A DNA stretch of 64,000 bases from Gemmatimonadaceae bacterium (GTDB taxonomy: Bacteria > Gemmatimonadota > Gemmatimonadetes > Gemmatimonadales > Gemmatimonadaceae), in assembly GCA_036504815.1 (NCBI GenBank), contig DASXUN010000004.1, positions 1-64,000 on the forward strand, in the 5' to 3' direction. Within the stretch, counting starts at the first letter, position 1, and each line of letters starts with the position of its first letter. Below the pieces are notes generated by a model. The model was not told the origin of the DNA, made no database searches, and saw only the letters and a list, made by a program, of their open reading frames with translations. Below, piece by piece: positions 1 to 64,000 of the stretch. The translations under genes and the position numbers were made by a program.

Positions 1-31
1 GGGGGGGCCCCCCCCGCCGCTCGTTCGGTGC

Positions 32-48
32 CGGTCGTTCAGCGACCG
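32..48 (-). terminator. Hairpin downstream of the first gene
   Basis: Six-base arms (CGGTCG and CGACCG) with a five-base loop lie 10-26 bases past the stop codon at 58-60. There is no T tract, so this is only a candidate 3'-end structure. Bases 1-15 just beyond it are a run of G followed by a run of C, itself a GC palindrome at the window edge. Confidence 0.3.
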
Positions 49-57
49 CGCGTTGCC

Positions 58-669
58 TCAGCGCGGCGCCGGCCGGATGCCACCGCTGATGAAGGCGATG
101 GAGATCCCCGTGTACTGCGCGGAGAAACCATCGAGGTCGGCACCGACGGTGCGGAGTTCGACGCCAATGCGGTTGCGCTTCGAGATCGGGAGCTCGACGC
201 CGGCGCCAAACGCCTGGCCCATGCCAGTGCTCGACTCCTCCTTGCCGGTCACCGTATCGAACTTGCCGACGCGGTTCCAGGTGAGCGAGGCGAATGCATA
301 CGGCAGGACGTACGAACGCTCACGCAGTCCGGAGAGCACGACGCCAAGGCCGGGGGAGAGGTAGGTCCATCCCGTCGTCGCGTCGGCGCTCTCGGCCCCC
401 GCGGCGAGCGGCAGGTCGAGCCGCCAGCCGATGAAGTGCTGCGGTCCGAAGCTGCGCGAAATGACGAGCCCCATCGCGTAGCCCGTCTTGCCGACGGCCT
501 TGAGGTCGCCGGAAGGGCTCGCGGTGCCCAGCGTGAAATAGGTGGCCGTCGGACGTCCGCCCGGCTGCGGTTGCGGCAGCACGACGGTCCCCGGCGCACC
601 GGCTTCAGGCTTCTGCGCGGCGGCCGTCGCCGCGGCAGTGGCCAGCAGGAGCAGAACGCGGCGCATCAT
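58..669 (-). CDS. Exported hypothetical protein, probable outer-membrane beta-barrel
   Basis: A 203-residue protein whose first 18 residues (MMRRVLLLLATAAATAAA) form a signal peptide. The mature part alternates polar and hydrophobic residues in short stretches rich in Gly and aromatics and ends in a barrel-like strand, as in small 8-stranded outer-membrane proteins. I recognise no family-specific motif. Its ATG overlaps the stop of the upstream lipoprotein gene (ATGA, 666-669), so the two are co-transcribed and probably translationally coupled. The barrel assignment is inferred from composition only; a soluble exported protein is possible. Confidence 0.6.
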   Translation of the reverse strand: MMRRVLLLLATAAATAAAQKPEAGAPGTVVLPQPQPGGRPTATYFTLGTASPSGDLKAVGKTGYAMGLVISRSFGPQHFIGWRLDLPLAAGAESADATTGWTYLSPGLGVVLSGLRERSYVLPYAFASLTWNRVGKFDTVTGKEESSTGMGQAFGAGVELPISKRNRIGVELRTVGADLDGFSAQYTGISIAFISGGIRPAPR

Positions 670-1142
670 GATCCACTCTCCAGGCGCTGTTGCAGTTCAC
701 GGTAGACGGACGTCCATCCGGCCTCTGCCGTGTTGACGAGCGTCGCGGTGAGCGACGTGGTGCCGCGATAGCGCGACTCGATCCCCATGCGAATGCGTCC
801 TTCGCCCGTCTTGATGCGAATGGTCATCCGCTCTTCGGTCAGGTACTGGCCGAAGCGCACGTCACTGGAGCGCCACTCCGTCTGCAGGTAGCCGCCCTCA
901 CGATCCATGATGCGGATGGCCGCGCGTTCACCGACGACGTCGATGACGGTCCGCCACACGCGATCGGCGTTCGTCGATTGAATCGGGATGTCCACCCAGT
1001 ACGGCCACTCGCGCACAGCAATTTCGGCGGGGAGGGAGGCAATCGCCGCCACCCGGACCGGGGCCTTCGCCGCGCAGCCCGCCGACGCCACCAGCGCCGC
1101 GGTCAGGGCGAGCCACCGGATTGAGAACCACTTCGTCTGCAT
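666..1142 (-). CDS. Putative lipoprotein of unknown function
   Basis: A 158-residue protein with a lipoprotein signal peptide: MQTKW, a hydrophobic run, then lipobox ASAGC with the lipidated Cys near residue 22. The mature part has no motif I recognise. A GTG in the same frame at 1172 would add ten residues, but I prefer the ATG at 1142. It has GAGG about seven bases upstream, and a TTGACA-type promoter at 1174-1203 would place the transcript start near 1167, downstream of the GTG. It forms a two-gene operon with the barrel-like gene that follows. Confidence 0.6.
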   Translation of the reverse strand: MQTKWFSIRWLALTAALVASAGCAAKAPVRVAAIASLPAEIAVREWPYWVDIPIQSTNADRVWRTVIDVVGERAAIRIMDREGGYLQTEWRSSDVRFGQYLTEERMTIRIKTGEGRIRMGIESRYRGTTSLTATLVNTAEAGWTSVYRELQQRLESGS

Positions 1143-1173
1143 GACATGCCTCAGTTGGAGGGGGAACCGCACA

Positions 1174-1203
1174 ACGCTAGACCTAAATGCGAAGGAGTGT
1201 CAA
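1174..1203 (-). promoter_or_regulatory. Sigma70-type promoter for the lipoprotein operon
   Basis: Read on the minus strand: a perfect TTGACA (1203-1198), an 18-base spacer, then TAGCGT (1179-1174). The predicted start near 1167 gives a short leader of about 25 bases to the ATG at 1142. The -35 is exact but the -10 keeps only the T-A---T positions. Confidence 0.5.
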
Positions 1204-1219
1204 GACTGCCCGCGACGTG

Positions 1220-2104
1220 CTACGCGCCATCGGTGCGGATGCGAATGAGTCCTTCCTGCGCGACGGACGCCACCAACTCGCCGCTGCGCGTGAATATGGC
1301 GCCGCGCGTGAAGCCCCGCGCGCCGGCTGCCGCCGGGCTTTCCATGCTGTACAGCAGCCAGTCATCGGCCCGGAATGGGCGATGCAGCCAGAGCGAATGA
1401 TCGAGCGAGGCGATCTGCAGGCGGCGGTCACGGTACGCCACGCCATGCGGATGCAGCGCCGTGGGGAGCAGGCCGTAATCCGACGCGTACGCCAGCACCG
1501 CCTGATGGACGATGTGCTCATCGGGGAGCCGCGACATCGCCTTGAACCAGACGTACCGCACCGGGTCGCGCGGCTCCGAGACGAACGGATCGACCGGATG
1601 CACGGTGCGGAAGTCGATCGGTCGATCCTGCGTGAGCACGGCCCGCATGGGCTCCGGGATGCGATCGGCACGCTCGCGAATGAGGTCGAGCTCCGACACG
1701 AGCGATTCGGGTGGCGGCACGTCCGGCATCGTCACCTGGTGCTCCAGTCCGGGTTCGCTGACGTGGAACGACGCCGAGAGGTGGAAGATCGCCTCGCCGT
1801 GCTGGATGGCGGTGACGCGCCGGCTGGTGAAGCTGCCGCCATCACGCGGCCGGTCCACGAAGAAGATGATGGGCGCCTTCAGGTCGCCGGCCCGCAGGAA
1901 ATAGCCGTGCACCGAGTGCGCGTCGCGTCCGGCCGCCACCGTGCGCTGGGCCGCCACGAGCGCCTGCGCGAAGACCTGCCCGCCGAACACCCGCCCCGAG
2001 CCGATGTCGCGGTTGGTGCCGCGATAGATGTTCACCTCGAGCGCCTCGAGGTCGAGCAGCGCGAGCAGCTCGTCCACCACCGGATGTCGTCCCTCGTCAC
2101 CCAT
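1220..2104 (-). CDS. tesB: Acyl-CoA thioesterase II (TesB family)
   Basis: Hydrolyses acyl-CoA to free fatty acid and CoA in the cytoplasm with a double hot-dog fold. The 294-residue length fits the family. Visible are the N-terminal hot-dog entry (YRGTNRDIGSGRVFGGQ), the catalytic Asp in ASLDHSLWLHR and the C-terminal Gln in VASVAQEGLIR, the residues expected of the Asp/Thr/Gln site. The frame is open to 2137, but the ATG at 2104 is chosen because GGGGAGGAG lies 8-10 bases upstream and the family starts close to this point. It follows the ALDH16 gene, separated by an 83-base spacer holding a triplicated 14-mer. Confidence 0.9.
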   Translation of the reverse strand: MGDEGRHPVVDELLALLDLEALEVNIYRGTNRDIGSGRVFGGQVFAQALVAAQRTVAAGRDAHSVHGYFLRAGDLKAPIIFFVDRPRDGGSFTSRRVTAIQHGEAIFHLSASFHVSEPGLEHQVTMPDVPPPESLVSELDLIRERADRIPEPMRAVLTQDRPIDFRTVHPVDPFVSEPRDPVRYVWFKAMSRLPDEHIVHQAVLAYASDYGLLPTALHPHGVAYRDRRLQIASLDHSLWLHRPFRADDWLLYSMESPAAAGARGFTRGAIFTRSGELVASVAQEGLIRIRTDGA

Positions 2105-2124
2105 GCGCTGTCTCCTCCCCGGTC

Positions 2125-2166
2125 CGCCAACTGCCATCGGCCAGCTGCCATCCGCCTTCTGCCATC
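2125..2166 (-). repeat. Three tandem 14-bp repeats after the ALDH16 stop codon
   Basis: On the minus strand the three contiguous units read GATGGCAGAAGGCG, GATGGCAGCTGGCC and GATGGCAGTTGGCG. The first half is constant and the second half varies as G--GGC-, so each 14-mer is two heptamers of the type GNNGGNN. The array begins about 20 bases after the ALDH16 stop and ends about 20 bases before the tesB start, leaving the tesB ribosome-binding site clear. Confidence 0.85.
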
Positions 2167-2187
2167 ACCATCACCACCGCCCAGGAC

Positions 2188-4575
2188 TCACTCCCCGTAC
2201 GGAATCCAGATGTTCTTCACCTGCACCGACTCACGCAGGTACACGCGCCCCTCACCCTCGACCACGTCGTACCAGTCCGGCGACGCGCTCGCGCACCAGG
2301 TGCGCTTCATGTTCGCCGCCGACGCATACTCCACCGTCTTCACCCCCGCGGCGCTTCCGCGATACCAGACCGCATCGACATCCTCGTGCTCGGCGAGCAC
2401 CTTCACCAGCGCGTCGCGCTCCCCGGTGACGATGTTCACCACGCCGCCCGGCAGGTCCGAGGTCTCGAACACCTGGTAGAGATCGGTGGCCGCCAGCGGA
2501 TGCCGCTCGCTTGGCACCGCGACGACCGTGTTGCCGGTCGCGATGAGCGGGGCGACGAGCGAGAGGAGGCCAAGCAGCGGCGCGTCCTCGGATGCTCCCA
2601 CGCCAACGACGCCGATGGGCTCGTGCATCGCCAGCGCCACCCCGCGCAGTGGCACGCCATGCACCGCGCCGTCCCACTTGTCGGCCCACGCGGCGTACGT
2701 GAAGAGGCGGCGCACCGACGCGTCCACTTCGCGCCGTCCTGCGGCGGTCGTGCCGCCCGTCATCGCCGCCAGTCGTGCCGCGAACTCGGCGCGGCGCGCG
2801 TCGAGGTTCTCGCCGATGTAGTACAGAACCTGCGCGCGCAGGTGTCCCGTGCTCGCCGCCCATCCCTTGGCCGCGTGCGCCGCTTCGACCGCGTTGCGGA
2901 TGTCCTTGCGATTGCCGTCGCCGACTTCGCCGAGGATGCGCCCCTTGGGCGTCGTCACGACACGGGAGTAGCCGCTGTCGGGACGCGCCTGCTTGCCGGC
3001 GATGTAGAGCTTGGCGGTGCGGTCGACCGCGCCGCCTGAAGACGGCGTGACGGAAGACGGAAGACGGGTGACGGACGAAGTCGAACGACGGGCCTCCCGT
3101 CTCCCGTCTCCCGTCTTCCGTCTGCGCATGTACTCCCACATTCCTTCGCGCCCACCCTCGCGCCCGAAGCCGCTCTCGCGATAGCCGCCGAAACCGGCCG
3201 CGGCGTCGAAGAGGTTCGTGGCGTTCACCCAGACCACGCCGGCCTTGATCTTCGGCGCGATGTCGAGCGCGAGGTTGATGTTCTCGGTCCAGACCGAGGC
3301 GGCGAGGCCGTACGGCGTGTTGTTCGCGAGCGCCACGGCCTCTTCCGGCGTGCGGAACGTCATCGCCACCAGCACCGGGCCGAAGATCTCCACCTGCGCG
3401 ATGGTGCTCGACGGAAAGACGTCGGTGCAGAGCGTGGGCGGATAGAACGAGCCTGACGTTGGCACCGGCCGTGCCGGCTGCCAGACCGTTGCTCCTTCCT
3501 GCTTCCCCTGCTCCACCAGCGCGCGGATGCGCTCGAGCTGGACCGGCGCCACCACGGCGCCCATGTCGATGGTCTTGTCGAGCGGCGGTCCGAGACGAAG
3601 CTTCTCCATCCGCGCGCGCAGCTTGCCGTACAGCTTCTCGGCGATGCCCTCTTGCACGAGCAGGCGCGAGCCGGCGCAGCAGACCTGCCCCTGGTTGAAC
3701 CAGATGGCATCCACGACCCCCTCGACGACGCCATCGAGATCGGCATCCTCGAAGACGACGAACGGACTCTTGCCGCCGAGTTCGAGCGAGAGCTTCTTGC
3801 CGCTCCCGGCCGTCGCCCGGCGGATGATCTTCCCCACTTCGGTGGAGCCGGTGAAGGCGATCTTGTCCACCTTGGGGTGATTCACCAGCGCGGCGCCGGT
3901 CTCGCCGTCACCGGTGATGACATTCAGCACGCCCGCCGGGAGTCCCGCCTGCCGCGCGAACTCCGCGAAGAGCAGCGCGGTGAGCGGCGTGAACTCGGCC
4001 GGCTTCAGCACGACCGTGTTTCCGGCGGCGAGCGCCGGCGCCACTTTCCACGAGAGCATCAGCAGCGGGAAGTTCCAGGGGATGATCTGCCCGACGACCC
4101 CCACGGGTCCGTAGCCGGCGAACTCGGTGTCGGCCAGTTGCGCCCACCCGGCGTGATGATAGAAGTGACGCGCCACGAGCGGCACATCCACGTCGCGCGA
4201 CTCGCGAATGGGCTTGCCATTGTCGAGCGTCTCGAGCACCGCGAACAGCCGCGCATGCTTCTGCACCATGCGGGCGAGGGCGTACAGGTGCCGCGCGCGG
4301 GCGTGCGGCGTGAGCTTGCTCCAGGCCGGATAGGCCTTGCGCGCAGCCGCCACGGCGGCAGCCACGTCCTTCGCCGTCCCCTGCGTCACGCGCGCGAGGC
4401 GCGTTCCCGTCGAGGGATCAACGGTGTCGAACGTCTTCCCCGCTCTCGTCCACGAACCGCCAATGAAGTGCCCGAAGGTGCCGTCGTGCGCGGCCAGCCA
4501 GGCGCGCGCCGGTGCGTCGGCCTCGGGGGCGGGGCCGTACTCCATCGTCTGGAACAGCTCGGCTACGGTCGCCAT
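2188..4575 (-). CDS. ALDH16-type two-domain aldehyde dehydrogenase
   Basis: A 795-residue protein with two aldehyde dehydrogenase domains. Domain 1 (about 35-480) is complete: PWNFP (Asn168), ELGGKS (Glu265), FTGSTEVGK and NQGQVCCAGSR, with catalytic Cys299 by alignment to ALDH2. Domain 2 (about 515-795) keeps the fold (PIGVVG, GNTVV, GGVVNIVTG) but has neither the Glu nor the Cys motif. This catalytic-plus-degenerate arrangement is that of ALDH16. The start at 4575 follows the deoC stop by five bases, so acetaldehyde released by DeoC is a likely substrate. Residues about 485-509, in the linker, are encoded by a heptamer-repeat hairpin (3049-3122). An upstream frame extension to 4701 overlaps deoC and was not used. 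Confidence 0.88.
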   Translation of the reverse strand: MATVAELFQTMEYGPAPEADAPARAWLAAHDGTFGHFIGGSWTRAGKTFDTVDPSTGTRLARVTQGTAKDVAAAVAAARKAYPAWSKLTPHARARHLYALARMVQKHARLFAVLETLDNGKPIRESRDVDVPLVARHFYHHAGWAQLADTEFAGYGPVGVVGQIIPWNFPLLMLSWKVAPALAAGNTVVLKPAEFTPLTALLFAEFARQAGLPAGVLNVITGDGETGAALVNHPKVDKIAFTGSTEVGKIIRRATAGSGKKLSLELGGKSPFVVFEDADLDGVVEGVVDAIWFNQGQVCCAGSRLLVQEGIAEKLYGKLRARMEKLRLGPPLDKTIDMGAVVAPVQLERIRALVEQGKQEGATVWQPARPVPTSGSFYPPTLCTDVFPSSTIAQVEIFGPVLVAMTFRTPEEAVALANNTPYGLAASVWTENINLALDIAPKIKAGVVWVNATNLFDAAAGFGGYRESGFGREGGREGMWEYMRRRKTGDGRREARRSTSSVTRLPSSVTPSSGGAVDRTAKLYIAGKQARPDSGYSRVVTTPKGRILGEVGDGNRKDIRNAVEAAHAAKGWAASTGHLRAQVLYYIGENLDARRAEFAARLAAMTGGTTAAGRREVDASVRRLFTYAAWADKWDGAVHGVPLRGVALAMHEPIGVVGVGASEDAPLLGLLSLVAPLIATGNTVVAVPSERHPLAATDLYQVFETSDLPGGVVNIVTGERDALVKVLAEHEDVDAVWYRGSAAGVKTVEYASAANMKRTWCASASPDWYDVVEGEGRVYLRESVQVKNIWIPYGE
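3049..3122. repeat. Inverted heptamer-repeat element inside the ALDH16 linker
   Basis: The right arm (3095-3122) is four 7-bp units TCCCGTC, TCCCGTC, TCCCGTC, TTCCGTC. The left arm (3049-3075) is its reverse complement at 24 of 27 positions, with 19 bases between. The element is translated in frame as a Gly/Arg/Ser/Thr-rich linker between the two ALDH domains. The same heptamers recur at 29083-29124. Confidence 0.88.
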
Positions 4576-4580
4576 GGTCG

Positions 4581-5537
4581 TCAGGGCATCGGGTGGTGGT
4601 GCGCCGCGGCATAGCGCCCGGTCACGAACATCTCGAGCTGGCGCTCGAGGTCGGTGAGCAGGCTGCTGGCGCCAAAACGGAACAGGGTGGGCTCGAGCCA
4701 TTCGCGGCCGAGCTCCTCATTCATCAGCATCAGGAACTCGAGCGCCTGCTTCGCCGTGCGAATGCCGCCGGCCGGCTTGTAGCCGATCTGGAAGCCAGTG
4801 CGCTCGCGGTACTCGCGGATCTGCCGCACCATCGCCAGCGAGACGGGGAGCGTGGCGTTGACGCTCTCCTTGCCGGTGGACGTCTTGATGAAATCGGCGC
4901 CGGCCTGCATCGCCACCCAGCTCGCGCGCGCCACGTTGGTGAGCGTGGCCAGTTCGCCGGTGGCGAGGATCACCTTGAGGTGCGCCTCGCCGCAGGCTTC
5001 GCGGAAGGCGCGCACCTCGTCGTAGAGCTTCTCCCACTGGCCCGTGAGGACGAAGCCGCGCGTGATGACGACGTCGATCTCGCGCGCGCCGGCCTGCACC
5101 GAAGCGCCGATCTCCTCGACGCGCTGCTTGAACGGCGACAGCCCGGCGGGAAAGCCGGTGCTCACCGCGGCCACCGGGATGCCGCTCCCCTCGAGCGCGG
5201 CCACGGCCGTGGGCACCATCTCGTGGTACACGCACACCGCACCGACGGTGGGACGCAGCGACGCCACGCCGAGCGCTTCCTCGAGATCGGGGCGCAGCGG
5301 GTGCCGCGCCTTGGCGCAAAGCCGCTTCACGTTGCCGGGCGTGTCGTCGCCGCTCAGCGTCGTGAGGTCGATGAGCGTGATGGCGCGCAGCAGCCAGGCG
5401 GCCTGCCACTGCTTCTTCACCGTGCGGCGCGTGCCGATGGTCGCCGCGCGCCGCTCGGCCGCGCTGCGGTTCACGCGAATGGCGCGCACGCGCTCGAGGT
5501 CGAGCGGCTCGCCCGGGTTGCGCGTGATCGCGCTCAC
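4581..5537 (-). CDS. deoC: Deoxyribose-phosphate aldolase
   Basis: Cleaves 2-deoxyribose-5-phosphate to acetaldehyde and glyceraldehyde-3-phosphate through a Lys Schiff base. The 318 residues match the longer DeoC forms. Key parts are IDLTTLSGDDT (Asp57 region), KVILATGEL (Lys188) and ADFIKTSTGK, with Lys218 as Schiff-base lysine, plus the C-terminal phosphate-binding KPAGGIRT. It is directly upstream of the ALDH16 gene (five-base gap), which fits a deoxynucleoside-catabolic pair: aldolase, then acetaldehyde oxidation. A NupG-like transporter at 29-30 kb could supply substrate but is not linked. Confidence 0.93.
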   Translation of the reverse strand: MSAITRNPGEPLDLERVRAIRVNRSAAERRAATIGTRRTVKKQWQAAWLLRAITLIDLTTLSGDDTPGNVKRLCAKARHPLRPDLEEALGVASLRPTVGAVCVYHEMVPTAVAALEGSGIPVAAVSTGFPAGLSPFKQRVEEIGASVQAGAREIDVVITRGFVLTGQWEKLYDEVRAFREACGEAHLKVILATGELATLTNVARASWVAMQAGADFIKTSTGKESVNATLPVSLAMVRQIREYRERTGFQIGYKPAGGIRTAKQALEFLMLMNEELGREWLEPTLFRFGASSLLTDLERQLEMFVTGRYAAAHHHPMP

Positions 5538-5571
5538 GACGCCACGCCGGCGTTTGCGCGACGATCCGGGC

Positions 5572-6873
5572 TCACGGCCGCACGCGATGCATCATCCGCG
5601 GGAAGGCAATGCACTCGCGGATGTGCTGCACGCCGCAGATCCAGGCGACGGTGCGCTCGAGCCCGAGGCCGAAACCCGAGTGCACGAACGTGCCGTACTT
5701 GCGCAGGTCGAGATACCAGCCGTACGCGTCCATCGGCAGCCCTTCGTGCGTGATGCGGGCCACCATCTTGTCGTAATCGTCCTCGCGCTGCGACCCGCCG
5801 ATGATCTCGCCGTACCCCTCGTGCGCCAGCAGGTCGGCACAGAGCACGGTGCGCGGATCGTCCGGATTCTCCTTCATGTAGAAGGCCTTCGCCTCCTTCG
5901 GGTAGTTGCACACGAAGACGGGGCGGTCGTAGTCGGCCACCAGCAGCGCTTCGTCTTCGGCACCCAGGTCGTCGCCCCACTTGATGTCGCTCCCTTTCTT
6001 CCGGAGGATCTCCACCGCCTCGGTATACGGAATGCGCGGAAAGCCGCCGTTCACCGTCTCCAGCTTCGACGTGTCGCGTTCCAGCTCCTTCAGTTCGGCC
6101 GCGCGCCGCGTGAGGCAGCGCTGCACGAGATAGCTGACGAACTCCTCCTGCAGGTCCTGGTTCATCGCCTGGTCATACCACGCCATCTCGGGTTCGATCA
6201 TCCAGAACTCGGTGAGGTGGCGGCGCGTCTTGCTCTTCTCGGCGCGGAACGTGGGGCCGAAGGTGTAGATGCGTCCAAAGGCGGCGGCCGCCGCCTCGCC
6301 GTACAGCTGGCCCGTCTGCGCCAGGTAGGCCGTCCCTTCGTCGAAGTACTCCGTCTCGAACAGGCCGGCGCGCTCGCCGATGGCGGCCGTGAGAATCGGC
6401 GTGTCGACGCGCAGGAAGCCGCGTTCGTAGAAGAAGTCGTGGATCCCCTGCTCCACCTCGTGCCGCACTCGCGCAATGGCCGCCTGGCGCGGCGACCGCA
6501 GCCAGAGGTGCCGGTTGTCGAGCAGGAAGTCGATGCCGTGCTCCTTGGGCTGGATGGGATAGTCGAGCGGCGAAGCGCCGACAATGCCGAGCGCCGTCAC
6601 GCCGAGCTCGAATCCGCCCGGTGCGCGATCGTCGGCGCGCACTTCGCCCGTCACGGCCACGCTCGTCTCGAGCGTCAGTTCGGCGAAGCGCGCCCAATCG
6701 TTCTCGGGCATCTGCTTCTTCACGAGGACGCACTGCAGGACGCCGCTCCCGTCGCGCATCACGATGAAGGCGACCTTGCCGCTCGACCGCAGGTGGCTCA
6801 CCCACCCGCGCACGGTCACGGCCTGGCCGGTGTACTTCGCAAGTTCTCCGATGCGGGCAAACGTCTGGCTCAC
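5572..6873 (-). CDS. asnS: Asparaginyl-tRNA synthetase
   Basis: Class II synthetase charging tRNA-Asn, 433 residues. The N-terminal OB-fold anticodon-binding domain (QAVTVRGWVSHLRSSGKVAF) is followed by the catalytic core, with motif 2 FGPTFRAEKSKTRRHLTEFW and motif 3 GFGLGLERTVAWICG. The ERLV-type ending and the AEKSKTRRHL sequence separate AsnS from AspS. The frame is open to 7215, but the GTG at 6873 is the start that matches the family N terminus (SQTFARIGELAKY). It has AGGGGA about nine bases upstream and begins five bases after the stop of the preceding gene. Confidence 0.93.
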   Translation of the reverse strand: MSQTFARIGELAKYTGQAVTVRGWVSHLRSSGKVAFIVMRDGSGVLQCVLVKKQMPENDWARFAELTLETSVAVTGEVRADDRAPGGFELGVTALGIVGASPLDYPIQPKEHGIDFLLDNRHLWLRSPRQAAIARVRHEVEQGIHDFFYERGFLRVDTPILTAAIGERAGLFETEYFDEGTAYLAQTGQLYGEAAAAAFGRIYTFGPTFRAEKSKTRRHLTEFWMIEPEMAWYDQAMNQDLQEEFVSYLVQRCLTRRAAELKELERDTSKLETVNGGFPRIPYTEAVEILRKKGSDIKWGDDLGAEDEALLVADYDRPVFVCNYPKEAKAFYMKENPDDPRTVLCADLLAHEGYGEIIGGSQREDDYDKMVARITHEGLPMDAYGWYLDLRKYGTFVHSGFGLGLERTVAWICGVQHIRECIAFPRMMHRVRP

Positions 6874-6877
6874 GCGA

Positions 6878-8185
6878 TTACTTCCCCTGGTAACGGATTC
6901 GGTAGACGGTCCCACTGAGATCGTCGGTAATGTAGATCGATCCGTCGGGCGCCTGCGCGATGCCCGTCGGCCGGTGATTGCGGGCGCCCGCCGGCGGCGG
7001 TCCCGCGGTGCGGTTGCCCTTGAACGCCTCGGAGGCAAAACCGTCGGCGAAGGTGCGCGCCGCGCCGGCCGCCCGCCCGCGGGCCAGCGGCACGAACGAG
7101 ACGCGGAAGCCGTCCTGCACCAGCGGCGCGCGGTTCCACGATCCGTGGAAGACGACGAACGCGCCGTGGCGATACTCCGACGGGAACGACTTGCCCGTGT
7201 AGAAGAGCAGCGCATTCGGGGCCCAGTGGCCCGGGAAGGCGTAGACCGGCCCCTTCTTCGCCGCGCAACGGCCCACCTGCTTGCCGTCCCCGCCGTACTC
7301 TGGCGCGAGCACCAGCTTCTTGAGCTCCGTGGAGTAGTAGCAATAAGGCCAGCCGAAATCGTCGCCCAGCCGGAGTTGCAGCAGCTCCTCGCCGGGATTT
7401 TCGGCGTTGTAGTCGTCGCTGAAGCCCCAGTTCATCGCCAGCTGATCGCGTCCGTGCATCATCGTCCAGAGTTCGTCCGCCGGCTCGTTCCACGCGAGGC
7501 CGACGGCGTTGCGGATGCCCGTCGCGAAGCGACGGCCGCTCGCCAGCGTCTGCCGCGGACGGTTGGCATCGAACGTCCAGATGCCGGCGCGCGTCTCGAG
7601 CTCGACGCAGGGATCCACGCCCTTGGAATTCGGCTGCCGGTCGCGCTCCTGGCACGAGTTGGTGCGCGATCCGACGTTGAGGTACAGCACGCTGCCGTGC
7701 ACCACGAAGTTGTAGGCGTTGTGGCCGCCGGTCGGGAGGTCCACGAGAATCGTGTCCGCCGTCCCCAGCATCGTGTCGCCCACCGCGTAGCGGTATCGCA
7801 CGACATTGTTGCGGTCCGTCGCCCACAGGAATCCGCCACCAAGGGCGATGCCGGTGCCGCCACTTCCGCCAAGCCGGCGCACCAGGTCGGCGCGCCCGTC
7901 ACCATCGGTGTCGCGCAGCAGGATCACGCCCCCACCGGGTCCGGTGCCAGTTCCGCTCTCGGCGCCGCCACGCGCCGGATTGGCGTTGATGAGCACGTCG
8001 CCGTTGGCGGCCACCACCACGTGGCGCGGCGCACCGAGACGATCCGCGACGACCTGCGCGCAGAATCCGGCCGGCACGGTCAGGCCCGCGTCGCACGCAA
8101 GCTTGGTCGACTGCGCCGACAGCAGCGCAGGCGCCGCCGTGAGGGCGGCGATGCACAGGAATCGCGGGGCAAAGGAGAGGCGCAT
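6878..8185 (-). CDS. Secreted glucose/sorbosone dehydrogenase-like beta-propeller
   Basis: A 435-residue protein with a signal peptide ending LLSAQS. The mature part is a six-bladed GSDH-type propeller: LGAPRHVVVAANGDVLINAN, the blade repeats GIALGGGFLWATDRN and TGIRNAVGLAWNEP, and the C-terminal PTGIAQAPDGSIYITDD. Relatives are PQQ-dependent soluble sugar dehydrogenases, but many members are uncharacterised and PQQ binding cannot be shown from motifs alone. Several Cys suggest disulfides in the periplasm. It heads the asnS pair and is divergent from the gene at 8332. Confidence 0.78.
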   Translation of the reverse strand: MRLSFAPRFLCIAALTAAPALLSAQSTKLACDAGLTVPAGFCAQVVADRLGAPRHVVVAANGDVLINANPARGGAESGTGTGPGGGVILLRDTDGDGRADLVRRLGGSGGTGIALGGGFLWATDRNNVVRYRYAVGDTMLGTADTILVDLPTGGHNAYNFVVHGSVLYLNVGSRTNSCQERDRQPNSKGVDPCVELETRAGIWTFDANRPRQTLASGRRFATGIRNAVGLAWNEPADELWTMMHGRDQLAMNWGFSDDYNAENPGEELLQLRLGDDFGWPYCYYSTELKKLVLAPEYGGDGKQVGRCAAKKGPVYAFPGHWAPNALLFYTGKSFPSEYRHGAFVVFHGSWNRAPLVQDGFRVSFVPLARGRAAGAARTFADGFASEAFKGNRTAGPPPAGARNHRPTGIAQAPDGSIYITDDLSGTVYRIRYQGK

Positions 8186-8256
8186 GGCGGACTCGGGGCT
8201 GATCAGGGAGGCGAAATCCGGGGGACAACCTCGTCACGGACCGGACCCATCGGCCC

Positions 8257-8284
8257 TTGCCCGCAGACGCAATCAATATAGTAT
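8257..8284 (+). promoter_or_regulatory. Possible promoter for the small exported protein
   Basis: TTGCCC (8257-8262), a 16-base spacer, then TAGTAT (8279-8284), about 48 bases before the ATG at 8332. A TATAGT overlapping the -10 gives a shorter 14-base spacing. The 146-base divergent spacer shows nothing else clear. Confidence 0.3.
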
Positions 8285-8331
8285 GAGCGGCGCGGCACCG
8301 AGATCTTCAATTACCGGCCGGAGTAACCTCA

Positions 8332-8748
8332 ATGATGTCTTCCGCACGAATCGGCACCCTCGCCGTCGCCGCTCTCGCCGTGGCCGCGATGACCGGCACT
8401 GCAGCCGCCCGGCGCACCGCGCCGCCACAGGACAAGCTTTCCATTGGCGTCGAGGCCGAGCAGCTGGGGCGGAACCGCGTGAAGATCACGATCACGGGGA
8501 AGAAGTTCACCCCCGAGGGCCCGGTGTTCATCACGACGACCTCGCTGCCCGGCACGGCCACCGAGCTCGACCTCGGGCGGATTCTTGCCGACAAGGACGG
8601 CAAGATCGCGTTCAAGAAGGACGATCTCGAGTGCTCCACGCCGGTCCAGGAGGACGCCGCCCGCCCGGTCTTCGTGACGATCACCGACTCGACGACCAAC
8701 CGGAAGGCGCGCCAGCGCGTGGAAGGGACGGCCTGGCTCTGCCGGTAG
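8332..8748 (+). CDS. Small exported protein of unknown function
   Basis: A 138-residue protein with a signal peptide (positively charged start, hydrophobic run, cleavage near GTAAA). The mature part is short and beta-rich (KISIT/KVKITITGKKF type strands), with two Cys near the C terminus that could form a disulfide. I do not recognise the family; an Ig-like fold is a guess. GGAG lies nine bases before the ATG. The gene stands alone and ends facing the histidine kinase gene, with a GC hairpin (about 8752-8768) and a 9-bp tandem repeat in the 60-base convergent gap. Confidence 0.6.
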   Translation: MMSSARIGTLAVAALAVAAMTGTAAARRTAPPQDKLSIGVEAEQLGRNRVKITITGKKFTPEGPVFITTTSLPGTATELDLGRILADKDGKIAFKKDDLECSTPVQEDAARPVFVTITDSTTNRKARQRVEGTAWLCR

Positions 8749-8775
8749 CGGCGCGCGCGTTCCGCGCGCTCCCAG

Positions 8776-8802
8776 CGCACGCCCCGCACGCCCCGCACGC
8801 CC
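8776..8802. repeat. Three tandem copies of CGCACGCCC between convergent genes
   Basis: Exact 9-bp units at 8776-8784, 8785-8793 and 8794-8802, followed by a partial unit. The array ends six bases before the stop codon of the histidine kinase gene, again a repeat at a gene end. Confidence 0.8.
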
Positions 8803-8808
8803 CGCGCC

Positions 8809-11376
8809 TCACGGCGTGGCGATGGCAGTCCTTGCGGCCGCGAGCAGTTCGGCGGGACGAAACGGCTTCGCGACGAACGGGACGTTCGCCAGCACGGCTG
8901 GCGCCGCCGAGGAGCGTGCGTAGCCGGACATCAGAAGCACCCGCAAGGCCGGACGCTCCGAGAGCAGCACGGCCGCCAGTTCCATTCCACCCATGCGCGG
9001 CATGACGACGTCGGCGACGAGCAGGTCGATGCTGCCGACGAACGCCCGTGACACCCGCAGCGCATCTTCTCCGTCCGATGCGCAGAGCACGCGATAGCCG
9101 TCTCCCTTCAAAATGCGCTCGGCGACCTGCCGCAGCGCGACATCATCCTCGACGAGCAGCACGGTGCGACCGACCGCACGCGGCGCCCCGGCGAGCGCCT
9201 GCGCCAGCGTCTGCGGCGCGGGGGGAGCCGCCGCGAGCGGAAGGTAGACCTCGATGGTGGTTCCCTTCCCGGACTCGGACGACACGCGCAGCGTCCCCGC
9301 GAGCCGCATGACGATCCCGTAGACCGTCGAGAGGCCGAGTCCGGTTCCTTCGCCAACCGGCTTGGTCGTGAAGAAGGGATCGAAGATCTGGGCGCGAATC
9401 GACGGGTCGATGCCGCACCCGGTGTCGCTGATGGAGAGCACGGCGAAGCGCTCGCCGTGCAGCGATTCCTCGGGGAGCGGCGGTCCGCTGGGCCGGCCGG
9501 CGCAACGGAGGCCGATGCGCAGGACGCCACCCTCGGGCATCGCATCGCGCGCGTTGACCGCCAGGTTCATGACCACTTGCGTGATCTGCCCCTGGTCGGC
9601 GAAGAGCGGCACCGCTTCCTTGGGCAGCGCCGTCTCCACCCGAATCCGTTCGCCGACGAGGCGCCGCAACATCGTCCCCATGCTGCGCACCAGTTCGGCG
9701 GCGTCGAGATGCTGCGCCTGCACGATCTGGCGCCGGCTGAACGTGAGCAGCTGCGACGTGAGCAGCGCGGCGCGCCCGCCCGCCGAGAGCAGCTCGTCGA
9801 TCTCCTCCTCGAGCGCCTCCGGCGGCGCGCCCTCCGCCAGCCGCATGCGCGCGAGCTGCCCGGCGCCGACGATCACGGTGAGCAGGTTGTTGAAGTCGTG
9901 CGCGACCCCGCCGGCGAGCGCGCCCAGCGCCTGCATCTTCTGGGAGTGCAGGAACTGCTCCTCCAGCTGCTTGCGCGACGTGATATCGGTGACCGTCCCG
10001 ACGATGCGATGCACCACACCGTGGTCACCCGCCTGCGAGAGCCACGTCAGGCCAATCCAGCGAGAGACCTGATCGGCGCCGATCGTGCGAACTTCCAGCG
10101 CCCCCTTGCCCGCCGCGCGGCACGCCTCGGCGTAGGCGGCGGTCACCATCGCCCGATCGCGGGGATCGATGAACTGCGACGCCTGGCCAACGCTGGCCGT
10201 GGGCTGGTCCGCCTCGCGCAGGCCGATGACGGACGGGCCGTCGTGCAGCCACTCCATGCGACCACTCGGCAGGTCCACCGTGAATGTCGTGGTGCGCGAG
10301 GCGGAGAGCGCCAGCCGCAGGCGCTCCTCGCTCGCGGCGAGCGCCCGTTCCGCCTCGTTCTGCCGGGCGATCGTCTCGCGGTGCTCCTCCACCAGGTCAC
10401 GCAGGCTGGCCGTGCGCGCTTCCACGGCGCGCGACAGCCGCTCCTCGCGCCCCGCCACCAGGAAGACGAGCGCCGTCACCAGCAGCGTGATGAAGGTGAT
10501 GGCGAGCCGCAGCGGCAGCACGTGCAGTCCTTCGGTCGCGGCCCAGCCCGCGGCGGGGCCACCGCGCAGCTCCCACCTGCCGTCCCGCACGTTCACGACG
10601 AGCCGCTCGGGGTTCTGCGGCACCGGGGCGCCCGTCGTCGAGACGAGCCGGCCGCCGCGATCGTAGAGCGCGAGCGCGATGGTAGACGGCACGTCGGTGA
10701 GACCCGCTTCCGCGAGCAGCGCCCGCGTATCCACGACCAGCGCCACCTGATCCCCGCCGCCGCTCAGGAAAGGGGCGCGCACGCGTTGCCGGATGATCAG
10801 CCCGCTCTGTCCCTGCTTCAGCGGCAGCGGACCGCTGAGCACGATGCTGTCGGTGGCGGCGGCGCGCAGGAAATCCCGCACCACTTCCTGACGCGGGTCG
10901 TTGCGCAGGTCGAGGTGGAGCGCCGCCTCGTTGCCCGCCGCCGGGTAGATCAGTTCGATGCGATCGCCGCGCACGAGTTCGATGGCCCGCAAGGTGCTCC
11001 CGGCGACGACGAGACCCGCGCCAAAGGAATCGAACTCGTGGGCCAGCGTCGCGAAGTCCCGCCGCGACTGCACGAAGGCGCGGATGCCGCTGACCTGGGC
11101 CACGCGCCGTTCAATCGCGGCCGCCACGTTGTCGGCGTAGGGACGGAGGGCCGCCCGGGCGAGATCCCGCTCCTCCGCCTGCCGCACCCGTACGTTCGTC
11201 TGGTCGACGATCGCGCCAAGCGCGGCCGTGACCGCGAACGCGATCGCAACCAGACTCCAGGCGCTTCCCCTATTGCGCAGCCAGCGCACATCCGGCTCCA
11301 GGACAGGTCTTCGAACCAGCGTCGGTTCGACGCAGGCGGCGCGCCCCGTGGACAATCCGGGCCGCCCCGATGGCAT
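8809..11376 (-). CDS. Hybrid sensor histidine kinase (extracellular sensor, PAS, HisKA, HATPase, receiver)
   Basis: An 855-residue membrane sensor. A TM helix near the N terminus (SLVAIAFAVTAALGAIV) and a second near LRLAITFITLLVTALVFLVA flank a CHASE-like extracellular domain with FVQSRRDF. A PAS region and coiled segments follow. The HisKA H-box is GGVAHDFNNLLTV; the ATPase has MNLAVNARDAM, DTGCGI and GTGLGLSTVYGIV. The C-terminal receiver has VLLVEDDVALR and a phospho-acceptor Asp in LLVADVVMPRMGG. A TTG start at 11418 would overlap the hppA terminator, so the ATG at 11376 is preferred. No output partner is adjacent, so the signal and target are unknown. Confidence 0.88.
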   Translation of the reverse strand: MPSGRPGLSTGRAACVEPTLVRRPVLEPDVRWLRNRGSAWSLVAIAFAVTAALGAIVDQTNVRVRQAEERDLARAALRPYADNVAAAIERRVAQVSGIRAFVQSRRDFATLAHEFDSFGAGLVVAGSTLRAIELVRGDRIELIYPAAGNEAALHLDLRNDPRQEVVRDFLRAAATDSIVLSGPLPLKQGQSGLIIRQRVRAPFLSGGGDQVALVVDTRALLAEAGLTDVPSTIALALYDRGGRLVSTTGAPVPQNPERLVVNVRDGRWELRGGPAAGWAATEGLHVLPLRLAITFITLLVTALVFLVAGREERLSRAVEARTASLRDLVEEHRETIARQNEAERALAASEERLRLALSASRTTTFTVDLPSGRMEWLHDGPSVIGLREADQPTASVGQASQFIDPRDRAMVTAAYAEACRAAGKGALEVRTIGADQVSRWIGLTWLSQAGDHGVVHRIVGTVTDITSRKQLEEQFLHSQKMQALGALAGGVAHDFNNLLTVIVGAGQLARMRLAEGAPPEALEEEIDELLSAGGRAALLTSQLLTFSRRQIVQAQHLDAAELVRSMGTMLRRLVGERIRVETALPKEAVPLFADQGQITQVVMNLAVNARDAMPEGGVLRIGLRCAGRPSGPPLPEESLHGERFAVLSISDTGCGIDPSIRAQIFDPFFTTKPVGEGTGLGLSTVYGIVMRLAGTLRVSSESGKGTTIEVYLPLAAAPPAPQTLAQALAGAPRAVGRTVLLVEDDVALRQVAERILKGDGYRVLCASDGEDALRVSRAFVGSIDLLVADVVMPRMGGMELAAVLLSERPALRVLLMSGYARSSAAPAVLANVPFVAKPFRPAELLAAARTAIATP

Positions 11377-11398
11377 CAAGCTTACCGCGCGACGGGCC

Positions 11399-11436
11399 GA
11401 AACGAGAAGGCCCGCCAAACGCCTGGCGGGCCTTCT
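11399..11436 (-). terminator. Intrinsic terminator of the pyrophosphatase gene
   Basis: Perfect eight-base stem GGCCCGCC/GGCGGGCC (11409-11416 and 11425-11432) with an eight-base loop, flanked on the minus-strand 3' side by TTCTCGTTT. It lies 24 bases past the hppA stop codon. Confidence 0.8.
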
Positions 11437-11459
11437 CCATTACAAGGTGCTCGACTGCG

Positions 11460-14048
<2,589 letters not shown>

Positions 14049-14090
14049 GGTCCTCCAGGGACGGTTCAGAGTGCGGGTGGGGATTGGCGA

Positions 14091-14138
14091 GGGGACCGGA
14101 GTCCCCGCAAGTGCCGGATGGAGAAGCATTTCCGGCAC
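14091..14138 (-). promoter_or_regulatory. Two hairpins in the hppA 5' leader
   Basis: Proximal hairpin 14091-14106: GGGGAC/GTCCCC arms closing a TCCG loop on the minus strand, a UNCG-type tetraloop closed by C-G. Distal hairpin 14111-14138: GTGCCGGA/TCCGGCAC arms with a 12-base loop. They lie 43-90 bases upstream of the start codon. They could stabilise the leader, end recG read-through or take part in regulation. Confidence 0.5.
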
Positions 14139-14194
14139 AGCAAAGAAACATAAGGGATACCAAGGCTTTGGCGGAAGCTGGACGACGGAAGATT

Positions 14195-14338
14195 GACGGA
14201 ACGGGGAGGGGGTAGAGGCCTGGCGAGGAGCGAGGGGGTGCGGAACGAGGAGGGAGGTCTCCTGCGCGCCCAGGATCTCCCTCCTCGTTCCATGACTCTT
14301 CGCTCCTCGCTTGGCCTCTACCCCCTCCCCGTTCCGTC
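14195..14338. repeat. 62-bp-arm inverted repeat starting directly after the recG stop codon
   Basis: Left arm 14195-14256 and right arm 14277-14338 are reverse complements at 54 of 62 positions, with a 20-base loop. The right arm ends on the base next to the recG stop codon (14339-14341). Purine-rich on one strand (GGGGAGGGGGTAGAGG in the arm). No ORF, IS end or target duplication is visible. It fills most of the recG-hppA spacer. Confidence 0.9.
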
Positions 14339-16426
14339 TCAACCCACCCGAAACAGCTCCATCGCCCTCCCGTACCTCGCCGTCAGCGTCCGCTGCAACG
14401 CACGGTTCGCCGGCGCCTGCAACGCGGGGTCCGCGGCCAGCAGCCGCTCCGCCGCGGCGCGCGCCATCTCGCTCAGTTCTTCGTCCCGCACCGGGTCCGC
14501 AATCTTGAAGGCCGGCAGGCCGCTCTGCTGCTTGCCGAAGAGATCGCCCATCCCGCGCAAGCGCAGGTCGGCGCGCGCAATCGCGAAGCCGTCCTCCGTC
14601 TCGATGACGTGGCGCAGCCGTTCGCGCGACTCCGGCCCCACGTCCCCCAGCAGGATGCAGAACGACTCCTCGGCCCCCCGCCCTACCCGGCCGCGGAGCT
14701 GGTGGAGCTGCGACAACCCGAAGCGCTCCGGGTGCTCGATGACCATCACCGTCGCATTCGGCACGTCGATGCCGACCTCGATGACCGTCGTGCTCACCAG
14801 CAGGTCGATGCCGCCATCGCGGAACGAACGCATGATTGCGTCCTTCTCGTCGCTCGACAGCCGGCCGTGCAGGAGCGCGACGCGCCGGTGCTTGAAGGGA
14901 CCGGCGACCAGCGCCTCGAAGGCCGTCGTCGCCGCCTTCAGCGCGATCTTGTCGGACTCTTCAATGATCGGGTAGACGAGATACGCCTGGCGGCCGGCCG
15001 CGATCTGCACCTCGACAAACTCCATCACGCGGTCGCGCCCCGTCTCGGCGCGCAGCGCCGTCGTGATGGGCTGTCGTCCCGGGGGGCGTTCGTCGAGCAC
15101 ACTCACGTCGAGGTCGCCGTACAGCGTCAGCGCCAGCGAGCGCGGGATCGGCGTGGCCGACATCAGCAGGATGTCGGGCGCCCGCCCCTTTTCGCCAAGC
15201 GTGGCGCGCTGTTCCACGCCAAAGCGATGCTGCTCGTCGATGACGGCGAGCCCGAGGTTGGCAAAGCGCGTCCCCTCCTGCACGAGCGCGTGCGTGCCGA
15301 CCACGAGCACCGGGCCGGCCTCGGCGAGCCGGGCGGCGGCCGCCTTGCGCGCCTTGGCGCTCATCGACCCCACCACGAGCACCGGCTCCACGCCGAGCGG
15401 TGCGAGGAGCGTGCTGAAGGTGCGGAAGTGCTGTTCGGCCAGCAGTTCGGTGGGCGCCATCACCGCCGCCTGGTAACCGTTCTCCATCGCGAGGCAGCAG
15501 GCGAACAGCGCCACAATCGTCTTGCCGCTCCCGACGTCGCCCTGGAGGAGCCGGTGCATGCGCAGCGGGCTCGTCATGTCGGTGACGATCTCGCGCGTGG
15601 CGCGCACCTGCGCCCCGGTGAGCTCCCACGGGAGCGACGCTTTCAGCCGGCTCGTGAGGTCGCGCCTGTTCTCGAACGCGATGCCCTGCCGCGCCTGACG
15701 GGCGATGGCGTTGGCCCGGCGCTGCAACAATTGCACGCACAGAAGTTCGTCGTACGCCAACCGGTCGCGTCCGCTGATCGCCTCGGCCACGCTCGATGGC
15801 CGATGCACGCGTCGCAGCGCCTCCTGGATCCCAGGCAGCCCCGTCTGGCGCAGCAGGTCGCCAGGGAGGAATTCCTCGCAGGCCGGGATGAGCGCATCGA
15901 GATGCTTCTCGATGATGACGCGGATCTGCTTGAACGAGAGTCCCTCGGTGGCGGGATAGACCGCCAGTACGCGTCCTTCGGCGGTCCCGGTGTCGTCGGC
16001 GCCGAGGTTCACCCACTCGCGCGGCATCAGCTGGCGCCCGTGATAGAAGCGCACGGTGCCGCTGAGGAGGAGCACGTCGCCCTTGTTGATCGAGCGATCG
16101 AGGAACGGCTGACCCGGCCAGGAGACTTCGATGAGGCCGCTCGGATCCTGCACGACCGCCTGGAAGATCCGCAGCCCCTTTCGCGTGGGGAGGATCCCCT
16201 TGCTGATCACGCTCCCAATGACAGTGGCGTCTTCGCCGATGCGGAGCGTGCTGATGCGACGCACGGTGGACGCGTCCTCGTACCGATGCGGAATATGGAA
16301 CAGCAGGTCGCGCGCATTGAGCACGCCCAGCCGGCGGAAGGCCTCGGCACGCCGCTCCCCCACTCCCTTGAGGAAGGTGATCGGGGTGTCGAGCACCCGG
16401 GTGGGCGGGCGGTTGGCGGGCGTCAC
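14339..16426 (-). CDS. recG: ATP-dependent DNA helicase RecG
   Basis: Replication-fork reversal and Holliday junction helicase, 695 residues. The N-terminal wedge (TFLKGVGERRAEAFRRLGV) with an OB fold precedes the SF2 motor: Walker A GDVGSGKT, DEQH box AVIDEQHRFGVEQR, motif III LMSATPIPRSL, and motif VI QLRGRVGRG. The C-terminal RecG segment FKIADPVRDEEL is intact. Its ATG overlaps the ftsY stop (16423-16426). Immediately after its stop comes a long inverted repeat. Confidence 0.95.
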   Translation of the reverse strand: MTPANRPPTRVLDTPITFLKGVGERRAEAFRRLGVLNARDLLFHIPHRYEDASTVRRISTLRIGEDATVIGSVISKGILPTRKGLRIFQAVVQDPSGLIEVSWPGQPFLDRSINKGDVLLLSGTVRFYHGRQLMPREWVNLGADDTGTAEGRVLAVYPATEGLSFKQIRVIIEKHLDALIPACEEFLPGDLLRQTGLPGIQEALRRVHRPSSVAEAISGRDRLAYDELLCVQLLQRRANAIARQARQGIAFENRRDLTSRLKASLPWELTGAQVRATREIVTDMTSPLRMHRLLQGDVGSGKTIVALFACCLAMENGYQAAVMAPTELLAEQHFRTFSTLLAPLGVEPVLVVGSMSAKARKAAAARLAEAGPVLVVGTHALVQEGTRFANLGLAVIDEQHRFGVEQRATLGEKGRAPDILLMSATPIPRSLALTLYGDLDVSVLDERPPGRQPITTALRAETGRDRVMEFVEVQIAAGRQAYLVYPIIEESDKIALKAATTAFEALVAGPFKHRRVALLHGRLSSDEKDAIMRSFRDGGIDLLVSTTVIEVGIDVPNATVMVIEHPERFGLSQLHQLRGRVGRGAEESFCILLGDVGPESRERLRHVIETEDGFAIARADLRLRGMGDLFGKQQSGLPAFKIADPVRDEELSEMARAAAERLLAADPALQAPANRALQRTLTARYGRAMELFRVG

Positions 16427-17337
16427 CCCTCCACGAGGTCGTGCGCGAAGGTGGCGGCGTCGAAGTCCGCGAGGTCCCCCGCCTGCTCGCCGACACCGAC
16501 GAACTTGACCGGAACGTTGATGGCCTCGTGCACCGCGACCACGACGCCGCCGCGCGCCGTGCCGTCGAGCTTGGTGACCACGAGGCCGGTGAGCGGCACC
16601 GCCTCGGCGAAGCTCTTGGCTTGCACCACCGCGTTCTGGCCGATGGTGCCGTCGAGCACGAGCAGCGACTCGTGCGGCGCGCCTGGGAGGCGCTTGGCGA
16701 TCACGCGCGCCACCTTGCGCAGTTCCTCCATCAGCCCTGCGCTCGTGTGCAGGCGCCCGGCGGTATCGATGATCACGACGTCCACGCCGCGCATCACCGC
16801 CGCGTCGATGGCCGTGAAGGCGACCGCGGCCGGGTCACCGCCCGACTGCGCGCCGATGAAATCGCTTTCGCTGCGCTCGGCCCAGACCCGCAGCTGGTCG
16901 ATGGCGCCGGCACGGAACGTATCACCCGCCGCGACCATCACGCGCTTTCCCTGGCCCCGCAGGCGCGTTGCCAGCTTGCCGATGAACGTCGTCTTGCCGG
17001 CGCCATTGACGCCGAGGACGAGGACGACCGCCGGCGTGCTGTCGGGGAGGACGAAGGCCGGATCGCCATTGCCGGCGGTGAGCGCGGCGACGATCCCCAC
17101 CTCGAGCGCCGCAAGAAACTCCGCCTCGGTCTTGATGGCGCCGCGCTTTGCCTGGCGTTCCACTTCCGCGACCAGCCGCATCGTCACCGGCACGCCGAAG
17201 TCGGCCTCGAGAAGGAGCGTCTCGAGCTGCTCGATGGAGCCCGCGTTCACTCCCCCGCGCGCGAGGACGCCCACATCGAGCAGGGCGACGTCCTTGAGGC
17301 GCTGCCACAGGCTGCGCGTGGGCTTGAAGAGCGGCAT
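16423..17337 (-). CDS. ftsY: Signal recognition particle receptor FtsY
   Basis: SRP receptor GTPase that docks ribosome-nascent chains at the membrane. At 304 residues it has only the NG domain, without the long acidic A domain of E. coli. The N domain (LETLLLEADFGV) leads to G1 GVNGAGKTTFIGKLA, the DTFRAGAIDQL segment, G3 DTAGRLH and G4 TKLDGTARGG. It overlaps recG by four bases. Its start is nine bases from the edge of an A/T-richer heptad-like array (17352-17410) in the 200-base gap after leuB. Confidence 0.95.
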   Translation of the reverse strand: MPLFKPTRSLWQRLKDVALLDVGVLARGGVNAGSIEQLETLLLEADFGVPVTMRLVAEVERQAKRGAIKTEAEFLAALEVGIVAALTAGNGDPAFVLPDSTPAVVLVLGVNGAGKTTFIGKLATRLRGQGKRVMVAAGDTFRAGAIDQLRVWAERSESDFIGAQSGGDPAAVAFTAIDAAVMRGVDVVIIDTAGRLHTSAGLMEELRKVARVIAKRLPGAPHESLLVLDGTIGQNAVVQAKSFAEAVPLTGLVVTKLDGTARGGVVVAVHEAINVPVKFVGVGEQAGDLADFDAATFAHDLVEG

Positions 17338-17351
17338 TGGGGTTGATTGAG

Positions 17352-17410
17352 GATATGGAATGCGGATTCCGATTCAGGATCGCGAAGGCGGAATACGATT
17401 CACGATAAAG
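17352..17410 (-). repeat. Imperfect heptad-like array upstream of ftsY
   Basis: On the plus strand the units read GGAATGC, GGATTCC, GATTCA, GGATCGC, GAAGGC, GGAATAC, GATTCAC, GATAAAG, with mostly 7-base spacing. It stands out by lower GC than its surroundings. The rest of the leuB-ftsY gap (17411-17537) is GC-rich with no feature I can name, and no clear promoter. Confidence 0.4.
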
Positions 17411-17537
17411 GTACGCGCGGCGGGCGGCGCGACAAACCACCGGCGCGCGCGATCACGCGACGTGGCGTGTGGGGCGCGGCGCGACGGCGCGACGGGCGCC
17501 CCGGGGCGAGATCAGAGAGGAGCGGGCGCGGGGCCGA

Positions 17538-18626
17538 CTAGAGCCGGCGACAGATCTCCGCGCCAAGCTCCGCGGTGGTGCAAGCCGGGCCACGGCCGCT
17601 CAACAGCAGATCGGGCGTGCGCCATCCGTCTTCCAGCACCGTGCGGACGGCCTGCTCCACCGCCGACGCCTCTTGCTCTGCGTCGAGCGAATGCCGCAGC
17701 AACATGGCCGCGGAGAGTATGGCGCCCACGGGATTGGCCTTGCCCGTACCCGCGATGTCCGGCGCGGAGCCGTGAATCGGCTCGTACAACCCGGGGGTGC
17801 GGCCGTCGGCGCGCGGCAGGCCCAGCGAGGCCGACGGCAGGAGCCCGATCGACCCGGCGAGCACCGCCGCCTCGTCGGTGAGGATGTCGCCGAACAGGTT
17901 CTCGGTGACCACGACGTCGTACGACGCGGGCGCTCTCAGCAGTTGCATCGCGAACGAATCGACCAGGGCGTGCTCGAGCACGACGTCCGGGAATTCGTCG
18001 CGCATCACGCGCGTGACGGTGCGTCGCCACAATCGAGAGGTCTCGAGCACGTTGGCCTTGTCCACCGAGGTCACCCGGCGACCGCGCGTGCGCGCCAGCC
18101 GCCCGGCCACCCGCGCCACGCGCTCGATCTCGCCGGTGGTGTACGAGCAGAGGTCGGTCGCGGTCTCGCCGTCCGGACCCGGCGCGAGCGTCTTCTCGCC
18201 AAAGTAGAGGCCGCCGGTGAGTTCGCGCACAAATAGCACGTCGACTCCGCGCAACAACTCGGGTCGCAGCGGTGCGGCGTCGACCAGCGCGTCGCGCGTC
18301 GTCACCGGTCGCAGGTTGGCGAACACCTTCATGGCCGCGCGGAGCGCCAGCAGTCCCTGCTCCGGGCGCACCGGTGCCGAGGGATCGCTCCATCGGGGAC
18401 CACCCACCGCGCCGAGCAGCACCGCGTCGGCGTCCGCGACTTGCGCGCGCGTGCGAGCGGGCAGCGGATCGCCGGCGGCATCGATGCCGGCGCCACCGAC
18501 GAGGCATTCCACGAACGCGAATTCGTGCCCGAATCGGGCGGCAACGCGCTCGAGCACGCGCACCGCCTCGGCTGTCACCTCCGGACCGACGCCATCCCCA
18601 GCCAGCACCGCAATGCGCGCCCTCAC
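17538..18626 (-). CDS. leuB: 3-isopropylmalate dehydrogenase
   Basis: Oxidises and decarboxylates 3-isopropylmalate to 2-oxoisocaproate with NAD+, third step of leucine synthesis. The 362 residues fit. Visible are LAGDGVGPEV at the N terminus, LLGAVGGPRW, RELTGGLYFG, the substrate/metal segments SVDKANVLETSRLWR and VVVTENLFGDILTDEAA, and the NAD site LYEPIHGSAPDIAGTGKANP. The GTG start at 18626 overlaps the leuD stop (GTGA) and has GAGGGGG just upstream. Last gene of the ilv-leu operon. Confidence 0.95.
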   Translation of the reverse strand: MRARIAVLAGDGVGPEVTAEAVRVLERVAARFGHEFAFVECLVGGAGIDAAGDPLPARTRAQVADADAVLLGAVGGPRWSDPSAPVRPEQGLLALRAAMKVFANLRPVTTRDALVDAAPLRPELLRGVDVLFVRELTGGLYFGEKTLAPGPDGETATDLCSYTTGEIERVARVAGRLARTRGRRVTSVDKANVLETSRLWRRTVTRVMRDEFPDVVLEHALVDSFAMQLLRAPASYDVVVTENLFGDILTDEAAVLAGSIGLLPSASLGLPRADGRTPGLYEPIHGSAPDIAGTGKANPVGAILSAAMLLRHSLDAEQEASAVEQAVRTVLEDGWRTPDLLLSGRGPACTTAELGAEICRRL

Positions 18627-19270
18627 GAGGCCCCCTCGGCGACCGCACCCGTGGTCGGCGTGAAGGAGACGTGCGACGCCTCGAAGGCCGCGATGTCGGC
18701 CGCCTGCGCCAGCAGGTAGCCCAGTTCGTCCACCCCGTCCAGCAGGCAGCGCTTGGCGAACGGTTCCGTCTCGAAGCGGGCGCAGAAGATGTCGCCGATC
18801 GCGATCACGTCGTTGGCGAGATCGATTTGCAGTCGCGTGGCGTCGCGGCCCGCGGATGCGCCGCCGAGCGCCTGCACGAATTCGGCGTGCGCGTCGCCGG
18901 GCAGGCAGATGGTGAGCAACCCGTTCTTGAGCGCGTTGCTGCGGAAGATGTCGGCGAACGACGGCGCGATGACCGCGCGGAAGCCCCAGTCGAGCAGGGC
19001 CCACGGCGCGTGCTCGCGCGACGAGCCGCAGCCGAAGTTGCGCCCGGCGACGAGCACCTGCGTCTGCGCGGCATCGACGGCATTCAACGGAAAATCGGAC
19101 CGCGGCTCGCCGTGCGCGTCGTACCGCCAGTCGGCAAAGAGGTGGCGCCCCAGACCGGTGCGTTCGGTCGTGGTGAGGAAGCGCGCGGGAATGATCTGAT
19201 CGGTGTCCACGTCGTCGCGCGGCAACCACACGGCCGCGCTGTCGAGCAGGCCAAAGGGCTTGAGCGTCAC
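18623..19270 (-). CDS. leuD: 3-isopropylmalate dehydratase small subunit
   Basis: Swivel-domain partner of LeuC in isomerising 2- to 3-isopropylmalate. 215 residues with [14 protein letters not shown] near the N terminus and [19 protein letters not shown], the hallmark of the family. It overlaps leuC by ATGA and leuB by GTGA, as expected for co-translated subunits. Confidence 0.95.
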
Positions 19271-20714
19271 GCGATCCTCCTGGGGTCAGCCACGGCGCCT
19301 GCCACGGCGGAGGCGGCGGCCGTGAGCGGACTCGCGAGCAGCGTGCGTGCTCCCTTCCCCTGCCGGCCCTCGAAGTTGCGATTGCTGGTGCTCACCGCGT
19401 ACTGCCCCGCGCCGACCGTGTCGTCGTTCATGCCGAGGCACATCGAACAGCCGCTCTCGCGCCACTCCGCGCCCGCCGCGCGAAAGACGGCGTCGAGCCC
19501 CTCCGATTCCGCCGCGCGCTTGACGGCCTGCGATCCGGGCACCACGAGCATGCGCACGTTGGGCGCCACCTTCCGGCCCCGGAGCACCCCGGCGGCATCG
19601 CGCAGGTCACCGAGCCGCGCGTTGGTGCAGCTGCCGAGGAAGACGACGTCCACGGGGCGGCCCATCAGCGGCTTGCCCGGCTCGAGACCCATATAGGTGA
19701 GCGCGCGCTCCATCGCCGCACGGTCGCTGTGTCCGTTCGGCGTCGGCACCACGCCGTCCACGGGGATGCTCATCCCGGGATTCGTACCCCACGTGATCAT
19801 TGGAGCAAGATCGGACGCGGCGAGCGTGACGCTGCGATCATAGCGTGCGCCTTCGTCGCCCCCAAACGATTGCCAGCGGCGGAGCGCATCGTCCCACTGC
19901 GACGCGGAGGGCGCATAAGGGCGTCCGGATAGGTATTCGAAGGTCGTGTCATCGGGCGCAATCATCCCTGCCCGCGCGCCGGCCTCGATGCTCATGTTGC
20001 AGATCGTCATGCGTCCTTCCATTGCGAGCGCGCGGATGGCGCTCCCGGTGTACTCGATGACGTGCCCCGTGCCGCCACCCACGCCGATGCGCGCAATGAT
20101 GGCGAGCACGATGTCCTTGGCCGTGACGCCCGGCGCGAGCGTGCCGTCCACGCGCACCTCCATGGTGCGCGGTCGCTGTTGCAGCAGGCATTGCGTAGCC
20201 AGCACATGGCCGACTTCGGACGTGCCGATGCCGAAGGCGAGCGCGCCGAACGCCCCGTGCGTGCTGGTGTGACTGTCGCCGCAGACGACGGTCATGCCCG
20301 GTTGCGTGAGGCCCAATTCGGGACCGATGACATGCACGATGCCCCGCCGCGCGTCACCCCAGCCGAGAAGCGGCACGCCGAAGCGCGCACAGTTCTCCTC
20401 GAGCCGACGCAACTGCGCGGCCGCGCCGTCGCCGATGACCGGAAGGCCGCCGTCGGGGAGCGCCGTGGTCGGCGTGCTGTGGTCCATCGTGGCCATCGTG
20501 CGATCGGGGCGGCGTACGCGCAGGCCGCGCGCGGCCAGTTCGGCGAACGCCTGCGGCGACGTGACCTCATGCACGAGGTGCAGGTCGACATACAACGTCG
20601 ACGGCATCGCCGCGGCGCGCTCGGCGGCCGATTCGTCGGCGCCGTCGGCCTGGGCCACGGCCATCGCCGGCCGCCGCACCACGTGAGCGTCCCACACCTT
20701 TTCGAAGAGCGTCC

Positions 20715-20718
<4 letters not shown>
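19267..20718 (-). CDS. leuC: 3-isopropylmalate dehydratase large subunit
   Basis: Aconitase-family [4Fe-4S] enzyme, 483 residues. Family markers are [37 protein letters not shown] and [10 protein letters not shown], which supply the three cluster Cys. Between the N-terminal VWDAHVVRR and [16 protein letters not shown] there is an Ala-rich insertion of roughly 20 residues that typical LeuC lacks. The start is a GTG at 20718 overlapping the leuA stop, with GGAGGTG upstream; upstream frame extension was rejected for lack of homology. Confidence 0.95.
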
Positions 20719-22375
<1,657 letters not shown>

Positions 22376-22379
<4 letters not shown>

Positions 22380-23401
22380 GTGCCGACGACTCCCGGTCGC
22401 GCCACCTTGGGCTGGACAAAGGGCATCATGGCGCGCAGGTCGGCGCCCACCCGCTCGAGCGGGTGTTCGGTGTCGCGACCGCGCGCGGCGTTGAACCACG
22501 GACGTCCGTCGCGATTCTCGCGCACCCAGTCGGCGGCGAACGAGCCGTCGCGAATGCGGCCCAGCAGCGCGCGCATCGCGTCGCGGGTCTCGCCGGTGAT
22601 GACCTGCGGACCGGCCACGTAGTCGCCGTACTCGGCCGTGTCGCTCACCGAGTAGCGCATGTAGTTCAGCCCGCCCTGGTACATCAAGTCCACGATGAGC
22701 TTCAGCTCGTGCAGGCATTCGAAGTACGCCATCTCGGGCTGGTAGCCCGCCTCGACCAGCGTCTCGAAGCCCGCCTTCACCAGGTGTGACACGCCGCCGC
22801 ACAGGACGGCCTGTTCGCCGAAGAGATCGGTTTCCGTCTCCTCGCGAAAGGTCGTGGCGATCACCCCGGCGCGCGTGCAGCCGATGGCCATCGCGTAGGC
22901 GAGGGCGTCCGCCATCGCGTCGCCGCTGGCGTCCTGCGCCACCGCCACGAGTCCGGGCGTCCCGCCGCCTTCGGTGAACAGCTCGCGCACCCGGTGGCCC
23001 GGCGACTTGGGCGCCACCAGCGACACGTTCACGCCCGCCGGCGGCGTGATGAGCCCGTAGTGCACGTTGAAGCCGTGCGCGAACATCAGCGTCTTGCCCG
23101 GCGTGAGCGCGGCGCACAGTTCGTCGTCAAACAGCTTCGCCTGCGCCGTGTCGGGCGCGAGCACCATCACGATATTCGACTCGGCGGCCGCGTCGCGCGC
23201 CGTCAGCACGCGGAGCCCGGCTCTTTCCGCCGCCTCGCGGCTCCTCGACCGCGGCGGGAGGCCGACGACGACGTCCACGCCGCTGTCGCGCAGGTTGAGC
23301 GCGTGCGCATGCCCCTGGCTGCCAAATCCCACGATGGCCACGCGGCGGCCGGCCAGGCGCGACTGGTCGGCATCGCGATCGTAATAGATGCGGGCGGTCA
23401 T
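22376..23401 (-). CDS. ilvC: Ketol-acid reductoisomerase (class I)
   Basis: Converts acetolactate or acetohydroxybutyrate to the dihydroxy acid with NADPH and Mg2+. 341 residues, the short class I form. The Rossmann motif is [17 protein letters not shown]; the cofactor loop [16 protein letters not shown] carries Arg/Ser consistent with NADPH use. The knotted C-terminal domain has [15 protein letters not shown] with the metal-ligand Glu residues following. Overlaps ilvH and leuA by ATGA. Confidence 0.95.
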
Positions 23402-23934
23402 TGCATGTCCTCTCCGGCCGATCCATCGGCCTGTGCTTGGGGATATGGGACGCCGTCGGCGGTGCCGCCGCGGGTCATGGCCAGCGTGCCGCTGCGCCGC
23501 AGTTCCACGATGCCGAACGGCTGCAGGTGCGCGATGAATCCGTCCACGCGCTCCGGCACGTCGGTGAGCTCGACGATCGCCACCGCGTCGCCGACGTCCA
23601 CGACGCGGGCGCCGAAGTCGAGCGCCAGGCTGACCACCGCGGCCAGGTGATCGCCAGGCGCGCCGACCCGCGCCAGCACGGTCTCGCGCTGCACGGCTCC
23701 GCTGCCGGTGACGTCGTGCACCGCGAGCACCTCGATGAGCGAGGCGAGCTGGCGCACGACCTGTCGCGCGTCGGCGGCATCCACGACGAGCGTCATCCGG
23801 CTGGCGTCGTCGCGCTCGGAGCGGCCCACGGCGAGCGACGAGATGTTGTAGGAACGCCGGCGCAGCAGCGACACCGCGCGGTGGAGGGCGCCGGGGTGAT
23901 CCTGCACGAGAACGTTGAGGGTGTGTCGGTGCAT
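23398..23934 (-). CDS. ilvH: Acetolactate synthase small (regulatory) subunit
   Basis: ACT-domain subunit that activates IlvB and confers valine feedback inhibition. From the ATG at 23934 it is 178 residues. The first ACT domain is [29 protein letters not shown], split here only in description, with the GALxR ligand-binding region near residue 14. A second ferredoxin-like domain follows ([10 protein letters not shown] type segment [15 protein letters not shown]). An upstream frame to 24018 overlaps ilvB and was not used. The 40-base gap from ilvB is the only non-overlapping junction in the operon, and the ribosome-binding site is weak. Confidence 0.92.
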
Positions 23935-23974
23935 GGCGATACCACGTGAAGGGGAACGACGACGGGGAGCGAAG

Positions 23975-25675
23975 TCAGGAGACGCGCATCTCGCCGATGG
24001 CGCGGCCGGCGGGGACAATGGGGAAGACGTTGGCCTCGCCCTCGACGCGGAAGTCGACGAGCGCGCAGCCGTCGTGCCGCCAGGCGTCGGCGATGGCGGC
24101 GGGGGCGTCCTCGGCGCGCGTCACCGTGCGGCCGCGAATGCCGTACGCCTCGGCGAGCCGCGCGAAGTCGGGGCCGCTGAGCCGGGTGTTGCTGTACCGG
24201 CGTTGCTCGAACAGCTCCTGCCACTGGCGCACCATGCCCAGATAGCCGTTGTTCACGACGGCGATCTTCACATTGCGCACGCCCTCCTGCAGCAGGGTGG
24301 CCATTTCCTGGTTGGTCATCTGAAAACCACCGTCGCCGCAGACGACCCAGATGGTCGACTCGGGGGCGGCGAGCGCGGCGCCGAGCGCGGCGGGGAGGGC
24401 AAAGCCCATGGTGCCGGCGCCGCCGCTGGTGATGTGCGAGCGCGGCGTGCGCCAGTCGAGCAGCTGCGCCGCCCACATCTGGTGCTGGCCGACGTCCGTC
24501 ACCACGCGCCAGTCGTCGCGGTCGCGGAAGGCGTCATTCAGCGCATCGAAGACGTCGTGCGGCATCAGCGGAGCCGTGCGCACCCGGCGCGCGTACACCT
24601 GACGCGGCCGGTGCTCGGCGGCGAGCGCCCGGACTTCGTCACGCCAGACACGGGTATCGAGCGCGGGCACGCTCGCGAGCCAGCCGCGCAGCACCTCGCG
24701 CACATCACCCACGATGCCGATGTCGGCGCGCACGACCTTGCCGATCTGGGTAGGATCGACGTCGACGTGCACGATGCGCGCCCGCGGCGCGAAATGCGCG
24801 GCCTTGCCCGTGACGCGATCGTCAAAGCGGCTGCCGAGGCTGACGAGCACGTCGCACATCTGGATGGCCCGGTTCACGTGCACCCATCCGTGCATGCCCG
24901 GCATGCCGAGCGCGAGCGGATGATTCTCGGGCAGGACGCCGATGCCGTGCAGCGTCGTGACCACCGGAATGGATGCGTGCTCGGCGAAGGCGAGCAGCTC
25001 GGCCGAAGCGCCGGCCTGGATGACGCCGCCACCGGCGAGCAGCAGCGGCCGTCGCGCGCCGGCCAGCAGGTCGGCGGCCGCGGCCATCGCCTCCTCGCGC
25101 GCGGCGGCGTCGGTGCGCACCGTCGCCGCCAGCGGCGCGTCCTCCCACCGCGGCGCGACCGTCGCCTGCTGCGCGTCCTTCGTGACGTCCACCAGCACCG
25201 GCCCGGGGCGTCCCGATCGCGCAATCTGGAACGCCTCCGCGATGACGCGTGGCAGGGTCGCGGCATCCCGCACGAGGTAGTTGTGCTTGGTGATCGGCAC
25301 GGTGATGCCGGTGATGTCGACTTCCTGGAACGCATCGGTGCCAAGCAGGGCGCTCGACACCTGCCCCGTGATGGCCACCATCGGCGTGCCGTCCATCCAG
25401 GCATCCGCGATGGCGGTCACCAGGTTCGTGGCCCCCGGCCCGCTGGTGGCCACGCAGACGCCCACGCGTCCGCTCGCCCGCGCGTATCCTTCGGCGGCAT
25501 GGCCGGCCCCCTGCTCGTGCCGGCACAGCACGTGCCGCAGGCGGTCGCGGTATTCCCAGAGCGCGTGATAGAACGGCATGATCGCGCCGCCTGGAATCCC
25601 GAAGATCACGTCGACGCCCTCGCGCAGGAGGGCTTCGCACAGGATCTGGGCGCCGGTACGCTGCGGGGACGTCAT
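23975..25675 (-). CDS. ilvB: Acetolactate synthase large subunit
   Basis: ThDP enzyme making acetolactate from pyruvate, first common step of branched-chain synthesis. 566 residues in three domains. The catalytic Glu is in [17 protein letters not shown], followed by [13 protein letters not shown]; the ThDP/Mg motif is [17 protein letters not shown] with [13 protein letters not shown]. The ATG at 25675 overlaps the ilvD stop. Confidence 0.95.
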
Positions 25676-27441
25676 GCGTGCACCCGGTGGGTAACCATGG
25701 GTGCCGCGGCCGATGTCGCGGGCGCGACCGGCGTCCGAGTCGCCGGCCGCCATGGCGCCGGTTCCAGCACCGCGCCCCGCGCGGCGTTCGTCACCATGCG
25801 CACGTACCGCGCCAGCCACCCGCGCGTGATGCGCGGCGCCGGCGCCGTCCATTCGGCGCGCCGGAACGCGAGTTCATCCTCGGTGAGCATCACGTCGAGC
25901 CGACGCCCGGCGAGGTCGATGTCGATGACATCACCGTCGTGCAACAGGCCAATGGCGCCGCCTTCCGCGGCCTCCGGCGAGACGTGCCCGATGCAGAGTC
26001 CGCGCGTGCCACCGGAGAAGCGACCGTCGGTGATCAGGGCCACCGATCCGCCGAGCGGCATCCCCTTGAGGAACGACGTGAGGGCGAGCATCTCGCGCAT
26101 CCCGGGCCCGCCGCGCGGTCCTTCGTTGCGCACGACGACGACGTCACCCGCCGCGATGCCGCCCGACTCCGCGGCAGCGAGCGCCTGCTCCTCGCTTTCA
26201 AACACGCGCGCGGGCCCGCGAAACCGCATCTCGTGCTGGTCCACGGCACCGACCTTGATCACCGCGCCGTCGGGGGCGAGGTTGCCGAAGAGTGCGCACA
26301 GGGCGCCGCGCGCGGCGTGTGGCGCCGCGATGGTCCGAATGCAGGCCGGATTCGCGTTGCTCGCCGTCTCCAGGTTCTCCCGCAGCGTCCGGCCGGTCAC
26401 GGTGGGCACGTCGGTCGCCAGCAGCCCCGGGCGCGATGCCAGTTCGGCCATGATGGCCGGCACACCGCCGGCCGCGTGGACGTCCTGCAGGTGCCACTGC
26501 CGCGCGCCATCCCACGCTGGCGACACCTTGGCCAGTTGCGGCACCCGCTCCGCCACCTCGTTGATGCGCGCCAGCGAGTACGGGACGTCCGCCTCGGCGG
26601 CGAGCGCGAGCACGTGCAGCACCGTGTTGGTGGAGCCGCCCATCGCGACGTCGAGCGCCACCGCGTTGTCGATGGCCGCGGGTGTGACGATGTCGAGGAA
26701 GCGCGTGCCATCGCGCACCATGCGCACCACTTCACGGGCCGCGCGGCGGGCGAGGTCGAGTCGGCCCGGGTCGGTGGCGAGCAGCGAGCCGTTGCCCGGC
26801 AGGGCGATGCCCAGCGCCTCGCACAGGCAGTTCATCGAGTTGGCGGTGAACATGCCGCTGCAGCTGCCGCAGGTCGGGCAGGCGAACGTCTCGAGTTCCT
26901 CGAGTCGCGCGTCGTCGATGGTCCCCGCCGCATGCTGGCCGACCCCTTCGAAGACCGAGACCAGGTCGATGGCGCGCCCCGCGCGGTCAGCGCCCGCCTG
27001 CATGGGGCCGCCGGAGATGAAGATCGTCGGGATATTCACGCGCGCCGCGCCCATCAGCATGCCGGGGACGATCTTGTCGCAGTTCGGAATGCAGATGAGG
27101 CCGTCGAACTGGTGCGCCGCGACCATCGTCTCCACGCAATCGGCGATGAGTTCACGCGACGGAAGCGAGTAGTGCATGCCGGCGTGCCCCATCACGATGC
27201 CGTCGTCGACGCCGATGGTATTGAACTCGAACGGCACCCCGCCCGCCGCGCGCACGGCCTCCTTGACGGCCCGGCCAAAGGCCTGCAGGTGCACGTGCCC
27301 CGGGACGATGTCCACGTACGAATTGCAGACCGCGATGAACGGCTTGTCGAAGTCGCTGGCGTCCTGGATCTGGCCTGTGGCGCGCAAGAGTGCACGGTGC
27401 GGGGCCCGATCGCGTCCTCGTTTGACGATGTCCGATTTCAT
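25672..27441 (-). CDS. ilvD: Dihydroxy-acid dehydratase
   Basis: Fe-S dehydratase forming 2-oxoisovalerate and 2-oxo-3-methylvalerate. 589 residues. Cluster Cys are in [14 protein letters not shown] and [17 protein letters not shown]; the C-terminal half has [28 protein letters not shown] and TEDELAFRR. First structural gene of the operon, about 250 bases downstream of the promoter and attenuator. Here ilvD leads the operon, unlike the ilvB-led order seen in many bacteria. Confidence 0.95.
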
Positions 27442-27485
27442 GCGCAGTCTGGCTTGGGGGCGGTGTCGCGTCGATCGCGACAGGG

Positions 27486-27522
27486 GAAACGAAAAAGGCC
27501 CTCTCCGGTCAGGAGAGAGCCT
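27486..27522 (-). terminator. Attenuator terminator of the ilv-leu operon
   Basis: Stem 27512-27522 with 27496-27506: 11 pairs including one G-U, loop of five bases, followed on the minus strand by TTTTTCGTTT. It sits between the leader peptide stop (27577) and ilvD (27441), where only an attenuator would be expected. The 5' arm can alternatively pair with the upstream segment GGGAGGG (7 pairs, two G-U), giving an antiterminator. Confidence 0.82.
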
Positions 27523-27540
27523 CGGTGCACCCGAAGTCGA

Positions 27541-27564
27541 CCCTCCCGATCTACGCGGGAGGGG
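27541..27564 (-). promoter_or_regulatory. Leader hairpin between leader peptide and attenuator
   Basis: CCCTCCCG/CGGGAGGG arms, eight pairs, seven-base loop, starting 12 bases after the leader peptide stop codon. In attenuation terms this is a likely 1:2 or pause-type hairpin. Its 3' arm (GGGAGGG on the minus strand) can switch to pair with the 5' arm of the terminator. Confidence 0.65.
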
Positions 27565-27576
27565 TGCGTGTGGCGC

Positions 27577-27690
27577 CTAGGTCACAGTCAGGCGCGCGCG
27601 CTCCCTTCCCCCGACGCTAAGCAGCAGCGCGATAAACGCGGTGCTGAGCGCGAGGCTAATAAGTCGAAGGAGCGCAAAGGTCAGGTGCAT
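27577..27690 (-). CDS. Leucine-rich leader peptide of the ilv-leu operon
   Basis: A 37-residue peptide beginning MHLTFALLRLISLALSTA and ending LTVT. It has ten Leu, two Ile and two Val; Leu codons include three CTT, uncommon in this GC-rich sequence. The stretch ALLRLISLAL strongly resembles ALLRVISLVV of the E. coli ilvL peptide. It precedes a hairpin and an intrinsic terminator ahead of ilvD, so ribosome stalling at Leu codons would prevent termination. An in-frame ATG at 27699 adds three residues, but the -10 box of the predicted promoter overlaps it, so the ATG at 27690 is favoured and the message may be leaderless. Confidence 0.75.
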   Translation of the reverse strand: MHLTFALLRLISLALSTAFIALLLSVGGRERARLTVT

Positions 27691-27697
27691 ATCGCGC

Positions 27698-27726
27698 ATT
27701 TTACTCGACAATCGGCATCGGCACAA
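27698..27726 (-). promoter_or_regulatory. Promoter of the ilv-leu operon
   Basis: On the minus strand: TTGTGC (27726-27721), a 17-base spacer, TAAAAT (27703-27698). The predicted transcript start is at 27692-27690, at or next to the A of the leader peptide ATG. The upstream 27727-27842 stretch separates it from the divergent ferredoxin gene and holds no other clear motif. Confidence 0.5.
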
Positions 27727-27842
27727 CCCCCTACAGATATGTCCGGATATGCCGGTCACACCGAGCGCTGTGCGGAGTTCCCGCGCCGAGGTCCCTCCTT
27801 GCCCCTGACTCCGCGGCGGTCGGCGCCGCATAGCTTGGGGTC

Positions 27843-28961
27843 ATGGTCAAATCGTCATCTGATCTGCCACTTTCGCGTCCGCTAGGACGTCGGGCGATGA
27901 CGGACGCCACTCCGGCGCTCGCTGTGCACGCCTGGCTCGCCGGCCGATTCGGCAAGAAAGCCGAACGCAAGTACCGCGTGCGCCTGGCGGTGCAAGGCGT
28001 CTTCGCCCTGACCTGCATCGTCCTCGGCGTGCAGTTCGCGCGCTTCGTGCGGGCCGCGCAGGCGGGTACGCTTCCCCTTCCCGCCCGCCCGGCGGGCGTG
28101 GAAGCCTTTCTCCCGATCTCCGGGCTGATGGGCGTGCTCGACTGGTTCTACCAGGGCAGCCTCAACGTCATTCATCCGGCCGCCACGGTGCTCGTGCTCG
28201 TGGCCATCGCCGTCGCGCTGCTCGTCCGGAAGGCGTTCTGTTCGTGGATCTGCCCGGTCGGATTTCTCTCGGAACTGCTCTCGCGCCTCGGCCGCAGCGC
28301 CTTTGGGCGCAACTTCCGCCCGTGGAAATGGCTGGACATTCCGCTGCGGAGCCTGAAGTACATCCTGATGGGCTTCTTCGTGCTCTCGGTGATCACGATG
28401 GGGCGGGCCTCGCTCACTGAATTCCTGACGTCGCCGTACAACAAGGTGGCCGACGTCAAGATGGGACTGTTCTTCACGCAGATGAGCACGACGGGGCTGG
28501 TCATCATGGCGATGCTCGTCATCGGCTCGGTCTTCATTCAGGGACTGTGGTGCCGGTATCTCTGTCCCTACGGCGCGCTGCTCGGGCTCTTCTCGTGGGC
28601 CTCACCGACGCGCGTGCGCCGCAACGCCGACGCCTGCGTGTCGTGCGGCCTGTGCGACAAGGCGTGCATGGCGCGGCTCCCGGTCTCGTCGCGCCCCGCC
28701 ATCCGCAGCGTCGATTGCACCGGATGCCTCGACTGCGTGGCCGTCTGCCCGGCGAAGGGCGCGCTGGTGGTGCAGATCGGCCGGCGCACCGTGAGCCCGA
28801 TGGCTTACGCGGCCGCCGTCGTGGGGCTCTTTCTCGCGGGCTACGTGGGTGCGAGGGCCACCAGCACGTGGAACAACCAGATCGGCGACCGCGAGTACGT
28901 GGAACGCATCCAGAACATCCGGTCGAGCGACTACGGGCACCCGGGAATGGAGACTCCGTAG
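27843..28961 (+). CDS. NapH/CcoG-like membrane polyferredoxin
   Basis: A 372-residue membrane protein with about five TM helices. Two cytoplasmic-face Cys motifs follow helices (FCSWICPVGF and WCRYLCPYGA, the CxxxCP pattern of NapH/NosR-type proteins). Two [4Fe-4S] ferredoxin motifs come near residues 265-305: CVSCGLCDKACM and CTGCLDCVAVCP. It probably passes electrons between the quinone pool and a periplasmic or assembly partner. The electron acceptor is not encoded nearby. An alternative ATG at 27897 (MTDATPAL) is possible. The gene is divergent from the ilv-leu leader. Confidence 0.78.
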   Translation: MVKSSSDLPLSRPLGRRAMTDATPALAVHAWLAGRFGKKAERKYRVRLAVQGVFALTCIVLGVQFARFVRAAQAGTLPLPARPAGVEAFLPISGLMGVLDWFYQGSLNVIHPAATVLVLVAIAVALLVRKAFCSWICPVGFLSELLSRLGRSAFGRNFRPWKWLDIPLRSLKYILMGFFVLSVITMGRASLTEFLTSPYNKVADVKMGLFFTQMSTTGLVIMAMLVIGSVFIQGLWCRYLCPYGALLGLFSWASPTRVRRNADACVSCGLCDKACMARLPVSSRPAIRSVDCTGCLDCVAVCPAKGALVVQIGRRTVSPMAYAAAVVGLFLAGYVGARATSTWNNQIGDREYVERIQNIRSSDYGHPGMETP

Positions 28962-29005
28962 CGCCGCGCGCTGGCGCACCGGCGGCGCCGTGACGGATGA
29001 AGCGG

Positions 29006-29036
29006 GCGAGGCCCCGGCATTTCGCCGGGGCCTCGC
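29006..29036. terminator. Strong GC hairpin between convergent genes
   Basis: Perfect 13-base stem GCGAGGCCCCGGC/GCCGGGGCCTCGC with a five-base loop, 45 bases past the ferredoxin gene stop. There is no T tract on either side. It could end transcripts from both directions. Confidence 0.6.
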
Positions 29037-29082
29037 GTCGGTACCGCAGCCGTCCGTCGGCGTCGCCCTTCGGTTCGCGATC

Positions 29083-29124
29083 TCCCGTCTTCCGTCTCCC
29101 GTCTCCCGTCTGCCGTCTGCCGTT
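29083..29124. repeat. Heptamer array abutting the NupG-like stop codon
   Basis: Six contiguous 7-bp units on the plus strand: TCCCGTC, TTCCGTC, TCCCGTC, TCCCGTC, TGCCGTC, TGCCGTT. The last base is shared with the complement of the stop codon (29124-29126). TCCCGTC and TTCCGTC are the same units as in the ALDH16 linker hairpin 26 kb away. No complementary arm is seen here. Confidence 0.88.
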
Positions 29125-30374
29125 CAGTGCTGCCCGTGCGCCGGCAACGCCTCGCCCTTCGGGTGCTGGTACTTGAACAGGAACGGGAAGCTCACCGCGA
29201 GCACCAGCGCGTACGCGGCAAACGCAAACCAGATGCTGCGCCAATCCTTCACGCCGTCCGCCGTGAAGTAGTCCACGACCCAGCCGCTCACCGTGCCGCC
29301 GATGAACGCGCCGAGGCCATTGGTCATGATCATGAACAGCCCCTGTGCGCTCGCGCGGATGGTGCTGTCCGATTCGCGGTCAACATACAGCGAACCGGAG
29401 ATGTTGAAGAAGTCGAAGGCCATGCCGTAGATGATCATGCTGAGCACCAGCATCCACAGGCCGGCGCCCGGATCGCCGATGGCGAACAATCCGAAGCGGA
29501 AGACCCACGCCACCATGCTGATGAGCATCACGGTCTTGATGCCGAAGCGGCGCAGGAAGAACGGAATGGTCAGGATGAACAGTGTCTCGGAGATCTGCGA
29601 GATCGACAGGAGCAGGTTGGGATGCAGGACGCCGAACGTGCCGGGGAAGTTCGTCTTGAAGTCGTCGAGGAAGGCCCCGCCGAACGCGTTGGTGATCTGC
29701 AGCGCCGCGCCGAGCAGCATCGCAAAGATGAAGAAGACGGCGGTCTGGCCCCGCTTGAGCAGCACGAAGGCGTCGAGTCCCAGCGCCGAGACCATGCTGC
29801 GCTTCTCATTGGTCGCCGGCGTCGGCGGGCAGGCCGGCAGCGTGAACGCGTACAGGCCGAGGAAGGCCGCGGACGCCGCGCTGATGTACAGCTGCATCGA
29901 ACTCTTGGTCCAGCCCGCGATGTCCACCATCCACATGGCGGCGATGAAGCCGATGGTGCCCCAGACGCGAATCGGCGGGAAGTTCGTGATGACGTCCAGC
30001 CCCTTCTGCTCGAGCACCTTGTACGACACCGTGTTGCCCAGCGCGATCGTTGGCATGTACACCATCGCGTTGAACAGCATGATCACGTATAGAATGCGAT
30101 AATCCTTCACGGTCGAGGCCCAAAGCAGCAATCCGGCGCCAATCAGGTGGCAGAGGCCGTACACCTTCTCGGCGTTCAGCCAGCGGTCGGCGACGATGCC
30201 AAGCAATCCCGGCATGAAGAGCGAGGCGATGCCCATGGTGGCGTAGACGCTGCCGACCTCGCCGCCCGTGAAGCCGAGCGTGACGATCATGTAGCCGCCC
30301 AGCGAGATGAGCCAGGCTCCCCACACGAAGAACTGCAGGAAGTTCAGGACGGTGAGGCGCAGCTTGATGCTCAT
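29124..30374 (-). CDS. Nucleoside:H+ symporter-like MFS transporter (NupG family)
   Basis: A 416-residue, 12-helix inner-membrane protein. The N terminus (RLTVLNFLQFFVWGAWL) and LGFTGGEVGSVYATMGIAS match the nucleoside:proton symporter family of NupG/XapB. The conserved segment FPPIRVWGTIGFIAAMW is also typical. Likely imports nucleosides, which would fit the deoC-ALDH16 pair elsewhere in the window. The start at 30374 has GGAGG ten bases upstream; an upstream frame to 30479 has no support. A TATATT (30418-30423) about 45 bases upstream could be its -10 box, but no good -35 is present. Confidence 0.82.
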   Translation of the reverse strand: MSIKLRLTVLNFLQFFVWGAWLISLGGYMIVTLGFTGGEVGSVYATMGIASLFMPGLLGIVADRWLNAEKVYGLCHLIGAGLLLWASTVKDYRILYVIMLFNAMVYMPTIALGNTVSYKVLEQKGLDVITNFPPIRVWGTIGFIAAMWMVDIAGWTKSSMQLYISAASAAFLGLYAFTLPACPPTPATNEKRSMVSALGLDAFVLLKRGQTAVFFIFAMLLGAALQITNAFGGAFLDDFKTNFPGTFGVLHPNLLLSISQISETLFILTIPFFLRRFGIKTVMLISMVAWVFRFGLFAIGDPGAGLWMLVLSMIIYGMAFDFFNISGSLYVDRESDSTIRASAQGLFMIMTNGLGAFIGGTVSGWVVDYFTADGVKDWRSIWFAFAAYALVLAVSFPFLFKYQHPKGEALPAHGQH

Positions 30375-30571
30375 GCGATGATCCTCCGGGATCGTCTGCC
30401 GACACAGGAACCGCGAGAATATAGCGCGCGACGGCGCGATCGGGCGGACGTGGCGGCGAGTGCACGGCACGCGCGCCATCCAACATTCCGCCGGCGCCGG
30501 TCGTAGCCCATCGTTCAGTGTTCCGTTCTCACCGCCCTCCGGCGCCCCTCCCTTTCACGAGGCTCGTTGCC

Positions 30572-32176
30572 ATGCGCTATCTCCCTCTGCTCCTGCTGGT
30601 CGCGACTCCTGTCCTCTCGCAGGGTGGCGCACGCACGGGAGGGCGCGGCGGCGCGCCGGGGACCGCCGCCGGTGCACCCACCGCGCCCGGAGCGCCCGCC
30701 AGCGACGCGGCCGCGGCGCGCCCTGACTCGGCGGCGGCCCGTGCCGCGGCGCCGGCACCGCGCCGTGCCGAAGAGGAGATCTCCGCCGTCACGCGCCACA
30801 CGCTGCGCGGCGCGGGAGACTTCCGGTATACGGCCACGGCGGCGATGATGCCCATCCGCAACCCGCAGGGCGGCGAGACCGAGGGCAACATCTTCTTCGT
30901 GGCATACACGAAGGACGGCGCCGAGCCGTCCACGCGGCCCATCGCCTTCATCTTCAACGGCGGCCCGGGTTCGGCGACCGTCTGGCTGCACATGGGCGCG
31001 TTCGGGCCCAAGGTCGTGAAGCTGAACCCCGACGGCACCAACCCGCCGCCGCCGGCCAGCTACGTGGACAATCCGAATACCCTGCTCGACCAGGCCGACC
31101 TCGTCTTTCTCGACCCGGTTGGCACCGGCTTCAGCCGCGCCACGTCCGCGGCCAACGGCCCGAAGTTCTGGGGCCTCGATGAGGACATGCGCTCGGTGGC
31201 GGAGTTCATCCGCCTGTACCTCACGCGCAATGGCCGCTGGACGAGCCCCAAGTTCATCGCCGGCGAGAGCTACGGCACCACGCGTGCGGCGCACCTGGCG
31301 GGCTACCTGACGGACAATGGCATCGCGCTCAACGGCGTGATCCTGCTGAGCGCCGTTCTCAACTTCGAGAACTCACGGCCGAGCCGCGGCAATGACATCG
31401 CCTACGTGGGCTTCTTCCCCTCGTTCGCGATGACGGCCTACTACCACAAGCGCGTCGCACCCGACTTGCAGCGGCTTTCGCTGGAGGAGTTCGCGCGGCA
31501 GGCCGAGCAGTTCGCCAGCGGCGAGTACGCCGCGGCGCTGATGAAGGGCGACGCCCTCCCCGCCGCGGAGAAGCAGGCCGTCGTGAGCAAGATCGCCCGC
31601 TTTACCGGCATGACGGAGCAGCTGGTGAATGACGCCGACCTGCGCCTCGAACTCGGCCGGTTCAGCGTCGAGCTGCTGCGCGACCAGCGCCGCATGAGCG
31701 GGCGGCTCGACAGCCGGCTCACCGCATACATGCAGGACCCGCTCGGCGGGCGCACGAACTTCGACCCGAGCGACGCGAGCATCCGCAACTCGTTCACGCC
31801 GGTGCTCAACGACTACGTGCGGCGCGAGCTCAACTTCAAGAGCGACGACCTCTACTACATCCTGGGCGGCGGCGTCGGCCGCTGGCGCTACGACGAGGGG
31901 ACGTTTCCCAACGTCGTGCCGAGCCTCGAGCGCGCCTTCGCGAAGAACCCCGACATGCACCTGTATGTCGCGATGGGCTACTACGACATGGCCACGCCGT
32001 ACTGGGCGGTGCAGTACACACTCGACCACATGACGGTGGAGAACAGCGTGCGGAGAAACCGCATCCAGGTCGAGCACTTCACCGCGGGCCACATGATGTA
32101 CATCGACGCCGCCTCGATGAAGAAGCTGCGCGCCGGCCTGCGCACGTTCATTGACGCGTCGGTGCCGGGACGATAG
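30572..32176 (+). CDS. Secreted S10 serine carboxypeptidase
   Basis: A 534-residue exported peptidase removing C-terminal residues from peptides. Signal peptide MRYLPLLLLVATPVLSQG, then a Gly/Ala/Pro-rich linker to about residue 65. Catalytic elements in order: oxyanion segment FIFNGGPGSATVW, nucleophile Ser in AGESYGTTRAAHLAGYL, Asp in GYYDMATPYWA and His in AGHMMYID. The start at 30572 has GAGG nine bases upstream; an upstream ATG at 30518 would bury the signal peptide. The divergent gap to the transporter (30375-30571) shows no clear promoter for this gene. Confidence 0.9.
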   Translation: MRYLPLLLLVATPVLSQGGARTGGRGGAPGTAAGAPTAPGAPASDAAAARPDSAAARAAAPAPRRAEEEISAVTRHTLRGAGDFRYTATAAMMPIRNPQGGETEGNIFFVAYTKDGAEPSTRPIAFIFNGGPGSATVWLHMGAFGPKVVKLNPDGTNPPPPASYVDNPNTLLDQADLVFLDPVGTGFSRATSAANGPKFWGLDEDMRSVAEFIRLYLTRNGRWTSPKFIAGESYGTTRAAHLAGYLTDNGIALNGVILLSAVLNFENSRPSRGNDIAYVGFFPSFAMTAYYHKRVAPDLQRLSLEEFARQAEQFASGEYAAALMKGDALPAAEKQAVVSKIARFTGMTEQLVNDADLRLELGRFSVELLRDQRRMSGRLDSRLTAYMQDPLGGRTNFDPSDASIRNSFTPVLNDYVRRELNFKSDDLYYILGGGVGRWRYDEGTFPNVVPSLERAFAKNPDMHLYVAMGYYDMATPYWAVQYTLDHMTVENSVRRNRIQVEHFTAGHMMYIDAASMKKLRAGLRTFIDASVPGR

Positions 32177-32185
32177 CGCGATCCG

Positions 32186-32902
32186 CTACAGCAGGCCCTT
32201 CAGCACCACCACCACACCGGCCAGCGCCGAGGTGGTGAGCACGACGGCGCGCGTCTGGCGCTTGTCCAGGCGCGACGCCGTCCACGCGGAGAGGGCAAAG
32301 CCGAGGAGGACGCCGGGGAGCAACTGCCCGGCGAGCCTCACCTCGGTCCAGCCGAACCGGCCCACGAGGTAGAGTCCGCCGAGCGAGAGCACGACGCCCA
32401 GGGAGAAGAACGCGGCCAGTGTCCCGCGCAGACGCCCGCCCTCCTCGTGCTGGTACAACAATGCCATCGGCGGTCCACCCATTGACGTGATCGTGGACAT
32501 GACGCCGGCGAGCGTGCCCGCGCCGAACAGGCTGCGGCGGCCGACGCGCACCCGCGGGCCCACCATGGTCATGCCGACGGCCAGGAGCATGAAGAGCCCC
32601 ATCGTGAACTGCAGGCGCGTCTCGGGAACGGCCTTGAGCACCCAGACCGCCAGTCCCGTGCCCAGCAGGCGGCCCGGCACCGACCAGCCGAGGTCGGCCA
32701 CGCGCACATGCTTCCATTCGCGGATGGTGACCAGCAGCGTGAGCAGGAAGGCGTCGAGCAGGATGGGCGCGGGGACCAGCCGCGGCTCGATGAGAATCAG
32801 GATGGGCGCGCCGATGACGCCAAGCCCGAACCCGACGGAGCCCTGCACCGCCGCGCCCACCGCCACGATGAGCGTGGCCGTCACCCACCCGAGAATTGTC
32901 AC
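32186..32902 (-). CDS. TauE/SafE-family membrane permease
   Basis: A 238-residue membrane protein with about eight hydrophobic segments. The N-terminal GAAVQGSVGFGLGVIGAPIL and the repeated GGPPMALLYQ segment are typical of the TauE/SafE (formerly DUF81) family, which exports sulfite, sulfonates or other organic anions. The substrate cannot be predicted. It begins 46 bases after the hox maturation protease and may be the last gene of that operon. Confidence 0.82.
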   Translation of the reverse strand: MTILGWVTATLIVAVGAAVQGSVGFGLGVIGAPILILIEPRLVPAPILLDAFLLTLLVTIREWKHVRVADLGWSVPGRLLGTGLAVWVLKAVPETRLQFTMGLFMLLAVGMTMVGPRVRVGRRSLFGAGTLAGVMSTITSMGGPPMALLYQHEEGGRLRGTLAAFFSLGVVLSLGGLYLVGRFGWTEVRLAGQLLPGVLLGFALSAWTASRLDKRQTRAVVLTTSALAGVVVVLKGLL

Positions 32903-32948
32903 GTGCGCAACTTACACCGGCGCGCGCCCAGCCGCGTCCCGCGACGCG

Positions 32949-33440
32949 CTACCACCCGGCGGCGCGCGCGTCCCACACACCGGGCCGCGGGTCGTTGAGG
33001 AGCTCGAGCAGCTCGTCCCACGCGACTTCGAGATGTCCGAGCGCGTTGGTGCTCATTTCCTCGCCCAGCTCGAAGGACTCGCCGCGCACGCCGAGCACCC
33101 ACGCCGGCGGTGGCGTGCGCCCCGTGATCTCGTGCGCGACGTGCAGCACTGCCTCCGGACTGAGCTCGTGCGAGGTGTACGAGCTGTCGCGCTCCTCCTT
33201 GGTGCGCCGCAGGCAGAAGGGAGCGTGCGCCGATGCGTCGGCGTCGACGAAGAGCACGAGGTCGGCGTCCACGACGTCGAGGGCGTGCTCGACCTGCAGC
33301 TGGAAGTCCTCGACGACGCGCACGTCGACGTCGGGGCGCTCCTCGAGCCACTGCCGCACGCGCGCCAGCAGCGCCGGCCCCAGGGCGTCGTCGCCGCGGC
33401 TCGGATTGCCGCAGCCGAGGAGCACCACGTGCGCCGTCAC
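32949..33440 (-). CDS. hoxW: [NiFe] hydrogenase maturation endopeptidase (HoxW-like)
   Basis: Removes the C-terminal extension of the large subunit after nickel insertion. 163 residues of the HyaD/HycI/HoxW family, with LLGCGNPSRGDDALGPAL at the N terminus, where the first Asp pair contributes nickel-sensing residues, and LVLFVDADAS at the second strand. The GTG at 33440 overlaps the hoxH stop (GTGA); the frame extends upstream to 33572 but lies within hoxH. Confidence 0.88.
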   Translation of the reverse strand: MTAHVVLLGCGNPSRGDDALGPALLARVRQWLEERPDVDVRVVEDFQLQVEHALDVVDADLVLFVDADASAHAPFCLRRTKEERDSSYTSHELSPEAVLHVAHEITGRTPPPAWVLGVRGESFELGEEMSTNALGHLEVAWDELLELLNDPRPGVWDARAAGW

Positions 33441-34933
33441 GGCGCGCGGGCCTCCGGCGTACACGCGCCATCCGCGCCCTTCACCAGGCGGTCGATGACC
33501 TGTCCCTCGCAGTTCACGAGTTCCACCTGCAGCGGCATGCGGCCCAGCGCGTGGGTGGCGCACGACAGGCACGGGTCGAAGGCGCGCACCGCCACTTCGA
33601 TGTGGTTCAGCAATCCCTCGGTCAGCTTCTGGCCGTCGAGGTAGCTGGCCGCGACGGTGCGCACGGCCTCGTTCATCGCCTGGTTGTTGTTGGTCGTGCT
33701 GACGATCAGGTTGGCGCGCACCACGACGTCGTTCTCATCCACCTTGTAGTGATGGAAGAGCGTCCCGCGCGGCGCCTCGATGACGCCCACGCCCTCGAGG
33801 GCGCGCTCGCCCTTCACCACCAGGTCGGTGCCGATGATGTCGGGATCGTCGAGCAGGCGCTCGATCCCCTCGGCCGCGTGCAGCATCTCGATGAGTCGCG
33901 CCCAGTGGTAGGCGAGCGTCGCATGCTGCATGCCGCCGTTGGCCGCCTGGCGGAACAGCTGGCGCTCGTGCTCCGCGAACACCGTGTCGAGGAAGTCGCA
34001 GGTGTTCATCCGGGCCAGCGGCCCCACGCGGTACCAGCCGTCCTCGTCGCCGAGGTTGATGATGAACGGGAACTTCATGTACGACCAGGACTTCACTTCC
34101 TCGTGGATGTAGCGGTTGTAGCGCGTGTAATCCACGTGGTCGAAGATCGTCGCGCCCTGCGCGTCCAGCGCGCGCAGGCCCCCGTCGTAGAAGTCGAGCG
34201 CGCCGTCGTTGCGCACGAGGCTCAGGAAGTTCGAGGGGAAGACGCCGAAGATGGGCGCGTGCACGCTGGCCTCGAGGACGTCGCGGCAGGTGCGCACCGC
34301 CTCCTGGCTCCAGCGGATGCACTGCGTGATGTCACGCCGCAGGGTGTCGCGCTCCTCGATGGTCAGCGCCTTGTTCATCCCGCCGGGAATGCACGCCGAG
34401 CCGTGAATGCGCTTGCCCGCCACGGCCCGGATGACCTCCTGGCCGTACTTGCGCAGCTTGACGCCGCGCACGGCGAGATCGGGATGCTCGCCGATGACGC
34501 CGATGACGTTGCGACGCTCCGGCTCCGAGTCGAAGCCGAAGAGGAGGTCCGGGCTGGCGAGGTGGAAGAAGTGCAGGGCATGCGACTGCAGCAGCTGTCC
34601 CTTGTGCATCAGGCGGCGCAGCTTCTCGGCGGTCGGGGTCAGCTGCCGCGCGCCCACCAGCATGTCCACGGCCTTGCCCGCCGCCAGGTGGTGACTGACC
34701 GGGCAGATGCCGCAGAGCCGCTGCACCAGCACGGGCACCTCCCAGAACGGGCGGCCCTGGATGAACTTCTCGAAGCCACGGAACTCGACGATGTGCAGCC
34801 GCGCCTGGTGCACGCGATTCTGTTCGTCGAGGAGCAGCGTGACCTTCCCATGCCCCTCGACGCGCGTGATCGGCTCGATGGCGATGCGGCGCAGGGTGCG
34901 GGGATGGGCGGCGGTTTCCAGCAGGTGGGTCAC
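33437..34933 (-). CDS. hoxH: NAD-linked [NiFe] hydrogenase large subunit
   Basis: Carries the Ni-Fe(CN)2CO site. 498 residues. L1 motif RLCGICPVSHH near residue 62 and L2 motif DPCLSCATHALG near residue 458 give the four Ni-binding Cys. About 30 residues follow L2 and should be cleaved by the HoxW encoded next. The N-terminal EPITRVEGHGKV is canonical. With HoxF, HoxU and HoxY this is a group 3d type bidirectional soluble enzyme that couples H2 to NAD+. Confidence 0.95.
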   Translation of the reverse strand: MTHLLETAAHPRTLRRIAIEPITRVEGHGKVTLLLDEQNRVHQARLHIVEFRGFEKFIQGRPFWEVPVLVQRLCGICPVSHHLAAGKAVDMLVGARQLTPTAEKLRRLMHKGQLLQSHALHFFHLASPDLLFGFDSEPERRNVIGVIGEHPDLAVRGVKLRKYGQEVIRAVAGKRIHGSACIPGGMNKALTIEERDTLRRDITQCIRWSQEAVRTCRDVLEASVHAPIFGVFPSNFLSLVRNDGALDFYDGGLRALDAQGATIFDHVDYTRYNRYIHEEVKSWSYMKFPFIINLGDEDGWYRVGPLARMNTCDFLDTVFAEHERQLFRQAANGGMQHATLAYHWARLIEMLHAAEGIERLLDDPDIIGTDLVVKGERALEGVGVIEAPRGTLFHHYKVDENDVVVRANLIVSTTNNNQAMNEAVRTVAASYLDGQKLTEGLLNHIEVAVRAFDPCLSCATHALGRMPLQVELVNCEGQVIDRLVKGADGACTPEARAP

Positions 34934-34946
34934 GGAACGTCTCCGG

Positions 34947-35489
34947 TCAGTCGTACTTCAGCAGCGCGGGCGGCAGGTGCGGATCGCGTCCGGTGACCAG
35001 CGCGCTGAGGACGTGCCACAGGGCGTCCGCCGAGGGCGGGCAGCCGGGCACATAGTAGTCCACCCGCACCACTTCGTGGAGCGGATACACCTTGTTGAGC
35101 AACAGCGGCAGCTCGGGATCGTCGGGGATGTGCGCGTTCTCGACGCCGACGCCGCGGATGTACGATTCCTCGAGGCAGGACTTGAGGCTGTGGTGATTGC
35201 GCATCGACGGGATGCCGCCGGTCATCGCGCACTCGCCCACCGCCACCAGGATGCGGCAATGGTCGCGGAAATGATGGAGCAGATGCACGTTCTCGACGTT
35301 GCACACGCCGCCCTCGATGAGCCCGATGTCCACCACCCCGTGGATGGCCTTGATGTCGTTGATGGGGCTGCGGTCGAAATCGGCGAGTTCGAGCAGCTCG
35401 AGCAGGCGCTCGTCGATGTCGAGGAGCGACATGTGGCAGCCGAAGCACCCGGCGAGCGAGCAGGTGGCGATCTTGCGCTTGCTAGCCAT
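34947..35489 (-). CDS. hoxY: NAD-linked [NiFe] hydrogenase small subunit
   Basis: Holds the proximal [4Fe-4S] cluster next to HoxH. 180 residues, short as in group 3d. Cluster Cys are in AGCFGCHMS, VGECAMTGG and VPGCPPSADAL. The absence of a Tat signal fits a cytoplasmic enzyme. It overlaps hoxU by eight bases and is 13 bases from hoxH. Confidence 0.94.
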   Translation of the reverse strand: MASKRKIATCSLAGCFGCHMSLLDIDERLLELLELADFDRSPINDIKAIHGVVDIGLIEGGVCNVENVHLLHHFRDHCRILVAVGECAMTGGIPSMRNHHSLKSCLEESYIRGVGVENAHIPDDPELPLLLNKVYPLHEVVRVDYYVPGCPPSADALWHVLSALVTGRDPHLPPALLKYD

Positions 35490-36222
35490 GGAGCGCCGCC
35501 TCCCGGGCCCGGAACCGCGCCACGCTGTCCTCGTTGATCGGCGCCCGGTCGTACGGACGCTGGCCGATGGGCACCTTGAAGGCCTCGCCCTTCATCATCA
35601 GCGCGCCCACCGGGCAATGCTGCACGGCCTCGTCGTCGCGCGAGACCTTGCTGTCGGCGAGCAGTCCGGACGGCGAGTCCACCACGATGGTGGTGGCGAT
35701 CCCCCGCCCCGTCATCGTGAAGACGTTCTTCTTGTCCACGCTCCGGCTGATGCGCACGCAGAGCCCGCAGAGGATGCAGCGGTCGCGGTCGAGGATGATG
35801 TCGGGGTGCGATGCGTCCACGTCGCGATGCGGGAAGAGCTGCGGAAAGTGGCTGTCCTGCAGCCCGAGCGCGTAGGCGGTCGCCTGCAGGCGGCAGCTGC
35901 CGCTCTTCTCGCAGGCGGGGCAGTAGTGGTTCCCCTCGACCAGCAGCATGTCGGTGAGATCGCGCCGCATCTCGTTGAGCTCCGGCGTGTCGCTGCGCAC
36001 ATCCTGCCCGGCCACGGCCGGCTGCGTGCACGACGCAAACGGGCGGCCGTTCACGATGACCGTGCACAGGCGGCAGCTGCTGTGCGGTTCGAAGTCGGGG
36101 TTGTGGCAGAGATGCGGGATGTAGACGCCGGCCGCCATCGCCGCGTCGAACACCGTCTGCCCCTCGCGGAACGGGATCTCCCGGCCGTCGAGGCGGAAGG
36201 TCTTCTTGCTGTCGGGACTCAT
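35482..36222 (-). CDS. hoxU: Diaphorase small subunit HoxU (NuoG-like ferredoxin)
   Basis: Electron wire between HoxF and HoxY, 246 residues. N-terminal [2Fe-2S] domain with CHNPDFEPHSSCRLC and a later CTQPA; then the His/Cys3 [4Fe-4S] site (HYCPACEKSGSC) and ferredoxin Cys in CILCGLCVR and CPVGAL. The ATG at 36222 has GAGGACGAGG upstream and lies 10 bases past the hoxF stop; an upstream frame to 36303 is within hoxF. Confidence 0.93.
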   Translation of the reverse strand: MSPDSKKTFRLDGREIPFREGQTVFDAAMAAGVYIPHLCHNPDFEPHSSCRLCTVIVNGRPFASCTQPAVAGQDVRSDTPELNEMRRDLTDMLLVEGNHYCPACEKSGSCRLQATAYALGLQDSHFPQLFPHRDVDASHPDIILDRDRCILCGLCVRISRSVDKKNVFTMTGRGIATTIVVDSPSGLLADSKVSRDDEAVQHCPVGALMMKGEAFKVPIGQRPYDRAPINEDSVARFRAREAALHG

Positions 36223-36232
36223 GGCCTCGTCC

Positions 36233-38095
36233 TCACAGGTGCGCCAGGGCGTCGTCGCGGCCGGTGAGCTGCCGAGCCTCGTGCAACGCGGCGTCGAGAT
36301 CAAACGCCGGCACGAACTCGGTGGTCATCATCCGCTTGTCCCAGTCGCCACGGAACTTCAGCAGGCTGTCGATCAGGTGGTTGGGCGCCGTCTGGCCGAG
36401 CCCGCAATGCGCCGTCGTCTTGAGCAGCTGGCTGATGCGCTGCACTTCCGCGACGTCCATCGGGCTGCCCTTCCCCGCCGCCACCTTTTCCACCAGCGCC
36501 GCGAGGAGGCTGGTGCCCACGCGGCAGGGCGTGCACAGCCCGCAGCTCTCGTGCCGGAAGAAGTGTGCGAAGTTGCGCACGACCTCGAACATGTCGCGCT
36601 GCGGCCCGAAGATCATGCAGGTGCCGACGGTCGAGAGGTCCTCGAAGGCGAGATTGCGGTCGAACTCCAGCCGCGAGATCGTCACGCCGGACGGGCCGCT
36701 GATCTGCACCGCCTGCGCGTCGAGGCCGCCGCAGTCGCGCAGCACTTCGCGCACGCTGACGCCGTAGGGATACTCGTAGATTCCGGGACGCTCGCAGTCG
36801 CCGGAGACGCAGAAGAGCTTGGTGCCGGCGGAATGCGACGTCCCGTGCCCCGCGAACCAGGCGCCACCCTTGAGCGCGATGTTCGCCGCCGCCGCGAACG
36901 TCTCGACGTTGTTCACCACCGTGGGGCGTCGGTTCAGGCCGGCCACCACGGGCAGCGGCCAGCGCTTGCGCGGCTTGGCGCGGCGTCCCTCGATGGACTC
37001 GATGAGCGCCGTCTCCATGCCCGCGATGTACGCGCCCGCCCCCCAATGGATGTCGATGTCGAACGCAAAGCCGCTGCCGAGGATGTTGCGCCCCAGCAGG
37101 TCCGCCTCGCGCCGGCGCGCGAGCACCGCTTCGAGGTGCGACTTCAGGTACCAGTACTCCTGGCGGATGTACAGGATGCCGCGCGACGCCCCGATGACGT
37201 ACCCGCAGATCGTCATCCCCTCGAAGACCACGTCCGTGTACGTCGTGAGGAGCACGCGGTCCTTGAACGTCCCCGGCTCTCCCTCGTCGGCGTTGCACAC
37301 GACGTAGCGTTCGAGCGCGGAGATGTCGCGGCACGTCTCCCACTTGATGGCCGCCTTGAATCCGGCGCCGCCGCGACCCCGGAGGTCGGAGCGATACAGC
37401 TCCTTGAGCGTCTCGTCGGCCCCTTGCCGCCGGGCGTGTCCCGACGACGGGTCCACCGATTCCTCGTGCTGGATCTCCTTGAGCGTCTCGTCGCCGCCAC
37501 GCAGCATCGCCGCCTTGAGCGCGGCGCCGGGATCGAACGCGCGGCGGAACATCACGTCCGACCGGCGGAAGTTATCTTCCACCAGGAACAGCTCCCGCGG
37601 CCAGGCGTCCAGCGGCTGGCGGGCGTTGATCAGCTCGGCGATCAGGTCCATGCGGAGGCGCGTCAGCCGCGTCACGGCCACGCCGTTGACGAGCCCGGCC
37701 GGCCCCTGATCGCACATCCCCGTGCACGAGGTGAAGTGCACGCTGACGCGCCCGTCCTGGCGTGTCTGTCCGAGCGTGACGTTGAGCCGGTTGCAGAGGT
37801 ACGTGGCGAGCCCCGTGCTCCCCTGCATCCGGTCGGTGATGTTGTCGCTGAGGTAGACGACGTACTCGCCCAGGTACGTGTCACTCAGGAAGGAATAGAA
37901 TCCGACGAGGCCGCGCACGTGCGCGCGGGTCACCCGCAGGTGATCGGCGATGAGCGCCACCGCCTCGTCGGGTATGTAGTGATAGGCGTGCTGCGCCTTG
38001 ATGAGTATCTGCAGCAACTCGCCCGGATCACGTTCGTGAGACTCGAGAATCCCCCGCAACTCATCCATGGCGGGGGGCGCTTCCTCGCGCCACAT
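36233..38095 (-). CDS. hoxF: Diaphorase large subunit HoxF (NuoE-NuoF fusion)
   Basis: NAD- and FMN-binding subunit, 620 residues. The NuoE-like N-terminal part (10-160) keeps only the second Cys pair (TSCTGMCDQGP); the first pair is replaced in SDNITDRMQG. The NuoF-like part has LRGRGGAGFKAA for FMN, CNADEGEPGTFKDR and GAGAYIAGMETALIE for NAD, and the [4Fe-4S] motif ESCGLCTPCRVGT with a fourth Cys in AHCGLGQ. Residues 202-232 hold a 25-residue insertion bounded by DETLKE at both ends. First gene of the hox operon. The 250-base divergent gap to the galactanase gene shows no convincing sigma70 or sigma54 site. Confidence 0.94.
   Translation of the reverse strand: MWREEAPPAMDELRGILESHERDPGELLQILIKAQHAYHYIPDEAVALIADHLRVTRAHVRGLVGFYSFLSDTYLGEYVVYLSDNITDRMQGSTGLATYLCNRLNVTLGQTRQDGRVSVHFTSCTGMCDQGPAGLVNGVAVTRLTRLRMDLIAELINARQPLDAWPRELFLVEDNFRRSDVMFRRAFDPGAALKAAMLRGGDETLKEIQHEESVDPSSGHARRQGADETLKELYRSDLRGRGGAGFKAAIKWETCRDISALERYVVCNADEGEPGTFKDRVLLTTYTDVVFEGMTICGYVIGASRGILYIRQEYWYLKSHLEAVLARRREADLLGRNILGSGFAFDIDIHWGAGAYIAGMETALIESIEGRRAKPRKRWPLPVVAGLNRRPTVVNNVETFAAAANIALKGGAWFAGHGTSHSAGTKLFCVSGDCERPGIYEYPYGVSVREVLRDCGGLDAQAVQISGPSGVTISRLEFDRNLAFEDLSTVGTCMIFGPQRDMFEVVRNFAHFFRHESCGLCTPCRVGTSLLAALVEKVAAGKGSPMDVAEVQRISQLLKTTAHCGLGQTAPNHLIDSLLKFRGDWDKRMMTTEFVPAFDLDAALHEARQLTGRDDALAHL
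37400..37493. repeat. 19-bp direct repeat in hoxF, 75 bp apart
   Basis: CTCCTTGAGCGTCTCGTCG occurs exactly at 37400-37418 and 37475-37493. The 75-bp period keeps frame and adds 25 residues between the NuoE- and NuoF-like parts, consistent with an insertion or tandem duplication whose inner copy has diverged. Confidence 0.85.
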
Positions 38096-38345
38096 GTGCC
38101 ACTCCCTGGCCGGTCGGCCATCGGCGCTCGCTCGTGGAGCACCGGTATCGCCAACCTATGCGCCGGTCCGGAGGACGTGTGTAGGGCGCAACCTCAAGTT
38201 GAGTCGGCGAGGACATCACGCCCGCTTCACGCCTCCCCGACACGTATGTTTGCGCCGAGTGGCGCCCTGCCGGATCCCGGTTCATACTCCGTTGTCGGAG
38301 AGCGCCAGACGCGCGCGTTCAGCGATCGCCCTTCCTCCTGCCCTC
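38096..38345. other. Divergent intergenic region between hoxF and the galactanase
   Basis: About 250 bases. It must hold both promoters. I see a small palindrome (CTCAAGTTGAG near 38190-38205) and AGGGAG before hoxF, but no confident -10/-35 pair, no sigma54 motif and no small gene. Confidence 0.5.
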
Positions 38346-39461
38346 ATGCGCCCTACAGCACGCATCCTCTCGATCATCGCGGTGCCGCTCCTCGCGGCGC
38401 TCACGCCGGGCGCGCCGCTGGCGGCCCAGACGCCGGCGTCGCGTGACGCCGCGCGCACGCTGGACTATGCGATCGGCGCGGATCTCTCGTTCCTCGCGCA
38501 GGCGGAGGCCCGCGGCGTGCAGTTCCGGGACTCTGGCGTCGTGAAGAGCGGCCTGCAGCTCTTCCGCGATCACGGTTACAACTGGATCCGGCTGCGCCTC
38601 TTCCACACCGTCGCCAACAGTCCGTGGCCGCTGCCGAACGACCTGCCGTACACGCTGGCGCTCGCCCGGCGCGCGAAGGCCATGGGCTACAAGTTCCTGC
38701 TCGATTACCACTATTCCGACACGTGGGCCGACGGCGACAAGCAGATCATGCCGAAGGCGTGGGAGCGGCTCACCACGCCGCAGCTCGTCGCGGCGGTCGA
38801 GGCCTACACCCGCGAGACCATTGCGGCGCTGCGCGAGGGCGGCGCGATGCCCGACATGGTGCAGGTCGGTAATGAGATCGCCCCGGGAATGATGTTCCCC
38901 GCCGGCAAGCTTCCCGAGCAGTGGGACACGCTCGCCGAGTTGCTCAAGGCCGGCATCCGCGGCGTGGAAGCCGGCCGCGGCGGCGCGCCGATGCCGCTCA
39001 TCATGCTGCACATCGACAAGGGCGGCGATGTCGCGAAGACCCGGTGGTGGTTCGACAACGCCATCCGGCGCGGCGTGCACTTCGACGTGATTGGCCAGTC
39101 GTACTACCCGTGGTGGCACGGCACGCTGCTGGACCTGCGCGAGAACCTCGCGTTCATGGCCGAGACGTACCGCAAGCCGATCATCGTCGTCGAAGCGGCA
39201 TACAACTTCCGCCCCGCCGAGTACATCGGCAAACGCGCGCCGTTTGCGGAGTCGCCCGCGGGCCAGCGCGAGTTTCTCGAGGAGGTCAACCGCCTCGTGA
39301 TGGCCGCGCCGAACGGTCTCGGCAAGGGCGTGATGTGGTGGGAGCCGGCCGTGGAGCCCAGTCCGATCCGCTCGCGCGGGATGTTTGACGATGCGGGCAA
39401 CGCATTGCCGGTGATCGAGGTGTTCGACCGGTTCACGCGCGGGAAGCTGCCGAAACCGTAG
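38346..39461 (+). CDS. Secreted endo-beta-1,4-galactanase (GH53)
   Basis: Cleaves type I arabinogalactan/pectic galactan outside the cell. 371 residues with signal peptide to about residue 29 (LAAQ). Fits GH53: IGADLSFLAQAEARG and NWIRLRLF at the N terminus, LLDYHYSDTWADGDKQ, the acid/base Glu in VQVGNEIAPGM and the nucleophile Glu in IIVVEAAYNF; GVMWWEPAVEP near the C terminus. The ATG at 38346 begins the signal peptide; the frame is open upstream but lies in hoxF territory. It stands alone on the plus strand. Confidence 0.92.
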   Translation: MRPTARILSIIAVPLLAALTPGAPLAAQTPASRDAARTLDYAIGADLSFLAQAEARGVQFRDSGVVKSGLQLFRDHGYNWIRLRLFHTVANSPWPLPNDLPYTLALARRAKAMGYKFLLDYHYSDTWADGDKQIMPKAWERLTTPQLVAAVEAYTRETIAALREGGAMPDMVQVGNEIAPGMMFPAGKLPEQWDTLAELLKAGIRGVEAGRGGAPMPLIMLHIDKGGDVAKTRWWFDNAIRRGVHFDVIGQSYYPWWHGTLLDLRENLAFMAETYRKPIIVVEAAYNFRPAEYIGKRAPFAESPAGQREFLEEVNRLVMAAPNGLGKGVMWWEPAVEPSPIRSRGMFDDAGNALPVIEVFDRFTRGKLPKP

Positions 39462-39464
39462 CGA

Positions 39465-41261
39465 CTATCGCAGACCGACCCGTCGCCGCATGAACCACTC
39501 GGCGCAGAGCAGCGCCAGCACGATCGCGTAGACCCACCAGGTTTCGCGCACGCTTGGCCGCTGGCCGCTCGCGCGGACACCGCCGACGGCAGCGCGCGAG
39601 ACCAGCGGACGCCGAGGCAGCGATTCCGCGGAGGCGTTCACTGCAAAGATGGACGTGCCGCCGGGAATCGTCGCGCGCCAGATGCCCGATGGCAGTGGTG
39701 GTGACGTCGCGACGCCACCGGCGTCACCAAAGCGCAGCGTCGTCATGACATCCGTCGCGCTTCCGTCGCGTCGCAGCTGGACCGTAATCACCGAATCGCG
39801 CGAAGCGCCGCGCCGCCACGTGACCGGTTCACCTTCGCGCAGCCAGGGTGAGGCCGCGAGCACCGCCCGCTCGTCCGCGCCGCCTTCGGCCAGCCAGTCG
39901 AAGACGCCGCCCCAGAGCGCGGCGAAGGCATCGGCCGAGCGGCCGCCGCGAAACTGCCAGCGCCAGAGCCCGCGCACCGGGAGCACCGCGATGCGCCGTG
40001 GCGCGTCGTAGCCGCCCACCACCACGCGCTCGTCGAACCGGCGCCCGCGTCGCGCGTTCAGCGCGCCCCACGACGTGCCAACGGGCGCGGGACCGACCGT
40101 GATGGGCGGGAGCGAATCCCACGGCACGCCGCTCAGCGCTGGCGCCAGCGGTGAGGCTCCCGCCCGTTCCGTGAAGTACTCGCCGTCGTCGTCGTGCGGC
40201 GGCACGACGAGGGCCAGCGCCCCCCGCGTCAGGGCCCGCGGTGGTCCGAACAACGCGGTGTCGCCGTGGAGCACGGCCATCGGCGCGCCGGCGAGCGCGG
40301 CGCGCACGACGCTCTCCTCGACGCGCGTGAGCGTTCCGTCCTCGCGCCACTGCCCCGGTGCCACGCGCAGGAATCCGCGCACGCCAAAGGCCAGCGCGCC
40401 GCGCATCAGCGCGAGCGCGAAACGCGAGTCTTCATCGGGCGTGGTGGACGCAAAGACCGCGGCGGGACCGCCGCGCGCCTCGAGCACCGTGGTCAGTGTG
40501 TCATTGCCGGGCTGTCGGTCTCCCGCAGTGGTGGCCGACACGCGCACGACGAGCGCCTCGCGGCGCTCCGGCACCCGAATGCGCACCCGCCACTCGCGTT
40601 CGCTCCACGCGCCGAGCGCGCCCAGCGGCGCGGATGCCAGCATCGTGCCGTCGGCAAGTCGCGCGGCCATGTTCACCGCCGGCACCGGCGCGCCCGCACT
40701 CACGACGAGCGCGCGAAGTTCGAGGGAATCGCCGGGCGACGCCGTTGCGGGAAGCTCGAGCGACCGCACCGCCGCATCCACGGTGACCGGCGCCGGCAGC
40801 ACCTCCACCGTCGAGCCCGCCGGGAGTGCGGCCAGCCCCTCGGGGTCCGTCACCTGCCCATCGGTGATCACCTGCAGCGGTCGCCCAAGCGCGGCGGCGC
40901 GGTCCACTGCCGGTCCCACGCGCGACGCCCCGTCCGCGGGCTGCCTGGGCGGCGGCCCATCGCGTAGCGAGTCGCCGAACAGGATGAGGTCGCCGGCCGT
41001 GCCCGTCGCGCGCGAGACCGCCTCCGCATAGCGCGCCGCGCCTCCCTGCTGCCAGCTCGCGGACACGTCGAGGGCGACGAGCGGGCGCAACGCCGCGCGC
41101 AGGCCGATCGGCGCGTCCAGCAGGATGGCGACGACGAGGAGCACCGCGACGCCACGCAGCGCGGCCAGCCCGCGACCGTACGCGTCGGCGGGCAGCCGAC
41201 GCCCATAGAGGGCCAGCGCCGCCGCGACGCCCGCGGTGCCTGCGATCAGCCAGGAGATCAT
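39465..41261 (-). CDS. Membrane-anchored VWA-like protein of unknown function
   Basis: A 598-residue protein with two N-terminal TM segments (about 1-20 and 35-55) and one C-terminal TM helix followed by Arg residues. Between them lie a VWA-like start (LVALDVSASW, a DxSxS motif), a beta-sandwich-like region and a further alpha/beta region with GGYDAPRR and GLWRWQF. This layout resembles BatA-type and related periplasmic proteins, but I do not recognise a named family. The start at 41261 has no clear ribosome-binding site. It follows the respiratory island by 67 bases and may or may not belong to it. Confidence 0.6.
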   Translation of the reverse strand: MISWLIAGTAGVAAALALYGRRLPADAYGRGLAALRGVAVLLVVAILLDAPIGLRAALRPLVALDVSASWQQGGAARYAEAVSRATGTAGDLILFGDSLRDGPPPRQPADGASRVGPAVDRAAALGRPLQVITDGQVTDPEGLAALPAGSTVEVLPAPVTVDAAVRSLELPATASPGDSLELRALVVSAGAPVPAVNMAARLADGTMLASAPLGALGAWSEREWRVRIRVPERREALVVRVSATTAGDRQPGNDTLTTVLEARGGPAAVFASTTPDEDSRFALALMRGALAFGVRGFLRVAPGQWREDGTLTRVEESVVRAALAGAPMAVLHGDTALFGPPRALTRGALALVVPPHDDDGEYFTERAGASPLAPALSGVPWDSLPPITVGPAPVGTSWGALNARRGRRFDERVVVGGYDAPRRIAVLPVRGLWRWQFRGGRSADAFAALWGGVFDWLAEGGADERAVLAASPWLREGEPVTWRRGASRDSVITVQLRRDGSATDVMTTLRFGDAGGVATSPPLPSGIWRATIPGGTSIFAVNASAESLPRRPLVSRAAVGGVRASGQRPSVRETWWVYAIVLALLCAEWFMRRRVGLR

Positions 41262-41328
41262 GGCAGATAAACGTAGCGCCCGGCCAGAGCGCTCACCCGG
41301 CGCGTCGATCCGCCCGACCGCGTCCGCG

Positions 41329-41820
41329 CTAGCCGAACATTCGGCGCCAGAGTCCCGGCCGTCGCCGCAGCAGATAGATGGCCGCGCAGAGCGTCGCGGC
41401 GCCATTGGCCACGACGATGGACCACCAGGGGAGCACCTCGCGCATCGGCTCGGTCAGTCGTCCGACGATGGCCACCGTCACTGCGAACCCGGTCGCGATC
41501 GCGCCCGCCATCAGGCCGGCGCGTCCGGGATCCCGTTCCGCGAACTCCACGAGGGCCAGCACCACCAGGCCGATGGCCAGCGACAGGGCCAGGTGCACGG
41601 CATTGTACCAGAACACTGACGTCAGGTCGACGGCCATGGGAAACTGCAGCACGGAGGGATCCCGCAGCCCCTTGAACAACGCCTGGCCGAGCACGTTGAC
41701 CGTGAACAACGTGCCGCGGCTCGCCAGCAGGTCAAATGCGCTGTAGAAGGCCGCCACTGCGGCATAGGCGATGAACCCCACGATCAGTCCGTCTCGCCGC
41801 CACCGATTCCCTGTCGTCAT
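41329..41820 (-). CDS. Four-helix membrane protein of the respiratory island
   Basis: A 163-residue integral membrane protein with four predicted TM helices: about 14-30, 68-90, 100-120 and 130-150. An in-membrane His lies in FWYNAVHLALSLAIG, which might bind heme or copper. I do not recognise the family. It starts 16 bases after the SCO gene, so it is co-transcribed with the heme-copper enzyme and may be an accessory subunit or assembly factor. The start at 41820 is chosen because the upstream extension overlaps the SCO gene. Confidence 0.65.
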   Translation of the reverse strand: MTTGNRWRRDGLIVGFIAYAAVAAFYSAFDLLASRGTLFTVNVLGQALFKGLRDPSVLQFPMAVDLTSVFWYNAVHLALSLAIGLVVLALVEFAERDPGRAGLMAGAIATGFAVTVAIVGRLTEPMREVLPWWSIVVANGAATLCAAIYLLRRRPGLWRRMFG

Positions 41821-41836
41821 CTTGCCCCCGTGAGTC

Positions 41837-42730
41837 TCAGAGCGTGCCCAGCAGCGCCGCGGTGCGCTGCCAGTCGCCAGCCATCCGGTACTGCACGCGC
41901 CCCGCACGATCCACCAGCACCACCGCCGACGCGTGCGTCACGTCGCCCGTTTGCGGATCCCGCGCGTGGGCCACCTTCCAGGCGTCAATCACGCGCAGCA
42001 CGTCGTCCACCGGGCCGCTGAGCACGCGGTCGTCCGCACCCAGCTGCCATTGTGCGGCGATGGTGCCGAGCCGGCTCGGCACGTCGCGCCACGGATCGAG
42101 CGTCACCACGACCAGCGCGGCGTCCGCGGCTTTCGCCTCGCGCCGCGCCGCCTGCAGGTCGCGCACCACCGTGGGACAGACCGTCTGGCAGTGCGCGAAC
42201 GCGAACGTCACCATCACTCGGCGGCCGCGCAGGGCGTCCAGCGAGAAACGCTGGCCGTGCTGGTCCACGAGCGGCATCGGAGGGGCCGGCTCGACGTAGC
42301 GCGCGTCGGCCATCGTCCCCGCGAACGGCGCCGGCGCAAACAGCGCCGCCGCCGGGTGTCCCCGCGCCGTGCGCACGCGCTGCACCGCGGCGCCCACACC
42401 GTACGTACACAGCACCAGCGTTCCGGCAATGAGCGCCTGGCCGGCAAATGACGCGCGCAGGCGCTTCAGGTCCGCACGCAACGTGTGCCCCCAGACGGCA
42501 AGCAGGAACCCCACCATGCCAATCGGCTCGCCGATCAGCAGCACCCATCCCCCCGCGTCGGGCAGGCCGGTGGGCGTCGCGCCGAAGCAGGCCGCGCGGG
42601 TGCGCAGCACCCACTCCGGAACCGCCGCACCCACCGGCCACAACGCGAGCGCCCACCACGATGCCGTGATGGCAAGGATGCCCCCGAGGGCGGCCAGCGC
42701 CGCGCCGCCCCGCGCCCGCGCGTCCGTCAT
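41837..42730 (-). CDS. SCO1/SenC-type copper chaperone with membrane domain
   Basis: A 297-residue protein. Three TM helices (about 10-35, 62-82, 95-115) precede a periplasmic thioredoxin-like SCO domain (150-297). The copper-binding site is complete: CQTVC in TFAFAHCQTVCPTVV and the distal His in DVTHASAVVLVD. It probably loads CuA in the subunit II encoded upstream. The multi-helix N-terminal part is unusual; SCO proteins normally have one anchor. It lies three bases downstream of subunit I. Confidence 0.85.
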   Translation of the reverse strand: MTDARARGGAALAALGGILAITASWWALALWPVGAAVPEWVLRTRAACFGATPTGLPDAGGWVLLIGEPIGMVGFLLAVWGHTLRADLKRLRASFAGQALIAGTLVLCTYGVGAAVQRVRTARGHPAAALFAPAPFAGTMADARYVEPAPPMPLVDQHGQRFSLDALRGRRVMVTFAFAHCQTVCPTVVRDLQAARREAKAADAALVVVTLDPWRDVPSRLGTIAAQWQLGADDRVLSGPVDDVLRVIDAWKVAHARDPQTGDVTHASAVVLVDRAGRVQYRMAGDWQRTAALLGTL

Positions 42731-42733
42731 GCC

Positions 42734-44479
42734 CTACCCCACCTTCCAGAGGAAGCTGAGGAGCTTCCAGTTCGTGAAATAGTACACCACGAAGGCCAGC
42801 AGGAAGATGCCGACCAGCACCAGCGTTCCCGGCGTCGCGCCCGCGATACCGCGCGACTCGGCGTGCAAGGCGTCGTTCAGCTCATCCACGTTCGCCGCAT
42901 GCACCGGCGGCGTGGTCAGCCCCTGCGGAATGCCGGCGATGTCCTTGCCGAGCGGCCACGTGGTGATCGCCTCGCCAAAGAAGACCGACTTCACGGCGAT
43001 GGCGATGAAAGCCAGCGCCCCGGTCACCGCGAGAATGCCGCCAATGCCCATGACCGCGAGGACGATGTCCACCGCGGGGTTGAACTGCACGTCAAATGGC
43101 GCCTGCGCGAACGAGATGTCCCAGTGGCGCCGCGGGACCCCGAAGCTGCCGGCGAACGTCATGCCCATGGAGAGCAGCAGCATGCCGATGGAGAAGAGGT
43201 ACGGCTGCATCCTGGCCAGCCCCCAGAACGCCACCTTCCGCCGGAAGATTAGCGGCAGCAGGTAGTACGTGGCGCCCATGAACGCCATCGCCGTTCCGCT
43301 CACCACCGTCGCGTGGAAGTGCCCCGGAATGCGCAGGGTGTTGTGCGCGATGATGTTGATCTGCTCCGTGCCGATGGTCACGCCGGTGATGCCGCCCACG
43401 AAGCCGAAGACCACGACGCTGAAGACGAGCGAGCTGAAGCCGGGATCGCCCCACGGCGCGCGCCGCAGCCAGCCAAACAGCCCGTCCGTGTAGCCGCGCA
43501 GGCGCATGCCGAGCTCCATGCCGGCCGGCACCGTGAAGCCGTGGATCATGGACGCGAGCACGGCCATGTACATGAAGTACGACGTGTTCACGATCTTCCA
43601 CGCCGGTCCGAAGCCGGGGTCCACCAGCAGGTGGTGCGCCGACGCCATCGAGATGAAGAGCACGTACAGCACGAAGGCCGAGCGGCTCACCTTCTCGTTG
43701 AGCACCACGCCGCCGATGGTGAGGCCGCTCAGCATGTACCAGACCGCGACCATCGCCGCCACGTTGATCTGCTGCGACGAATGGCCGAGCGCCCACCAGA
43801 GCATGCGGTAGATCTCCGGATCGATGCTCTTGATCAGGCCGATGCTCCACAGGAAGGTCGGGATGTAGATCATCGCGCCGTGCAGCAGCGTGATGACCGC
43901 GATGATGGCGGCCGTGACCGCGCCGTACACGACGAGCGGCACCGAGCCTTCATACGTCTTCTCGCGCTTGGCGATCACCAGCGTGGCAAAGAAGAGCCCG
44001 GTGACGGTCAGCGCGCCCACGGCGAAGAGGATGACGCCGAGATAGAGCCCCGGATGCGCCTTGAGCGGCGGGTACGACGTGAACAGCACGTCCGCCCGTC
44101 CGGTCCACTGCACCCACTCCACCATCAGCGTGCCCGAGAGCATCAGCCCGAAGCTGAACCAGCCGAGCTTCGGGTTGGCGGGACGCGCGTTCAGCAGCAC
44201 CGTGCTCGTGAACCAGAGCACGGCCATCTCGAAGTAGATGATGAAGAAGATCAGCATGTTCATGCCGTGCACGCCGAGGATGCGGTAGTACCACACCGCC
44301 GGCAGCAGGTGCACGGCCTGCCAGCGCGTCAGCACCAGCAGCAGCGCGGCGATCGCGCCGACGAGCAGCGAGACGATGGCGACGACCGCGTTGACCTTGA
44401 TCAGCGGTTCGGCCGCGGCGGCGATGACCCGGCCGGTGGCCGGACAGACGCGGTGCGGGAAGGTCGCGGCGGTGCTCAC
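42734..44479 (-). CDS. Heme-copper oxidoreductase subunit I lacking the active-site tyrosine; candidate nitric oxide reductase
   Basis: A 581-residue, about 14-helix protein. Metal ligands expected for the superfamily are present: His71 (VHGMNM) for the low-spin heme, His233 and His282-His283 for the CuB/FeB site, and His387/His389 in RIPGHFHATV for the two hemes. The tyrosine cross-linked to the first metal-site His in A/B-type oxidases (His+4) is Gln237 in GHSSQQIN. The tyrosine of C-type oxidases (six before the His pair) is Ile276. O2-reducing members need this tyrosine, and NO-reducing families lack it, so NO reduction is inferred. Overlaps subunit II by ATGA. An oxidase with an unrecognised alternative remains possible. 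Confidence 0.8.
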   Translation of the reverse strand: MSTAATFPHRVCPATGRVIAAAAEPLIKVNAVVAIVSLLVGAIAALLLVLTRWQAVHLLPAVWYYRILGVHGMNMLIFFIIYFEMAVLWFTSTVLLNARPANPKLGWFSFGLMLSGTLMVEWVQWTGRADVLFTSYPPLKAHPGLYLGVILFAVGALTVTGLFFATLVIAKREKTYEGSVPLVVYGAVTAAIIAVITLLHGAMIYIPTFLWSIGLIKSIDPEIYRMLWWALGHSSQQINVAAMVAVWYMLSGLTIGGVVLNEKVSRSAFVLYVLFISMASAHHLLVDPGFGPAWKIVNTSYFMYMAVLASMIHGFTVPAGMELGMRLRGYTDGLFGWLRRAPWGDPGFSSLVFSVVVFGFVGGITGVTIGTEQINIIAHNTLRIPGHFHATVVSGTAMAFMGATYYLLPLIFRRKVAFWGLARMQPYLFSIGMLLLSMGMTFAGSFGVPRRHWDISFAQAPFDVQFNPAVDIVLAVMGIGGILAVTGALAFIAIAVKSVFFGEAITTWPLGKDIAGIPQGLTTPPVHAANVDELNDALHAESRGIAGATPGTLVLVGIFLLAFVVYYFTNWKLLSFLWKVG

Positions 44480-45081
44480 TTGGCCTCCCGGTCACGGATG
44501 ACCGCATGGGAATTGTCGGCGACCGTCTTGCCGGCGGCATCGACGACGATGACGCGTCCCACCATCGTGTGGTGGCCGATGCCGCAGAACTCGTTGCAGA
44601 TGATGCGGAAGTCCCCCGCCGCGGTGGGCGTGACCTGCAGCGCGTAGTCGTAGCCCGGCACGACCTGGAAGTTCACGTTCATCGGGTACAGGCTGAAGCC
44701 GTGATTGACGTCGAGCGACGACATGTGCAGGCGGTAGGTCGATCCGGCCTGCAGCTGCAGGATGGGGAACCACTGGAAGGTCATCCCCGTCAGGTAGACC
44801 TCCGCGCCCGGCGGCGGCGCCACGATGGGAATGCCGCGGTCCTCGCCGATCTTGTACTGCTTGGCGAATTCGACGGAGCGCTGGTAGTACTTCACCGGAT
44901 CGACGCGCCGCCGGATGCCCGAAGGGTTCTGCCCGCCCTTCCAGTGCCAGAGCGGCATCATGGCGAAGAGCACCATGCACCAGGCGAACGCGATCGCCAC
45001 CCACACCTTCTCGGCCTTGTGCGCCGGCTTCCACCAGACGCCCGGCACCGGATCCAGCCCCGAATGCACCTTGGTCAGCAT
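44476..45081 (-). CDS. Heme-copper oxidoreductase subunit II with CuA
   Basis: A 201-residue protein with one TM helix near residues 25-45 and a C-terminal cupredoxin domain. The CuA site is complete: His in DVNHGFSLYP and CNEFCGIGHHTM with two Cys, His and Met. It therefore accepts electrons one at a time from a cytochrome c or a blue-copper protein. A single TM helix is typical of B-type and related enzymes. Upstream comes a 55-residue membrane protein, downstream the overlapping subunit I. Confidence 0.9.
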   Translation of the reverse strand: MLTKVHSGLDPVPGVWWKPAHKAEKVWVAIAFAWCMVLFAMMPLWHWKGGQNPSGIRRRVDPVKYYQRSVEFAKQYKIGEDRGIPIVAPPPGAEVYLTGMTFQWFPILQLQAGSTYRLHMSSLDVNHGFSLYPMNVNFQVVPGYDYALQVTPTAAGDFRIICNEFCGIGHHTMVGRVIVVDAAGKTVADNSHAVIRDREAK

Positions 45082-45088
45082 GAGGACC

Positions 45089-45256
45089 TCATGGAAGCGT
45101 GGCGGCGGGCATCGTGAGGATCTCCCACAGGCCCCAGCCGGTGTAGACGACGAGCATCACCACGATGCCGAGCGCCAGCAACAGGAAGACGTTGTCGAAC
45201 AGCCGCTGGAACAGCGGCGGCGATGCGGGCGCGCCTAGTGGCGGCGAGTCTGCCAT
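45089..45256 (-). CDS. Small single-helix subunit
   Basis: A 55-residue protein: a Pro-rich N terminus, a basic/amphipathic FQRLFDN segment, then one TM helix (VFLLLALGIVVMLVVYTGW). GAGGG lies about four bases before the ATG at 45256. The position between the regulator and subunit II, seven bases from the latter, marks it as a small structural subunit of the heme-copper complex, like subunit IIa or CcoQ of other enzymes. Confidence 0.75.
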   Translation of the reverse strand: MADSPPLGAPASPPLFQRLFDNVFLLLALGIVVMLVVYTGWGLWEILTMPAATLP

Positions 45257-45282
45257 GGGTCCCTCGGTGAACGGGGGTGGGA

Positions 45283-45759
45283 TCAGCGGCCGCGCGCCGG
45301 GGCGCGACGCGCGGTGGCGCGCGGCCGCGCCAGGGAGGCCGGGGAGGCCGCGGGGTCGCGTGAATCCCCCAGCAGGTCGGCGATGGTCGTGCGGGCGAAG
45401 TAGGTCTGCAGCGAGGTGGAGACGGCCGACCAGCCGGCGTGCGCGGCGCAGGCGCGCGCGCCGCCGCAGTGGGCGCGGCCGAGCAGGCAGTGACGCGTGG
45501 CGACGTCCTCGAACGGCGCGGTGACCTGGGCGAGCGTCAGCCGGCCGGCGGGGACCGCCAGCTGGAAGCCGCCGTGCGGGCCGCGCTCGCTTTTCAGCAC
45601 CCCGGCGCGCGCCAGCACGTGCAGCGTCTTGGACAGGTAGTTCCGCGGGACGTCGAGCGCCGCGGCCGTGGGGCCCACGCGCACGGGCGCCGCGACGCCG
45701 TGCCGGGCCACGTACACGACGGCGCGAATGGCATACTGCGACGTTCCCGAAATCCACAT
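45283..45759 (-). CDS. Rrf2-family Fe-S regulator (NsrR/IscR-like)
   Basis: A 158-residue regulator. The winged helix has YAIRAVVYVARHG and VPRNYLSKTLHVLARAGVLKSERGP, read as recognition helix and wing, followed by GGFQLA. Three Cys at 91, 98 and 104 (C-x6-C-x5-C) lie where NsrR and IscR bind their Fe-S cluster, so sensing of NO, O2 or iron is likely. First gene of the heme-copper operon (26 bases to the small subunit), which suggests autoregulation. The palindrome at 45814-45835 is a likely operator. The ATG has GGGAGGG upstream. NO rather than iron as the signal is inference from context. Confidence 0.85.
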   Translation of the reverse strand: MWISGTSQYAIRAVVYVARHGVAAPVRVGPTAAALDVPRNYLSKTLHVLARAGVLKSERGPHGGFQLAVPAGRLTLAQVTAPFEDVATRHCLLGRAHCGGARACAAHAGWSAVSTSLQTYFARTTIADLLGDSRDPAASPASLARPRATARRAPARGR

Positions 45760-45803
45760 CGGTGGTGCCCTCCCCTGGCCAGGCCGGCGGCGCCGGTGCG
45801 CCG

Positions 45804-45836
45804 TGTTGTTGTGTTTATCATGTGCATATGATAAAT
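45804..45836. promoter_or_regulatory. Divergent promoter-operator with a perfect palindrome
   Basis: TTTATCAT (45814-45821), six bases, ATGATAAA (45828-45835): a perfect 8-6-8 palindrome and one of few A/T-rich spots in the region. Plus strand: TGTTGT, 17 bases, TATGAT (45827-45832), 25 bases before the cytochrome b start. Minus strand: TTGCGG, 17 bases, CATGAT, leading to the Rrf2 gene. Both -10 boxes lie in the palindrome, so a bound regulator would control both directions. Confidence 0.65.
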
Positions 45837-45856
45837 ATCCCGCAAGAGGGTCACCC

Positions 45857-47428
45857 GTGCGCGCACTCGAACACCTCGCCCTGCGGCCGCTTCGCGCCGC
45901 TGACGCCGCCGCCACCCGGCTCTTCGGCTGGCGGCACAACCCGCTGCACCAGACCGGCACCATTGCCGCCGCGCTGCTCGGCGTGCTGATCGCCACCGGA
46001 CTGTACCTGCTCGTCTTCTATCGGGTGGGGGCGCCGTGGGAGTCCGTCCAGCGGCTGCAGGCCGATCCGTTCCTCGGCCGGTGGATCCGGTCGCTGCACC
46101 GCTTCGCCTCCGACGCCATCATCGTCGCCGTCGCGCTGCACGCGTGGCGACTCTTTGCGCAGGCCCGTTCCTGGGGGCCGCGCGCGCTCGCGTGGACGTC
46201 CGGCGTGGTCCTGCTGACCGTGCTCTTCATCAGCGGATGGACCGGCTACGTGATGGTCTGGGACAGCTTCGGCGCGCAGCTCGCCGTGAGTGGCGCGCGC
46301 CTGATCGACGCGCTCCCGGTCATCAGCGAACCGGTGCGCCGCATCTTCGCCGGCGACGAGCCGGTGCCGGCCGCCTTCTTCTTCCTCAACCTGTTCCTGC
46401 ACGTCGCACTGCCGCTGGGCGCCGCGGCTGGCCTGTGGATTCATCTGTCGCGCCTCGCCCGGCCGGTCATCATCCCACCACGGCCGCTGCTCTACGCAGT
46501 CAGCGGCGCGCTCACGGCGCTCGCGATCCTTCGCCCGACGCCGCTGGCGCCGCAGGCCGACCTGCTCGGCCTGCCGCCGTCCATTCCGCTGGACCTGTTC
46601 TATGCGTTCTGGCTCCCGTGGGCGGCGGCGCTACCGCCGTGGCTGGCGTGGGCTGGCGCCGTCGGGACGTTTCTCGCCGCCTTTCTCGTGCCCTGGTTCA
46701 CCGCCCGCCCGCGCGAGGTGGCGTGGGCCCCCAGCGTCGTGGACGAGCATCTCTGCACGGGCTGCAACCAGTGCCCGCTGGACTGCCCGTGGGAGGCCAT
46801 CGCGATGGTGCCGCGCGAGGGGGCGCGCGGTGCGCAGTCGGCGATGGTCGCCCGCGTGGACGCGTCGCACTGCGTGTCGTGCGGCATCTGTGCCGGATCG
46901 TGCGCCCCGATGGGCGTGGGCCCGGCCGAGCGGACGGGGCGCGACCAGCTCGCCCGCCTGCGCGCGGCCATCGCCGTCCCCGGGATGCGGGAGCGGCGCC
47001 CGGTCGCGATCTGTTGTGAGCACGCCGCGCCGGCGCATCTCGCGCCGTTGCGCGCGCAGGGGGCCGAGGTCCAGCTGGTCCCCTGCGCCGGCAACCTGCA
47101 CAGTTCGGTGATCGAGTTGATGCTGCGCGACGGCACGCCTGGCGTGATGGTCTTCACCTGCGCCCCACGCGACTGCCGCGGGCGCGAGGGGCCGAAGTGG
47201 CTGCACGAGCGGCTGTTCAACGAACGCGAGGCCGAGCTGCAGGCGCGCGTCGACCGCGCGAGGGTCGGCACCGGCGTCATGGCCCCCGGGGACTTGCAGG
47301 GAACCCTCGAGCGCTGGTCGCAGTTCGCGACGAGGCTGCGCGCACGCCCGGTGACGGTGCCGCGCGCCGTTGATGAACCCGTGGGCGCGGAATGCGAACC
47401 GGTGCCGCTCGCCCGGGAGGATCGATGA
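45857..47428 (+). CDS. Fusion of diheme cytochrome b, 2[4Fe-4S] ferredoxin and MvhD-like domain
   Basis: A 523-residue membrane protein. Residues 25-200 form a cytochrome b/b6-like four-helix part with His81/His95 and His182/His196, each pair 14 apart as in bc-type diheme binding. Two or three further helices follow (about 210-280). A bacterial ferredoxin domain has CTGCNQCPLDCP (300-310) and CVSCGICAGSCAP (339-349). Residues 382-470 resemble MvhD/FlpD, with Cys386-387, Cys410 and CAPRDCRGREGPKW (Cys435, Cys440). Role inferred: quinone-linked electron transfer, perhaps from a soluble Hdr-like partner. The GTG start has AAGAGGG seven bases upstream. Confidence 0.82.
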   Translation: MRALEHLALRPLRAADAAATRLFGWRHNPLHQTGTIAAALLGVLIATGLYLLVFYRVGAPWESVQRLQADPFLGRWIRSLHRFASDAIIVAVALHAWRLFAQARSWGPRALAWTSGVVLLTVLFISGWTGYVMVWDSFGAQLAVSGARLIDALPVISEPVRRIFAGDEPVPAAFFFLNLFLHVALPLGAAAGLWIHLSRLARPVIIPPRPLLYAVSGALTALAILRPTPLAPQADLLGLPPSIPLDLFYAFWLPWAAALPPWLAWAGAVGTFLAAFLVPWFTARPREVAWAPSVVDEHLCTGCNQCPLDCPWEAIAMVPREGARGAQSAMVARVDASHCVSCGICAGSCAPMGVGPAERTGRDQLARLRAAIAVPGMRERRPVAICCEHAAPAHLAPLRAQGAEVQLVPCAGNLHSSVIELMLRDGTPGVMVFTCAPRDCRGREGPKWLHERLFNEREAELQARVDRARVGTGVMAPGDLQGTLERWSQFATRLRARPVTVPRAVDEPVGAECEPVPLAREDR

Positions 47429-48045
47429 GCGCCGTCCTCCTGCGCCGGCTTCCAGGCGTTCTCGCCGTGGCGGCCGCGCTGCTGGCGCTGCGTGCCGCCT
47501 CGCTCGCCCCGCTCGGCGCGGCGTCGGCCGACGGCGCGCGACTGCGCCTCTCCTGGTCCGCCCGCCCCGAACGACTCGAGCATTGCCGGCGCCTGAGCGA
47601 TGCCGAGCTCGCGGCGCGTCCTCAGCACATGCGCCTGCGCTGGGAGTGCGAAGGGAAGTTCGCTCGATACCTCCTCACGGTGCGCATCGACGGCCGCCTC
47701 GTGGCCTCGGACACGGTGCACGGCGGTGGGCTCCGACAGGACCGGCCGATGCATCTGCTCCGGGAGTACGATCTGGCGCCCGGTCGTCGGAATCTCTCAA
47801 TCGCGTTGCGGCGTATTGACGCCGCCGCGCCGCCCGATACGGCCGCGGCCGGTGACACGTCCACGGGCACGGCGGCCGCCGATCGGGAGACGCGCGAGGG
47901 ACAGGAGCGGCGCGTGCGGCGGGCCGAGGCCGTGCCGAGCGACCTCGCCATCGATTCGACCATCGCCGTCGCCGCCGGTCGCGTCGTGCTCGTGACCTAC
48001 GCGAGCACCGTGCGCCGACTCGAATTGCGAAACGGCGCCCGGTAA
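47425..48045 (+). CDS. Exported or membrane-anchored protein of unknown function
   Basis: A 206-residue protein overlapping the cytochrome b fusion by ATGA (47425-47428), with GGGAGGATCG before the start. An N-terminal hydrophobic segment (LPGVLAVAAALLALRAASL) acts as anchor or signal. The mature part has two Cys (about 42 and 63), beta-strand-like segments (RYLLTVRIDGRLVASDTV) and a low-complexity Ala/Thr/Asp/Arg stretch near 130-160. No family recognised. Translational coupling implies a role with the cytochrome b fusion in the periplasm. Confidence 0.6.
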   Translation: MSAVLLRRLPGVLAVAAALLALRAASLAPLGAASADGARLRLSWSARPERLEHCRRLSDAELAARPQHMRLRWECEGKFARYLLTVRIDGRLVASDTVHGGGLRQDRPMHLLREYDLAPGRRNLSIALRRIDAAAPPDTAAAGDTSTGTAAADRETREGQERRVRRAEAVPSDLAIDSTIAVAAGRVVLVTYASTVRRLELRNGAR

Positions 48046-48057
48046 CCAGGCGCGCGA

Positions 48058-49326
48058 CTATGGTGACGTGGGCGGCACGCGCGGGGCCGCCGGCACCGGA
48101 CCGGGTTGACGGTCGAGCTCCGGAAGCACCACGGCCGCCATCCGATCAAACTGCTGGCGCTCGGCGCCGACCAGCGCCGCCGCCGCCGACTGGCGCAGCG
48201 CTTTCCGCGGATCGCGCTGCACGCCGTTGACCAGCACCTCGAAATGCAGGTGGGGACCGGTCGCCAACCCCGTGGCGCCGACGTAGGCCACCGTTTCACC
48301 CTGCGTCACCGAATGGCCGCGCGCGATGCCCTTCGCGAACCCCTTCAGGTGACCGTAGCGCGAGACAAAGCCGTTGCGGTGCCGGATCTCGAGCACGTTG
48401 CCGTAGCCGCCCTTGTGGCCGGCGAAGATCACGACGCCATCACCAATGGTGCGAACCGGCGTGCCGGAGGCGGCCGAATAGTCGGTCCCCTGATGGGCGC
48501 GCCAGATGCCGAGGATGGGATGCTTGCGCCGCCCGAAGACGCTCGAGATGCGACGAAACGAGAGCGGCGCCCGCAGAAAACTGGCGCGCAACGACTTGCC
48601 CTTCTCATCGAAATACTCGGCCTTGCCGTCCGGATGGACGAAGCGCACCGCCGTGATCTCCTGCCCGCCCCGCTCCAGCCCGGCGGCAAGTATGCGACCG
48701 ATGCGATTGACGTTTGAGGGATTCGTGCTGCGCTCGAACAGGACGCGCACGCGATCGCCGTCCTGCAGCTCACGCGACATGTCCACGCGGTATTCGTAGA
48801 TGTCGGCCACTTCCCACGCCAGCGAGATGCGCGCCCCCTTCGAGAGCAGGCCGGCGCCCGCCGTGTCCAGCGCATCGTACAGGTTCGAGCGGACGATCCC
48901 GCGCACGACCACCGTGTCGGTCACCCACGGGATCGACGTTTCGGTGCCGGTCCACAGTTCGCCGTCGCGGTGCAGGCGGATGATCCGGTCGTCGCTGAGC
49001 AGGAGTTCGACGTCGGTGGCCCTCGCGCTCGCGCTGTCGCCATGCACCTCGACCTTGAGGCCGGCGGGGATGCGCCGATAGTCCACCAGCCCCTCGAGCG
49101 ACTGCACCGCCGCGGCCGCGTCGGCGGAGGCGAGGCCGCGGCGCTCCAAGAGCGCCGCGAGCGACTCCCCTCGGCCGAGGGTGTCGCTCGCATGCCAACG
49201 ATCGAGGCCGAGACGTTCGGCCGGGTTGCGGCCCGCGAGGTCGACTCGCGGGAGGTACATCAGCGCCAGCGCGGCGCCTGCCACCGCCACCGCTGCGATG
49301 GCGGCCCGCCGCGCAAACCGCGTCAA
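48058..49326 (-). CDS. M23 (LytM-type) metallopeptidase coupled to ftsZ
   Basis: A 422-residue protein with one N-terminal TM helix, a LysM/opioid-growth-factor-like middle region (ESLAALLERRGL, about 55-130) and a C-terminal M23 domain (about 265-385). Zn ligands look complete: HPILGIW, HQGTDYSAASGTP (HxxxD) and HLHFEV. It should therefore cleave peptidoglycan crosslinks rather than act as an inactive EnvC-type activator. The TTG start overlaps the ftsZ stop (TTGA, 49323-49326). It ends 12 bases from the convergent gene at 48045. Confidence 0.88.
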   Translation of the reverse strand: MTRFARRAAIAAVAVAGAALALMYLPRVDLAGRNPAERLGLDRWHASDTLGRGESLAALLERRGLASADAAAAVQSLEGLVDYRRIPAGLKVEVHGDSASARATDVELLLSDDRIIRLHRDGELWTGTETSIPWVTDTVVVRGIVRSNLYDALDTAGAGLLSKGARISLAWEVADIYEYRVDMSRELQDGDRVRVLFERSTNPSNVNRIGRILAAGLERGGQEITAVRFVHPDGKAEYFDEKGKSLRASFLRAPLSFRRISSVFGRRKHPILGIWRAHQGTDYSAASGTPVRTIGDGVVIFAGHKGGYGNVLEIRHRNGFVSRYGHLKGFAKGIARGHSVTQGETVAYVGATGLATGPHLHFEVLVNGVQRDPRKALRQSAAAALVGAERQQFDRMAAVVLPELDRQPGPVPAAPRVPPTSP

Positions 49327-50510
49327 TCCATCTGTCTCCGGATGAACGTCGGGATCTCCATGTCGCTGAGATCCTCAATCCGGCGCGGTTCAGCGGCCGG
49401 CCGCGCGCGCTGCGCCGGCACCGCGGAGCCGCCCTGATAGGCGCCCCCGATGACCGGACGCGCGCGCGTGCCCGCTTCGGAGATCGGAATGACCGGCGTG
49501 GCACCCGCGCGGCCGATGGAACGCTGCTGGCCGGCGCTGGCGCGCTCGAAGCCCGTGGCGACCACCGTGACCCGCACCTGGCCCACCATGGCCGGCTCGA
49601 CGCCGGCGCCGATGATGATGTTCGACTCCTCGCCCACCGCTTCCTGCACGATCTGGCCGACGGTGGTGAAGTCGGTGAAGCTGAGTTCGCCGTCGCCGCC
49701 CGTGATGTTCACCAGCACGCCGGTGGCGCCGGCGATGGAGACGTTGTCGAGCAGCGGGCTCGAGAGCGCGATCTGCGCCGCCTCGACCGCGCGATTCTCG
49801 CCCGAGCCCACGCCGGTGCCCATGATGGCGGCGCCGCCGTCCTTCATGACGGTGCGCACGTCGGCGAAGTCCACGTTGATGATGCCGCACTTCGTCACGA
49901 GGCCCGAGATGCCCTCGGTGGCGCGCAGCAGCACTTCATCGGCCTTCTTGAGGGCGTCCTGGAACGGGATGTTCTTGCCGACCACCGCGAGGAGGCGCTC
50001 ATTGGGGACGACGATCATCGTGTCGACGAACTTGCGGAGCTCCTCGATGCCCTCTTCGGCCTGGCGCATGCGCTTGCGCCCCTCGAAGAGGAACGGCTTG
50101 GTGACGATGCCGACGACGAGCGAGCCCGATTCGCGCGCCAGTTCCGCGACGACGGGCGCCGCGCCGGTGCCCGTGCCGCCGCCCATGCCGCAGGTGACGA
50201 AGACGAGGTCGCTGTTGCTCATCACGCGGGCGACTTCGTCGCGGTTCTCCTCGATGGCCTGGCGGCCGATCTCGGGACGCGCGCCGGCGCCGAGTCCGCG
50301 GGTGAGTTTCTTGCCGATCTGGATCTTGACGTCCGACTTCGAGTTGAGCAGCGCCTGGGCGTCGGTGTTGACGGAGATGAACTCAACGCCTTCCAGCTGC
50401 TCCTCGATCATGCGATTGACGGCATTGCCGCCACCGCCGCCCACGCCCACCACCTTCATGCGGGCGCCGCCGGTCGGCGCGCTTGTCTCGAGTTCGAAGT
50501 TCAGTGGCAT
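49323..50510 (-). CDS. ftsZ: Cell division protein FtsZ
   Basis: Tubulin-like GTPase forming the Z ring. 395 residues: KVVGVGGGGGNAVNRMI at the N terminus, tubulin signature GGGTGTGAAPVVAELA, T7 loop NVDFADVRTVM, a variable linker from about 320 and the C-terminal peptide IPTFIRRQ that binds FtsA. It has its own promoter and a 300-base upstream region separating it from ftsA, with GGAG 10 bases before the ATG. Confidence 0.97.
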   Translation of the reverse strand: MPLNFELETSAPTGGARMKVVGVGGGGGNAVNRMIEEQLEGVEFISVNTDAQALLNSKSDVKIQIGKKLTRGLGAGARPEIGRQAIEENRDEVARVMSNSDLVFVTCGMGGGTGTGAAPVVAELARESGSLVVGIVTKPFLFEGRKRMRQAEEGIEELRKFVDTMIVVPNERLLAVVGKNIPFQDALKKADEVLLRATEGISGLVTKCGIINVDFADVRTVMKDGGAAIMGTGVGSGENRAVEAAQIALSSPLLDNVSIAGATGVLVNITGGDGELSFTDFTTVGQIVQEAVGEESNIIIGAGVEPAMVGQVRVTVVATGFERASAGQQRSIGRAGATPVIPISEAGTRARPVIGGAYQGGSAVPAQRARPAAEPRRIEDLSDMEIPTFIRRQMD

Positions 50511-50558
50511 GCGAGGTCAACTCCGAAGCGAAGTACAGGGGGCGAGATCGGACGCGGA

Positions 50559-50587
50559 AATATACGCGCAAGCGCGTATCGCACCAA
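50559..50587 (-). promoter_or_regulatory. ftsZ promoter with a palindrome across the spacer
   Basis: On the minus strand: TTGGTG (50587-50582), a 17-base spacer, TATATT (50564-50559). Start predicted near 50552, 42 bases before the ATG. The perfect palindrome ATACGCGC-AA-GCGCGTAT (50562-50579) covers most of the spacer and part of the -10, a position suited to a repressor or a MerR-like activator. Confidence 0.55.
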
Positions 50588-50670
50588 TGATTGGACGAAT
50601 GAAGGCGAGAAAAGGCAATAGAGCGGAATCCACCAATAGATGGCGTGGCGCACATTTGTGATGTTCTCCA

Positions 50671-50815
50671 GAGATACAACAGACAAACAACAGAGAAACA
50701 ACAGAGAAACAACAGGGGACCGCTGGCGTCGCGCCCCCTGCGCGCCACGCCCGCGGCCCCCCTTCCCCAACTGTTGTCTCTCTGTTGTTTGTCTGTTGCT
50801 TCTCTGTTGTATCTC
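50671..50815. repeat. 45-bp-arm inverted repeat of 11-mers starting directly after the ftsA stop codon
   Basis: Left arm 50671-50715 and right arm 50771-50815 are reverse complements at 41 of 45 positions. Each arm starts with GAGAT and then iterates an 11-bp unit ACAACAGAGAA (variants GCAACAGACAA, ACAACAGAGAG). The 55-base GC-rich loop can fold further. The right arm ends on the base next to the ftsA stop codon (50816-50818). Its low GC contrasts with the neighbourhood. No ORF or IS end is seen. Confidence 0.9.
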
Positions 50816-52081
50816 TTAGAAGAAGTCTTGCAAGTAGGTCTTAAACCGCCCCGCCAGTCCCGCAAACGTCGGCGCCGCGTCGCTCATGCTCAGCCGCTTC
50901 CCCTTCCCTGAGATCTGGCCCTGCGCCACCCGGCCGGCCGCGTACTGCACCAGCCCCACCGCCGTCGCGTAGCGCGGCGCCTGCACGCTGTCGGCCAGCC
51001 CGCCGAGAAACTCGCCCGGCACGCCAATGCGCGCGCCGATGCCGAACACCTCGCTCGCCAGCTCGGCCATGCCCGGCATCGCCCCCACGCCGCCCGTCAC
51101 CACCACGCCGGCCGCGAGCCGCTTGAGGAAGCCGGCGTCCTCGATGTCCCGCACCGCGAGTTCGTAGATCTCGCTCGTGCGCTGGTGGATGATGTGCGCC
51201 AGCAGTTCGCGCGGAATCTGCCGGTCACCCTGCGCCACCGTGCTCGGCAGCCGGATGATCTCGCCGTGCTGCACCATCGGCTCGTACGCGCAGCCGTACG
51301 CCTCCTTCAGGCGCTCGGCGTCGGTCTGCGTCACGCCCAGCCCGTGCACGATGTCGCTCGAGACGTTGTTGCCGCCGTACCCGATGGTGCCGAGGTGACG
51401 GATCTTCCCCTCGTGAAAGACTGCCAGGTCCGTCGTGCCGGCCCCCACTTCGACCAGCGCGACGCCCAGTTCCTTCTCGTCCTCGGTGAGCACGCTGAGC
51501 GCGGCCGCGAGCGGCTCCAGCACCAGTTCCTGCACCTTGTACCCGGCCCGCTCCACACTCTTCCGCAGGTTCATCGCGGGCGACGACCCGATCGTGACCA
51601 GGTACATCTCGGTCTCGAGCCGCGTGCCGATCATCCCGATGGGATCGCGAATTCCGAGGTTCCGGTCGACGGTGTACTCCTGCGGGATCGCGTGGATCAG
51701 CTCGCGGTCCTGCGCGATGGGTTGCGCCCGCGCGACGGCGTTGGCGCGTTCCACGTCATTGCGCGAGATCTCGGCGCCGGTCACCGAGGCAATCCCCTTG
51801 CTCGTCACCGCCTGCACGTGCTCGCCGGCGATGCCGCAGAACACGTTGTCCACCCGGGCGCCCGCCATCTGCTCGGCGTCGGCCAGCGCCTTGTTGATGC
51901 AGCGCGTCGTCTCCTCGATGTCGGCCACCACGCCGCGGCGCATGCCGGTGGTGCGCGCCTGGCCGACGCCGAGGATGTTGACCGTGGGATGCTTGGGCAG
52001 GTCGCCCACGACTTCCGCGATGACCGCGGTGGTCTTGGCCGAGCCGATGTCGAGTCCAGCGACGAGACGGTCGAGGTTCAT
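50816..52081 (-). CDS. ftsA: Cell division protein FtsA
   Basis: Actin-like protein that tethers FtsZ to the membrane. 421 residues with phosphate-1 LDIGSAKTTAVIAEV, the SHS2/1C domain, phosphate-2 LVEVGAGTTDLAVF, adenosine-binding VVTGGVGAMPGM, and a C-terminal amphipathic helix (LAGRFKTYLQDFF) for membrane binding. Overlaps ftsQ by ATGA. Confidence 0.96.
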   Translation of the reverse strand: MNLDRLVAGLDIGSAKTTAVIAEVVGDLPKHPTVNILGVGQARTTGMRRGVVADIEETTRCINKALADAEQMAGARVDNVFCGIAGEHVQAVTSKGIASVTGAEISRNDVERANAVARAQPIAQDRELIHAIPQEYTVDRNLGIRDPIGMIGTRLETEMYLVTIGSSPAMNLRKSVERAGYKVQELVLEPLAAALSVLTEDEKELGVALVEVGAGTTDLAVFHEGKIRHLGTIGYGGNNVSSDIVHGLGVTQTDAERLKEAYGCAYEPMVQHGEIIRLPSTVAQGDRQIPRELLAHIIHQRTSEIYELAVRDIEDAGFLKRLAAGVVVTGGVGAMPGMAELASEVFGIGARIGVPGEFLGGLADSVQAPRYATAVGLVQYAAGRVAQGQISGKGKRLSMSDAAPTFAGLAGRFKTYLQDFF

Positions 52082-52788
52082 GGGAGTCTGGCGATGACCT
52101 GGTCACGGTAGCGCAGGTCGATCTCGACCGCGCGGCGCCCACGGCGCGCGAGGTCGCGTTCGACCGGCAGGATGTCCGACAGGCGCGCCGCGGTGAGATC
52201 GCGGCCGCCGAGTACGTTCAGTGAATCCACCTGCATGGCGAGTTCGCCGCGCGGGAGGCGGCGCACCTCGCTGATGCGCGCGTACAACTGCGGCTCGGCG
52301 TCCCGGACATCGCCCAGCAGCCGCAACGCCGCCACGTCACGCGATGGCATCACGGGGAGGTCGAGGTCGACGGCCGTGGGATCGATCGGCAGTGACCGCC
52401 CCGACGCGTCGTACGGCATCAGCCCCGCCCCGCTCGGCACGAAGGCCACCGGCGGGACTTCCGCGATGTGCACCACCAGCGTGCCCGGCAGCCGCCGCGT
52501 GATGCGCACGTCGCGCACCTGCGGATGCGAACCGATCCGACGTTCCCAGACGTCCGCGTCGTCCCAGATGGACGCCGCGGTGTCCACCTTCATCCGCGAT
52601 ACGATCTGGTCGGGGGCGATGTAACGCGTCCCCTCGATCTCGACCTTGCGCGCCCGGAAGAAGGCCATGCGACGGGCGCCTTCGCGCACGGCGAACGGAA
52701 GCGCGACGACGGCCAACCCCCCTGCGACAAGCAGGGCGCGCCGCGCGTAAACGCGGAACGTGGACGGCGCTGCGGCGGCTTCGGCCAT
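52078..52788 (-). CDS. ftsQ: Cell division protein FtsQ
   Basis: Bitopic divisome scaffold, 236 residues. One TM helix (ALLVAGGLAVVALPFAV, about 18-35), a POTRA domain starting FFRARKVEIEGTRYIAPDQIV and a beta domain with the strand RDVRITRRLPGTLVVHIAE. No Shine-Dalgarno sequence precedes the ATG. The 46-base gap after murC holds a GC hairpin and TATAGT four bases before the ATG. Confidence 0.9.
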   Translation of the reverse strand: MAEAAAAPSTFRVYARRALLVAGGLAVVALPFAVREGARRMAFFRARKVEIEGTRYIAPDQIVSRMKVDTAASIWDDADVWERRIGSHPQVRDVRITRRLPGTLVVHIAEVPPVAFVPSGAGLMPYDASGRSLPIDPTAVDLDLPVMPSRDVAALRLLGDVRDAEPQLYARISEVRRLPRGELAMQVDSLNVLGGRDLTAARLSDILPVERDLARRGRRAVEIDLRYRDQVIARLP

Positions 52789-52834
52789 GACAACTATAGA
52801 CGAACCGGGCCACCCCGCGGAAACACCGCGCGGC

Positions 52835-54211
52835 CTAGCCGAGCAGCTTCGCTGACAGTTCCGGTCCAGTCCTGGTGATGTCCCCCGCCCCGATGGTCAG
52901 CACGACGTCGCCCGCCCGCACGAACTTGGCCAGCGCCTCGGCGGCGTCGGTGCGCGCCCCCATCCAGGTCGGCGCGTGGCCAGCCTTGGCGGCGGCATCC
53001 GCGATGAGCTGCGCCGTGACGCCGGGCAGCGGCTTTTCGCGCGCGGGATAGACGTCGCACAGGAAGAGCGCGTCGGCGGCGGCCAGCGCCTCGCCAAACT
53101 CGCGGGCGAAGTCGCGCGTGCGGCTGAACAGGTGCGGCTGGAAGCAGGCCACCAGGCGACGCCCGCCAAATGCGGCCCGGGCAGCGGCAAGTGTCGCACG
53201 GATTTCGGTGGGATGGTGCGCGTAGTCGTCGATGATCTCCACGCCCCGCACCGTACCCAGCCGCTGAAAGCGCCGCTCGGCGCCGGCCAGCGTGGCGAGC
53301 CCGGGCGCCATCTGCGCGACCTTCAGCCCGTACGTGCCGATGCCGACGGCAAGGGCCGCGAGCGCGTTGCGCACGTTGTGCTCTCCCGGCAGCGACAGGG
53401 CGACGGTCCCCAGAGCCTTGCCGTCGAAGACGACGTCGAACGTCGTCCCGCCGTCGACAACGCGCAGATTCACCGCGCGCAGCCGGGCGTCGGCACCGGT
53501 GATCCCGTAGCGGATCACTTCCGCCGTGGCCGGCGAAGGAAGCGCGTTGGCGCCGGGATCGTCGGCGCACAGCACCACCCATCGCGCGCGGCCGACAAAC
53601 TCGGTGAAAGTGCGCGTGATGTCGTCGAGGTCGGCATAGATGTCGAGGTGGTCGGCCTCGACATTCGTCACCACCGCCACCTGCGGCCACAGCGCGAGGA
53701 ACGAGCGGTCGTACTCGTCGGCCTCGACGACAAATGCCGATTCGCCGCCGTATTTCAGGTTGCCGCCCCACGCGGTCACGCGCGCGCCCACGACGCCGGT
53801 GGGCGAGAGCCCGGCGGCGGCGAGGGCCTCGGTGGTCATCACCGTCGTCGTGCTCTTGCCGTGCGTCCCGGCGATGCCAATGAGCGTGCCGCCCGCGCAA
53901 CACTCGGCCAGCGCCTCGGCGCGACGCACCAGCGGCACGCCGAGTTCGCGCGCGCGCACCAATTCCGGATGCTCCTTCGGCATCGCGCTCGTGTACACGG
54001 CGGCGCGGACGCCGGCCAGGTGCGACGGATCATGGCCGGCCATCACCTGCACGCCGGCATGCTCGAGGTCGGCAACGCCAGCGGCGTTCTGGTCGCAGCC
54101 GGAGACGCGCATCCCGCGTCGCACGAGCAGTTCCGCGAGCGCGCTCATTCCGGCGCCGGCCACGCCGATGAAGTGCACCGGCCGATCGTCCGAGCGGTCA
54201 ATCAAGGCCAT
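52835..54211 (-). CDS. murC: UDP-N-acetylmuramate--L-alanine ligase
   Basis: Adds L-Ala to UDP-MurNAc. 458 residues with the N-terminal HFIGVAGAGMSALAELL, P-loop GIAGTHGKSTTTVM, NVEADHLDIY and DDYAHHPTEIRATLAAAR. Three bases separate it from murG. Confidence 0.96.
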   Translation of the reverse strand: MALIDRSDDRPVHFIGVAGAGMSALAELLVRRGMRVSGCDQNAAGVADLEHAGVQVMAGHDPSHLAGVRAAVYTSAMPKEHPELVRARELGVPLVRRAEALAECCAGGTLIGIAGTHGKSTTTVMTTEALAAAGLSPTGVVGARVTAWGGNLKYGGESAFVVEADEYDRSFLALWPQVAVVTNVEADHLDIYADLDDITRTFTEFVGRARWVVLCADDPGANALPSPATAEVIRYGITGADARLRAVNLRVVDGGTTFDVVFDGKALGTVALSLPGEHNVRNALAALAVGIGTYGLKVAQMAPGLATLAGAERRFQRLGTVRGVEIIDDYAHHPTEIRATLAAARAAFGGRRLVACFQPHLFSRTRDFAREFGEALAAADALFLCDVYPAREKPLPGVTAQLIADAAAKAGHAPTWMGARTDAAEALAKFVRAGDVVLTIGAGDITRTGPELSAKLLG

Positions 54212-54214
54212 GCG

Positions 54215-55321
54215 TTACCTCGCCTCCGCTGGCACACCCAGCAATGCGCTGATGCGGCGTGCGATCTCGTCGGCCGCGTGCGGGCGGCCCCGGGCACGCG
54301 CCGCCGCGGACATCGTGCGCAGCCGCGCCGCATCGCCAAGGAGGCCGCGCACGGTGGCGTCGAGCCGCTCCACGGTCAGCTCCGACTGCGGCAGGTGCAC
54401 GCCGGCCCCGGCCCGCGCGATGGCTTCCGCGTTCTTCGTCTGATGGTCCGCCGCCGCGGTCGGCAGCGGCACGAGAATCATCGGGATGCCCCACGCCGAG
54501 AGTTCGCTCGTTCCCATCATCCCCGCGCGCACCAGCGCCAGGTCGCAGGCCGCGTACGCCTCGGCGATGGGATCGAGGTAGCGCACCACGCGCACATCGG
54601 CGCGGTCGTACTGCGCAAACGATTCGTACTGCCCCTTCCCCGTGGCCCACAGCACGCAGAGATCCCGCGGCAGGCCCGCATCAACCCAGGCGGCCATCGC
54701 CTTGTTCAGCGCGCGCGCCCCCTGGCTGCCGCCGAAGACGAGGAGCACGCGGGCGCTTGCCGGAAACCCCCAGCGTTCGCGCGCGCGCCGCGCGTCGGGG
54801 TGAATGTCGGGCGGCGGCGCAATCGGATTGCCGGTGTCGAGATACTCGCAGCGCCCCTTGGGCAGCGTCGCCGCCGCTTCGGGAAAGCCCAGGTAGGCCT
54901 CGCGCGTGAAACGCGCGCTGAGGCGCGCGGTCAGGCCCGGATAGGCATCGCCCATGTGCTGCACCACGGGAACGTCGTGACGCCACGCAAAGAGCATCGT
55001 GACGCCGGAGGCGTAGCCACCCGTACCGACCACCAGGCGCGGCTGCTGCTCGCGCCGGAGCTGGCGCAGGGCGCCCCACGCGCCGAGCGCGCCGCGCAGC
55101 GTGCGCCAGTTCTGCCAGACGCGCGGCCGGTACAGCGGATGCAGGTCAAGCAATGTGTGCGGGAACTCGGTCGAGGGTAGCACGTCCCGCTCGATGCCGC
55201 GTTGCGCGCCAATGAAGTGCGGCTGCACGTCGGGACGCAACCGCACGAGGGCGCGCGCGATCGCGAGCCCCGGGTACAGGTGCCCGCCCGTGCCACCGCC
55301 CGCGAACCAGACGCTGGTCAC
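54215..55321 (-). CDS. murG: Lipid II-forming GlcNAc transferase MurG
   Basis: GT28 enzyme adding GlcNAc to lipid I on the inner membrane face. 368 residues with FAGGGTGGHLYPGLAIA, GTGGYASG, FGGSQGARALN and the donor-site region SELSAWGIPMILVPLP. The GTG at 55321 overlaps the ftsW stop (GTGA). Confidence 0.96.
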   Translation of the reverse strand: MTSVWFAGGGTGGHLYPGLAIARALVRLRPDVQPHFIGAQRGIERDVLPSTEFPHTLLDLHPLYRPRVWQNWRTLRGALGAWGALRQLRREQQPRLVVGTGGYASGVTMLFAWRHDVPVVQHMGDAYPGLTARLSARFTREAYLGFPEAAATLPKGRCEYLDTGNPIAPPPDIHPDARRARERWGFPASARVLLVFGGSQGARALNKAMAAWVDAGLPRDLCVLWATGKGQYESFAQYDRADVRVVRYLDPIAEAYAACDLALVRAGMMGTSELSAWGIPMILVPLPTAAADHQTKNAEAIARAGAGVHLPQSELTVERLDATVRGLLGDAARLRTMSAAARARGRPHAADEIARRISALLGVPAEAR

Positions 55322-56523
55322 CCCGCCATCCCGGGCGCCATGCGCATCGGATCGGTCGCCGCCTCGCCATACACCCGCTCCCTGGTGCTCCCGATGTTCA
55401 CGAGGATGCCGGTCATCAGGAGCGAGAGCAGCAGGTTGGAGCGGCCGTACGAGATGAATGGCAGCGTGAGTCCCGTCGTCGGCAGGAGGCCGATGGCGAC
55501 GCCCAGATGGAGATAGGCGGTGGTCACCATCGTGAACGTGATGCCGATCGCCAGCAGGCGCTGGAACGGCGTGCGCGCCTGCGCCGCGATGCGGAAACCA
55601 AGCCAGCAGTACCCCGCGAAGAGCAGCGTGACGCCGGTCAGGCCGATGAAGCCCCACTCCTCGCCGATGTTGCCGCCGATGAAGTCATTGTACGGCAACG
55701 GCAGGAAACCGTACTGCTGCCTGCCCTCGCCGTAGCCCACGCCGAACAGGCCGCCCGATCCCACCGCGATGAGCGATTGCTGCAGCTGGAAGTTGACCTC
55801 GCGATGCACGGCGCTCGCGTCGGTGAAGCCCAGCAGGCGCTCGAGCACATACTGGAGCCGTTGGACCTGGCTCCAGAGGACGGGGACGGCGAGGACGCCG
55901 AGAAAGACGAAATGCCCGATGCGCACGCCGCCCGCGAACAGGATGACACCCATCAACAGCAGGTAGTAGACCGCGACCGACAGGTCCGGCTCGAGCGCCG
56001 CGAGCACCGCGAGCGCCCCGACCACGATGAGAATCGGGAGCATTCCCTTGGTGAGCCGCCGCAGCTGGTCACCCTTCTTCACGGTCAGCATCGCGGTCCA
56101 GGCGATGACCGCGAGCTTGGCGTACTCCGACGGCTGGATCGAGCCGCCAAAGAGGAACCGGCGCGACCCGTGGATCGGCGGCGCGATGCTGCGGGTGAAC
56201 GGCAGCACGCACAGCAGCATCAGGAACAGCGCGCCGAGCATCAGCGGCCAGGCCACGGTGCGCCACCACTCGGCGTCCTGCTTGGCCGCGAGCACGAAAA
56301 GCACCGCCCCCACCGCGATCCCGGTCAGCTGGCGCGTGAGGAAGTGCGTGCTCGCGAAGCCGGATTGCATGGCGACCATGGCACTCGCGCTGTAGAGCGT
56401 CGCCAGCCCGAAGGCGAGCAGCGCCGCGGTGCACATCAGGAGCGCGCGCGCCTCGACGCTCGTGCGCCAGCGCTCGCGCGAGCCGCCCGTGGCCGAGGCG
56501 CGGGGCATTGCGGACGCGCTCAC
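55318..56523 (-). CDS. ftsW: Lipid II polymerase FtsW (SEDS family)
   Basis: Septal glycan polymerase with ten TM helices, 401 residues. SEDS markers: GSRRFLFGGSIQPSEYAKLA, LEPDLSVAVYYLL, the catalytic-loop region with an Asp after the seventh helix, ND-IGGNIGEEWGFIG and GLTLPFISYGRSNLL. The start is a GTG overlapping the murD stop (56520-56523); an ATG 15 bases downstream is an alternative. Works with the FtsI encoded upstream. Confidence 0.95.
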   Translation of the reverse strand: MSASAMPRASATGGSRERWRTSVEARALLMCTAALLAFGLATLYSASAMVAMQSGFASTHFLTRQLTGIAVGAVLFVLAAKQDAEWWRTVAWPLMLGALFLMLLCVLPFTRSIAPPIHGSRRFLFGGSIQPSEYAKLAVIAWTAMLTVKKGDQLRRLTKGMLPILIVVGALAVLAALEPDLSVAVYYLLLMGVILFAGGVRIGHFVFLGVLAVPVLWSQVQRLQYVLERLLGFTDASAVHREVNFQLQQSLIAVGSGGLFGVGYGEGRQQYGFLPLPYNDFIGGNIGEEWGFIGLTGVTLLFAGYCWLGFRIAAQARTPFQRLLAIGITFTMVTTAYLHLGVAIGLLPTTGLTLPFISYGRSNLLLSLLMTGILVNIGSTRERVYGEAATDPMRMAPGMAG

Positions 56524-57893
56524 GCGAGCGCCTGCGCCAGCTGGCGGAAGGTGTCGCCGCGCGCCTCGTAGTTGGTGAACATGTCGAAGCTCGAACAGGC
56601 AGGGGCGAGCAACACCGCGTCGCCCGGCGAGGCCGCCGCGCGCGCGCGTTGCATGACGTACTCAAAGGACGATCCGCCGCGCTCGAGGGGCACGTGCCCC
56701 TGCAGGTCGTCGACGACGAGCGGCTCGGCCGCCCCGTAGGCAATCACCAGCTTGGCGTGCGCCCGCAGCGGCTCGAGCAGCGACGTGTAGGGCTCGCCCT
56801 TGTGCTTCCCGCCCAGCAGGACCACCGTCGGCCGGTCCATGGCCTCGATCGCCACGCGCGCCGACGACACATTGGTCGCCTTCGAGTCGTTGATCCACCG
56901 CACGCCGTTCACGTCGGCCACCAGTTCGAGCCGGTGCGGAAGGCCGCGGAACCCCCGCACCGCCGCGGCCAGCGTGCCGCGCGACGACTCCGCCTGGTGC
57001 GCCGGATCGGCCACAAGCACCGCCAGCAGGGCGGCCAGCGTGTTCTCGACGTTGTGCCATCCGAGCAACGGGAGTTCTGCGCGCGTCACGAGCGGCGCGC
57101 CCAGCACGATGAGCGCGTCCCGTTCGGCATCGCAGTGCGCCGTCGCCGACGCGTCGCGTCGCGAGAACGCCCATTGCCGTCCGGCCACGCTGCTGGCGAG
57201 CGCGCGCGCCAGCGGATCATCGGCGTTCACCACCCACCGCGAGTCGGGCGCCGCATTGCGGTACAGCAGCGCCTTGTCGGCGTAATACGCCTCGACCGAC
57301 GGATACCGGTCGAGGTGGTCGGGACTGAGGTTCGTGAGCACCCCCACCGTGGGGCGCAGACTCGGCGTGTCGTGCAGCTGGAACGACGAGACTTCCAGCG
57401 CAATCCACTCGGGGCGATCGCCCGACAGCGCGACGTCGCTGAGCGCCCGGCCGATGTTGCCCGCGGCCACCGCCCGGTGCCCCAGCGCGGCGAGCAGGTG
57501 CGCCACCAGCGCGGTCACCGTGCTCTTGCCGTTGGTTCCCGTGATCGCGATGTACGGCACGCCGCGCAGCGCGTGAAGCGCGACTTCCATTTCGCCCACC
57601 ACCTGCACGCCGGCTTCCCGCGCGGCCGCGAGCGGCGGCGCCTCGGGCGACACACCGGGGCTCGCCACCACCAGCGACGCGGCGCGGATGCGCGCCATGT
57701 CGTGCGCGCCATGCTCGGCGGCGAGCCCTTCCGCCCGCAGCGCCGCGGCGGCCTGCGCCACCGCGGCGGCGTGCCCCGCATCGGAGGCGTAGACGCGCCC
57801 CCCTTCGCGCGCGAGGAGCCGGGCGGCAGCCAGTCCGCTGCGGCCCAGCCCGATGACGGCGATCTCGCCGCGCCGCAGCGCCGCGTCGATCAC
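56520..57893 (-). CDS. murD: UDP-MurNAc-L-Ala--D-Glu ligase
   Basis: Adds D-Glu to the stem peptide. 457 residues with IAVIGLGRSGLAAARLLA, P-loop ITGTNGKSTVTALV, NLSPDHLDRY and INDSKATNVSSARVAIE. The GTG at 57893 overlaps the mraY stop (GTGA); the upstream frame lies inside mraY. Confidence 0.96.
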   Translation of the reverse strand: MIDAALRRGEIAVIGLGRSGLAAARLLAREGGRVYASDAGHAAAVAQAAAALRAEGLAAEHGAHDMARIRAASLVVASPGVSPEAPPLAAAREAGVQVVGEMEVALHALRGVPYIAITGTNGKSTVTALVAHLLAALGHRAVAAGNIGRALSDVALSGDRPEWIALEVSSFQLHDTPSLRPTVGVLTNLSPDHLDRYPSVEAYYADKALLYRNAAPDSRWVVNADDPLARALASSVAGRQWAFSRRDASATAHCDAERDALIVLGAPLVTRAELPLLGWHNVENTLAALLAVLVADPAHQAESSRGTLAAAVRGFRGLPHRLELVADVNGVRWINDSKATNVSSARVAIEAMDRPTVVLLGGKHKGEPYTSLLEPLRAHAKLVIAYGAAEPLVVDDLQGHVPLERGGSSFEYVMQRARAAASPGDAVLLAPACSSFDMFTNYEARGDTFRQLAQALA

Positions 57894-59023
57894 CGGAGCT
57901 TGAGCGTGCTCAGCGCCAAGAAGGCGCACAGGATGCCCAGGATCCAGAAACGCACCACCACCTGCGTCTCCGGCCAGCCCGAGAGTTCGAAGTGGTGATG
58001 GATGGGCGCGCGCCGGAAGACGCGATTGGCCCGCGCGTACTCCACGCCGTAGCGGCGCTTGCGCCACTTGAAGACCGAGCGCTGGAGGATCACCGAGGTC
58101 GTCTCGGCGACGAACACGCCACCGATGATGAGCACCAGGAACTCGCTCTTGAGCAGGATCGCGACGGCGCTCAGCGCGCCGCCCAGCGCCAGCGACCCGG
58201 TGTCGCCCATGAAGACCTTCGCCGGGAAGCAGTTGTACCAGAGGAAGCCCACGCAGGCGCCGAAGACCGCCGAGCAGAAGACGGTCAGTTCCCCCGAGCC
58301 GCGCAGGTAGAAGACGAGCAGCGCCTGGCTGGTGTCGTAGCGCCCCATCACGTACGCGAAAATGGCCAGCGTCGCCATCGCAATCGCCATCAGGCCCGAC
58401 GCAAGGCCATCAAGGCCGTCCGTCAGGTTGACCGCGTTGCTGGTTCCCGTCATCACGAAGGTGACGAACGCGACATACAGGAGCCCGAAGGTCGGGACGA
58501 TGAGGAGGTACTTGTAGAACGGCAGCGTGGTGGACGCGCCCGGGAGGCTGCTGATCGGGAACTGCCACAGGTACATCCCGAGCAGGAGCCCGATGGTCAC
58601 CTGACCGGCGAGCTTCCAGCGCTCGACGAGCCCCGTGTTCTCCCTCCCCTCGCGCTTCTGCTTGAGCTTCAGGTAGTCGTCGAGGAAGCCGATGCCGCCC
58701 ATCCACAGCGTGACGATCAGGGCGATCCACACGTACTTGTTGTTCAGGCGCATCCAGAGCAGCGTCGGGATGAGCGTCGCGGTGAGGATGATCAGCCCGC
58801 CCATCGTGGGCGTCGTCCCCTTCTCCGCGTGCGAATCGGGCGTCCCCTCGCGCACCACCTGGTGCAGCGCCATGTGCTTCAGGCGGCCGATGATCATCGG
58901 CCCGAAGATGAACGACACCAGCAGCGCCGTGACCGCCGCCCCCGCCGCGCGGACGGAGATGTACCGGAAGATGTTCAGCGGTCCGATGTGGTCGCGCAGA
59001 GGGTAGAGCAGCTCGTAGAGCAT
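57890..59023 (-). CDS. mraY: Phospho-MurNAc-pentapeptide transferase MraY
   Basis: Transfers phospho-MurNAc-pentapeptide to undecaprenyl phosphate (lipid I). 377 residues, ten TM helices. Catalytic segments: GFLDDYLKLKQKR, NLTDGLDGLA, MGDTGSLALGG and APIHHHFEL. The ATG at 59023 shares one base with the murF stop (TGATG). Confidence 0.96.
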   Translation of the reverse strand: MLYELLYPLRDHIGPLNIFRYISVRAAGAAVTALLVSFIFGPMIIGRLKHMALHQVVREGTPDSHAEKGTTPTMGGLIILTATLIPTLLWMRLNNKYVWIALIVTLWMGGIGFLDDYLKLKQKREGRENTGLVERWKLAGQVTIGLLLGMYLWQFPISSLPGASTTLPFYKYLLIVPTFGLLYVAFVTFVMTGTSNAVNLTDGLDGLASGLMAIAMATLAIFAYVMGRYDTSQALLVFYLRGSGELTVFCSAVFGACVGFLWYNCFPAKVFMGDTGSLALGGALSAVAILLKSEFLVLIIGGVFVAETTSVILQRSVFKWRKRRYGVEYARANRVFRRAPIHHHFELSGWPETQVVVRFWILGILCAFLALSTLKLR

Positions 59024-60384
59024 CAGGCGGTGGGCGCAGCCCAGGACTGGAGATGGGGAAGCAATCGCTCCAGCCGGACGCCGCGCGAGGCCTTGAGCAG
59101 GATCGCGGCGTTCGGCTGCAGTCTCTGCTGGAGGACGGGCCACAGGTCGTCGACGTCACCGCCGGTGACGACACGACTGTCCCCCGCCCCTTCGGACTCG
59201 AGTGCAAGCTGGAAGTCCCCGATGCCGGCCACCACGTCGGCGCCGCTGGCGAGCGCGGCGCGCGCGATCTCCCGGTGCAGTTGCGGCGCGGCGGGTCCCA
59301 ACTCGCGCATGGTGCCCAGCACCGCCACACGCTGCCGGCCGGCGCCGACCGCTGCAAGGAGTTCGATCGCGGCCCGCATCGAGCCGGGGTTGGCGTTGTA
59401 CGCGTCGTTGATCAGCAGCGCCCGTCCCAGCGATTCCACTGCCGAACGCATCGACGGCTGCGGCATCGCCGCGACGCCGCGGGCCACCTCCGCCGCGGCG
59501 ATGCCGAACGTGCGGGCGACGGCGACGGCGAGCATCGCGTTGCGCAGGTTGTGTACGCCGCGCAGCGGCACCTCGACGCGCTCCCCGTCCACCTCGAGCC
59601 ACCCGGTGCCATCGGCATGGAGTCCGTAGGCGGTGGCGTGCACGTCGCCGGCATCGACTCCGGCCGTGATCACCTGGCGCGCCCGGCGGCGCGCTTCCTC
59701 GATCAACCCGGCTTCATTCACCGGCACCACGGCGAGCGCGACGTCATCGAACAGCGCGGCCTCTTCGGCGAGCACGCCGGCCAGGTCGCCGAAGCCCTCG
59801 AGATGCTCCTCCTGCACGCAGGTCACCACCGCCACGTCGGGCGCGACGATGGCGCGCAGCAGCGCGATCTCGCCGGGCATGTTCGTCCCGACTTCAATCA
59901 CCGCGCAGTCCGCGCCCGGCGGCAGCGACAGCAGCGTCAGCGGCGTCCCCACCTGATTATTGAGATTCCCCGTCGTCGCGTGCACGGTGAATCGCGCGCC
60001 GAGTGCGGCCTTGAGCAGTTCCTTGGTGGACGTCTTGCCGTTCGATCCGCCCACGGCCACGACCGGGATCGGCCACGCAGCCCGGTAAAAGCATCCCAGG
60101 GCGCCGAGCGCGTGCAGCGTGTCATCCACCGCGAAAACGGGAACGCCCAGCCCCGCGGCACGCGCCGCGTCGTGAACAACCACGGCGGCCGCGCCCTCCT
60201 GCACCGCCGCCGGCAGGAAGTCGTGCGCATCGAATCGTTCGCCGGCGAGCGCGACAAACAGGTCCCCGGGCTGCAGCGTGCGCGTGTCGGTGGCCACCGC
60301 GTGCAGTTCACGGTCGGTGCCGAAGTACGGCGGCTGGCCGAGCGCCTGCGCCACGCGTGACAGGGTCCAGAAGTTGTGCGGCAT
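59023..60384 (-). CDS. murF: UDP-MurNAc-tripeptide--D-Ala-D-Ala ligase
   Basis: Adds D-Ala-D-Ala to complete the pentapeptide. 453 residues with P-loop VGGSNGKTSTKELLKAA, TTGNLNNQVGTPLTLL, CVQEEHLEGFG and INDAYNANPGSMRAAIELL. Three bases separate it from murE. Confidence 0.95.
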   Translation of the reverse strand: MPHNFWTLSRVAQALGQPPYFGTDRELHAVATDTRTLQPGDLFVALAGERFDAHDFLPAAVQEGAAAVVVHDAARAAGLGVPVFAVDDTLHALGALGCFYRAAWPIPVVAVGGSNGKTSTKELLKAALGARFTVHATTGNLNNQVGTPLTLLSLPPGADCAVIEVGTNMPGEIALLRAIVAPDVAVVTCVQEEHLEGFGDLAGVLAEEAALFDDVALAVVPVNEAGLIEEARRRARQVITAGVDAGDVHATAYGLHADGTGWLEVDGERVEVPLRGVHNLRNAMLAVAVARTFGIAAAEVARGVAAMPQPSMRSAVESLGRALLINDAYNANPGSMRAAIELLAAVGAGRQRVAVLGTMRELGPAAPQLHREIARAALASGADVVAGIGDFQLALESEGAGDSRVVTGGDVDDLWPVLQQRLQPNAAILLKASRGVRLERLLPHLQSWAAPTA

Positions 60385-60387
60385 GCG

Positions 60388-61860
60388 CTACTCCGCCCCG
60401 AGCAGGCCACGCACGATGGCCGCTTCGTCGAAGGGATACGACGTCGTCCCGCGAATCTGGTAGGTCTCGTGCCCCTTGCCGGCCAGCACCACCACGTCGC
60501 GCGCCGGATCGGCCATCGCGATGGCCGTGGCGATCGCGGTGCGGCGATCCTCGATGCGCTCGTAACTGCCGGGCGGCAGCGCCGCGCAGATGTCATCGAG
60601 GATGCGCTCGGGATCTTCCGTGCGCGGATTGTCGCTCGTCACCACCACGGCGTCGGCCAGCCGGTGCGCCACCTTCGCCATCATCGGGCGCTTCCCCTTG
60701 TCGCGGTCGCCGCCGCAGCCGAACATGGCGATGAGGCGCCCCGGCGTGAACGGACGCAGCGCCGTCAGCGCGCGCTCGAGCGCGTCGGGCGTGTGCGCGT
60801 AGTCACGCAGCACGGTGGGATGCTCGCTGAGAATCTCGAGGCGCCCCGGCACCTGCGGCAGCGTCGAGAGCCGCGCCGCGACGGTCGGCACGTCGAGCCC
60901 CACGGCCAGCGCGGCGGCGGCCGCCCCCAGCGCGTTCGCCACGTTGAAGTCGCCGATGAGCGGCAGCGCCACCGCGGCGCGCGCGTCGCCCCGCACCAAC
61001 TGCCAGCGGCTGCCGCGCGGATGAAAGGTCACCTGCTCGGCGCGCACGTCGGCGCCGGCGTCGGTGACGCCGAACGTGACACGGCGCGGCGCGTCCGGCA
61101 GGTCGTTCCACGCGGCATCGTCCGCGTTGGACACCAGCACGCCGTCCGCGGTCAGGTAGCCCACGAGCATCGCCTTCGCCCAGAAGTACGCCTCGAAGGT
61201 GCGATGATAGTCGAGATGATCGCGGGTCAGGTTGGTGAAGACGGCCGCGGCGAAGCGCAGGCCCTCGATGCGCCCCTGGTCCAGCGCGTGCGACGACGCT
61301 TCCATCGCCACCGCACGGACGCCGGCGTCGACCAGCGCGCGCAGGAGTCGCTGCAGTTCGATGGGACCGGGCGTCGTCAGTCCGCCGCCGCCGGGGAGCG
61401 GATCACCCGCGCTCCCCACCAGCACCCCCAGCGTGCCGATGCTCGCGGCGCGCGCGCCGGGTGCATCGAGCAGGTGCCGCAGCATGCCCACCGTCGTGGT
61501 CTTGCCGTTGGTTCCCGTGACGCCGAACAGCCGCAGGAAGGACGCCGGGTCGCCGTAGTAGACCGCGGCCGCCACGGCCGCCGCGCGACGCGCGTCGTGC
61601 ACCACCAGCGCCGGCAGCGTCGTCGCCTGCGCATCCTCGACGATCGCGAGCGCCGCGCCCGCCTCTCGCGCGGTGCCGAGGAAGGCGTGCCCGTCGCGCT
61701 GCGTGCCGCGCACCGCCACGAAGGCGCCGCCGCGCACCACCGCGCGCGAGTCATCCGTGATGCCGGGAATGCGGTCCGGCAGCTCGCCCTGCTGCCCGGC
61801 GAGCAGGCCGGCGTCCTCGAGCGCCTTCGCGATCTGCGCCGCCGAGACGTTGCGGCTCAT
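60388..61860 (-). CDS. murE: UDP-MurNAc-tripeptide synthetase, meso-DAP adding
   Basis: Adds the third stem residue. 490 residues with P-loop GVTGTNGKTTTVGML, EASSHALDQGRI and NLTRDHLDYH. The DNPR motif in TSDNPRTEDPERI is that of meso-diaminopimelate ligases, so the cell wall is of the DAP type. The ATG at 61860 overlaps the ftsI stop (ATGA). Confidence 0.96.
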   Translation of the reverse strand: MSRNVSAAQIAKALEDAGLLAGQQGELPDRIPGITDDSRAVVRGGAFVAVRGTQRDGHAFLGTAREAGAALAIVEDAQATTLPALVVHDARRAAAVAAAVYYGDPASFLRLFGVTGTNGKTTTVGMLRHLLDAPGARAASIGTLGVLVGSAGDPLPGGGGLTTPGPIELQRLLRALVDAGVRAVAMEASSHALDQGRIEGLRFAAAVFTNLTRDHLDYHRTFEAYFWAKAMLVGYLTADGVLVSNADDAAWNDLPDAPRRVTFGVTDAGADVRAEQVTFHPRGSRWQLVRGDARAAVALPLIGDFNVANALGAAAAALAVGLDVPTVAARLSTLPQVPGRLEILSEHPTVLRDYAHTPDALERALTALRPFTPGRLIAMFGCGGDRDKGKRPMMAKVAHRLADAVVVTSDNPRTEDPERILDDICAALPPGSYERIEDRRTAIATAIAMADPARDVVVLAGKGHETYQIRGTTSYPFDEAAIVRGLLGAE

Positions 61861-63827
61861 GGCGCCACCGTGACCGTCACGCGCGAACCCGAGGGGGCCA
61901 CCGTCCCCGCCGCCGGCCACTGCGCGAATGCCGCGCCGTGCGCGAAGGCCACGCGAAATCCGGCACGATGCAGCGCGCGCGCCGCCGCGCGGCGCGAGAG
62001 CCCCTGCACCTGCGGCACCGCGCGCGGCCCGGCCACCACGCGCGAGGGGCGCGACACCTGCTCCAGCGACACTTCGTAGGGCACGCTCCCCGCGCTCTCG
62101 CTCACCACCACCGTCGCCTCCGCCGCATCGCGCACCGGTTCATCGCTGGGCGGCGCGGCCGCAACGCGCTGCGGCGCACTTGCCAGGCCGCGCCGGTCGA
62201 GCGCCGCATCGCGGGCCGCGATGGCCGCCTGCAGCACCGTCTTGCTCACGGGCGCGGCGGCCTTGCCGCCGTAGATCGATTTCCGGGGGCTGTCGAGCTT
62301 CACGAGAATCACGATCTGCGGTTCATCGGCAGGAAACATTCCCACGAAGCTCGCCATGTACTCGCCCGACACGTAGTGCCGGTTGCGCGCAACCTTGGCC
62401 GTTCCCGTCTTCCCTGCGACCTCGAACGTCGCCAGCGACGCGCCGGCGGCGGTGCCGCTCTCCGTCACGCCCTTGAGCAGGGTGCGCATGGTCCGCGCCG
62501 TCGCCGCGGTCATCACTCGGCGCACCACGCGCCGCTCGTGCCGGTACACCACCCGGCCATCGGGGGCGCGCACCTCGCGCACCAGTGCCGGCTGTAGCAG
62601 CTCGCCGCCATTGGCGATCGCCGCGTACGCAGCCGCAAGCTGCAGCGGCGTCACGAGCAACTCGTAGCCCATCGCCAGCGACGCCGGCGTCTGCTGCGAC
62701 CACTGACTGGGCGGCGCCAGCCGGCCCGGCGACTCCGAAGGATACGTCATCCCCGTCGGCGCGCCGAAGCCCGCGTCACGCATCAGCTCGTACTGCTCGC
62801 GCGGCGACAGCCGCTGCGCGAACTGGATGATGCCGATGTTGCTCGAGAAGCGCATCACGTCGGCAAAGGTGAACGACGCCGCCTTGTGGTCATCCTCGAT
62901 GAGGCGGCCGTTCAGGTCCCACTTGCCGTTGTGGCCGTCCACCACTTCGTCCACGCGCGCCCGCCGGTGATCGAGCAGCCACGCGGCCACGAACGGCTTC
63001 AGCGTCGACCCGGGCTCGTACGGCTCGGTGAGCGCCGTCGCCGCCGTCGAGCGCGGGTCGGTGCGACGGCTCGCGAGGGCGCGCACTTCGCCCGTCTGGG
63101 CGTCGAGCACCACGATGTCGCCGCCGGCCGCCCCCTGCGCCTGCACCGCGTCGGTCAGCGCGCGCTCGGCGATGTCCTGCAGTCCCGCATTGATGGTGAG
63201 CGTCACGGTGTGCCCGGGGCGCGCGGCGGCGCCGTCTTCGGACGGTGATGCGAAACGGCGCCCCTTGCTGTCCTTGAGCAGTGCCGCCGTCCCTTTCTCC
63301 CCGCGCAGCAGCGCGTCGAGCGCGAGTTCGACGCCATCCACCGGCACGCCACCGTCAGCCGTGCGGCCGATGATGCGGCGCAGCCCCTCCGACGGGGGGA
63401 GGACCCGGTTCAGCACCGGCTCCGGATGCACGCCGCGCGTGGCGGTGATCATCGCCACATCGGTGGGAAGGAAGAGGCCCGGGACTTCCACCCACTTGAG
63501 GGTCGAGTCGGTGGCGCGCGCCACCCATTCGGGCGCGACGCCCGCGCGGCGCATCAGCTTGCCCAGCTGGGCCCGATCGCGCACCTCGCGCGGCGCCACG
63601 CGCAGGCGCACCATCTCGCGGCTCTCCACCAGCACGTCACCGCTCGCATCGCGAATGGCGCCGCGCGGCGCGGGGAGCGGCGCATCCGCCACCTGCTGGT
63701 CCCGCGCCCGGGCCCGCCACCGGTCGGCGTCGAGCAGCTGCACCTTGGCCGCGCGGCCGATGACCGCCAGCGCGAAGAGCGCGAGCGCGACGTGGATCAG
63801 GCGCGGGCGGTCAGCGAACAGCGACAC
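61857..63827 (-). CDS. ftsI: Septal transpeptidase FtsI (PBP3) with PASTA domain
   Basis: Crosslinks septal peptidoglycan. From the GTG at 63827 it is 656 residues: one TM helix (LIHVALALFALAVIGRAA), a pedestal domain with APRGAIRDASGDVL, and the transpeptidase with Ser in YEPGSTLKPF, SSNIGI and AGKTGTAK. A single PASTA domain ends the protein (VPQVQGLSRRAAARALHRAG), as in StkP-linked and Bacteroidetes-like PBPs. The frame is open to 63899, but that start would overlap ftsL by 89 bases; the GTG overlaps by 17. Confidence 0.94.
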   Translation of the reverse strand: MSLFADRPRLIHVALALFALAVIGRAAKVQLLDADRWRARARDQQVADAPLPAPRGAIRDASGDVLVESREMVRLRVAPREVRDRAQLGKLMRRAGVAPEWVARATDSTLKWVEVPGLFLPTDVAMITATRGVHPEPVLNRVLPPSEGLRRIIGRTADGGVPVDGVELALDALLRGEKGTAALLKDSKGRRFASPSEDGAAARPGHTVTLTINAGLQDIAERALTDAVQAQGAAGGDIVVLDAQTGEVRALASRRTDPRSTAATALTEPYEPGSTLKPFVAAWLLDHRRARVDEVVDGHNGKWDLNGRLIEDDHKAASFTFADVMRFSSNIGIIQFAQRLSPREQYELMRDAGFGAPTGMTYPSESPGRLAPPSQWSQQTPASLAMGYELLVTPLQLAAAYAAIANGGELLQPALVREVRAPDGRVVYRHERRVVRRVMTAATARTMRTLLKGVTESGTAAGASLATFEVAGKTGTAKVARNRHYVSGEYMASFVGMFPADEPQIVILVKLDSPRKSIYGGKAAAPVSKTVLQAAIAARDAALDRRGLASAPQRVAAAPPSDEPVRDAAEATVVVSESAGSVPYEVSLEQVSRPSRVVAGPRAVPQVQGLSRRAAARALHRAGFRVAFAHGAAFAQWPAAGTVAPSGSRVTVTVAP

Positions 63828-64000
63828 GGGGCGAACGGCGCAGGGTGACCACCAGGCTGTCGCCGGGGATCCGCATGTGCAGGCGCTCTTCGGCGACACG
63901 CCCGAGGTGCTCCATGCTGACGGCGGTCCGGATGTCGCCGTCGAGCTTGGCGCGCTGCGCGGCGAGCGCCGCGCGCCGCGTCTCGAACTGCTCGATGGAC
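63811..64000 (-). CDS. ftsL: Partial FtsL-like protein (C-terminal end)
   Basis: The last 63 residues of a gene that runs off the window. The visible part has a coiled-coil-like segment (IEQFETRRAALAAQRAKLDG), then AVSMEHLGRVAEERLHM, the A/L-rich pattern and the glycine-turn ending of FtsL/DivIC-type proteins. Position directly before ftsI in a dcw cluster supports the call. The start and TM helix lie outside the window. Confidence 0.75.
   Translation of the reverse strand, partial: SIEQFETRRAALAAQRAKLDGDIRTAVSMEHLGRVAEERLHMRIPGDSLVVTLRRSPRVAVR

Follow-up and report, generated by a model that had tools for sequence, protein, structure and literature searches.

A Gemmatimonadaceae gene cluster encodes a very probable CuA-containing NO reductase of the eNOR family beside a conserved cytochrome b-ferredoxin-MvhD fusion protein

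The heme-copper complex encoded by the 64,000-nucleotide stretch of Gemmatimonadaceae DNA analysed here (hereafter, the window) is, with high confidence on the basis of its sequence, an eNOR, that is, a CuA-containing, B-type-related heme-copper NO reductase. Its genes form a tight four-gene run on the minus strand, from 45256 to 41837, encoding a 55-residue membrane protein, the CuA-bearing subunit II, subunit I and a SCO-type copper chaperone. Subunit I (42734..44479, minus strand; 581 aa) provides the heme-copper core, in which Gln237 replaces the active-site Tyr, and was recognized by Pfam COX1 (9e-59), a ba3 homologue (E ~1e-50), its residues, a tree and a fold model; its GTG start codon overlaps the stop of subunit II. 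Subunit II (44476..45081, minus strand; 201 aa) comprises one transmembrane helix and a CuA cupredoxin domain, with CoxB/COX2 matches and ba3 subunit II as its PDB match (4e-17). The examined stretch is bounded at 45256 by the start of the conserved small subunit (45089..45256, minus strand), a single-helix protein encoded immediately ahead of subunit II by the first of three oxidoreductase subunit genes. A homologue occupies this position in 78 of the 83 relative loci, in contrast to none of 20 control loci with Tyr-bearing B-type oxidases. Starting 3 nt past subunit I, the SCO1/SenC protein (41837..42730, minus strand; Pfam SCO1-SenC 5e-23) is fused to membrane segments and is a probable CuA/CuB assembly factor. 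Its gene adjoins eNOR in 38 of 42 long loci (at least 15 kb), versus 0/20 Tyr B-type loci from the same class. The order small subunit, II, I, SCO is conserved in eNOR loci.

The initial annotation had listed six ligand histidines in subunit I, at 71, 233, 282, 283, 387 and 389, and we located each of them exactly, within the motifs LGVHGM, LGHSSQQ, SAHHLL and IPGHFH. It had also noted that neither known tyrosine position is occupied. At the A/B-type position, four residues after H233, a HMMER alignment that places H233 on H233 pairs Gln237 with Tyr237 of Thermus ba3, and at the C-type position, six residues before H282, we found Ile276, with Ile or Leu in relatives. The CuA site of subunit II is complete as described (H127, C162, E164, C166, H170, M173), its ligands being kept in 81 or 82 of 82 aligned homologues. 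The protein thus departs from B-type O2 reductases in having no cross-linkable Tyr at His+4, and from C-type (cbb3) O2 reductases in that Ile rather than Tyr precedes the His pair by six residues. In an alignment of the window protein with 83 relatives, Gln236-Gln237 was present in all 84 rows, as opposed to Val236-Tyr237 in 18 of 18 Tyr-bearing B-type sequences. Given this conservation, and since the 80 loci taken from genome contigs had been fetched by DNA patterns that do not contain the Gln236-Gln237 motif, Gln237 is neither a chance substitution nor a sequencing error.

The residue at this position differs between the Tyr-less families: Gln in eNOR, Asn in sNOR and CuANOR, Asp in gNOR and Glu in cNOR and qNOR (PMC8756737, Table A4). 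Membership of sNOR, CuANOR (bNOR) or gNOR, which share with eNOR, in the case of sNOR and gNOR, a cupredoxin-type second subunit (PMC8756737), is extremely improbable, as these families carry Asn, Asn or Asp where the window protein has Gln. An Asn-bearing homologue, an sNOR-like heme-copper protein from a genome of the same order (L172 in genome G036; motif GHTMAN), likewise speaks against them, branching on a very long branch outside the group formed by Gln and Tyr B-type proteins. We also discarded cNOR and qNOR, which need Glu in the active site, on account of Gln237 and the CuA second subunit. These enzymes share with the window complex the predicted reaction and the missing active-site Tyr; they differ in using Glu in the active site, FeB, and either heme c or a donor part fused to the enzyme, compared with CuB-type ligands, Gln and CuA in the window complex.

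Phylogeny, the test put forward in the initial annotation, placed subunit I outside the Tyr-bearing O2-reductase clades. The maximum-likelihood tree covered 61 proteins, with columns 236-237 left out and a sampling that extends to neither Rhodothermus nor archaeal type eNORs. Within it, the 33 Gln proteins formed a single clade (100/100) beside the Tyr B-type oxidases (99/98), and the A- and C-type groups stood apart. The original proposal of a CuA-containing NOR related to the eNOR, sNOR and gNOR groups therefore fits the sequence evidence and can be narrowed, by the Gln signature and the tree, to a predicted eNOR. Members of the Gln group come from Gemmatimonadota, Myxococcota, Bdellovibrionota, Nitrospirota, Bacteroidota, Pseudomonadota, Chloroflexota, Thermus and further taxa. 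The genome of the window lies close to a Gemmatimonas MAG, whose subunit I is 94% identical. Two further members, on contigs labelled Acidobacteriota and Sumerlaeia (L058, L063), are 82-87% identical to the window's protein, reflecting either recent transfer or binning errors. Separately, one heme-copper oxidase homologue (L177, genome G028) apparently lacks the CuB His pair, which aligned as PFMY.

eNORs were reportedly treated by Hemp and Gennis in 2008, and the enzyme of Rhodothermus marinus is said to be the subject of Murali et al. 2024, a study cited in PMC11388526. Our assignment follows from the Gln signature, the Thermus and Chloroflexi relatives and the published description. Like published eNORs, the window pair combines a B-type-related subunit I, Gln where the cross-linked Tyr would be and the six ligand His with a separate CuA subunit II immediately upstream. 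It also shares their usual mis-annotation as an oxidase, as had been anticipated: the label that homologues carry is 'cbb3-type cytochrome c oxidase subunit I'. The window complex differs from published cases in coming from a Gemmatimonadaceae member and in having, at its locus, a control region made up of Rrf2 and palindrome as well as the divergently encoded cytochrome b-ferredoxin-MvhD fusion. We found no description of this region or of the fusion in the open literature searched, a scope outside which the Murali et al. 2024 paper falls.

In heme-copper enzymes, the active-site Tyr supplies the extra (fourth) electron for O-O cleavage; without it, the site is therefore short of that electron. 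We nevertheless weighed the idea that the complex is a B-type oxygen reductase that has lost the Tyr and still reduces O2, some other residue donating the electron and proton. Its nearest solved relatives are indeed O2 reductases (ba3), and the predicted subunit I structure showed a normal heme-copper oxidase fold (mean pLDDT 79). The six His ligands, the CuA subunit, an Arg-Arg pair and the equivalents of Tyr136, Tyr248 and Ser309 are shared with Thermus thermophilus ba3, a B-type O2 reductase, from which the window protein departs by having Gln for both Val236 and Tyr237, Asn for Trp239, Val for Tyr244 and His for Thr312. Two tyrosines, Tyr272 and Tyr301, moreover set the Gln group apart and are invariant in it, a 17-sequence eNOR subset showing Gln237, Asn239, Val/Ile244, Tyr272, Tyr301 and His313. 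However, Tyr272 lies ten residues before H282, ~15 A along the helix, and, judged by spacing, either tyrosine is unlikely to be cross-linked to a metal-site His. Nor did we see a replacement Tyr at the ba3 positions, where Tyr237 corresponds to Gln and Tyr133 to Phe, a check made on the alignment rather than on coordinates. In the Gln group, the changes to Gln237, Glu84 and His313 occurred together and have become fixed, with the invariance of Glu84 in the 80 genome-contig loci being partly circular, as its FFE motif served as a search pattern (loci found without FFE also carry Glu). Finally, the genome already encodes caa3 and cbb3 oxidases, and the characterised eNOR, counted among the biochemically characterised, B-type-related NOR families, reduces NO (PMC11388526). 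Taken with these points, continued O2 reduction appears very unlikely.

For an eNOR, catalysis would begin with a periplasmic donor, a cytochrome c or cupredoxin, reducing CuA of subunit II, from where electrons would pass to the low-spin heme (H71/H389) and on to the binuclear site of heme (H387) and CuB (H233, H282, H283). There, the predicted reaction would be 2 NO + 2 e- + 2 H+ -> N2O + H2O, in which Gln237 may help by ordering water or by keeping the hyponitrite intermediate in place. Protons would likely arrive by a modified K-type channel formed by Glu24 of subunit II, Tyr248, Ser310 and His313. Glu24 aligns with the Glu of 'EKGW' in ba3 subunit II and, like Tyr248 and Ser310, is a landmark that is kept, whereas ba3 Thr312 is replaced by the invariant His313 and Tyr244 by Val. 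As a side observation, eNORs of Thermus plasmids and of a Chitinophagaceae member (L038:11986-13671, L185:7986-9668, L125) have Lys (GHFK) instead of the low-spin heme ligand His389, which suggests His/Lys or otherwise altered heme ligation in these proteins.

Just upstream of the 55-aa gene, an Rrf2-family regulator (45283..45759, minus strand; Pfam Rrf2 2.7e-25) marks the start of the eNOR transcription unit. It scored above the cut-off of the rrf2_super model, with IscR and NsrR as the best specific models, both far below their cut-offs, and its three-Cys motif (CLLGRAHCGGARAC), of the form C-x6-C-x5-C, is kept in close relatives. Between this gene and the divergent partner gene we found a 20-bp palindrome, TTATCATGTGCATATGATAA (45815..45834), with perfect 7-bp arms and a 6-bp centre. 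A genome-wide search at up to 2 mismatches returned it as the sole site in the 3.5-Mb genome, versus 0 for the control, and chance would yield ~0.08 such sites in the window at up to 3 mismatches. The palindrome or its inner part recurred at the same position in many relatives, down to ~68-70% protein identity, making it a probable operator between two divergent units. The Rrf2 protein probably represses the operon at this palindrome and would dissociate once NO attacks an Fe-S cluster, acting as a putative NO sensor. In Thermus, eNOR loci contain an Rrf2 gene, a copper oxidase homologous to NirK and a ScdA_N/RIC-type domain; the ScdA_N domain is of a type known from NO-damage repair proteins.

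Whereas eNOR itself is of a known family, the novel part of the locus is the divergently encoded partner protein (45857..47428, plus strand; 523 aa), in which a di-heme cytochrome b is joined to two [4Fe-4S] ferredoxin motifs and an MvhD/FlpD-like domain. A profile search of the PDB found a match for each of its three parts, namely cytochrome b6, MvhD and the ferredoxin region at the C-terminal end of HdrA; the partner differs from these known proteins in combining all three parts in a single eNOR-associated membrane protein. In the predicted model (mean pLDDT 87), the first 285 residues match bc1 cytochrome b. Conserved residues comprise H81, H95, H182 and H196 at cytochrome b spacing, eight Cys in the two ferredoxin motifs and further Cys in the MvhD-like part. 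The partner gene stood beside eNOR in 39 of 42 loci of at least 15 kb, compared with 0/20 Tyr B-type loci from the same class. Genome-wide, with full-length partners counted from 400 bits (57 genomes) and eNOR from 300 bits, it was present in 55/58 eNOR genomes versus 2/140 others. The three exceptions were two genomes with only incomplete eNOR matches and one with the most divergent eNOR. From these patterns we infer that the protein is a redox partner or quinone-linked module of eNOR. More tentatively, eNOR may belong to a larger, so far undescribed respiratory module, in which the fusion, as an obligate redox partner, would pass electrons between NO reduction, the quinone pool and a carrier in the cytoplasm, with a single NO-responsive Rrf2 operator in control; we regard this extended reading as possible rather than probable. 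Overlapping the partner gene by ATGA, a gene for a ~206-aa protein with a hydrophobic N-terminal stretch (47425..48045, plus strand) is present in 51 of the 83 relative loci and forms one ORF with the partner in some relatives; read in frame from 47428, it matched no Pfam family.

To place the complex in its metabolic setting, we turned to the 3.5-Mb genome, which is 99% complete. A COX1-family search recovered the caa3 oxidase, the cbb3 oxidase, eNOR and two small fragment-like proteins, with no cNOR or qNOR among them. NosZ scored far above its cut-off and is of clade II. A NirK-like protein reached 170 bits, under the curated cut-off of 296, and 206 bits against Geobacillus NirK structures, with the copper-binding segments aligned. 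An interim reading of this protein as a NirK lacking the catalytic His was overturned by the same alignment, in which the copper ligands and the catalytic Asp/His are in place. As the search revealed no other NOR while NosZ and a NirK-like protein are encoded, eNOR is the only visible NO -> N2O step, and the bacterium, one of soil type, probably makes nitrous oxide from nitric oxide with it. In the cell, eNOR would thereby connect NO, whether from NirK or from the environment, with the clade II NosZ.

Across the class, eNOR was found in 58 of 198 genomes (~29%). It co-occurred with NirK above the cut-off in 15/58 versus 12/140 genomes (p=0.0025, with kinship ignored). Over all 198 genomes, neither its co-occurrence with NosZ (p=0.13) nor that with NirK of any score (p=0.06) was significant, both associations becoming so only with one large genus left out, a post hoc choice. 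NirK lay within ~8 kb of eNOR in 9/83 loci from several phyla and adjoined it in 7/42 long loci versus 0/20 controls, an adjacency that is suggestive only. In Ardenticatena, eNOR and NirK share one operon (PMC4653789). Many eNOR genomes carry neither NosZ nor NirK at the cut-offs used, so that a role outside denitrification is possible. In one genus (g42; for example G032, G041 and G044), at least 15 eNOR genomes are without NosZ and cut-off NirK, and eNOR there therefore probably serves outside denitrification.

These distributions bear on whether the enzyme is respiratory or detoxifying, a matter of physiological role rather than enzyme identity. A detoxifying eNOR would perform the same chemistry, be induced by NO stress and be uncoupled from growth. 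The dedicated Fe-S-type Rrf2 regulator with its single-site regulon would suit such a role, as would the eNOR genomes missing NirK and NosZ and the hemerythrin and ScdA_N-type genes near eNOR in some loci. However, the window's own genome holds both a NirK-like protein and NosZ, CuA and the K-channel-like residues suggest an electrogenic enzyme, and eNOR co-occurs with NirK in the class. Weighing these, we consider detoxification a serious but somewhat doubtful account of the role of this eNOR.

Recognizing eNOR matters for predictions of nitrogen gas fluxes. In Gemmatimonadota, 13% of the carriers of denitrification genes have nir and nosZ without nor (PMC12569097), and a survey of the phylum found no complete denitrification pathway (PMC10581226). 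Standard models call the eNORs of the ~29% of class genomes sampled cytochrome c oxidase; including them in counts alters predictions of makers and consumers of N2O, the predicted eNOR product and a greenhouse gas. In addition, the near-perfect linkage to the cytochrome b-ferredoxin-MvhD fusion offers a concrete lead on the electron supply to eNOR.

Two minor observations concern neighbouring and related genes. The two fragment-like proteins of the genome (L005; C21:381103-381788) are adjacent, 154-156 aa long and each match one part of COX1 at ~40 bits, and similar partial matches occur in other class genomes. Near the eNOR locus, the window also carries a Hox-like NiFe hydrogenase cluster (33437-38095, minus strand), consisting of a large and a small subunit together with a 620-aa HoxE-HoxF-type fusion that contains FMN and 2Fe-2S domains.

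Follow-up and report, generated by a model that had tools for sequence, protein, structure and literature searches.

We describe here a 523-residue protein which is a quinone-type cytochrome b with iron-sulfur arms of the Hdr/MvhD type and which is tied to a probable NO reductase. Its gene lies on the forward strand (45857..47428) of the window, i.e. the whole stretch of 64,000 nucleotides analysed from a Gemmatimonadaceae bacterium (assembly GCA_036504815.1, contig DASXUN010000004.1). In this fusion protein, hereafter FUS, the cytochrome b, two [4Fe-4S] motifs and an FlpD domain are conserved together as one polypeptide. A chance or recent fusion artefact was ruled out, the fused form being intact across diverse genomes.

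Domain structure and conservation of the fusion protein

The architecture of FUS was established by translation, Pfam, alignment and an AF2 model. The diheme cytochrome b part spans residues 1-285 (45857..46711, forward strand; PF00033, AF2 helices, VIA-align) and comprises an N-terminal helix and six membrane helices (A-F), as counted from the listed AF2 elements. It is followed on the same strand by two [4Fe-4S] motifs in residues 293-352 (46733..46912; Fer4_7/Fer4, Cys conservation) and by an FlpD/MvhD-like domain in residues 380-497 (46994..47347; PF02662, profile search, Foldseek). Along the chain, Pfam recovered Cytochrome_B, two Fer4 motifs and FlpD, and every one of these parts is covered by a model that passes its cut-off: Cytochrome_B (PF00033) at 2e-17 (64.1 bits, cut-off 27.2), Fer4_7 at 2e-6 (28.6 bits, cut-off 27), Fer4 at 1.9e-4 (21.5 bits, cut-off 21.1) and FlpD (PF02662) at 8.9e-8 (32.6 bits, cut-off 22.3). 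The coding sequence starts with GTG at 45857, about where the homologues begin to align, and by eye an AAGAGGG-like ribosome-binding stretch precedes it.

The preliminary description of this DNA had read two His pairs 14 residues apart and two full [4Fe-4S] motifs from the 523 residues, with which translation and Pfam agree. The pairs are H81/H95 and H182/H196, and the motifs are C300-x2-C303-x2-C306-x3-C310 and C339-x2-C342-x2-C345-x3-C349. When the window sequence was aligned with 66 relatives from the host phylum (67 sequences in all), the four heme-ligating His proved invariant in all 66 sequences with letters at these positions. Of the [4Fe-4S] Cys, seven are kept in 67/67 and the eighth, C342, in 66/67. 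The MvhD-like Cys are C386-C387, C410 and C435-x4-C440. The pattern CC, C, C-x4-C that had been proposed holds for C387, C410 and C435 (67/67 each) and for C440 (64/67, absent in three), but the first Cys of the CC pair, C386, is variable. An additional Cys, C513, is conserved in 65/65 sequences of this alignment, and no counterpart was seen by eye in the aligned relative from Defluviimonas. The FUS matches of two genomes (G108 and G189) contain one in-frame TGA each.

Structural model and membrane orientation

An AF2 model of FUS was built from 52 sequences (the window and loci drawn from a named set, which comprises the best 80 of 288 relatives). It has a mean pLDDT of 85.5 and consists of an N-terminal helix and six long membrane helices, followed by the Fe-S and FlpD parts. 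When the membrane part was compared with cytochrome b of bc1-type complexes by VIA-align, helices A-F aligned over 254 residues with Z up to 19.6; since the list of matches is full of cytochrome b chains, this comparison is no test of the FlpD part. In a Foldseek search with FUS, MvhD of the Elp-Hdr complex (8rvu_F) was found at rank 49 (E 1.3e-3, TM 0.64 by target). A profile search against PDB sequences returned cytochrome b6 (1.6e-23), HdrA (3e-13) and MvhD (best 5.9e-9) over the matching parts, and in a weak pairwise alignment (E 0.14) C410, C435 and C440 fall on Cys of MvhD. The MvhD-like part is thus FlpD-related, as had been supposed, according to the Pfam assignment, the solved MvhD chains found by profile and the fold match.

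According to the loop charges, the N-terminus, loops BC and DE and the stretch following helix F face the positive side of the membrane, and the Fe-S and FlpD parts are therefore expected to be cytosolic. A D-x-F/W-Y motif, placed by eye, stands about where bc1 complexes carry PEWY; its D246 is found in 46 of the 52 sequences.

The neighbouring heme-copper operon

Beside FUS, a divergent operon on the reverse strand encodes an SCO1-like protein (41837..42730; PF02630, 5e-23), heme-copper subunit I (COX1, 42734..44479; PF00115 and alignments), subunit II with a CuA-type motif, CNEFCGIGHHTM (COX2, 44476..45081; PF00116 and conservation), a small ORF of 55 amino acids and an Rrf2-family regulator. 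The small ORF (45089..45256, read as a frame) is predicted to form a single helix and is a putative small subunit; a small ORF precedes COX2 in the Defluviimonas annotation as well. In subunit I, Gln237 replaces the active-site Tyr. The nearest PDB enzymes are ba3-type and Q237 stands at the position of the ba3 Tyr. H233 and Q237 are kept in 61/61 sequences with letters there, and the Cys and His of the CNEFCGIGHHTM motif are conserved in 59-61 of 61.

The Rhodothermus marinus enzyme is a characterised eNOR, and this type of heme-copper NO reductase is said to have been surveyed by Murali in 2024. Gln in place of the active-site Tyr is the eNOR signature according to PMC8756737; at 42734-44479 it is found together with an adjoining cupredoxin/CuA subunit II. 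This residue and the gene context make NO reduction by the host subunit I likely. The Gln is shared by COX1 relatives on plasmids of Thermus, Thermomicrobium and Defluviimonas, and the Tyr is kept in the haloarchaeal and Deinococcus relatives, one of each having been examined. On Thermus thermophilus plasmids (L216:2185-10681 and L217), the Gln-type pair is annotated as an oxidase and occurs without FUS. Its neighbours include a multicopper oxidase, cytochrome c, DUF542 and Rrf2, and this region, with P460 in L216, is likely an NO-handling island.

NirK was found above cut-off in 42 of 298 host-phylum genomes, 19 of which also have FUS (Fisher p 5e-4, two cytochrome-b-only genomes set aside); as phylogeny is uncontrolled, this association is weak. 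In four of the genomes (G166, G167, G217 and G238) NirK is no more than 5 kb from the reductase or FUS, and the match in the host genome falls below the cut-off.

Co-occurrence and linkage of FUS and subunit I

The survey of 298 genomes of the host phylum, with thresholds of E<=1e-20 for FUS and E<=1e-100 for subunit I, returned FUS in 69 and subunit I in 67 genomes. When the lists were compared by hand, both were present in 64 genomes, FUS only in five, subunit I only in three and neither in 226 (Fisher p 4e-55). Among the five FUS-only genomes, two (G092, G274) match the cytochrome part alone and two (G141, G177) end at contig ends. In the fifth, G108, the reductase is truly absent from the 17.5 kb fetched, and this FUS, with its in-frame TGA, may have begun to decay once the reductase was lost. 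Of the subunit-I-only genomes, two (G118, G175) likewise end at contig ends, and G203 encodes a Gln-type subunit I, 44% identical, without FUS.

At the level of loci, 68 stretches were obtained, one for each matching host-phylum genome besides the host, and after removal of two cytochrome-only cases 66 loci remained. COX1 was found by tblastn in 60 of them; five misses (L050, L105, L109, L128, L133) lie at contig ends and the sixth is the G108 locus (L104). In G238 (L129), COX1 is at least 8.6 kb away from FUS, so that several kb separate two units which adjoin each other in other genomes. Among the named loci (best 80 of 288 relatives), 72 contain COX1, seven of the eight misses having less than 3.5 kb upstream; the remaining one, L182, is the G238 contig, as judged from its length and match position. 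The named and the host-phylum loci have some contigs in common, so the two sets are not independent. SCO1 neighbours FUS in 55/66 loci.

Gene order varies between genomes. FUS and the COX1 operon are head-to-head in the host and co-directional elsewhere, e.g. as COX2-COX1-SCO1-FUS on a single strand in L207 and in the likewise co-directional FUS operon of L241. On the complete Defluviimonas plasmid NZ_CP156080.1, a FUS relative of 33.7% identity is part of the series small ORF-COX2-COX1-cyoE-SCO-FUS-NEXT-hemerythrin in one direction.

The named loci include metagenome-assembled genomes labelled Acidobacteriota, Vicinamibacteria, Deltaproteobacteria, Myxococcota and 'bacterium CPR1', labels which may be wrong. 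In 297 genomes of the acidobacterial phylum (that of G299), 13 match FUS at E<=1e-20, and seven of these matches extend over the greater part of the fusion in a single open frame. Subunit I (E<=1e-100) was detected in exactly these seven genomes (Fisher p 3e-14); in G504 the two genes are on separate contigs. A conserved linkage with heme-copper operons, as originally suggested, is thus borne out by the 64 of 298 genomes with both genes, the 60 of 66 loci and the same seven of 297 genomes in a second phylum, and the neighbour survey proposed at that time for the Tyr-less subunit I revealed near-obligate co-occurrence with FUS. Because FUS is almost always encoded beside an eNOR-like reductase, it is probably a dedicated electron-handling partner.

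A shared control region

The Rrf2-family regulator (45283..45759, reverse strand) was assigned by family search and by its conserved Cys and His. C94, C101, C107 and H110, numbered from 45768, are invariant in 41/41 sequences. Fe-S-binding regulators of the Rrf2 family include NsrR and IscR, which the host protein resembles in having three invariant Cys and one His. Between its gene and FUS lies a dyad, TTATCATGTGCATATGATAA (45815..45834), which gave 0 matches in window shuffles and whose core is unique in the 3.5-Mb host genome at up to two mismatches. Upstream regions of FUS were scanned over 260 bases with up to four mismatches, regions of less than 150 bases being excluded. An operator-like site was found in 44/45 regions whose locus contains an Rrf2 gene, in 12/26 of those lacking one and in 28/1420 block shuffles; as the consensus derives from the same loci, only the contrasts with shuffles and with Rrf2-less loci are informative. 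The dyad is likely the Rrf2 operator, and the simplest reading would be that the reductase and FUS are governed by a single local switch. Joint regulation of FUS with the putative NO reductase, an early suggestion, appears probable in view of the shared control region with its unique dyad and Rrf2 gene.

NEXT217 and the split form in the acidobacterial phylum

The gene following FUS, NEXT217 (47392..48045, forward strand), encodes 217 amino acids with an uncertain start. It overlaps or closely trails the end of FUS and has a relative in up to 65/66 loci; with starts chosen by script, the gap is often -4, a coupled ATGA arrangement. The protein is predicted to consist of one N-terminal membrane helix and a beta domain (pLDDT 89) and carries two conserved Cys. 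No Pfam or NCBIfam match and no PDB fold match at E<=0.001 was obtained. In G502 (L241), the NEXT217 domain is fused C-terminally to the FUS relative (HMM 62 bits), which argues that both are subunits of one complex. A seemingly similar extension is present on the FUS relative of L242, where the HMM gave no detection. A role of NEXT217 as a cofactor protein was rejected, a metal site being unlikely: the fused copy of L241 lacks the Cys pair, and Defluviimonas has Asn in place of His79. The G502 operon opens with a gene (L241:3166-4551) for a membrane-type protein of 461 amino acids, whose match to subunit I is weak (23%, E 7e-18) and which gave no Pfam match at E<=0.001; it may represent a divergent heme-copper paralogue.

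Three genomes of the acidobacterial phylum (G401, G419, G486; L243-L245) have separate, adjacent genes for a cytochrome b-[4Fe-4S]2 protein and for FlpD, and the stops within the FUS matches of G419 and G401 fall between the two. No Gln-type subunit I was found in these genomes at E<=1e-100. Upstream of the pair in L245 are a heme-copper subunit I (PF00115), FixO, cytochrome c, a Rieske-motif protein (PF00355 at 0.0025, just below cut-off) and a second full cytochrome b. The series of Rieske-motif protein, cytochrome b, cytochrome b-ferredoxin and FlpD recurs in L243 and L244, and in these three loci it was not recognised as a named complex. Heme-copper genes are near the split form in both loci checked, L244 (PF00115 subunit I) and L245; the module therefore recurs beside such genes, and FUS looks like its fused, Rieske-less version.

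Respiratory context in the host genome

A search of the host genome for methanogen-type HdrA (NF041778) gave no match at E<=1e-5, and none lies beside FUS; the same search was positive in 8/14 control genomes. With this empty search a classical Hdr link was set aside. FUS is the only FlpD of the host genome, and together with the missing HdrA match this makes a classical Hdr partner unlikely there. The module initially envisaged, a membrane link between an Hdr- or ferredoxin-type partner and the quinone pool, is retained in part, as a b-type membrane domain with cytosolic-type Fe-S/MvhD parts tied to the Tyr-less operon. FUS is also the only PF00033 protein of the host, which has five NrfD-family matches, so quinol-to-cytochrome c transfer is presumably carried by an alternative complex III, as judged from the NrfD matches alone.

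Elsewhere in the window, a frame of 620 amino acids at 36233-38095 (reverse strand) resembles, by eye, fused NuoE and NuoF. Downstream of the locus (49323-56523, reverse strand), frames like those of the cell-division proteins FtsZ, FtsA, FtsQ, MurC, MurG and FtsW were recognised, also by eye.

Proposed function

Our preferred reading, held with a little less than even confidence, is that FUS and NEXT217 form a dedicated membrane oxidoreductase of an eNOR-type operon, passing electrons from a cytosolic carrier to quinone in the direction and from the kind of partner that we infer. Electrons would enter from the carrier at an FlpD [2Fe-2S] site and run through the two [4Fe-4S] clusters and hemes bH and bL to the quinone pool. 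Quinol would then be oxidised by an enzyme of the alternative complex III type, and a periplasmic carrier would deliver the electrons to CuA of the NO reductase. NEXT217 would cover the module on its periplasmic side and may serve to attach it to the reductase. Counting against such a supply role are the lack of an HdrA match in the host genome at E<=1e-5, the absence of C440 in 3/67 sequences, the Gln-type subunits I without adjoining FUS in G203 (L132) and on Thermus and Thermomicrobium plasmids, and the FUS of G108, without a reductase within 17.5 kb.

Flow in the opposite direction, which we regard as unlikely, would have quinol oxidised near bL and electrons carried inward through bH, the [4Fe-4S] clusters and FlpD to a low-potential cytosolic acceptor, e.g. 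for repair or sparing of Fe-S enzymes under NO stress. Co-regulation would then reflect NO exposure, not electron supply. The strict conservation of both heme sites suits such a transmembrane transfer, and the D-x-F/W-Y motif near the PEWY place and the Fe-S-type Cys of the Rrf2 regulator point the same way, but the uphill step needs proton motive force or bifurcation, and a Rieske protein was not seen in the FUS locus. Distinctly unlikely in our estimation is a function in maturation. CcoG is a membrane polyferredoxin which delivers electrons for copper/thiol reduction during assembly, and FUS could do the same for CuA/heme-copper assembly alongside SCO and heme O synthase. The frequent SCO1 neighbour and the cyoE-SCO-FUS order in Defluviimonas fit this model; against it, a diheme cytochrome b plus FlpD exceeds the needs of an assembly factor, the split form sits among Rieske and cytochrome b genes, and the Gln-type reductases of Thermus plasmids manage without FUS.

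As a long shot, FUS, NEXT217 and the Gln-type reductase might constitute one membrane complex which splits the electrons of quinol by NO-driven bifurcation and is related to the split acidobacterial form with its Rieske protein and second cytochrome b. One electron would pass to NO on the periplasmic side, and the other would travel through bL, bH, the [4Fe-4S] clusters and FlpD to a low-potential cytosolic acceptor. That nothing but common ancestry and the transfer of islands accounts for the pairing of the FUS and reductase genes is highly improbable: tree distances of FUS and COX1 do correlate (r 0.90, 66 sequences, 0 of 999 permutations), for which shared descent alone could suffice, but the genes are kept together through divergent and co-directional orders, in the same seven of 297 genomes of a second phylum and with a shared control region.

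FUS is probably a specific membrane partner for a widespread and usually misannotated type of probable NO reductase, and the pairing extends to at least two phyla and to a plasmid of an alphaproteobacterium. If FUS supplies or withdraws electrons on the cytosolic side, this changes how N2O production in Gemmatimonadota and Acidobacteriota is powered and would place the MvhD domain, known from electron bifurcation in methanogens, in a denitrification-type chain. The pair of FUS and subunit I can also serve as a marker for a reductase which plasmid records call a cbb3- or ba3-type oxidase.

Comparison with known systems

The eNOR enzymes of PMC8756737 share with the neighbour of FUS the Gln signature in subunit I and a cupredoxin subunit II, and the accessible part of that paper makes no mention of a cytochrome b-FlpD partner. 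The accessible parts of PMC8756737, PMC7844134, PMC12569097 and PMC9270275 hold no description of the fusion. In line with the first impression that no named system has this arrangement, no paper describing or naming it was found in the literature searched, the main eNOR survey lying outside that scope.

Like cytochrome b of bc1/b6f complexes (PF00033), FUS has four heme-ligating His with a spacing of 14 residues and helices A-F. It differs in its C-terminal [4Fe-4S]2 and FlpD parts, in the D-x-F/W-Y motif near the PEWY place, and in lacking a Rieske or c-type partner among its conserved neighbours. With MvhD/FlpD proteins (e.g. 5odc_D, 8rvu_F) its C-terminal part shares the fold, the Cys pattern and a Pfam score above cut-off; unlike these, it is fused to a membrane cytochrome, and neither a hydrogenase nor HdrA is encoded beside it. 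Residues 293-474 follow the C-terminal part of HdrA2 (NF040770) in the order [4Fe-4S] then FlpD, but the score of 42.6 bits is far from the cut-off of 1100 and the flavin domain is absent from FUS. The best NCBIfam match to the cytochrome part is the ExtP b-type cytochrome (NF040969, 6.6e-27), which spans only residues 33-201 and at 94.7 bits falls short of the cut-off of 290. In the Qmo complex, quinone-side b hemes are linked to HdrA/MvhD-like Fe-S parts; it consists of several subunits with flavoproteins and has APS reductase as its partner. FUS resembles this multi-subunit complex in joining quinone-side b hemes to MvhD-like Fe-S parts.
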